A stretch of DNA of 29,831 bases from a virus. Under the pieces are notes generated by a model. That model worked only from the letters and a program-made list of their open reading frames with translations, was not told where the DNA came from and did not search any database. Position 1 is the first letter of the stretch; each line of letters opens with the position of its first letter. The DNA lies in IMG/VR virus record IMGVR_UViG_3300020572_000025, positions 1-29,831 of that record; one strand, written 5' to 3'. Of this stretch, positions 1-29,831 are shown piece by piece. A program made the translations under genes and the position numbers.

Positions 1-166
1 CATACTCAGCGGTTAATTGTTCTTCCTCAGTCCATAGGGCGGATTCTAAATAACCTTTTAATATTTCAAGTAATTCCTCATCACTTACATAAAAATCATT
101 AGATGGGGATTCCTTTATCAGTTTTAATTGATTTACCGAGTTTTTAATATGTTGTTTAATATTCAT
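1..166 (-). CDS. Small unknown protein, C-terminus beyond the window edge
   Basis: The frame is open from an ATG at 166 to the left edge, so the first 55 residues are visible and the C-terminus is missing. The peptide begins MNIKQHIKNSVNQLKLIKES and continues with an acidic helical stretch containing DEELLEILKGYLESALWTEE. No signal peptide or membrane segment is visible. A TATAAATA box lies 7 nt upstream of the start, inside a palindromic TATTTATAAATA, which suggests late expression. The family was not recognised and no function is assigned. Confidence 0.7.
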   Translation of the reverse strand, partial: MNIKQHIKNSVNQLKLIKESPSNDFYVSDEELLEILKGYLESALWTEEEQLTAEY

Positions 167-173
167 ATATTTT

Positions 174-186
174 TATTTATAAATAT
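174..186 (-). promoter_or_regulatory. Late-promoter-like box upstream of the gene starting at 166
   Basis: On the minus strand ATATTTATA occupies 186-178 and overlaps TATAAATA at 181-174. TATAAATA is the T4 late promoter -10 sequence. The ATATTTATA element ends 11 nt before the ATG, similar to its spacing before several other genes here. The box is palindromic, so the plus strand also reads TATAAATA at 178-185, but no plus-strand gene follows directly. Confidence 0.5.
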
Positions 187-194
187 CATATTGT

Positions 195-413
195 TTAAAA
201 AACTTGATTTTGTTGGAAACCTTTCCAATGAGATAAAACCCTTTCATCAGCGAATGGTCTACAATATTTACCTTCATTACTAACCATATGATTACCTGTT
301 TTATTACTTAACATCCACCATTCATAGTTAGATTCATTAAGAACCACATACATTTCACATCCATTACTTTTTGACCAAAGAAGACCTTTTTGTTTAATTT
401 CTTGATTCATCAT
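195..413 (-). CDS. Small unknown protein (72 aa), probably early
   Basis: The reading frame extends back to a TTG at 440, but that TTG is part of a TATATTTG promoter box (438-445). A transcript would start near 431, so the tandem ATG ATG at 413/410 is the better start. The protein is rich in Trp and Asn (NYEWWMLSNKTGNHMVSNEG; SHWKGFQ near the C-terminus) with no signal peptide or membrane segment. The family was not recognised. It is divergent from the plus-strand gene at 519. The host-type promoter suggests expression before the late genes around it. Confidence 0.65.
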   Translation of the reverse strand: MMNQEIKQKGLLWSKSNGCEMYVVLNESNYEWWMLSNKTGNHMVSNEGKYCRPFADERVLSHWKGFQQNQVF

Positions 414-437
414 AATTTTATGTTTAAGTTTATTCCA

Positions 438-468
438 CAAATATATAAATTTATTTTTGATTTACAAA
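438..468 (-). promoter_or_regulatory. Bacteroidota-type promoter
   Basis: Reading the minus strand, TTTG at 468-465 is followed after 19 nt by TATATTTG at 445-438. This matches the primary-sigma consensus of Bacteroidota (TTTG near -33 and TAnnTTTG near -7). It lies about 25 nt upstream of the ATG pair at 413/410. It is the clearest host-type promoter I found in the window and is the main sequence argument for a Bacteroidota host. Confidence 0.55.
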
Positions 469-498
469 CATTACTTTAAAATTTATTATAATAATATG

Positions 499-507
499 AT
501 ATTTATA
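499..507 (+). promoter_or_regulatory. ATATTTATA late-promoter-like element
   Basis: ATATTTATA ends 11 nt before the ATG at 519. The same element lies at similar distances before the genes at 4268, 6127, 166 (minus) and 12510 (minus). Use as a promoter is inferred from the phage's gp55-like sigma factor and from similarity to T4 late boxes. Confidence 0.4.
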
Positions 508-518
508 GGTAAACTAAT

Positions 519-767
519 ATGGCTTTAGGAAGTAAAAAGGGACCTTTTTATAGGTTACCAAATGAAAAATTCATATATAAATGGTCACCACAACCTTATG
601 ATGTAAAAACAAAAACTAAAAGTGGTAGTAATAAAAAAGTACTTTGTGACGCACCTCCGGGATCACAAGGGGAGGATTTTAATACAACTTATGTATATAA
701 ATTAAGTTATATACCTAATAATGTTGAACATAGATACGCTTATGTTGAGTGTGATTATGTGATATAA
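519..767 (+). CDS. Small unknown protein (82 aa)
   Basis: An 82-residue protein beginning MALGSKKGPFYRLP and rich in Tyr, Lys and Asn; it ends with RYAYVECDYVI. It carries no signal peptide or membrane segment and I do not recognise its family. It is the first gene of the plus-strand head block, 50 nt upstream of the portal gene, with a late-type element 11 nt before its start. A minor virion or assembly role is plausible from position only. Confidence 0.65.
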   Translation: MALGSKKGPFYRLPNEKFIYKWSPQPYDVKTKTKSGSNKKVLCDAPPGSQGEDFNTTYVYKLSYIPNNVEHRYAYVECDYVI

Positions 768-817
768 CATATTTACTTTTAATAAAAGTTTATTAACTTA
801 AAATAAATAATTAAAAA

Positions 818-3800
818 ATGGCTGATAATAAAAATTTAACGGTTTGGCAGAAACTGGGGGTTCTATTTGGACCTGATAAAAAACCTATAATAGGACCAAC
901 CAAATCATATTCAATTGATTCAAAAGAACTATTAAGAACAAAGTCTAAAGAAGAGTTTAGTACTGAGAAATTACAAAAACAACAAAATTTATATTTAAAT
1001 AATCAATGGGAGAAGGTTGATAATACATTGTACCAACAAGCGATGTTTTATGAAACAACTAGAATTTCATCTTATACCGATTTTGAGTCTATGGAATTTT
1101 TCCCAGAGATTTCAGCGGCTTTAGATATTCTAATGGAAGAATCTACAACACAAGATAGTAAGGGTAATATTTTACAAATCCATTCCGAATCTGATAGGGT
1201 TAAAAAAGTTTTAACTGATTTATTTCATAATAGATTAGATATCCATACAACATTACCAATGTGGACAAGGAACGTTTGTAAATATGGCGATAATTTCATA
1301 TATTTAGATATTGATGATGAAAATGGTATTACTAATTGTAAACAATTACCCAATATTGAGATTGAAAGACATGAAGGTGATGTTTATAATTCAATAAATG
1401 GTGTCATTGATATTAACAGAAATAAGAAAAAGGGTGATGATCTAAAATTTGTTTGGAAAAACAGAGAGTTTGAATTTAATTCTTGGCAAATAGGTCATTT
1501 TAGATTACTTGGTGATGATAGAAGATTACCATATGGTACTTCAGTATTAGAAAAAGCTAGAAGGATTTATAAACAATTAATGTTATCTGAAGATGCTATG
1601 TTAATTTATAGAATTACCAGAGCTCCAGAACGAAGAATATTTAAAATATTCGTGGGTAATATTGATGACAAAGATGTTGAACCATATGTACAACAAATTG
1701 CGAATAAATTTAAAAGGTCACCGGTAGTTGATCCTAAGACTGGACAAATTGATTTAAGATATAATCAAATGGCCAATGATCAGGATTTTTTCATCCCGGT
1801 TAGAGATCAAGCAGCGACAAATCCAATTGAAACATTAGCTGGTGCGTGTATATCGTTAGATAGTAGAATTCCATTATTGGATGGTAGAACACTTACATTA
1901 AATGAAATTATTAATGAATGGGATAATGGTAATAGAAATTTATGGGTATACTCTTGTGATCCCAAAACTGGTGAATTTACCCCTGGAATAATTACTTGGG
2001 CTGGTGTTACTAGAAAAAATACTGAAGTAATGAAAATTACATTGGATAACGGTGAAGAGATTACCGCAACGCCTGATCATAAATTTGTTCACAGAACTAA
2101 TGGCTTTGTGGCGGCTAATGAATTAAATGTTGGTGATTCGTTAATGCCTTTTTATAGTAAAAAATCAATTTATTATAAACATTATGATTATCAACAAATA
2201 TTTGATAATAAAACTCAAAAATGGGTTTGGGTACATAAAGAAGTTACTAAGTTCCATAAAAATAATTTAGTGAATGAGACAACATTTTTAGAGGAATATA
2301 AAGACCAAAATCATTCTACTATACATCATATTAATTTTAATAGGTTTGACAATTCACCAACTAATTTAACATTTATGAATAGTAAAGACCACTTTAAATT
2401 ACATTGTAAAAATCAACAAATAGGGAGTAAAGCTTTTTCCGAGAAGTATAAAAATAACCCTAATTTCGCTAAAAGAGTAAGAAAACATTTAAATGAGTGT
2501 AATAAAATATTTCACGATAAAAGAAATTCTGATCCAGAATATAAAGAATTCATTAGAAGTAAACAAAAAGAATCTATTAATAAATTTTTTAATGAATTAT
2601 CGGTAGAAGAATTAAAAAAATGGTGTGAAAGGATTAATAACCCAATAACTAAAGCTAAAACCACAAAAAAATTATTAAAATGGTGTGAGAACCCAGACAA
2701 TTTAAAATTAAAAGGTCAGATAATTAGTACCGTTAAATCAACCCCAGAAGCTAAAGAAAAAATGAGTAAGATGTCTAAAAGTATTTGGGTGAGAGAAGGA
2801 TATAAAGAGTCAGTATTTAGTAAAAAACAAACTTTAATTTTCAATGATAAACTTTACAATATGTTTATTAATGAATTTGAAAAACATTTACGTTCAGATT
2901 TAACTTTACAAGTTTTAAATAGAAGTTCTAACTTTATGTTTGAGTTTAATTCTATTAATAAAGATATTAGGAGTTCATTAACTAATTTAAATACATTCAC
3001 CCATAATCATTTAGAAAAAATGATTAAAGAAAAAGGATTTAAAAATTTTAGGGAGTGGAAAAAAGAGGAAATTATTAAAAGAGGTTTCATCAATTTACGT
3101 CAATGGCAATATTATCTCGATAAAGAGAATGGTAAATATGGTAGTAAAGAAAGGGGTAAGTCAATTAATCAATTCTATAATCATAAAATTGTAAAAATAG
3201 AATATCTAGAACAGAGAATTGATACGGGCACTATCACAGTAGATGGTAATGAAATGTATCATAATCATCACACATTCGCCTTAGAATCAGGTATTTATAT
3301 CAAAAATTCTAATTTGTCTGAAATTGCAGATATTGAATATCTTCAAAAGAAATTATTCGCAGCACTTAGAGTTCCTAAACCATTTTTAGGTTTTGAATCA
3401 GCTGTAGGTGATGGTAAAAATTTAGCATTACAAGACATACGTTTCACAAGAACTGTTAATAGAATTCAACAATCTATGTTACAAGAATTAAATAAAATCG
3501 CTATTATTCATTTATTCATATTGGGGTTAGATGAAGAATTAAGTAATTTTACTTTAACTTTAAATAACCCTTCTACACAAGCAGAAATGTTACGCACAGA
3601 ACAAATGCAGGTGAAGATGCAATTATATAAAGATTCTGTTTCTGATGCCGGTAATGGGTTTGCTGCGATGTCTATGACTAGAGCTAAGAAAGAAATATTA
3701 AACTTTTCTAATGATGAAATACGTCTTGATATTGAACAACAAAGACTTGAAAAAGCAGCCGCAGCTGAATTAGCTAATACATCCGCGGTAATTAAAAAGA

Positions 3801-4228
3801 CTGGTTTATTTGATAAGATAGATAACATTTATGGTGATACTACTGGTGAAGCTGTCACTGAAGGTGGTGGTGATGTAACACCTCCAGCTGGTGGGCCTGA
3901 AATGGGTGGTGAAGAAATGGGTGGTGCACCTCCAGAACCAACAACACCAGAAACAACAGAACCAACACCGCCTACAATGGAGTCTGGGGTTAAAAATTTA
4001 GATAAGTTATTATTAGAAAGAAAAGAATTTTTAATGAAATCGTATGATAGTAAACAAAAAAAACATAAGGCTAATTATATTAACAAATTGATTGAAAGTA
4101 TTGAAATACGAGAAGAATACAAGGTAAATATTAATGAGAGTAAAAATAATGTTTCGGATAGTAACAATAGACACAATAATGATATAACAAATATGGTTGA
4201 TAATATTAATAATTTATTAAATAAATAA
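818..4228 (+). CDS. Portal vertex protein (T4 gp20-like) interrupted by an intein
   Basis: The portal ring forms the DNA entry vertex of the head and anchors the packaging motor and neck. The host protein is split: residues 1-343 and 831-1136 are gp20-like, including YTDFESMEFFPEISAALDIL near the N-terminus, RRLPYGTSVLEKARRIYKQL mid-protein, and SNLSEIADIEYLQKKLFAAL just after the insert. Residues 344-830 are an intein (separate entry). The spliced product would be about 649 aa, longer than T4 gp20 (524 aa). The excess includes a Pro/Thr/Glu/Gly-rich linker near precursor residues 1020-1053 and a basic, Asn-rich C-terminus. It is followed by the same block of genes that leads to protease, scaffold and capsid, as in T4. 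The leader is A-rich with no Shine-Dalgarno sequence. Identification is from recognised motifs and gene order. Confidence 0.92.
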   Translation: MADNKNLTVWQKLGVLFGPDKKPIIGPTKSYSIDSKELLRTKSKEEFSTEKLQKQQNLYLNNQWEKVDNTLYQQAMFYETTRISSYTDFESMEFFPEISAALDILMEESTTQDSKGNILQIHSESDRVKKVLTDLFHNRLDIHTTLPMWTRNVCKYGDNFIYLDIDDENGITNCKQLPNIEIERHEGDVYNSINGVIDINRNKKKGDDLKFVWKNREFEFNSWQIGHFRLLGDDRRLPYGTSVLEKARRIYKQLMLSEDAMLIYRITRAPERRIFKIFVGNIDDKDVEPYVQQIANKFKRSPVVDPKTGQIDLRYNQMANDQDFFIPVRDQAATNPIETLAGACISLDSRIPLLDGRTLTLNEIINEWDNGNRNLWVYSCDPKTGEFTPGIITWAGVTRKNTEVMKITLDNGEEITATPDHKFVHRTNGFVAANELNVGDSLMPFYSKKSIYYKHYDYQQIFDNKTQKWVWVHKEVTKFHKNNLVNETTFLEEYKDQNHSTIHHINFNRFDNSPTNLTFMNSKDHFKLHCKNQQIGSKAFSEKYKNNPNFAKRVRKHLNECNKIFHDKRNSDPEYKEFIRSKQKESINKFFNELSVEELKKWCERINNPITKAKTTKKLLKWCENPDNLKLKGQIISTVKSTPEAKEKMSKMSKSIWVREGYKESVFSKKQTLIFNDKLYNMFINEFEKHLRSDLTLQVLNRSSNFMFEFNSINKDIRSSLTNLNTFTHNHLEKMIKEKGFKNFREWKKEEIIKRGFINLRQWQYYLDKENGKYGSKERGKSINQFYNHKIVKIEYLEQRIDTGTITVDGNEMYHNHHTFALESGIYIKNSNLSEIADIEYLQKKLFAALRVPKPFLGFESAVGDGKNLALQDIRFTRTVNRIQQSMLQELNKIAIIHLFILGLDEELSNFTLTLNNPSTQAEMLRTEQMQVKMQLYKDSVSDAGNGFAAMSMTRAKKEILNFSNDEIRLDIEQQRLEKAAAAELANTSAVIKKTGLFDKIDNIYGDTTGEAVTEGGGDVTPPAGGPEMGGEEMGGAPPEPTTPETTEPTPPTMESGVKNLDKLLLERKEFLMKSYDSKQKKHKANYINKLIESIEIREEYKVNINESKNNVSDSNNRHNNDITNMVDNINNLLNK
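1847..3307 (+). mobile_element. Intein with HNH homing endonuclease inside the portal gene
   Basis: The intein covers portal precursor residues 344-830 (487 aa). It starts at Cys344 (CISLDSRIPLLDGRTLTLNE), has a block B motif TATPDHKF with the expected Thr418 and His421, and ends DGNEMYHNHHTFALESGIYIKN before Ser831 as the +1 nucleophile. The middle holds an HNH nuclease signature, IHHINFNRFDNSPTNLTF then KDHFKLH, with His503/His504, Asn516 and His525. Basic helical segments follow, including SKSTPEAKEKM-like sequence (TPEAKEKMSKMSKSIW) resembling NUMOD3 DNA-binding repeats. The penultimate residue is Lys829 where His is usual. Removal joins GA to SNLSEI, restoring a gp20-like sequence. Splicing and homing are inferred from the motifs. 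Confidence 0.9.
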
Positions 4229-4246
4229 TTTTTTTTAAAATTCAAC

Positions 4247-4255
4247 ATATTTATA
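4247..4255 (+). promoter_or_regulatory. ATATTTATA late-promoter-like element
   Basis: ATATTTATA ends 12 nt before the ATG at 4268, and TATAAATT overlaps it. It sits in the 39-nt gap after the portal gene, so it could start a transcript that does not depend on the long portal mRNA. Confidence 0.4.
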
Positions 4256-4267
4256 AATTATACTAAT

Positions 4268-5041
4268 ATGCACAATTTCGGTAACATAAAAAATACATTC
4301 AATAAAGTCCTATCTGAATCCATTATACAAAAGGATAGAGGTAGAAAAACTATCTTTAAAGAGTACTTAAAAACATTAAGAGAGAGTACAATTTTAAAAT
4401 CTCAATTCATTGTTTTAACTAATATTGAATCTAAATTTATTGAAGATCCATATTTAGCTGGAGAATATGTTAAAGAAAATATTGATTCTCTAAGAAAATT
4501 TGGTCAAAAAAAGATTCTTATAGAAAACTCTAAATTGATTAGTTTAGTTGAAAAAAATAAATTAACTCTTTCCACTGATGTTAACAAATTATATGAATCT
4601 TTAAATGATTTAATCATTTTAAAAAGAGATAGTAAAAATATTGATAGAATACAAGAATCTTTTGAATATGTTCGTACATTTGTTATGAAACCAAAGATAA
4701 ATGAAAGTTCTACAACGCCTACCATATCATTACCCCCTAGTATCCTTACAAGTTTAATGACTTCTAAATTTAACGCTAAGTATGAGAATGTATCTGAATC
4801 AGAAAAAAAAGTTATTAGAGTATCATTAAATGGTGATGATAAAGAAAAAGAATCTTTATTTACTGAAATGATCCGTGAAACCATAGACATCCTTAATGTT
4901 AAATTAGAAACTAGTAATGTAGATTTAAAAGATAAATTATTAAAAACAAAAGATAAGTTACTTAGAACAGAATATAAAAGTGAAACGTTTACGAAAGATA
5001 TTACTAAAATATTTTCACTTAAAGATGATTTAACTAAATAA
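4268..5041 (+). CDS. Unknown head-operon protein (257 aa)
   Basis: A highly charged, mostly helical protein, rich in Lys, Glu, Leu and Ser, with no signal peptide or membrane segment. The N-terminal half contains an Ile/Lys/Glu-rich region (RKTIFKEYLKTLRESTILKS). A short Thr/Pro/Ser linker near residues 147-158 (SSTTPTISLPPS) divides it from a second helical half ending in repeated KDKLLKTKDKLLR-type heptads. It lies where T4 has the small head genes 67 and 68, but is far larger and I see no similarity that justifies those names. Its TAA stop overlaps the ATG of the holin-like gene by one base (TAATG), suggesting coupled translation. A core or internal head protein is a guess from position. 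Confidence 0.75.
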   Translation: MHNFGNIKNTFNKVLSESIIQKDRGRKTIFKEYLKTLRESTILKSQFIVLTNIESKFIEDPYLAGEYVKENIDSLRKFGQKKILIENSKLISLVEKNKLTLSTDVNKLYESLNDLIILKRDSKNIDRIQESFEYVRTFVMKPKINESSTTPTISLPPSILTSLMTSKFNAKYENVSESEKKVIRVSLNGDDKEKESLFTEMIRETIDILNVKLETSNVDLKDKLLKTKDKLLRTEYKSETFTKDITKIFSLKDDLTK

Positions 5042-5562
5042 TGAAAAATTTCTTCAATTACATTGTTACTAATTTTGGGTTTACAAATAGTTCTGACTTC
5101 ATTTGTTCCTTCTTACATATCAATTTATTGACAATAACATTACCATTAACCGGAATCTCAGTGGGATTAGAAAAATATTTTGGGTTAGGGTATCTAACTA
5201 TCATATCATTTGGTTTATTAATTTTCTTAGAATTAGTGACTGGATTACTATCCTCAAAGGTGAGAAAAGTAAAAATTGAATCCAAAAAATTTAGTAGGTT
5301 TGGTTTAAAAGTATTAATATGGTTTTCACTAATATTCATAACAAAATCATTAATGATGGAATATAAACAATATACTGATACCGCTGGAGTATTAGCTTAT
5401 TCAATGTTTAATTGGTTACATACATTCATATTCATTTATATTAATATGGAATATCTAATATCAGTACTTGAAAACTTAGGTGTTATTACTGGTAATAAGA
5501 AAGGTAGTGATACTTTAATAAAAGTTATTAAAGATAAATTAATTTCTTTTTTAAAAAAATAG
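5041..5562 (+). CDS. Phage holin-like membrane protein (holin_4 / toxin-secretion family)
   Basis: Four hydrophobic segments are visible near residues 25-45, 50-70, 88-108 and 120-142, with a short basic tail. Segment two ends ELVTGLLSSKVRKVKIESKK, like the D/E-x-x-TG...A followed by a basic loop in the holin_4 family. The C-terminal part has MEYLISVLENLGVITG, resembling that family's E-x-x-S-I-x-E-N-x-G ending. Length (173 aa) is typical to slightly long. Holins of this type permeabilise the inner membrane so the lysin reaches the cell wall. The gene overlaps its upstream neighbour by one base and sits between portal and prohead protease, an unusual place for lysis. No endolysin is in the window, so a membrane role in head assembly is an alternative. 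Confidence 0.65.
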   Translation: MKNFFNYIVTNFGFTNSSDFICSFLHINLLTITLPLTGISVGLEKYFGLGYLTIISFGLLIFLELVTGLLSSKVRKVKIESKKFSRFGLKVLIWFSLIFITKSLMMEYKQYTDTAGVLAYSMFNWLHTFIFIYINMEYLISVLENLGVITGNKKGSDTLIKVIKDKLISFLKK

Positions 5563-5614
5563 TATTATTCCTTCCACCCTATTGTTATCTCATTTTATTT
5601 TTACTATATTTTAG

Positions 5615-5622
5615 TATAAATA
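5615..5622 (+). promoter_or_regulatory. TATAAATA late-promoter-like box
   Basis: An exact TATAAATA lies 26 nt upstream of the ATG at 5649, in the 86-nt gap after the holin-like gene. It is identical to the T4 late -10 consensus. A nine-codon open frame from 5636 (MKHFNEKR then TAA) lies between the box and the gene. Confidence 0.4.
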
Positions 5623-5648
5623 ACAAGATTACATTATGAAACACTTTA

Positions 5649-6080
5649 ATGAAAAGAGGTAAGGAAATAACCATTGAATCAAATTCTAACTATACAGTTT
5701 ATTCTGGTACTATAGATAATAAAAAGGCTAAAACCATTTATCTTAACATATCTTCTTGGGGGAATCCAATAAAAGAAACTGGATTGAACTATGAGAGAAT
5801 AATTAAAAATTTACGTAAAAGTGTATTACAATACACATACAACATACTTTGTGAAAGTAATTTTAAGGAAGGAAACACTATTGTTGATTTAGATATGAGA
5901 TCATCCGGAGTTCATTACGGTAAAAAAAGTTTTATGTCTTGTGAGTTAACTCTATTCCAAAAAGAATATAATCAAGTTAATTCAGATATAGTAGTAGAAT
6001 CAATGAAAGATATTTCAAAATCTATTATAGAGAATGTATTAGATACAAACGAATACTTTATATTCAGTAAAACAAAATAA
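5649..6080 (+). CDS. Unknown protein (143 aa) upstream of the prohead protease
   Basis: The sequence looks like a compact alpha/beta protein: an N-terminal beta-rich part (NYTVYSGTIDNKKAKTIYLN), a central helix (NYERIIKNLRKSVLQYTYN), a strand region (GNTIVDLDMRSSGVHYGKKS) and a C-terminal helix. There is no signal peptide or membrane segment. I do not recognise a family. The start at 5649 is used because the nearer upstream ATG at 5636 is in another frame and stops after eight residues. It sits between the holin-like gene and the protease within the head block. Its own upstream TATAAATA box suggests late expression. Confidence 0.75.
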   Translation: MKRGKEITIESNSNYTVYSGTIDNKKAKTIYLNISSWGNPIKETGLNYERIIKNLRKSVLQYTYNILCESNFKEGNTIVDLDMRSSGVHYGKKSFMSCELTLFQKEYNQVNSDIVVESMKDISKSIIENVLDTNEYFIFSKTK

Positions 6081-6103
6081 ATATTTTTTTCTTTAATTCC
6101 TCA

Positions 6104-6112
6104 ATATTTATA
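6104..6112 (+). promoter_or_regulatory. ATATTTATA late-promoter-like element
   Basis: ATATTTATA ends 14 nt before the protease ATG at 6127. Between them lies GAAAGGA, one of the few Shine-Dalgarno-like strings before a start in this window. Confidence 0.4.
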
Positions 6113-6126
6113 TTGAAAGGATTAAT

Positions 6127-6810
6127 ATGATTAAAATATTGAAACCAGGTGAGATTGGTCATGGTGTACTAATTGAAACCGATTCAGGATATATTTCACC
6201 AAAAGATAATCAAAAATTCATAAACGAAATTAAAAAACTTGATTCCGGACAAAGAATTATTGAAGAACCATTAATACTTTACGCTGTATTACAAAAGTGT
6301 GGTGTAGAGAATAAAAATGGTCGTATATACCCAAGAGAAATTCTTGAAAGAGAAGCGAGGAATTATCAAAAAGTTATTCAAGAAGGTAGAGCTCTTGGTG
6401 AAGCCGATCACCCAGAGTCTTCTATTATATCAGTTGATAGAGTATCTCATAATATAACTGAGATATGGTGGGAAGGTAATACCTTATTAGGTAAACTAGA
6501 AGTCCTAATGTCACCAGGGTTTGTTAATCAAGGAATTATTTCATGTAAAGGTGATCAAGTAGCCAATCTAATTAGAAAGGGTATTATGATTGGTGTATCA
6601 TCAAGGGGTGTAGGTTCTTTAGATAAGAAGGAGGGTAAAAATTATGTACAAGAAGATTTTGAATTAATTTGTTGGGATGTTGTTACATCACCTTCAACAC
6701 CGGGTTCTTGGATATTTAATAGAAAAGAAGAATCAGCTCCATTTGTGGAATCAACACAAAGTAAAAAACCATTAATAATAGACACATTAGATAATTATTT
6801 AAACGACTAA
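6127..6810 (+). CDS. Prohead core protease (T4 gp21-like)
   Basis: This is the maturation protease that sits in the prohead core and, after assembly, cleaves scaffold and capsid proteins before DNA packaging. The family signature is clear: CGVENKNGRIYPREILERE near residues 58-76, the catalytic His95 in LGEADHPESS, and the catalytic Ser158 or Ser159 in IMIGVSSRGVGS, followed by ELICWDVVTSPSTPGSW near residues 179-195. The 227-aa length is close to T4 gp21 (212 aa). It is followed closely by a small gene, then the scaffold and capsid, which are its expected substrates. Expression is probably late, from the element at 6104. I am confident in the family; the third catalytic residue, perhaps Asp184, is less certain. 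Confidence 0.93.
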   Translation: MIKILKPGEIGHGVLIETDSGYISPKDNQKFINEIKKLDSGQRIIEEPLILYAVLQKCGVENKNGRIYPREILEREARNYQKVIQEGRALGEADHPESSIISVDRVSHNITEIWWEGNTLLGKLEVLMSPGFVNQGIISCKGDQVANLIRKGIMIGVSSRGVGSLDKKEGKNYVQEDFELICWDVVTSPSTPGSWIFNRKEESAPFVESTQSKKPLIIDTLDNYLND

Positions 6811-6813
6811 ATT

Positions 6814-7101
6814 ATGAAATTAAAAGTAAAAATTACTGAATCTCAACTAGAAGAATTGAGAAGTAAATATTCAACACTTAAATCAATTGACTCTAATAAA
6901 AATCCATACATTAAAAAAGGATTTTTATTTATAAAATTAGATTCAACAAAATCAGTACCTGAAGACTCGTACAACTTTTCAGACGAGGAAGCTAAAGAAC
7001 TTAATAAAATGGGTCACGAGTTAGAGGCTTTAAAAGCTTCTTATGAAGAAAAATTAAAATCACTAACTGGTGGTAATAAAGTTAAAAAAGAAAAAGAATA
7101 A
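6814..7101 (+). CDS. Small charged protein between protease and scaffold (95 aa)
   Basis: A 95-residue protein with a beta-like start (KLKVKITESQLEELRSKY), a central KKGFLFIKLD strand, then an acidic-to-basic helix (EEAKELNKMGHELEALKASY) and a very basic tail GGNKVKKEKE. It starts three bases after the protease stop, so it is probably co-translated with it. Position between gp21-like and gp22-like genes suggests a prohead core or assembly protein. No family was recognised. Confidence 0.7.
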   Translation: MKLKVKITESQLEELRSKYSTLKSIDSNKNPYIKKGFLFIKLDSTKSVPEDSYNFSDEEAKELNKMGHELEALKASYEEKLKSLTGGNKVKKEKE

Positions 7102-7215
7102 AAAAATTATTTTTATTAAAAAAGTAACTTTTTATAAAGTATAGATACTTATTGAATAATAAACAATATTGTTACAATATTTTTATAACATCACAATAAA
7201 AAAAAATAACAAAAA

Positions 7216-8424
7216 ATGACAAAATCAATAATTGAAGAAGCTCTTCTTGAAGCTGAAAAGATTCAAGAGTCCCTTAAGAAAAACACAAAAGAAATACTTG
7301 CCGCTACTATGAGACAAGAAATTGATAACATCGTTAAAGAGTCATTCTTATCTGAACAAGATGAAGACATGGATGTAACAGATGTTGTGGGCAACGAAGA
7401 GCTTGAAAATGTAGAAGTTCCCGAAGATGAATCTGGGGAAGAAACTAGTGATGATGAATTTGAAGAAACTTCTGAAGAAGGATCTGAAGATGACGCTAGT
7501 ATGGATATGGATGTTCCTGAAATGGAAGATGAAATTTCTGATGACGAAGTATCTGATATGGATATGGATATGGGTGATGATGAATCACACGAAATCGATT
7601 TAACTAATGGTCCAATCCAAAATGTTATAAAAGTTTTCAAAAACATGAGTGACGAAGACGAAATTGAAATCGTTAAGGACGGTAAAAATGTTAATTTGAA
7701 AGATAATAAAACTGGTGCTGAATACCAAATCCAACTTGATGAATCTACTGAACCTATGTATGAAATCGAATTAGATGAAGAAGAAGGTGTATGTAATGAG
7801 TGTGACTCAAATATGTATGGCGAATCTGATGAACCTATGTATGAAATCGAATTAGATGAAGAAGATACTATGGTTGATGGTGAAGAAGACGAAGAGGAAT
7901 CTGAGGTTCGTGAGAATAAACAACACATCAGATATAATCGTAGTTCTACTTTTGGTAATAATATGAAAACTGGTGGTAAAATGGAAGAATCTTATAAAAC
8001 CAAAATGAATCAATTGATTGGTGAAAACAAGAATCTTAAAGTTTTAGTGAAAGAGTATGAAAGTAAACAAGGTGAATATAAAAACGCTTTAAAAATTTTC
8101 AGAGATAAATTAAATGAAATCGCTCTATTCAATACTAACTTAACATACGCCACTAAATTGTTTACTGAACATTCAACTACTAAACAAGAAAAGGCTAACA
8201 TTTTGAAGAGATTTGATTCTGTAGTAGATCTTAAAGAATCTAAAAATCTTCATAAGTCAATTTCAGATGAATTAGTTACTAAAACTCCAATTAACGAATC
8301 TATAGATAAAAAAGTTAATAAAACTGTTTCTAAAGGTTCTGTGATTAAAGAATCTACTGTTTATGTAGATCCTCAAATCAAAAACATTCAAAATTTAATG
8401 GATAAGTTAGATAATAGAGTGTAA
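7216..8424 (+). CDS. Prohead core scaffold protein (T4 gp22-like)
   Basis: Position between protease and capsid genes and composition both point to the main scaffold, around which the prohead shell forms and which the protease then destroys. The N-terminus is helical (IIEEALLEAEKIQESLKKNT). Residues about 48-120 are extremely acidic (Asp/Glu/Ser/Met runs), a second acidic part holds a duplicated EPMYEIELDEE unit, and the C-terminal half is a Lys/Glu coiled-coil (KTKMNQLIGENKNLKVLVKE). At 402 aa it is longer than T4 gp22 (269 aa), largely because of the acidic middle. The 114-nt leader is A/T-rich, with AAAAAAAAATAAC just before the start instead of a Shine-Dalgarno sequence, as in highly translated Bacteroidota genes. 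The gp22 name rests on position and composition more than sequence. Confidence 0.82.
   Translation: MTKSIIEEALLEAEKIQESLKKNTKEILAATMRQEIDNIVKESFLSEQDEDMDVTDVVGNEELENVEVPEDESGEETSDDEFEETSEEGSEDDASMDMDVPEMEDEISDDEVSDMDMDMGDDESHEIDLTNGPIQNVIKVFKNMSDEDEIEIVKDGKNVNLKDNKTGAEYQIQLDESTEPMYEIELDEEEGVCNECDSNMYGESDEPMYEIELDEEDTMVDGEEDEEESEVRENKQHIRYNRSSTFGNNMKTGGKMEESYKTKMNQLIGENKNLKVLVKEYESKQGEYKNALKIFRDKLNEIALFNTNLTYATKLFTEHSTTKQEKANILKRFDSVVDLKESKNLHKSISDELVTKTPINESIDKKVNKTVSKGSVIKESTVYVDPQIKNIQNLMDKLDNRV
7749..7865 (+). repeat. 81-bp-period internal duplication in the scaffold gene
   Basis: A 36-nt sequence starting TGAACCTATGTATGAAATCG occurs at 7749-7784 and exactly again at 7830-7865. The 81-nt period keeps the frame, giving two EPMYEIELDEE units 27 residues apart. 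The perfect identity, including third codon positions, suggests a recent duplication or gene conversion. Confidence 0.85.
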
Positions 8425-8468
8425 TAAAATAATAATAACAAAAAAAACAAAAACAAAAAGATAAAAAA

Positions 8469-10283
8469 ATGGGACATCTTTTAAATTCAGGCGAGGTTGG
8501 TAACATAGGGTTAGAACACCTTAAACAAATCCGCGTAAAAACAATCAATAAATGGGACGAATTAGGCTTCTTAAAAGGTCTTAAAGGTCACGTTAGAGAA
8601 AACATCGCTCAGTTATATGAGAATCAAGCTTCTCACTTATTAAATGAGTCTACAACTGCAGGTGACGCATCAGGTTCTTTTGAAACTGTTGTATTTCCAA
8701 TCGTAAGACGTGTATTCTCTAAATTATTAGCAAATGATATCGTTTCAGTTCAAGCGATGAATATGCCAATCGGTAAATTATTCTTCTTCGTACCAGTTAC
8801 GTCTGACAGAAATAACTCTGGTGAATGGCAAGACATCCCTACAAGCTCAACGGCTCAAGGTGCTACATCTAAAAACCCGATCATTAGTGGTCAATTACCT
8901 GAGTGTGTAACAGGATTTAACTGTTCAGTTGCAACTTTCTCAGTATGTGCTAAGTCATTATATGACCGATTTTATAATGATGGTTTATTCGATCATTCTA
9001 AAGGTACAGCAACAATTAACATTGCAACTGGTACTCCGGTAGTATGGACAGCTTGTACAACTGGTAGTGAATTTACTCCTGGTACTACAGCAACTGCTTT
9101 TGATAGTTCAGTTAGAAAACAAATTCTTGAAGTTGAAGGTTTCAACGGTGCTAATGCTGGAAGAATGGGTAACAATTCACCTGGTTCTGATTCTCCTAAC
9201 GGAAACGAAATGGATTCTGAAGAATTTTTAGCTTCTTTATCTGTAGTAGCAGCTACTGCTATTTATGATAATGATGGTAAAATGGTTCTTAACTCTGGTG
9301 ATGAAGTTCCATTCCGTGTGGTAACTCAAAAATACGGTAAAGGTATCGTAGCATATAACGACATTTGTGATGCTGTAGGTAAATTATACATTGAGGTTGA
9401 TTTAACTCACCCTGCTTGTGTATCTTGTGGTACAAACACAATTGATGGTTATACTGGTGCTGAATCTGGTTGGACAGCGTCTACTGATTCATTCGTAGTT
9501 GGATGGAGACAATACAGTTCATTAGAACTTTCTACTGAAATGGGTGAGGTTTCTTTCCGTTTAGATGAGGTTGTAGTTTCTGTAACTGAAAGAAAGTTAA
9601 GAGCTAGCTGGTCTCCAGAATTAGCACAAGACGTTTCAGCGTTCCATAACATTGATGCTGAAGCTGAATTAACAGCTTTATTATCTGAGCAAGTTGCTGC
9701 TGAAATTGATCGTGAGATTTTACGTGATTTACGTAAAGGTGCTGCTTGGCAATTACGTTGGGATTATAATGGTTGGAAACGTGTTGCAACTGTTGCGACT
9801 CCATATACTCAAAAAGAATGGAATCAAACATTAATCACTAAATTAAATCAATTATCTGCTCAGATTCACAAATCTACTTTAAGAGGTGGTGCTAACTTTA
9901 TCGTTGTATCTTCTGAAGTATCTGCGATTTTTGATGATTTAGAATATTTCCACGTATCTAATGCTAATCCTGAACAAGATCAGTATAACATGGGTATTGA
10001 GAGAATTGGTAGTTTAGGTGGTCGTTACACAGTGTATCGTGATCCTTATGCTCCAGCTAACTCAATCATCATTGGTCACAAAGGTAAATCATTGTTAGAC
10101 ACTGGTTATATCTACGCACCATATGTACCATTACAATTAACTCCAACGATGTATAATCCATTTAACTTCGCGCCAGTGAAGGGTATTATGACTCGTTACG
10201 CTAAGAAAATGGTAAATAACCGTTTCTACGGACATGTTAGAGTTGACGGTATCCAAACATTTGATACAAGAGAATTACGATAG
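8469..10283 (+). CDS. Major capsid protein (T4 gp23-like)
   Basis: The shell-forming protein of the head. The N-terminal region matches gp23-like capsids: KWDELGFLKGLKG, then ENIAQLYENQASHLLNE, then FPIVRRVFSKLLANDIVSVQ and PIGKLFFF. The prohead protease cleavage consensus L-x-E is met at Leu58-Asn59-Glu60 before Ser61, so maturation would remove about 60 residues. The C-terminal part has GGRYTVYRDPYAP, IIIGHKGKSLLDTGYIYAPY and FAPVKGIMTRYAKKMVNNRF, typical of the family. At 604 aa it exceeds T4 gp23 (521 aa), the extra being mostly a Gly/Ser/Thr-rich insertion near residues 180-255. The leader is A-rich without a Shine-Dalgarno sequence, and a strong terminator follows. Its more regular codon use than its neighbours fits very high expression. 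Confidence 0.95.
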   Translation: MGHLLNSGEVGNIGLEHLKQIRVKTINKWDELGFLKGLKGHVRENIAQLYENQASHLLNESTTAGDASGSFETVVFPIVRRVFSKLLANDIVSVQAMNMPIGKLFFFVPVTSDRNNSGEWQDIPTSSTAQGATSKNPIISGQLPECVTGFNCSVATFSVCAKSLYDRFYNDGLFDHSKGTATINIATGTPVVWTACTTGSEFTPGTTATAFDSSVRKQILEVEGFNGANAGRMGNNSPGSDSPNGNEMDSEEFLASLSVVAATAIYDNDGKMVLNSGDEVPFRVVTQKYGKGIVAYNDICDAVGKLYIEVDLTHPACVSCGTNTIDGYTGAESGWTASTDSFVVGWRQYSSLELSTEMGEVSFRLDEVVVSVTERKLRASWSPELAQDVSAFHNIDAEAELTALLSEQVAAEIDREILRDLRKGAAWQLRWDYNGWKRVATVATPYTQKEWNQTLITKLNQLSAQIHKSTLRGGANFIVVSSEVSAIFDDLEYFHVSNANPEQDQYNMGIERIGSLGGRYTVYRDPYAPANSIIIGHKGKSLLDTGYIYAPYVPLQLTPTMYNPFNFAPVKGIMTRYAKKMVNNRFYGHVRVDGIQTFDTRELR

Positions 10284-10306
10284 TCGTAATTAACAATAAC
10301 AAATAT

Positions 10307-10340
10307 AAAAAGGGTGATTAATAGTCACCCTTTTTTATTT
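10307..10340 (+). terminator. Rho-independent terminator after the capsid gene
   Basis: AAAAAGGGTGA (10307-10317) pairs with TCACCCTTTTT (10325-10335) across a 7-nt loop. The second arm runs into a T-rich tail TTTTTTATTTT. It lies 23 nt after the capsid stop and would end the head-operon transcript. It is the only clear intrinsic terminator I found in the window. Confidence 0.9.
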
Positions 10341-10358
10341 TAACGAATATTTATTCAT

Positions 10359-11108
10359 ATGGGAAAATATCAAAAATTTATATTAGAAGCTTTAGTAATT
10401 GACACTATTTCTAACATATCGGAAGAAGATAAAAAATTGTTAAATTTACTACATAAATTATATGGTAAAAAAAGTTCTTGGATGTTAGATGTAAATGAAA
10501 TTGTCAATTTTATTGAAGAAATTGGTTTTAGTTACACTAAATCTTTAAAATTAACTACTTACTACATTAAAAATAGAGATTTATTATTTACAGAATATTC
10601 CGATGTAAGTGGTAGTATTCACACATCAAAAATTTTATATAAATTTTTAGAAAAATATTTAGCGGATGATAGAATTAATAAATGGGGTGATTTGGTCAAA
10701 GAAAAAGTTGATAATAGTGAAGAATTTAAAAAATATGAAGATAAAGTAAAAATTAGTACCACATTATGGCAACATTATGGTGATCAAATTAGTTTCTTTA
10801 TTTTTAATTATATAGACTACCAAAATCCTTTAAATTGGAGTTGTTTAATAACGTATAGTTTTAAAGATTTAGAAAAAATGGATACGAATATTGATAGAAT
10901 ACCATTAAAAGTAAGTATAAAAAATATTGAAGGTAATTTTCCAGTTCCAGAATTGGAAGGGTCTTTTGATATGATTGACATACCAATAGATTTTGATGTT
11001 GAAGATATAAGTAAAAAAGATATTCATAAAATCTTATTAGGTGATAAGAATTCTATAACATCAGATTTAGAAGAAAGATTAGGTCAAATAATGTCTTTTA
11101 TTGACTAA
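10359..11108 (+). CDS. Unknown protein (249 aa) after the capsid gene
   Basis: An acidic, soluble-looking protein. The N-terminal half is helical (KYQKFILEALVIDTISNISE; LLNLLHKLYGKKSSWMLDVN), and a C-terminal part looks beta-rich and strongly acidic (EGSFDMIDIPIDFDVEDISK). No signal peptide or membrane segment is visible and no family was recognised. It follows the capsid terminator. An ATATTTATT lies only 3 nt before the ATG, too close to act like the other late boxes for this start. It converges on the minus-strand gene ending at 11098, and their ends overlap by 11 bases. It is the last plus-strand gene of the window. Confidence 0.75.
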   Translation: MGKYQKFILEALVIDTISNISEEDKKLLNLLHKLYGKKSSWMLDVNEIVNFIEEIGFSYTKSLKLTTYYIKNRDLLFTEYSDVSGSIHTSKILYKFLEKYLADDRINKWGDLVKEKVDNSEEFKKYEDKVKISTTLWQHYGDQISFFIFNYIDYQNPLNWSCLITYSFKDLEKMDTNIDRIPLKVSIKNIEGNFPVPELEGSFDMIDIPIDFDVEDISKKDIHKILLGDKNSITSDLEERLGQIMSFID

Positions 11109-12510
11109 CAACTTCTTCATTAACTATTAAAAATTTCATAGTATCCTTTAATACAGACACTTCTCTATTATTAACTAATTTAATATCTAAATAATATGTA
11201 TTAGGTATCATCCAGGATGTATCTAACATAAAGAAATTGTGGTTAAACGCCTTATTAACGTTATCCCAATCAATCACAGTTACTTCAGCTGTACCCTCTT
11301 TAATGTATAACCTATAGTATAACCCATTGATAATATCTGTTTGAGATATATCGTATGGTACTTTAGATGTTACCATTACTTTCCTAATATCCCCACGTAA
11401 AATTCTTTCATCTCGTTTAATACCATAAATGGCGAATGAGTAGTTAATTGGAAGGTATTCGTTAGTACCTAAATTATACCAAGAATCATCATTAACTAAA
11501 GCGAATTCTAATTCAACATCCGGTCTATTAATACCATTTATTGAAATATTTTTCCATACATCAGTGAATGTAACACAATCAGTATAACCACTGGATGGTA
11601 CTATAGTTTTAACACAATATACACCTTCCATCACTTGATTAACATCTGATGGTGATATGATAGTGAATAAATTATCATTATTATCGTATATCTCCACCGT
11701 AGGGACATTATCTAAGTTTGTTGGTCTATTACCTAGGTTAACATATAAACAAAGGTCGTTGACCTTATCTAAGTAAAATTTAGATCTATCATCGTTTATA
11801 ATCCCATTATATTTAGTTTCAAGGAATGGTTCAAAATATGTTTGTGTCTGTTTAGTAAAAAACCCTACATAATTGTAATTTGGTGTTTGTAATAATTCAA
11901 CATTAGAAGGAAAAGCTAAACCAAAACCATAATTAATTGTAGTACCGGTAATCAAATCATTAATTGTACTAGTAATATCCATACATAAATTTTCATTACC
12001 AAAATCAAAATGTTGTGTTACTATTGTTAACCCACTACTACTACCAGAATATACTCCAGGTATATTCCAATTATCTATACCTTGACTATAATACCAATTA
12101 CTTGGGGTTATGTTATCCCCACCACAATCTGGTGAACAATTAACACAATTCTCACAATTATATGTGAATCCACAACCCTCATCCCAATCTTGTGGTATTG
12201 GGAATAGTATTAAATCAAATGAACAAGCTCTTTGTTTTCCATCGGAAGTTTGTTTCCCAATTAGATCAGTATTTAACGCTGATGTATTAGTCATTTTAAG
12301 TGTGTGAACAACCTCACTTAAATTACCTAAATTCCCTAAACTATATTGTTCTTTTAATTTTTGAACATCAAAATACAATAAATGTCTACTAAATTTATTA
12401 CTTTTACCCTCACCACCGTAAAATAATTCGGCCACAGGGTTTCTACCAGTGTTAATTTCACTACCACCAATGATAGTATTATCCTTTTCTATGTATGTCC
12501 TTATAATCAT
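11098..12510 (-). CDS. Virion structural or adhesin-like protein with a Cys cluster (470 aa)
   Basis: A beta-rich protein with few charged helices, typical of tail or surface virion proteins. The first 180 residues (SRHLLYFDVQKL, LKMTNTSALN, ILFPIPQDWDEGCGF, WNIPGVY) resemble the layout of DNRLRE-type stalk domains, though this is a weak match. A tight Cys cluster (Cys113, 119, 122, 125, 129) lies in EGCGFTYNCENCVNCSPDCG and could bind metal or form disulfides. The C-terminal half looks like several beta-sandwich domains with repeated strand-loop patterns. It is the last gene of the baseplate block, after the gp5-like spike gene, and a late-type element and an inverted repeat overlap its start. 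Exact role is unknown; tail-associated structure is inferred. Confidence 0.7.
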   Translation of the reverse strand: MIIRTYIEKDNTIIGGSEINTGRNPVAELFYGGEGKSNKFSRHLLYFDVQKLKEQYSLGNLGNLSEVVHTLKMTNTSALNTDLIGKQTSDGKQRACSFDLILFPIPQDWDEGCGFTYNCENCVNCSPDCGGDNITPSNWYYSQGIDNWNIPGVYSGSSSGLTIVTQHFDFGNENLCMDITSTINDLITGTTINYGFGLAFPSNVELLQTPNYNYVGFFTKQTQTYFEPFLETKYNGIINDDRSKFYLDKVNDLCLYVNLGNRPTNLDNVPTVEIYDNNDNLFTIISPSDVNQVMEGVYCVKTIVPSSGYTDCVTFTDVWKNISINGINRPDVELEFALVNDDSWYNLGTNEYLPINYSFAIYGIKRDERILRGDIRKVMVTSKVPYDISQTDIINGLYYRLYIKEGTAEVTVIDWDNVNKAFNHNFFMLDTSWMIPNTYYLDIKLVNNREVSVLKDTMKFLIVNEEVVSQ

Positions 12511-12539
12511 TACTAATTTATTATATAAATATTAGTAAT
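12509..12539 (-). repeat. Inverted repeat over the start codon of the 470-aa gene
   Basis: ATTACTAAT (12509-12517) and ATTAGTAAT (12531-12539) are perfect inverted copies, 9 bp each, around a 13-nt loop. The arm nearest the gene includes bases of the ATG at 12510-12508, and the loop includes most of the ATATTTATA element. It lies 3 nt after the stop of the gp5-like gene. It could block translation when transcribed from upstream, or act as an operator; both are inference. Confidence 0.5.
12524..12532 (-). promoter_or_regulatory. ATATTTATA late-promoter-like element
   Basis: On the minus strand ATATTTATA lies at 12532-12524, 13 nt before the ATG at 12510. It sits in the 32-nt gap between the gp5-like gene and the 470-aa gene and overlaps the inverted repeat there. 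Confidence 0.4.
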
Positions 12540-12542
12540 TAA

Positions 12543-13454
12543 TTAATTAGTCCTTACATTATTGTTTAAAATACTATTTAAATCAAAATTTAATAAGTTA
12601 TTTAAATTTTCTTCCGGATCTGACACCATCGCGTGATAAGGGTGAATATGTGTTGACGCGAAATTTTTAATTAATTGTAAAAAATCAACTAAAATGTCAC
12701 CAAATGGTATGGGGTGTGTATTCATATTGATATATGATTGATCTTTATTGGTAATCATATCTGTACGATTTGTTAAAACAAATTTACTGGATGTATTCCC
12801 CCTATGACTTAATAAATTAATATAATTACTAACGACATTAATATTACTACCAATCGTATTACTATCCGGTGTGACATCAAGATCTTCGGTGGTTAGATAA
12901 CGTAGTTGAATGTATGATGGGTCTTTACCGTTAAATTGTGTGGGTTTATTTGGTATAAACTTACCAGCTCTAAGTATTACCTCTTTATTTTTTAAAGTAA
13001 TGTCAGTATTATTCCTACCTTGTATGGAAATAAACTCTTTACTAGGATAAATACCGGTAGCGTCAGCTTTAGCGTCAATACTGGTATCTAAAGCGATATA
13101 ACCTGTTGGTAAATCTGAAAATGAACTGGTGTAATCACTACCCTTTAATACTTGTGGTTGTGGTATCCATGGTCCAATCCAAAATCTTGTCGCACTATTA
13201 GATGATTGGTTACCATTAGAAATAGCTGTAACTAATACGGTAACCCGTTCATTAATTTTGGGGTAAATATTTAAATACTTTGGTAATAATGGTAAAGCTA
13301 TCGGTAATTCCTCATCTGGGATATTACCATCAATATCTAACCTAACTTTAATTTGACCAGTGTTATAATCATCTTTTAATGATACAACTCTACCATCAAA
13401 CAATATTTGTGTTTTAAAATTTCTTATAGAATTTTCACCAAGACCGTTTATCAT
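12543..13454 (-). CDS. gp5-like baseplate central spike / hub protein, no lysozyme domain
   Basis: The N-terminal part (about residues 17-78) looks like the OB-fold of gp5/VgrG spike proteins: ILFDGRVVSLKDDYNTGQIK, LPLLPKYLNIYPKINERVTV. The following part (FWIGPWIPQP, FISIQGRNNTDITLKNKEVI, YIQLRYLTTEDL) looks like beta-rich spike or linker sequence. Near the C-terminus, ASTHIHPYHAM (His269, His271, His274) resembles the His-rich, metal-binding tips of some phage spikes. No lysozyme signature is present, unlike T4 gp5 (575 aa), so wall cutting must come from another protein. It starts with an ATGA overlap with the small coiled-coil gene, suggesting coupled translation. The hub assignment comes from family resemblance and from lying among unknown late virion genes. 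Confidence 0.75.
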   Translation of the reverse strand: MINGLGENSIRNFKTQILFDGRVVSLKDDYNTGQIKVRLDIDGNIPDEELPIALPLLPKYLNIYPKINERVTVLVTAISNGNQSSNSATRFWIGPWIPQPQVLKGSDYTSSFSDLPTGYIALDTSIDAKADATGIYPSKEFISIQGRNNTDITLKNKEVILRAGKFIPNKPTQFNGKDPSYIQLRYLTTEDLDVTPDSNTIGSNINVVSNYINLLSHRGNTSSKFVLTNRTDMITNKDQSYINMNTHPIPFGDILVDFLQLIKNFASTHIHPYHAMVSDPEENLNNLLNFDLNSILNNNVRTN

Positions 13455-13636
13455 TCAATACCTCTTTTTTTAAGTTCTTCTTTACCTTTGTTATAAACTT
13501 TTTCTAAAATTTCTAATTTATCACAAATTTTTATTATTTCTTCTTTTAAGAAATCGTATTCTATTTTTATCTCCTTAATCTTAACATTAATACTAGTGTT
13601 AGATAAGTCATTAAAATCATTATTGTATAATTCCAT
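13451..13636 (-). CDS. Small coiled-coil protein (61 aa) in the baseplate block
   Basis: A 61-residue, mostly helical protein: MELYNNDFNDLSNTSINVKI then a Lys/Glu heptad region (EYDFLKEEIIKICDKLEILE) and a basic end. The frame is open back to an ATG at 13663, but that start would overlap the upstream gene by 44 bases, against 17 for the ATG at 13636, so 13636 is preferred. The stop overlaps the start of the gp5-like gene as ATGA. It could be an assembly chaperone or a small baseplate part; no family was recognised. Confidence 0.6.
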   Translation of the reverse strand: MELYNNDFNDLSNTSINVKIKEIKIEYDFLKEEIIKICDKLEILEKVYNKGKEELKKRGIE

Positions 13637-14012
13637 AACCTTGTGTATAATTTGTTGTAACACCCTGACTTATAACAGGACCACCGGCATTACCACCAAC
13701 AGCTGTTATTGGTGTTCCAGCGGGAATTACTACCGTTATTTTAGCTTCACTTATTAACGCGTTTACAATTTCTTCAATTCGTACTCGTTCCATTTTCTCA
13801 TCAACACTTTCAGCGCCAGATGGTAAATTACCAATAGGAGCACCAGCTTCACTTTTTCTTGTGATAATTCTGGTTGTAATCATCCTAGCGTTCATACCAG
13901 GTCGTTGACCTCCACCCACTAAAATTAATGGTGGTGGTATTGTTGGTACAATAGTAATACTTGTTTTCAACAACGCACCAATTACGTCTAATACTGATGT
14001 TAAATTTTTCAT
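13620..14012 (-). CDS. Unknown small virion-type protein (130 aa)
   Basis: The N-terminus is hydrophobic and Pro/Gly-rich (TSITIVPTIPPPLILVGGGQ, residues 18-37). A charged helical middle follows (SVDEKMERVRIEEIVNALIS), then a Gly/Thr/Val-rich C-terminus ending TTNYTQGYGIIQ. It is linked to its upstream neighbour by an ATGA overlap and overlaps the downstream small gene, so this block is probably translated as a unit. Its composition resembles small structural proteins, but I do not recognise the family. Confidence 0.65.
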   Translation of the reverse strand: MKNLTSVLDVIGALLKTSITIVPTIPPPLILVGGGQRPGMNARMITTRIITRKSEAGAPIGNLPSGAESVDEKMERVRIEEIVNALISEAKITVVIPAGTPITAVGGNAGGPVISQGVTTNYTQGYGIIQ

Positions 14013-15436
14013 ATCCCTATACCTAAAGAAGCTATTTTATTTATCAATTCTATTTGATCAAATTTAGCTTTACCAGATAATCCGGCTAAACTAAGTTGAT
14101 ATTGTTTTTGTGTTTGTTTAAGATTTTTAGTGAAGTTACAAATTATCAATTCTTTTAACACATTGAATAAAAAAGATAATAATGTTTTTTGTATAGTATC
14201 AATAATAATCTTTTTAACCATATCAAGATAAAACTTTAAATTAGTTTTAATGAATTCTTTTAAATCGTTAAAGTTTAATGTATTATAAGCCAACTTCAAA
14301 TAGATACAAAATATTAATATCATAGCTGGCCCTGCGATTGATTTTAAAATAACTAAAACTAACCCTTTAATTAAATTTAAGAAAAATGTTAACTCACCAA
14401 GTTTTTTATTTTCATCACCAACATTTTCAGTTGATTCATCAGCTAATATTTTTAAATGTTTTGTTAGTATAGTTTTTCTTTCACCTGAAGTAGTAGCGCC
14501 ACTAAGAGAAACTAATAAATCTTGAATAGAACTAAGGTTAACTTTAGATGGGGCGTATTCACATTCTTTTAAAATAACAGTCCCATTCTGTAACTCTAAA
14601 GCTCTTTCTTCTATTTTAAAACGTTCTTCATTTGAAAACTCTATGAATGTATTATCTAACTCAACTTGAGTATCATCATAATTTGATAAAATTTTATTCA
14701 TTAATGTTTCAAATTCAGCATCTTGTTTTAATGTAATGAAATTTTTTCCAGCCACACTTGATATTGTACCGAACACAGTGTTAATAATATTTGGGACTGT
14801 ATTTGCTTCCGGTAAAAATCTTATTGAATCAATAAATTTATTTAAAAATGTGAATACACTTTTATTAGTATACGATGGATCTATTTTAATATTAATTACA
14901 TCATTTTTTACCTCACCATCAACAATACCTGTTGGTGAATAAGTCACAATTAATAAATTTTTCCAATTATTTGGTGTACCTAATTCTACCGTATCACTTA
15001 AAAAATAATTAAAATCTTTATTTGGATCACCGAATAAAATTGATCCTTCAACGGAATCCGGATTAACCTTAAGTATGTTGAAAAAATCAATTCTACTTAA
15101 ATCAACATCAATACCAGTAGTGATTAAATCCATTGGTATTGTTGGACTAATACTACAAGAAAAAACTTCTTTAATTAAAGTTTTTAATACTTTTTTAATA
15201 GCTAATTCAAACCCCTCCATTTCATAACTTAACATATTAATTAACTTATCTTTTAAAGCTTCTAAACCAACTACACTCTTAATTAAATCCATTAAAAAAG
15301 CGATAACATCTAAAAGTTTATTTATTGATGGTAATGAATTGGATAATTTTAAATTAGGGAATCCATCACAACTAGCTTTAAAGGCCAATATCTCCTGTAC
15401 AACTTTTAGTTTACCTTTTACCGCGTCTTTTTTCAT
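14009..15436 (-). CDS. Unknown large baseplate-block protein with a hydrophobic region (475 aa)
   Basis: Three regions can be seen. Residues 1-100 are amphipathic helices (LDVIAFLMDLIKSVVGLEAL). Residues about 105-240 are beta-rich (FFNILKVNPDSVEGSILFGD, NLLIVTYSPTGIVDG). The last 130 residues are helical with a strongly hydrophobic span at about 350-384 (FFLNLIKGLVLVILKSIAGP, then AMILIFCIYLKLA). That span could be membrane-inserting, as in proteins ejected or anchored during infection, or a buried helical bundle. Cys at 23, 93, 95, 292 and 377 are scattered. It is joined to the next gene by an ATGA overlap and starts 4 bases after the upstream stop. Position suggests a baseplate or tail role; no family was recognised. 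Confidence 0.7.
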   Translation of the reverse strand: MKKDAVKGKLKVVQEILAFKASCDGFPNLKLSNSLPSINKLLDVIAFLMDLIKSVVGLEALKDKLINMLSYEMEGFELAIKKVLKTLIKEVFSCSISPTIPMDLITTGIDVDLSRIDFFNILKVNPDSVEGSILFGDPNKDFNYFLSDTVELGTPNNWKNLLIVTYSPTGIVDGEVKNDVINIKIDPSYTNKSVFTFLNKFIDSIRFLPEANTVPNIINTVFGTISSVAGKNFITLKQDAEFETLMNKILSNYDDTQVELDNTFIEFSNEERFKIEERALELQNGTVILKECEYAPSKVNLSSIQDLLVSLSGATTSGERKTILTKHLKILADESTENVGDENKKLGELTFFLNLIKGLVLVILKSIAGPAMILIFCIYLKLAYNTLNFNDLKEFIKTNLKFYLDMVKKIIIDTIQKTLLSFLFNVLKELIICNFTKNLKQTQKQYQLSLAGLSGKAKFDQIELINKIASLGIGI

Positions 15437-15440
15437 GGGT

Positions 15441-15824
15441 TTATTCTAATTCAAAATCAACATCTTTTTTTATTTTTTGTTCCTTCATCATATCTCTAAG
15501 TAATTTTTTATCATCATCTGTTAAAGCTTTTGGTGAATTAACTTTTTCTTCACTTTGATTATTATTCATTAATATTTGAGCCTGTAATTTAGCCAATGTT
15601 AATTTTTTATCAATAGCTGAGTCAATAATTTTCAAAGATTCATTATTCACTTTACCAAGTTGATACATATCATTTGAATCTTCAATTTTGAGTTGAGTTT
15701 TTCGTTCAGTAATATCCCCTTGGGCTTTTCTTTGTACGGAGACACAGTCATTATAAATTTCCTGCATCAAACCAGACATACTATCTACATCTAATTTTAT
15801 TTTGGTTTTTTTAGGTCTTGGCAT
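15441..15824 (-). CDS. Small charged helical protein (127 aa)
   Basis: The protein starts very basic (MPRPKKTKIKLDVDSM) and continues as charged helices (DKKLTLAKLQAQILMNNNQ; DDDKKLLRDMMKEQKIKK), ending acidic. It has the look of a small nucleic-acid or assembly factor; small terminase and chaperones are possibilities with no direct support. It is the first gene of the baseplate block, with TATAAATA 8 nt before its start, so it may head a late transcript running to 11098. The next gene starts 4 bases after its stop. Confidence 0.65.
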   Translation of the reverse strand: MPRPKKTKIKLDVDSMSGLMQEIYNDCVSVQRKAQGDITERKTQLKIEDSNDMYQLGKVNNESLKIIDSAIDKKLTLAKLQAQILMNNNQSEEKVNSPKALTDDDKKLLRDMMKEQKIKKDVDFELE

Positions 15825-15832
15825 ATCATTTC

Positions 15833-15848
15833 TATTTATAATAAATAT
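15833..15848 (-). promoter_or_regulatory. Late-promoter-like double element (ATATTTAT + TATAAATA)
   Basis: On the minus strand ATATTTAT (15848-15841) is directly followed by TATAAATA (15840-15833). The latter ends 8 nt before the ATG at 15824. It lies between the late sigma factor gene and the baseplate block, a natural place for a late promoter. Confidence 0.5.
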
Positions 15849-15860
15849 ATAATTAATGAT

Positions 15861-16592
15861 TTATAATAAACCTTTTTCTAATCTATCGTTTTTTATGAAT
15901 TTATATAACTCTTTATATTTTTTCATAGCTATTCTGATATCTTTCGTATTCAATAATGTATATTCCCGGATATGTGATAAAATACGATTTTTATTGAATT
16001 TAGAACTACCTGAGATGTTATCATCCAGTATGTTTTCCCAACTATTCAATAATTCAAGTAAGGCTTCCCCCACTTTTATCTCATTTTCAGACATCTTCTT
16101 ATCACCATTAATCCTACCTCTAATTTTATTAGATATTTCCTTAAAAAATTCCTCAATACTACCATTAGGGTTATCTATAGTATAACTATAACTTTCATTC
16201 TCATCTATATTAGTATGTAAATCTTCATAGGATGAAAATTGTCGAATATCTTTATCATACTTAATAATTTTACCTAATAAATAGTTTTTAACGATAGTTC
16301 CATAGTAAGAATAAGCTTTCTTATTCTCACCTGGATCAAATTTATCGAATTTAGTCATTAAGAAAGATAAGGTATCACTATGTAAATCCTCAAAAGACAT
16401 ATCTTTTGAATATAATTTATATCTTCTGATAATACTTTCAATCATCGTATTTAATGGTTTCCTTAAATAGGAATCATAAATCTTTGATTTTTTAACCTGA
16501 TCTGTTTCTTCTATGAATTTAACTACCGCTTTTTCTTGTTCAACACCAAAATATGGAGTTCCAGAAGATACTTTTTTTTGGGGTTCTAACAT
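15861..16592 (-). CDS. Late-transcription sigma factor (T4 gp55-like)
   Basis: A phage sigma factor would redirect host RNA polymerase to late promoters. A sigma region 2-like core is visible: Ile/Arg-rich helix (MIESIIRRYKLYSKDMSFED, residues 50-69), then LHSDTLSFLMTKFDKFDP, then KKAYSYYGTIVKNYLLGKII (91-110) followed by KYDKDIRQFSSYEDL. This last part parallels the [20 protein letters not shown] region of T4 gp55. There is no clear region 4, as in gp55, which relies on coactivators. At 243 aa it is longer than T4 gp55 (185 aa) by its C-terminal part, which contains a Lys/Glu helix and a NKNRILSHIREYTL segment that may be DNA-binding. It sits just upstream of a TATAAATA-headed late block. 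Family is fairly sure; promoter specificity is inferred. Confidence 0.78.
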   Translation of the reverse strand: MLEPQKKVSSGTPYFGVEQEKAVVKFIEETDQVKKSKIYDSYLRKPLNTMIESIIRRYKLYSKDMSFEDLHSDTLSFLMTKFDKFDPGENKKAYSYYGTIVKNYLLGKIIKYDKDIRQFSSYEDLHTNIDENESYSYTIDNPNGSIEEFFKEISNKIRGRINGDKKMSENEIKVGEALLELLNSWENILDDNISGSSKFNKNRILSHIREYTLLNTKDIRIAMKKYKELYKFIKNDRLEKGLL

Positions 16593-16601
16593 CTTTCACC
16601 A

Positions 16602-17393
16602 TTAAATTAGGGGACTATATGTTATGTTTCTATCTTGATTAAAGAAATATTCTTTTTTGGCTAAATTCATCCAAAATCTGGCTTCATCTGGGTTAATAAA
16701 ATCTTTATAACCTTTAAATAATGAACCATCTCTTTGGTTAGTATGTTTATAACCTAATTTAGGAATAACCATAGTGCCACAACTATTATGTGTCATTCTT
16801 AATAAGAATTCATAAATAAAACTTAATTTCATTGAAGCTTTATAACCACCACATTCTTTATATTTTTCTGTTTTAATAACCATACCACTAGTATTGAAAT
16901 TAGGGTAAGCTTGAATTGTATTCTCATCTAAGAAACCAATTTCTTCAGAGAAATCTTTAGCCCAAACCGGTTCATTGGTGAAGGATAAGAAATTACCATT
17001 AGGATCTGTCTCAACAACTAACGGTAAGAAAAGATCATTATTAGGATAAGCTCCAATGTATTCTTGGACATTCTTAAACCAAATTTTAGAATATTCATCA
17101 TCAGCTTCTAAAACACTGAAAAATTCAGTATCAATATTTTCAACACCAAAATTAACTTGTGATGCGAAATCTTCTTTACCAGTTGTATTTTCAACAACTT
17201 TAACCATATCTTTAATAGTTCCAAAATCAATAGATTCTATTTGAGTTTTTAACTCTTCATTTGGTGTTCTAACAATTAATACCATGTCAGGTTTTACAAC
17301 CTGATTTTCTACACTCTTAATTGCGTTTTTTAACCAATTAACCAAATTATTTTCGGTTGTATGGATTGGGATTATTACACTTACTTTACTCAT
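16602..17393 (-). CDS. Family 2 (GT-A) glycosyltransferase
   Basis: The N-terminus is a classic GT2 start (SKVSVIIPIHTTENNLVNWL) with a nucleotide-sugar binding fold. The metal-binding region is FFSVLEADDEY (residues 92-101), and later ETDPNGN, KYKECGGYKASM and ELL-like acceptor-side segments follow the GT-A layout. The protein is 263 aa, a single catalytic domain with no membrane segment. The sugar donor and acceptor cannot be read from sequence. It is separated by one base from the upstream GT-B gene and lies 9 bases before the sigma factor gene, so it may be transcribed with it. It is the last gene of the long glycosyltransferase block. Confidence 0.85.
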   Translation of the reverse strand: MSKVSVIIPIHTTENNLVNWLKNAIKSVENQVVKPDMVLIVRTPNEELKTQIESIDFGTIKDMVKVVENTTGKEDFASQVNFGVENIDTEFFSVLEADDEYSKIWFKNVQEYIGAYPNNDLFLPLVVETDPNGNFLSFTNEPVWAKDFSEEIGFLDENTIQAYPNFNTSGMVIKTEKYKECGGYKASMKLSFIYEFLLRMTHNSCGTMVIPKLGYKHTNQRDGSLFKGYKDFINPDEARFWMNLAKKEYFFNQDRNITYSPLI

Positions 17394-17394
17394 C

Positions 17395-18489
17395 TTAGTT
17401 TACGTTTGTTACATTATTATTTGTCATTAATGAAATTAGTTCCATTTTTCTTTTTTGAATTAAATTACCATAGGTGGCTTCAATACCTTTAACTTGTTCT
17501 TCAGTTGTATATTTACCTTCAATAGAAGCGTCAATTTTTTCATACAATTCAGCTGGGATATTATCTTCTAACCATAATCTAATATATGTTGCGATTAGGT
17601 CTGAAATCTTTAAGAAGTCATTTGTCCAAATACCATTATCTTTAATAACTAAATTATTTTCACCATCATTTTCTTCCATCCATTCTGGTAACATATTAGG
17701 TATTTTACCAATAACTGGTACACCACATTTCATAGATTCAATTGGGAAAGTACCAAATGAAGAAATATCGTCAACCCATACAGAAACACAAGATTCTGAT
17801 AATGTCTTAGCGAAATTCTTTTTAGGGATTCCTCTTAAATCTCTAAATGTAACCCATTTAAATAAAGGATTTTTTAAGTAAAAAGTTTTAACAATTTTTA
17901 ACATATCCTCTTGTTTACGAGTACTAATCGCAACAATTGGTTTTTGTGGTTTACTTGATTTAGCGAAATATTCTGGGATACTCACCGGGACTACATCAAT
18001 ATTCATTGATGGGAATAAAGACGCGATATATGATTTTTGTTTTTCAGTTGTAGTAATAACATCTGTAATACCATAATCACTCCAACTAGAACCTAAGTTA
18101 AGTATTTCTAAAATATAGTCATAACATTGTGACAATACAATTCGTTTACAAGGCATCTTAGATGTTTGTTCCATCATATTAGCGAAAATTTCTGGTATGA
18201 TTAAAAAATCAGCTGGTGAAACTTTTAATTCTTGTGATTCAATTGAGATGTGTGGTAATGACGCGTATTCTTCACCTAACCAAGTACCTACACTTGAATA
18301 TTCATTTTTTTCATGTAAGATATAAGATTTATATCCTAAATCATTTAATACTTTAGCGTGTTCATAAACATTCGCTACCCATCCAACTGGATTATTTTTT
18401 GTGTCCATTACAAAAAAGTAAAAACCGAAGTTTTTATCGTCTAACTTTTTTAAGTTTTCTTGTGCTTGTTGATTTACTGTGTTTTCCAT
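17395..18489 (-). CDS. GT-B glycosyltransferase (GT4-like)
   Basis: Two Rossmann halves are visible. The first (residues about 20-170) includes NPVGWVANVYEHAKVLNDLG and the strand-rich VDVVPVSIPEYF region. The second carries PIVAISTRKQEDMLKIV and the donor-binding motif SSFGTFPIESMKCGVPVIG near residues 243-261, with Glu251 in the usual E-x7-E position. At 364 aa it is a normal size for the fold. No signal peptide or membrane segment is present, so it is probably cytoplasmic. It lies next to a GT2 gene downstream and two small genes upstream. Donor and acceptor are unknown. Confidence 0.8.
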   Translation of the reverse strand: MENTVNQQAQENLKKLDDKNFGFYFFVMDTKNNPVGWVANVYEHAKVLNDLGYKSYILHEKNEYSSVGTWLGEEYASLPHISIESQELKVSPADFLIIPEIFANMMEQTSKMPCKRIVLSQCYDYILEILNLGSSWSDYGITDVITTTEKQKSYIASLFPSMNIDVVPVSIPEYFAKSSKPQKPIVAISTRKQEDMLKIVKTFYLKNPLFKWVTFRDLRGIPKKNFAKTLSESCVSVWVDDISSFGTFPIESMKCGVPVIGKIPNMLPEWMEENDGENNLVIKDNGIWTNDFLKISDLIATYIRLWLEDNIPAELYEKIDASIEGKYTTEEQVKGIEATYGNLIQKRKMELISLMTNNNVTNVN

Positions 18490-18509
18490 ATTATTATTTA
18501 TTTTTATTA

Positions 18510-18920
18510 TTATTCTTCTTCTTGTAATATATCGTATTTTAATAATGTATTAAAAGCGATTTTAAATGGTATTGTTGTGTTATTATTTAAACCCGCTAAT
18601 CCTAACTTATCATCAATTTCAGTGTGAGTATTCATAATAGTTTCAATCATCATCCTTAACACTTCCCATTTAGAAATGTCCACTTGGATACTTGAACCCG
18701 TGTCTGGTAAGAATAACATATCCTCACCCATTAGTATTTCTGGTTCTACAACCTTTTTACTTTTACTCTTTTTTACAGGAACCGGTGGTGGTAAGACTTC
18801 CATCATAGGTATCTCATTTTCGATTGGATCAATTCTAATCACTTCAATAATTGAAGCCATATTGACGTAAAATACATTACCACCAAACTCTAAATATGGT
18901 TTATCTTTCTTTCTATTCAT
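18510..18920 (-). CDS. Unknown protein (136 aa)
   Basis: The protein has a beta-like N-terminus (KPYLEFGGNVFYVNMASIIE), a Pro/Lys-rich linker (LPPPVPVKKSKSKK), then a helical C-terminal half (KWEVLRMMIETIMNTHTEID) and an acidic end. It looks like two parts joined by a flexible hinge. The start overlaps the end of the upstream gene by 8 bases. No family was recognised, and the neighbours (HAD-like protein, glycosyltransferase) do not fix a role. Confidence 0.65.
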   Translation of the reverse strand: MNRKKDKPYLEFGGNVFYVNMASIIEVIRIDPIENEIPMMEVLPPPVPVKKSKSKKVVEPEILMGEDMLFLPDTGSSIQVDISKWEVLRMMIETIMNTHTEIDDKLGLAGLNNNTTIPFKIAFNTLLKYDILQEEE

Positions 18921-19512
18921 CTATATCGGTATATTCTATTGTTATACTTGTTGTTAATTTTTCAATAAGATTTTGATCAATAATATCTTTAATTTTTTCA
19001 ATACTATAATCAGATTTAATTTCAGTATTATATTGACAATCCACTTTAATACTTACTTTATCATTTGGTTTTGAATTTAATACACTTGGGTTGGCTGTAA
19101 TAATGATATCACTTTCAGACCACATATCACTTGGTTTTGAAACAAATCTAATACGATCTACTTTACAACCAGTTTTACTTAAGAAAAATAGTGTGGCTGG
19201 TTTACTATTACCCATTTCAACGCTAACGATTTCTAATTTATGACCTAAGTCTTTAATGGTATCATTTAAATTATTTAAATGAGAAATGGTATTAACTCTT
19301 AATTCATCCGCGTGACCAAATATTTCTAAAGACGCTTCATCATATAAAAAACTTTCTATTGTTTCACCATCTTCTTCAAAAATAAAATAACGTTCTAATT
19401 CTAAACTATCTATTGGTTCAATAGGATCTAGTTCTGTATATTTAGTATACGTTTTTTTAAGTTTATTTAAGAAATCCCTTAAGACTTCATTTATATCTAC
19501 TGAAATTGTCAT
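18913..19512 (-). CDS. Degenerate HAD-like protein (possible 5'-nucleotidase relative)
   Basis: The N-terminus MTISVDINEVLRDFLNKL resembles the first HAD motif (hhhDxD) of 5'(3')-deoxyribonucleotidases, but the second Asp is replaced by Asn7 (D-I-N). Further on, EIVSVEMGNSKPATLFFLSK (residues 94-113) sits where motifs II and III would lie, and WSESDIIITANPSVLNSKPN (131-150) resembles motif IV with the usual DD reduced to one Asp. A long acidic helical insert fills residues 30-90. If this reading is right the protein has the fold but probably not normal phosphatase chemistry. It overlaps the next gene by 8 bases and follows phoH. This is a tentative call; it may be an unrelated alpha/beta protein. 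Confidence 0.45.
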   Translation of the reverse strand: MTISVDINEVLRDFLNKLKKTYTKYTELDPIEPIDSLELERYFIFEEDGETIESFLYDEASLEIFGHADELRVNTISHLNNLNDTIKDLGHKLEIVSVEMGNSKPATLFFLSKTGCKVDRIRFVSKPSDMWSESDIIITANPSVLNSKPNDKVSIKVDCQYNTEIKSDYSIEKIKDIIDQNLIEKLTTSITIEYTDIDE

Positions 19513-19555
19513 AAATAATTTTATGAAATAATCTGTTATTGTAAATGGTAAATAA

Positions 19556-20329
19556 TTATTTTTTTACATTATTATTTTTAACTTCTTCTAATCCGTCAAA
19601 AATATCTTCTATAATTTTAATAATTGGGTTTCTAACGATATCTTCAGCGTTTCTAAGTTCTACAACACCAAAACCTTTCTTACCATTAAACTTTTCAATA
19701 ACAACTTCTAACGAACTCTCTCTTTTATTCTTAATGTCTTTTTGTTTAACATCACCAAGAATAATCATTTTAGAATTTTCACCAATCCTTGTCATTAATG
19801 TTCTCATATTATCTAAACTAATATTTTGAGCTTCATCAATAATGATAATTGAATTATCAATACTTCTACCCCTAACATAAGCTATAGGTTTTATTTGGAT
19901 AAACCCCATTTCTCTTAATCTATTAGTTATAGGTTCACCAATAATTTTATTAAAATTATCTAAGAATGAATCCATAAATGGTTCCATCTTCTCATCCATT
20001 GTACCTTTTAAAAAACCTATATCTTCATCTTTAAGTGTGGTTACAGATTTAACCAAAATTATTTTTTTAAAGTTAAGATCAGGATTTTTTAATAACTTTA
20101 AAGCTTCCGCACAAGCTAAAAATGTTTTACCAGTCCCAGGAAACCCAGAAGCTATAATAATTTCATTCTTATTAATCGCGTCAACTAATTTTTTTTGATT
20201 TTCGGTTTTTGGTATTACATTTATTTTAATACCATTAAATGGATTAGTGAAATTTAATCTTCTATTAGATTTATATTCTTCCACATCATCGTGATTATCT
20301 TGAGTTAATTTCTTAGTTTTTCTAGTCAT
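19556..20329 (-). CDS. phoH: PhoH-like P-loop ATPase
   Basis: Walker A is GFPGTGKT (residues 62-69) and Walker B with the family extension is IIIIDEAQN (161-169), just after the PhoH signature YVRGRSIDNS. The sequence ILVKSVTTL and GDVKQKD match sensor regions of PhoH and RecD-like helicases. At 257 aa it is the usual size for phage PhoH, with a basic N-terminal lead. PhoH-like genes are common in T4-like and other large phages and are often linked to phosphate stress, though their phage role is unresolved; RNA or ribonuclease functions have been suggested for bacterial versions. It sits between a CgeB-like glycosyltransferase gene and the HAD-like gene, on the same strand. Confidence 0.9.
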   Translation of the reverse strand: MTRKTKKLTQDNHDDVEEYKSNRRLNFTNPFNGIKINVIPKTENQKKLVDAINKNEIIIASGFPGTGKTFLACAEALKLLKNPDLNFKKIILVKSVTTLKDEDIGFLKGTMDEKMEPFMDSFLDNFNKIIGEPITNRLREMGFIQIKPIAYVRGRSIDNSIIIIDEAQNISLDNMRTLMTRIGENSKMIILGDVKQKDIKNKRESSLEVVIEKFNGKKGFGVVELRNAEDIVRNPIIKIIEDIFDGLEEVKNNNVKK

Positions 20330-20337
20330 ATTTATTT

Positions 20338-21201
20338 TTAGTAGGTTTTAATTATTTCTAAAAGAGTTTTAGATCTTTCAAAGTATGTATGGTTTTGATT
20401 TGATCTATTATAACCCGCCAACTCTATTTTTTTTCTTTCGGTTTCATTATTTAAATAATATTTAACTTTTTCATCTAAATCATTAAAATTTTCATAGACA
20501 ACAATTTCTTCACCTATTTTAAATAATTTTTCTAATCCTAGTGTGTAATTTGTTAAAAGTAATGTTTTACATCCAGTTGTCTCAAAAGTCCTATAATTAA
20601 TATCATTAGATATGTTTCTATTGAAATGTATTTTATATGAATTAATTGATTTAACCATATCATCACCAATAACAAATAAATCTTTTTTAATACCAAATTT
20701 ATCTAAATGGTGTACATAATTACTTCTATTTAAAAGATTACCACAAAATCCGATATCAATAGTTTTATCTATTTCCATAGGAAAAATTAGATCGTCTGGA
20801 TACGCATTAGGAAACCAATAAGATTTTTTAACTAGATTATTAAAATAAGGTATATACGATTCAGTAGAATTTAACAATATATTAATATCTAACATCGTAC
20901 AAAGTTTTTGGTGTTGGGATAATACACAATGACTATCTATACTCCAATATATTTTTAATTTTTTACTCTCTCTTATTTCTTTTACTGGTAACCATTCTGG
21001 TGTATAATTCTCAATAACAAAAATAACATCCGCCCATTCTTCTATTTCTGTGAATGGGGTGGAGAAGTTTGGGTAATTTAAACCCCAAACAATTGCTTCA
21101 ACACCATCATTTTTTAATAACGCTCTTTGTAGATTTAAAGATTCGCGATAATTTTTATTCGCTTCGTGTCTACCACACTCTTGTATTATAACTATTTTCA
21201 T
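20338..21201 (-). CDS. CgeB-like GT-B glycosyltransferase
   Basis: The C-terminal third matches the Glyco_trans_1_2 / CgeB layout: NISNDINYRTFETTGCKTLL (near residues 196-215), then TLGLEKLFKIGEEIVVYENF, then NDLDEKVKYYLNNETERKKI and a final NHTYFERSKTLLEI. The N-terminal half has MKIVIIQECGRHEANKNYRE and NYPNFSTPFTEIEEWADVIF strands. The frame is open back to an ATG at 21225, but the ATG at 21201 overlaps the upstream stop as ATGA, the pattern used elsewhere here, and gives the usual family start. It is 287 aa with that start. It follows a methyltransferase gene, suggesting both act on one glycan. Donor and acceptor are unknown. Confidence 0.8.
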   Translation of the reverse strand: MKIVIIQECGRHEANKNYRESLNLQRALLKNDGVEAIVWGLNYPNFSTPFTEIEEWADVIFVIENYTPEWLPVKEIRESKKLKIYWSIDSHCVLSQHQKLCTMLDINILLNSTESYIPYFNNLVKKSYWFPNAYPDDLIFPMEIDKTIDIGFCGNLLNRSNYVHHLDKFGIKKDLFVIGDDMVKSINSYKIHFNRNISNDINYRTFETTGCKTLLLTNYTLGLEKLFKIGEEIVVYENFNDLDEKVKYYLNNETERKKIELAGYNRSNQNHTYFERSKTLLEIIKTY

Positions 21202-21731
21202 ATTATCCAATATCCTGTTTTCCAATCTTTATGACCATCTTGTTGAAAAATTTCACATTTTTTTTCATTTAAAAGTACATCACTTAACGGCCAATTTTCT
21301 AAGTTAACTGTACCTTGTTTATAGTTATCAATAATTAATATTCCACCATCTTTTAATGATTCTATTGATTGTTTTGTACATTCATCTCTCCATTCAACTG
21401 GTTCTCCATCAATGATTATACAATCAAATTTTTCTTCTGAGGTGAATTTTGATGGATACGATATAAATTCATTCTTATCCGTTGTAAAGTGTGACGTACA
21501 TTTATTAGCCCAATCGCGATTAGTATCAATAGAAATTACCTCTCTAACATTTTGCCTCCACCAAAAAGTAGAGTCTCCACATCCATATTCAAAAACTTTC
21601 CAGTTCTTAATATCCCAACTACATAATTTTTCTAAAAATGGTCTTGTATACCAAGGAAAAATTGAATTAGTTCTTGGGTCTACCATCCTACCACCCACTA
21701 ATGGTTTTATTTTATTAAAATCTATTTCCAT
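21198..21731 (-). CDS. Class I SAM-dependent methyltransferase
   Basis: The SAM-binding motif is VFEYGCGDSTFWW (residues 46-58), followed by the motif II acidic residue in REVISIDTNRDW, then KFDCIIIDGEPVEW (101-114) and LKDGGILIIDNYKQG (126-140). At 177 aa the protein is a compact single domain. The substrate is not shown; the CgeB-like glycosyltransferase gene directly downstream (ATGA overlap) suggests sugar O-methylation. DNA-methylase motifs such as DPPY are absent. It is separated from the other methyltransferase gene by 71 bases. Confidence 0.75.
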   Translation of the reverse strand: MEIDFNKIKPLVGGRMVDPRTNSIFPWYTRPFLEKLCSWDIKNWKVFEYGCGDSTFWWRQNVREVISIDTNRDWANKCTSHFTTDKNEFISYPSKFTSEEKFDCIIIDGEPVEWRDECTKQSIESLKDGGILIIDNYKQGTVNLENWPLSDVLLNEKKCEIFQQDGHKDWKTGYWII

Positions 21732-21802
21732 TATCTATTAATTATTTGTTTAGTGAATTTTGACTTTTTAATTCAATGATAAAAATAAGAATGATAGAAC
21801 CC

Positions 21803-22297
21803 TCATTCATTATTTAAATGATTAAAAAGTTCAATGTTATTAGTCCATAATGTAGTCCAATTTTTATGGGTTTTAAAATCAATTTTCTTATAATCATTAC
21901 TAGTTCTAACTCTATTCCATCCATAACCACCTTCTTCAGTATCATGTGCAATAATAACTGGACAATTTTTATCCATCATAAAATTAATACATTCTGGTCT
22001 AGAATCTCCGTGCCCATCAACAAATGAAAAATCTATTTTTTCTGGATAAGATAGTTCTAAAAATTTTTTTGGACCAATACTACAAAAGTATGTCCAATTT
22101 TTGTTTTCATTAAATTTAATAACAACTTGATTAAACCATTGTTCAGATTGCATTTCAATTGACATTAATTGTTCTGAATTTTTGATTAAAAAATCTGTTG
22201 AATAGTTTCCAGTACCAAACTCCACTGAGTTTTTTGGTTTTCCAATAAAATTAATAATTTTATCTAAGTGTTCTAAATGTGTTGAATATAAATCCAT
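21803..22297 (-). CDS. Class I methyltransferase-like protein (164 aa)
   Basis: A glycine motif KNSVEFGTGNYSTDFLI (residues 22-38) begins the SAM fold. SIEMQSEQW marks the acidic end of strand two, and KIDFSFVDGHGDSRPECINF (87-106) is strand four, followed by CPVIIAHDTEEGG. The pattern resembles that of the neighbouring 177-aa methyltransferase, and the two may be distant relatives. It starts one base after the upstream glycosyltransferase stop, so translation is probably coupled. The stretch from 21732 to 21802 after it holds no gene and only a weak hairpin (TGAATT/AATTCA). Confidence 0.65.
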   Translation of the reverse strand: MDLYSTHLEHLDKIINFIGKPKNSVEFGTGNYSTDFLIKNSEQLMSIEMQSEQWFNQVVIKFNENKNWTYFCSIGPKKFLELSYPEKIDFSFVDGHGDSRPECINFMMDKNCPVIIAHDTEEGGYGWNRVRTSNDYKKIDFKTHKNWTTLWTNNIELFNHLNNE

Positions 22298-22298
22298 T

Positions 22299-22991
22299 TT
22301 ATTTTAGTAATTTTTCTATTTCTTTTTTATTTTTTTGGTACGGCCTTAATAAATGTGAATCTATATAAAAACCAGAATTTAATTTATTAATATCGTAAAC
22401 CCATTTACCTCTATCAATTCTTCTTGAAAAATCTCTTGTCTTTATTATAAGATTTTCTTTGAATAATTGAAGTCTATCGTACATAAAATTTTCATCAACA
22501 TTCCATTTTTCACCATAAATAGAAAATAACATTTTACAATATTCTTCAAATGACATATTTTCAATGTTTAAATATTTTTTAAAGTTTGATGAGTGTGATA
22601 AAACATAACACATTGGGTAATATGGTACATCACCATATGGTTGACCAGAATATAATATCATATTAGTTTCAGTCAATTCTTTTAAATGTTCATTAAAATA
22701 ATTAGCATTTAAAGGTAACATATCAATATCTGAAGTTAGTAAGTTACCATCAATAAAATTAGCCACAAATAATCTAACTACTTGTGATTGGAATCCTGTA
22801 GATACAAAATTTAATGATTTAATTTTATGGATAATCCCACGCTCAGTTTCAATGATTTCATCTTTATCTGTCACATTAATATAATAAGTTTTAAAACCTA
22901 AATCAAACCATTTTTTACTAACTATCTCATAAAAATCTTTATATAGTGGATTATCGTCAGATGAGATAATTACATAATCAATTTTTTTCAT
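22299..22991 (-). CDS. GT-A glycosyltransferase-like protein
   Basis: The protein begins KKIDYVIISSDDNPLYKDFY and carries a DxD motif in GNLLTSDIDMLPL (residues 82-94), preceded by GFQSQVVRLFVANFI, a layout typical of GT-A enzymes. Later, DVPYYPMCYVLSHSSNF and the acidic KWNVDENFMYDRL could be the acceptor side and second metal contact. At 230 aa it is small but complete. Its ATG overlaps the FkbM gene's stop by one base (TAATG). Donor and acceptor are unknown. Confidence 0.7.
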   Translation of the reverse strand: MKKIDYVIISSDDNPLYKDFYEIVSKKWFDLGFKTYYINVTDKDEIIETERGIIHKIKSLNFVSTGFQSQVVRLFVANFIDGNLLTSDIDMLPLNANYFNEHLKELTETNMILYSGQPYGDVPYYPMCYVLSHSSNFKKYLNIENMSFEEYCKMLFSIYGEKWNVDENFMYDRLQLFKENLIIKTRDFSRRIDRGKWVYDINKLNSGFYIDSHLLRPYQKNKKEIEKLLK

Positions 22992-23599
22992 TATTTATCA
23001 AAATTTTTATTTATCCAAACTTCATTGATTCCTATTTCTGAATCAAATTCAAATCCATTTAGTGATAAAATTTTTCTACACTCTTCATCTTTTGTTGGAT
23101 TATATTTATCCATCTCTATTAAAACTATGTGTACTGGTATTTTCCAATCAAATGTTTTTAGTACTTCTAACTCCCCACCTTCAACATCTATAGAAAATAG
23201 ATCTACTTTTTTAATATTTAAATTTTCTAAAATTTTATTCATAGGTTTTGATTCTACCACATAACTAGGCGTTTTATCTAACCCCCAACCTTTAATATGT
23301 TTTTCGTGCATAGAATTTTTAATACCACCCAAAGCACCATTACCTAAAAATTCAATATTACCTTCAGTTTCAGATACAGCGTAATTAAAATTATAACATT
23401 TTGGTCTATTTCTAATTAATTGACTGAATTGTGATGTCGGTTCAATAATTACGCCACCCCAATTTAAATGTCTTTCAAAAAATAAAGTATTTGAATATGT
23501 TATTCCATCCATACCACCTAATTCAATAAAAAAACCATTATGGTAATTTAAATACTTTTCGTATAATATTTTGTCTTCTTGTTGTTGACTATAAAACAT
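22991..23599 (-). CDS. FkbM-family methyltransferase
   Basis: FkbM enzymes O-methylate sugars or polyketides. The family signature is strong: a start MFYSQQQEDKILYEKYL, the SAM motif FFIELGGMDGITYSNTLFFE (residues 23-42), WGGVIIEPTSQ, NYAVSETEGNIEF, and VDLFSIDVEGGELEVLKTFD (132-151). A longer frame reaches an ATG at 23629, but that overlaps the upstream gene by 19 bases and adds ten non-family residues, so 23599 is preferred (11-base gap). It is 202 aa. Its place between two glycosyltransferase genes suggests that it methylates the glycan they make. Confidence 0.88.
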   Translation of the reverse strand: MFYSQQQEDKILYEKYLNYHNGFFIELGGMDGITYSNTLFFERHLNWGGVIIEPTSQFSQLIRNRPKCYNFNYAVSETEGNIEFLGNGALGGIKNSMHEKHIKGWGLDKTPSYVVESKPMNKILENLNIKKVDLFSIDVEGGELEVLKTFDWKIPVHIVLIEMDKYNPTKDEECRKILSLNGFEFDSEIGINEVWINKNFDK

Positions 23600-23610
23600 A
23601 GTTATTATTT

Positions 23611-24273
23611 TTATTTTATATATTTCCAATATTGTGGGTGTCTATTTTCATTATGATCAAATACATCACCGACAAATTCTTTATTTTTTCTTTCCAAAGG
23701 AAATGGTTTTTTATCTAAATTATAATTATGAAATTCATCATGAATTATTGAATTATCTTTAACTATAGGGTAAATTATTCTAGCTAAAAAATTTTGATCT
23801 ACCTGCCAAAATTCTCCTTTAACAAATTCATCAATGAGCTTTTTCATCTCAAGTAAAACACCTTTTTTAACACCCCACATACCCCCTAATATTTCTGTAC
23901 CATGCCAAGGATGATCTCTCATAATATGAAATCCTTTATCTGATTCCATCCATTCATCAACCGCAGATTTTTCTCTCATACTTAACCTTGAATCACAATC
24001 TCTGGAAATCATAACATCAACATTATCTTCAGACGCGGGGTAAAATCTCCAAAACATTCCAGACCAATTACCTTCTTCAGGCATTTCTACAATCTCTACA
24101 TTTTTAAAGATTTTGAGGGTATCTATAATATCTTTTGGAACTGATTGTCCGATGTAATATCTACATATCCAACCAGGATATGTTTTTTCGGCAATAACCG
24201 CATTTTTTAAAGCACCTAAAGTATATTTTGGGTTATCCCCCCAAAGAGAAAATGTTATTAATTTTTTACCCAT
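23611..24273 (-). CDS. GT-A glycosyltransferase-like protein
   Basis: The protein begins GKKLITFSLWGDNPKYTLGA, then WICRYYIGQSVPKDIIDTLK, a nucleotide-sugar fold start. The metal site is VMISRDCDSRLS (residues 87-98). HPWHGTEILGGMWGVKKGVL (116-135) and WQVDQNFLARIIYP follow, as in uncharacterised GT-A proteins of phage and bacterial glycan loci. At 220 aa it is a single domain without membrane segments. It overlaps the upstream glycosyltransferase gene by 8 bases. Confidence 0.72.
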   Translation of the reverse strand: MGKKLITFSLWGDNPKYTLGALKNAVIAEKTYPGWICRYYIGQSVPKDIIDTLKIFKNVEIVEMPEEGNWSGMFWRFYPASEDNVDVMISRDCDSRLSMREKSAVDEWMESDKGFHIMRDHPWHGTEILGGMWGVKKGVLLEMKKLIDEFVKGEFWQVDQNFLARIIYPIVKDNSIIHDEFHNYNLDKKPFPLERKNKEFVGDVFDHNENRHPQYWKYIK

Positions 24274-24958
24274 TTAAATCAAAGTTTTTTTTATGTCTTT
24301 TATGGTAAACTATTTCATCGGACTTCATTAAAGAATCGTTTCTCATATATAATTGATCATATCTTTCACGATTATTACCTATAGAAAAATGTCTGTGTTC
24401 TATTATAACTACATCAAAATACTTTTGTTTACCTAATCTATTGGCCACATCAGTAAATTCATTATCACAATATAATGATTTGTAATCTGGGTGATAAATA
24501 TAATTAAATCTATCATAATATTTTTTACCTAATATACATAAAGTGTTAATTCTATTTTTTTGGAATCCATCATTAAACCAAGTTACACCATCAAAATCCG
24601 GATAATGTTCATTAAATTTATTTCTAATAATATCATCAAACCCTAAACATACTGGTACCATATCATCCGACAATAGTACAATTATGTCCCACTCTTTTTT
24701 GAAATCATTTAAGTCCCTATTTACAGCGTCAATTTTTGATTCACTTTTACCAAAAAAGTAATTCATATTTGGGTATGATTTTAACTTTTCTATAACAGTT
24801 TCATTATTCATAGTTATATCATCTTCATCTAATGTTAAAAGAAATGAAAAATTTTCTTTATCATTTAGATTAGTTATTGTCGCGTCTAAAACTTCAAAAA
24901 CCCTATTAGGTCTAGTTCTTGATGGTAATTTAAAAAGTATTTTACTATTTGTTTCCAT
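24266..24958 (-). CDS. GT-A (GT2-like) glycosyltransferase
   Basis: The protein begins with a short helix and strand KILFKLPSRTRPNRVFEVLD, then SFLLTLDEDD and the metal-binding IIVLLSDDMVP (residues 92-102), with FDGVTWFNDG and YYDRFNYIYHPDYKSLYCDN on the acceptor side. The EFTDVANRLGK and HRHFSIGNN segments match the end of many GT2 domains. At 230 aa it is a single domain. Its ATG follows directly after the stop of the 509-aa glycosyltransferase. Sugar specificity is unknown. Confidence 0.78.
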   Translation of the reverse strand: METNSKILFKLPSRTRPNRVFEVLDATITNLNDKENFSFLLTLDEDDITMNNETVIEKLKSYPNMNYFFGKSESKIDAVNRDLNDFKKEWDIIVLLSDDMVPVCLGFDDIIRNKFNEHYPDFDGVTWFNDGFQKNRINTLCILGKKYYDRFNYIYHPDYKSLYCDNEFTDVANRLGKQKYFDVVIIEHRHFSIGNNRERYDQLYMRNDSLMKSDEIVYHKRHKKNFDLNG

Positions 24959-26488
24959 TTATCCTCTATTATTATATAATATTTGTAATTGTGATTGTAC
25001 AGTTTTTTGATCAACTACCGGTGTTTCTGTTGGATACATACCATGTTTTCTCTTGTAGTATTCAGAACCACTTTTAAAGTTTTTAGTCCATTCTTCACTT
25101 CTCGCGATTGTACTATTCTCTATAGATCCTGGAATTTCTGTTAAATAATCCCAACTTCTATCAATGTCAGCGAAGTACCAAAAACTTGGATGGAATCCTT
25201 TTTTATGTGTTTCAAATGTATGGTCAACATGTTCCCAAGCGTTTTTAAAATGTGGATCAAATAACCCAGTTTTTTCAATAACCTTTCTATGATAATATGA
25301 AAACGCACCTACTGAATTTGGGTATAAAACGATTTTAACATTCTCCTCATAACCAACAACCATTCTTGGATTAGGATCGCCAGTATTATTAAGTTTAGCT
25401 CTTTCTTCTAATGTTGAAAAACCTCCAGAATTCTTTTTATTGGCCGGACCATGTAAAGCGAAATTTAAATGTTTAACACCACTAATTAAAGAGTGTTTAA
25501 TATATTCTTCAAAAACATTTTCATCTTTAATTAAAATATCATCTTCAATAATAAAGATATGTTCACAACCCTTATCCATTAACCACTGAATTGCGTCACT
25601 TTTTGATTTACCAACACATTCATTTGTTTTATGTTGTATGATAGTAGCTTGTTTAGGATATGATCCCTCATTATAAGGTGTACCATCATTAACTATCACA
25701 AAATTTTCTACCCACTCTGGCACTTTAAACGCACTTTCTTTTATTCTATGTTCAGCGTTATATGTTACCATACCAACACCAATACTAGTTCTATCAAATT
25801 TTAATTTTTCTTCAAAAGTTTTATTTTTAGTTAATCTTACCGGTAACTTATCTTTATACTTTTCCTCAAATTGTTTTTTATTTTCTTCCCACTGATCATT
25901 AGTCATACCGATAGAAAGATGTGTAACTTTGATATCTGTTACAACACCAACTTTAACACCTAACAAATAATTTGGAAATGAGAAAGAAATGTCATAAAAA
26001 TGGAATCCTTTAAAATCTTCATCAAAGTTATGTTTTAATTTATCTTTTTGTACAGCGAAGAATAATCCATCTATTACAACCACATCTTTAATCTTTTCAT
26101 TTTGATCGTCACTGTACTTATTAGTCCATTTCTTACCATCATGTTTATGATTAACAATTCCGGTCATAGATTCTTTAAGAGTCCACCATCTACCATCTAA
26201 TAGATCAGTAGTACCAGCGATACCAATAATACCATACTCTGGATCTTTCTTAAAGTGTTTTAATACTTTTTTACCCCAATTATTAGTATCCCATAAAACA
26301 TCATCGTGAGTAAAAACCACAACGTTATGTTTGGCCATCTGTAAACCTTCATTATAAACTTGTGTTAAAGATTTCTCACCATTATTTATGAATTCTAAAA
26401 TTTCAACATTAATAAGACCAATGTTTTTTTGAATTTCTTTTTGGAACTCTGGTTTATGTTCCCTTGTACTATAAACTATTGTAATCAT
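24959..26488 (-). CDS. Two-domain glycosyltransferase (GT-A + GT-A)
   Basis: Two GT-A domains are fused. Domain one (residues about 1-200) has VVVFTHDDVLWD (56-67), YGIIGIAGT, and the VVVIDGLFFAVQKD, DEDFKGFHFYDISFSF parts of the Glyco_tranf_2_5 family. Domain two (about 235-505) restarts as SIGVGMVTYNAEHRIKESA, with the metal site HIFIIEDDILI (310-320), and ends VDHTFETHKKGFHPSFWYFA. Fused domains often act successively on the same chain, adding two linkages. A Lys/Glu linker joins them at about 205-233. It overlaps the 58-aa gene by 20 bases. Donor sugars and acceptor are unknown, and either domain could be inactive. Confidence 0.82.
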   Translation of the reverse strand: MITIVYSTREHKPEFQKEIQKNIGLINVEILEFINNGEKSLTQVYNEGLQMAKHNVVVFTHDDVLWDTNNWGKKVLKHFKKDPEYGIIGIAGTTDLLDGRWWTLKESMTGIVNHKHDGKKWTNKYSDDQNEKIKDVVVIDGLFFAVQKDKLKHNFDEDFKGFHFYDISFSFPNYLLGVKVGVVTDIKVTHLSIGMTNDQWEENKKQFEEKYKDKLPVRLTKNKTFEEKLKFDRTSIGVGMVTYNAEHRIKESAFKVPEWVENFVIVNDGTPYNEGSYPKQATIIQHKTNECVGKSKSDAIQWLMDKGCEHIFIIEDDILIKDENVFEEYIKHSLISGVKHLNFALHGPANKKNSGGFSTLEERAKLNNTGDPNPRMVVGYEENVKIVLYPNSVGAFSYYHRKVIEKTGLFDPHFKNAWEHVDHTFETHKKGFHPSFWYFADIDRSWDYLTEIPGSIENSTIARSEEWTKNFKSGSEYYKRKHGMYPTETPVVDQKTVQSQLQILYNNRG

Positions 26489-26645
26489 TCGTTTTTGATA
26501 TATTAAAAATTTTTAAAAATGTTTCCGGTTTTAATTCTTTTTGTTTACTAAAAAATAGTATAGCTTCTTCCTCATTATCACAAGTATAATAACTTATAAC
26601 TTCTTTTTCAAGATTATTTTTAAAATAAAAAAAATATTTTTCCAT
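26469..26645 (-). CDS. Small unknown protein (58 aa)
   Basis: This short gene fills what would otherwise be an unexplained 156-base gap between the dUTPase and the two-domain glycosyltransferase. It begins MEKYFFYFKNNLEKEVISYY and continues TCDNEEEAILFFSKQKELKP before stopping at a TAG 20 bases inside the next gene. Its ATG overlaps the dUTPase stop by one base (TAATG), the same coupling used elsewhere here, which supports it as a real gene. The sequence is mixed strand and helix; no family was recognised. Confidence 0.65.
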   Translation of the reverse strand: MEKYFFYFKNNLEKEVISYYTCDNEEEAILFFSKQKELKPETFLKIFNISKTNDYNSL

Positions 26646-27289
26646 TATTTAACACCGGTACTTCCAAATTTACCATCACCTCTTTCGGATTCTGATAAAG
26701 TAAATTTCTTATAAAGATTTACAGTATTATTTGTCGCTACTGAACTAATAACACCTTGGGCGATTCTATCACCATTTTCAATAACAAAATTATTTTTAGA
26801 ATGGTTAATTAATATTACTTGTATTTCACCACGATAACCAGAATCTACTGTACCAGGTGAATTTAATACCGTAACACCATAATTCATAGATAAACCACTT
26901 CTAGGTCTTACTTGTAACTCATAACCTTCAGGAATTTCAAAGTGTAATCCGGTTGGTATAGCTTTCCATTCACCAGGTTTTAAAGTTTCGGTATCTTCTA
27001 ATAAATTAGCCCTTAAATCAAAACCAGAATCACCTTTATGTGAATACTTTGGATCTTCATTTTTAGATTTATTAATGAAATTAATATCAACTTTAAAGTT
27101 ACTAAATTGATTCATTAATTCATCAATATTTTTTTTAATAATATTTTCACTCTGTTCAATAGACGCTTTAATATCGTCATCATCAAATAAAGAATCTATA
27201 GTACCACCTAACAACCCTTTTATTTGTTCAATTGATAAATCATTATCATCTATAATATCTTCTGAATCCATTTTATCTATTTTTTTCAT
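26645..27289 (-). CDS. dut: dUTPase (dUTP diphosphatase) with an acidic N-terminal extension
   Basis: It hydrolyses dUTP to dUMP and pyrophosphate, keeping uracil out of DNA and feeding thymidylate synthesis. All five trimeric dUTPase motifs are visible: HKGDSGFDLRA (84-94), RPRSGLS (128-134), LNSPGTVDSGYRGEIQV (142-158), GDRIAQGV (173-180) and RGDGKFGSTG (203-212). The catalytic part is of usual size, but about 65 residues precede it, acidic and helical (LSIEQIKGLLGGTIDSLFDD). The ATG at 27289 overlaps the upstream gene by 17 bases; an ATG at 27271 leaves a one-base gap and removes only six residues. Its place inside a glycosyltransferase block is unexpected. Confidence 0.95.
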   Translation of the reverse strand: MKKIDKMDSEDIIDDNDLSIEQIKGLLGGTIDSLFDDDDIKASIEQSENIIKKNIDELMNQFSNFKVDINFINKSKNEDPKYSHKGDSGFDLRANLLEDTETLKPGEWKAIPTGLHFEIPEGYELQVRPRSGLSMNYGVTVLNSPGTVDSGYRGEIQVILINHSKNNFVIENGDRIAQGVISSVATNNTVNLYKKFTLSESERGDGKFGSTGVK

Positions 27290-28505
27290 TTATTAATTTT
27301 AAGTATAAATCTTTTCTTTTTTCAGTCACCACATTTATATGATATCTTTCATTAACTGTTTTAAATAATGACTCACCTAATTCTTTAATTTTTTCCGGTT
27401 CATTAATTAACCACTTAATTGATTTATACCAATCCTTATGATTTTTAACACTATCAACAAGTATTCCATTACCCTCACCAAATCCATTTTCAGAATGATT
27501 AGCGTGTTGAATATCAATTTTATATGGTCCGTAATTTTGTGCGATAATAGCTTTTTTATGGAAACCAGATTCAACAACTTTTAATTGACTTTTAACTTTA
27601 TTAAAAATGTTTTCTTCAATTGGAGCTAATGATATATCAAATAAATTGTAATTGGTGGCGTAACTACTAATTGGTTTTGTCCAAACCCTTCTATAAGGTT
27701 CATTTGTAGTATCAAACTCCTCATCCTTAGTATATCTTAATAAGTATTCTAAATATTTAGGACTAACTGATTTATATTTATTAGTAAAAATTTCTTCATA
27801 CCTACACCATACAGATTCTTCCGGTTTAATTGGTCGTTGTGTTTGTTCACCAGTTTTCTGATCAATCATAGTAACAGTACCTCTAGTATCAAACCCACAT
27901 AAAACGAATTGTATTTTATCCATTAACCCATCAGATTGTAATTTAGAAACTAAACCATTTAATAGACTTAAATCGTGGAAATGTGAAGAACCACCTAACC
28001 AACCAATTCTAATTCTTTCACTTGGTTCTGGGTTAGATTGATATTGTTTTTCTCTAGGATCAATTGCGTTTTCAAGTACAAAAACATTTTTATTATGTTT
28101 TCTAATTTCATCCGCGAATAATGATGTTGTTGTTATAACGTTTTTAGCTACTTTAATATTATTAAGTATCATCTTATCAATACCCTTTGATTTAATCAAA
28201 CTATAAGATGGATGATGTGGACCAGGCTCCCAATAATCATCAAGATCCATAACAGTAACAATACCTAAGTTATCTAATTTTTCTAAAGTTTCTTTAGTTT
28301 TAGTATAATCTCCTATAGCTCTATGGTAATGAATTAAATCATATTGTTTTAAATATTCAACATCATCTAAATTTGGATTATAGTCAATATCCACATGAAA
28401 TATATCTGAATACATTTCTTGTAAATGAATGTGTGGTTTTGTGGATCTATAATACCCTACTCCGGTACGATCTGATGGGACTACTAAAATCTTACTTTTC
28501 TTCAT
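27273..28505 (-). CDS. GT-B glycosyltransferase
   Basis: Two Rossmann halves are visible. The N-terminal half has KSKILVVPSDRTGVGYYRST, YDLIHYHRAIGDY and VTVMDLDDYWEPG (residues 84-95). The second half has RIRIGWLGGSSHFHDLSLL (165-183) and, toward the end, the donor site FDISLAPIEENIFNKVKSQL followed by KVVESGFHKKAIIAQNYGPY. The layout resembles GT4-type enzymes, though a long loop near residues 205-265 is unusual. At 410 aa it is the first gene of the glycosyltransferase block, after a 95-base gap. A near-promoter TATATTTT at 28534-28527 lacks a matching TTG box, so its promoter is not identified. Donor and acceptor are unknown. Confidence 0.8.
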   Translation of the reverse strand: MKKSKILVVPSDRTGVGYYRSTKPHIHLQEMYSDIFHVDIDYNPNLDDVEYLKQYDLIHYHRAIGDYTKTKETLEKLDNLGIVTVMDLDDYWEPGPHHPSYSLIKSKGIDKMILNNIKVAKNVITTTSLFADEIRKHNKNVFVLENAIDPREKQYQSNPEPSERIRIGWLGGSSHFHDLSLLNGLVSKLQSDGLMDKIQFVLCGFDTRGTVTMIDQKTGEQTQRPIKPEESVWCRYEEIFTNKYKSVSPKYLEYLLRYTKDEEFDTTNEPYRRVWTKPISSYATNYNLFDISLAPIEENIFNKVKSQLKVVESGFHKKAIIAQNYGPYKIDIQHANHSENGFGEGNGILVDSVKNHKDWYKSIKWLINEPEKIKELGESLFKTVNERYHINVVTEKRKDLYLKLINEKNR

Positions 28506-28600
28506 ATTTAACTTTTTAATTTTACTAAAATATAGTATTGGTTATAACACTAATAATAAAATTAAAAAGAAATAAATAAAGTCTTAAATAAAAAAAATAA

Positions 28601-29200
28601 TTACTTTTTATTTAATTTTGAAGGAAGGGGTTTTAAATTACCGGAGAATAATGTATCACCAACTTTAACTTGAATTTGCTCACTGATAACTCTTTTATCA
28701 AAATATTCCGTAATAACTTTAGGTAAGATTTTACTAATCTCTTCTTTAACGATTTGTCTTAAATCACCAGTATCTGAAGAAGTATTTTGTTTCTGTTGTG
28801 AAGTCTTTTTATATGATTCAGTTAATCTACTAACTGGCATCGGTTTTTCTTCATAATCATTATCACCAGAATTAACTTCTTTTATTAAAGCTTCGGAAGC
28901 CTCAAATGAATGGAAAGGTGAATCTGGGATATCAATTCTATTATTTACCATCGCATCCACAATTGATTTTGGCATTTTAGTATTACCAATATTTCTATAA
29001 CCTTGATTATTACCCATAGGTTGTGTCCTACTAGGTTGATTACTTGGTGGTGTTTGAACCCAATCATCACCATCACCTTCAGACATTAACCTAGAAGGAT
29101 CAATATTACCCCTACTAAAACTATTATCTTCTACTTTATTCATAATGGCCTTTGAACTTTTTAATAAAGTGGCTAATCGACTTTCTGTTAAATTACTCAT
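28601..29200 (-). CDS. Unknown virion-type protein (199 aa)
   Basis: The protein begins MSNLTESRLATLLKSSKAIM, has a Gln/Asn/Pro/Ser-rich disordered middle (WVQTPPSNQPSRTQPMGNNQ), and ends with a helix DLRQIVKEEISKILPKVITE and a basic beta-like tail VKVGDTLFSGNLKPLPSKLN. The open frame reaches an ATG at 29230, but that overlaps the upstream gene by 29 bases; the ATG at 29200 follows one base after its stop, so it is preferred. It resembles small phage structural or assembly proteins in composition only. The bases 28506-28600 before the glycosyltransferase block hold no gene. Confidence 0.65.
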   Translation of the reverse strand: MSNLTESRLATLLKSSKAIMNKVEDNSFSRGNIDPSRLMSEGDGDDWVQTPPSNQPSRTQPMGNNQGYRNIGNTKMPKSIVDAMVNNRIDIPDSPFHSFEASEALIKEVNSGDNDYEEKPMPVSRLTESYKKTSQQKQNTSSDTGDLRQIVKEEISKILPKVITEYFDKRVISEQIQVKVGDTLFSGNLKPLPSKLNKK

Positions 29201-29201
29201 A

Positions 29202-29591
29202 TTACTGTCTTTTTCTAAATTCTTTTTCAAAATTTGTTATTTTATACACTGATTCCATAGTATCATCACCGTTAGGGTTAAATTTAGGTCTTGGTACATT
29301 AAATCTACCACTTAATTTATTAAAATTTAACATCCTATCAACTCTAAATAATTTCCACCCAGGTTGTATTGTCTTAGTATCACCACCTATTTGGTAGACT
29401 CTAATAACATGGTTACCAGCTGTAGATTGACCGTAACAATATACTTCAACCCATCTAGTACCCTTTCCTCCCGGATCTTCATTATCATCGTAATTTAAAG
29501 AACATATGTTTCTACCATCCATGACATCAACAATCTGTTCTTTACTTACAATTTCTAATATAAGACTTTTTAACGATTCGTAAAGTTTCAT
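29202..29591 (-). CDS. Unknown protein (129 aa), possibly WYL-like
   Basis: A short helix (KLYESLKSLILEIVSKEQIV) leads into a beta-rich region: TRWVEVYCYGQSTAGNHVIR then VYQIGGDTKTIQPGWKLFRV and DRMLNFNKLSGRF. The last two segments resemble the GWRLFRLDRI part of WYL-type ligand-sensing domains, but the resemblance is short and no DNA-binding domain is attached. It starts 12 bases after the upstream partial gene's stop. A regulator, a nucleotide sensor or an unrelated fold are all possible. Confidence 0.6.
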   Translation of the reverse strand: MKLYESLKSLILEIVSKEQIVDVMDGRNICSLNYDDNEDPGGKGTRWVEVYCYGQSTAGNHVIRVYQIGGDTKTIQPGWKLFRVDRMLNFNKLSGRFNVPRPKFNPNGDDTMESVYKITNFEKEFRKRQ

Positions 29592-29603
29592 TGTAAAAAA
29601 TTT

Positions 29604-29831
29604 TTATCCAGGGTTAACGTACTGATTTATATTAGCACCAATAATTGGTTGTGTGTATTCATTACCAGAACCATTTTTATATTTATTACCCTTAAGATTA
29701 TTAATCCTACCAGTACTAATGTCCGAGTCATTTCCAAAGATATCTTGATACCCACCAGCACCTGTGATGTTATCTGGATTAGTATCTAAATAAATACCAG
29801 TACCTTTACCTTTTAAATCTCGTGGATCGTC
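29604..29831 (-). CDS. C-terminal end of a Gly/Asn-rich virion-type protein, cut by the window edge
   Basis: The frame is open from the right edge to a TAA at 29606-29604, giving the last 75 residues. They include KGKGTGIYLDTNPDN, GAGGYQDIFGNDSDIS and EYTQPIIGANINQYVNPG at the end. The Gly/Asn/Asp-rich, low-charge composition fits a structural protein tail. Because the start lies outside the window, length and family cannot be judged. Confidence 0.65.
   Translation of the reverse strand, partial: DDPRDLKGKGTGIYLDTNPDNITGAGGYQDIFGNDSDISTGRINNLKGNKYKNGSGNEYTQPIIGANINQYVNPG

Follow-up and report, generated by a model that had tools for sequence, protein, structure and literature searches.

Cyanobacterial DnaE split inteins have no His before their terminal Asn, Ser or Ala being found instead, and they retain the block F His together with an Asp at F:4. 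The penultimate His is a common feature of class 1 inteins, neither obligatory nor defining. In mycobacteriophage inteins, Gly, Lys and Ser have been described at this position (Kelley et al., PMC5050341); the G316H change in the RDF intein (Bethlehem gp51), which introduces a His there, turned complete splicing into a reaction that takes more than 5 h to reach about half, and the block F His is able to replace the missing penultimate one (PMC5050341). Portal inteins of cluster C1 mycobacteriophages are listed alongside the Bethlehem intein in the same work (PMC5050341). The AceL NrdHF intein is without both the G:6 and the F:13 His, yet it splices within minutes (PMC7891396), and inteins have been found to tolerate changes at the penultimate residue (PMC7664689, PMC4031507). 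A literature search provided no clear precedent for a T4-like gp20 intein and no paper on portal genes carrying several inteins.

The stretch of viral DNA analysed here (the window, 29,831 nucleotides) contains a portal gene interrupted by an in-frame intein, whose components are the following.

818..4228, plus strand: gp20-type portal gene with in-frame intein, a single ORF of 1136 codons plus stop (PF07230, PHROG 213)
818..1846, plus strand: N-extein, 343 aa, with C-terminal NPIETLAGA; the last residue aligns to Ala353 of T4 gp20
1847..3307, plus strand: intein, 487 aa, class 1 by sequence (Cys1 to Asn487), from profiles, alignment and AF2/Foldseek
1847..1849, plus strand: Cys1, block A nucleophile, invariant in a 23-sequence alignment (A2)
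2069..2080, plus strand: block B T75-P-D-H78 (TxxH; TATPDH), with T75, P76, D77 and H78 invariant in A2
2159..3166, plus strand: putative homing endonuclease region within the splicing domain, missing or shortened in L007, L100, L102 and L103
2324..2404, plus strand: HNH motif, H160-H161 ... N169/N173 ... H182 ... H186 (PHROG 7545, E=2e-7)
3221..3277, plus strand: block F, DTGTITVDGNEMYHNHHTF, with Thr462 at F:4 and H475 (HTF) as the F:13 His; T460-G467 and H475-F477 invariant in A2
3287..3307, plus strand: block G, SGIYIKN, with Lys486 at 3302-3304 and Asn487 at 3305-3307, from the sequence
3308..3310, plus strand: Ser+1, C-extein nucleophile, Ser in 43/43 intein alleles
3308..4225, plus strand: C-extein, 306 aa, with N-terminal SNLSEIADIEYL

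The ORF matches Pfam Portal_T4 (PF07230, E=3e-63) and the PHROG 213 portal family (E=2.5e-55), in both cases in two separate stretches, and genes for a gp21-type protease (6127-6810) and a gp23-type major capsid protein (8469-10283) are located downstream; profile and head-gene context both identify the host protein as a T4-type portal gp20. The predicted spliced product is of 343+306 = 649 aa. Contigs from three further metagenome samples (L001 and L002, which have the full length, and L003, which is truncated) contain the same sequence at 100% identity; since it recurs in this way, the interrupted portal is not an assembly artefact. A preliminary description of this DNA had placed an HNH intein at 1847-3307 in the portal gene, and this is correct to the base; its Cys1, TxxH block, GIYIKN ending with Lys, Ser+1 and spliced length of 649 residues are likewise all in the sequence.

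When searched alone, the intein matches Pfam Intein_splicing (PF14890) with 41.4 bits (cut-off 35.8) and, at its N-terminus (CISLDSRIPLLDG), TIGR01445 intein_Nterm with 43.1 bits (cut-off 24.5). In the endonuclease region the HNH stretch reads IHHINFNRFDNSPTNL...DHFKLH; H160/H161, N169/N173, H182 and H186 are invariant in a five-sequence alignment (A1), and a Pfam HNH_3 match is below cut-off. The last three codons of the intein, ATC-AAA-AAT (I-K-N), end at 3307, so that Lys486 occupies the place of the penultimate His; the latter was also sought elsewhere in block G and is not there. The preliminary description had overlooked the presence of the block F His, H475, and the Thr at F:4. The register of block F was set by hhalign, in which T462 pairs with the Cys that the site-b (VYC) family described below has at F:4; F:4 is Thr here instead of the common Asp, and this residue is invariant across the family of inteins at the same site. 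The AF2 model has a pLDDT of about 90 in the splicing domain and a pTM of only 0.52, the endonuclease domain being poorly placed; Foldseek with this model revealed a HINT fold, with RecA, DnaB and DnaE inteins matched at E about 1e-6 to 1e-5. Cys1, TxxH, Asn487, Ser+1, the F:13 His and the modelled HINT fold together assign the element to class 1. A class 3 assignment was rejected for it, given the presence of Cys1 and the alignment of F:4 to Thr462. Along its whole length the intein also aligns to NCBIfam NF052663, an intein-containing RtcB-related family (E=6.6e-30, far below the cut-off of that family), which is another intein family whose blocks are similar.

Among inteins of solved structure the best sequence match is NrdJ-1 (PDB 8ubs), which resides in another host protein and aligns over only about 100 residues. 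The DnaE split inteins (Npu DnaE, 4kl5 and 2keq; Ssp DnaE, 1zd7) share class 1 and the HINT fold by sequence and Foldseek; unlike the window intein, they are split and without endonuclease. The mycobacteriophage inteins (PMC5050341) resemble it in being phage-borne, of class 1 and deprived of the His at G:6, with Lys in some cases; host lineage and sequence differ, and in the window element the loss of His is fixed in one site-specific family, which has Thr at F:4.

Alignment also established that the gp20 sequence is truly interrupted: 52 relatives have no intein and read through the site without a break, with the junction TL[AP]GA followed by xNLDQIADIEYLQ, the flanks being joined directly as PIDTL[AP]GA-x-NLDQIADIEYLQ. 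The insertion point corresponds to the codon pair 353/354 of T4 gp20 (alignment to PDB 3ja7 and 6uzc). In T4 gp20 residues 350-359 form the channel loop, which connects the clip with stem helix 7 and constricts the channel to about 28 angstroms; when T4 and SPP1 are compared, this loop proves highly conserved (PMC4493910). By analogy, a portal with 487 residues left in this loop should not assemble into a working ring; since the unspliced insert would be incompatible with a working portal, splicing is expected to be required.

Scanning viral contigs with the intein alignment recovered numerous further copies inserted at this very position (site c). For site c, 26 distinct full inteins were obtained; they make up 22 clusters with less than 90% identity, and every one has Cys1 and Ser+1. 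Their penultimate residue is Lys in 22, Phe in three and Ser in one; when all 43 distinct site-c C-termini are considered, it is K in 37, F in 3 and S, Y and Q in one each, with H in none. Cys1, T75-P-D-H78, the block F stretch TGTITVDG, H475-T-F and Asn487 are invariant in the 23 sequences of A2. The penultimate Lys is thus a stable trait of the whole family and not an isolated oddity. Some site-c alleles are shortened, the endonuclease being mostly or wholly lost (L007, 290 aa; L103, 213 aa; L100, 156 aa; L102, 148 aa), and the mini-inteins of 148-213 aa retain the residues of blocks A, F and G; shortened alleles with intact ends fit selection for splicing alone. Between the window and L068, the exteins have a dN/dS of 0.07 and the endonuclease one of 0.13; with 0.09 and 0.045 in its two halves, the splicing domain evolves under purifying selection.

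These data bear on whether the element could be a decaying, splicing-dead intein, with the portal inactivated or left cleaved. The non-consensus residues at G:6 and F:4 would agree with such a decay. However, dN/dS is low, the catalytic residues are invariant across 22 clusters, the mini-inteins have intact ends, the identical sequence occurs in independent samples and the host gene is essential. Moreover, Ser is found at +1 in 43/43 intein alleles vs 26/52 empty ones (Fisher p=3.5e-9, relatedness ignored). Taken together, these observations make a dead intein extremely improbable.

Ordinary class 1 splicing by the standard route, with His475 assisting Asn cyclisation, is very probably the correct reading. 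The intein would have entered the portal gene between the codons that match 353 and 354 of T4 gp20, within the channel loop; Cys1 would undergo the N-S shift, aided by T75 and H78 of block B, the chain would then be transferred to Ser+1, Asn487 would cyclise, most likely with the assistance of the invariant block F His475 (HTF), and an acyl shift would complete the reaction. Lys486 would be tolerated or mildly helpful, and catalytically non-essential, because some inteins of the family have Phe, Ser, Tyr or Gln in its place. The HNH domain would carry the element into empty alleles. This chemistry and its efficiency are what we infer, the role of His475 being assigned from its position and from precedent. 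The Thr at F:4 counts against this explanation, as it indicates that the N-terminal activation network also departs from that of textbook inteins.

Lys486 might instead act as a catalytic helper, as a general acid/base or by stabilising charge, during a modified form of Asn cyclisation that leaves another role to the block F His. The occurrence of Lys in 37 of the 43 C-termini suggests selection, and a KN ending is found also in portal inteins of L064 and, at site f, of L087 and L171; however, Phe takes its place in three lineages and Ser, Tyr or Gln in others, with the other catalytic residues kept, so that such a function for Lys486 is unlikely.

The preliminary description had proposed that Lys makes splicing slow or dependent on a variant route, and that this could time head assembly. 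According to this proposal Lys would lower the rate of Asn cyclisation, splicing being slow or conditional, and would time portal maturation and head assembly or couple them to the state of the cell. The portal does nucleate head assembly, its precursor would be expected to form no working ring because of the channel-loop insert, and in other inteins the identity of the penultimate residue alters the rate (PMC5050341). The effect of this residue, however, can be the opposite of the one proposed, since published phage inteins without the His splice fast and restoring it in the RDF intein slowed splicing (PMC5050341), and AceL NrdHF splices in minutes with neither assisting His (PMC7891396). In the family itself, Lys is the rule and His is never found at the C-terminus, the block F His is invariant, and some alleles of this site have F, S, Y or Q in place of Lys; the analysis revealed no regulatory feature. 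As to timing, site c is empty in 52 portal relatives and interrupted in 6 (a sample that is not random), and the intein-less relatives manage without any such timer, which argues against a general timing role. Slow or conditional splicing is accordingly judged very unlikely. Thus, of the preliminary reading the intein, its non-His residue and its mobility stand, while slow splicing and the timing of head assembly are not supported. A false lead is thereby removed, as a missing penultimate His is already documented in phage inteins and does not mean slow splicing. The occurrence of K, F, S, Y and Q at one site, with HN endings at neighbouring sites, provides natural variants to probe the penultimate residue.

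The mobility of the element, proposed as homing into an essential and conserved portal segment, agrees with what is seen in two relatives, L081 and L083 (both at 5001-6347). Their inteins are near-identical from about intein nucleotide 180 to the end, with an endonuclease dS of 0.006, and their portals and flanks are diverged at dS about 0.9-1.2; the pattern indicates a recent transfer or conversion of the intein between diverged portals. The join falls inside the N-terminal part of the intein, suggesting recombination between two intein alleles. Conversely, divergence between the window and L068 is even over intein and exteins, which agrees with vertical descent, and across 276 pairs intein and extein identity are correlated with r=0.65. 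No cellular relatives were found in 84,980 bacterial and archaeal genomes scanned with the family alignment; among named phages, relatives of the intein are limited to 8 records, none of which reaches 60% identity or 50% coverage.

In this phage group the T4-like portal gene is a hotspot for inteins: at least six insertion sites occur in the related portals, and a single gene may hold up to four of these elements; a few junctions (reference 240/241 and 318/320) were placed by eye. The sites are as follows.

Site a, after reference residue 108: HN, then C
Site b, after reference residue 153: Pro1, Cys+1
Site c, that of the window: Cys1, Thr at F:4, non-His penultimate residue, Ser+1
Site d, after reference residue 241: HN, then S
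Site e, after reference residue 254: HN, then C
Site f, after about reference residue 318: Pro1, Cys at F:4, Thr+1

Sites a, d and e therefore have the penultimate His, which is absent at b, c and f. L163 has four inteins in a single portal ORF of 1712 aa, and the portals of L004, L087, L088, L100 and L154 have three each. A distant portal of an uncultured huge phage (L064:1027-5187; LR756508.1) has three inteins at other positions, one of them with LTLKN before Ser. In L060 (3983-6000) the portal is found in two overlapping frames, split near residue 260, which looks like a frameshift or a sequencing error.

Inteins at sites a, d and e share the host gene with the window intein and differ in insertion site and in having the penultimate His. 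Those at sites b and f share with it the HNH domain and homology over the full length, and they are without the A1 nucleophile. The site-b family, which is abundant, has Pro1 in 38/38 clusters and Cys at F:4 (VYC) in 37/38, together with the F:13 His, S, A, G, M or K as penultimate residue, and Cys+1; examples are L004:5309-6592, L100:4989-5489 and 36 further clusters, and site f is represented in L087 and L171. The query of the site-b scan reached 11 residues into the N-extein, and one of its six patterns included Pro1; the invariance of Pro1 was not created by the query, because many matches (MWTRNT, MWIRNL and FWTRNL junctions) are outside the Pro1 pattern. The b/f family has neither Trp at B:12 nor Thr at G:5; it is class-3-like but lacks two residues, W and T, of the WCT signature. 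In published class 3 sets the T and W positions deviate in only 4.6% and 6.1% (PMC7891396).

The site-b and window families are homologous over their whole length, endonuclease included (hhalign E=3e-55). In the tree, site c forms one clade and b plus f another; both group with the KN-ending L064 intein (95/92), and the three are apart from the HN-ending site a inteins, with long branches and an uncertain deeper order. A tentative interpretation, which we regard as possible though somewhat less than probable, is that the c, b, f and L064 inteins form one HNH clade in which the penultimate His was lost once and the nucleophile moved, being Cys1 with Thr at F:4 in c and Pro1 with Cys at F:4 in b and f; the Pro1 inteins would then be a class 3 lineage of separate, non-WCT origin. 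If true, the mechanism based on a block F nucleophile would have arisen separately in the same gene that hosts its class 1 sisters. The Pro1/block-F Cys family, at odds with the class 3 signature of the literature, is a more surprising lead than the window intein itself; more broadly, a single gene of the phage head accommodates at least six sites for inteins.

In the remaining part of the window, several glycosyltransferase-like genes (16602-28505, minus strand) form a block that adjoins the head genes on the opposite strand, with matches to Pfam Glycos_transf_2, Glyco_trans_1_2 and Glyco_tranf_2_5 and to PHROG glycosyltransferases. An ORF at 15861-16592, minus strand, has a weak match to sigma-70 region 2 (E=8.5e-5, below cut-off), and its product is possibly a phage late sigma factor.
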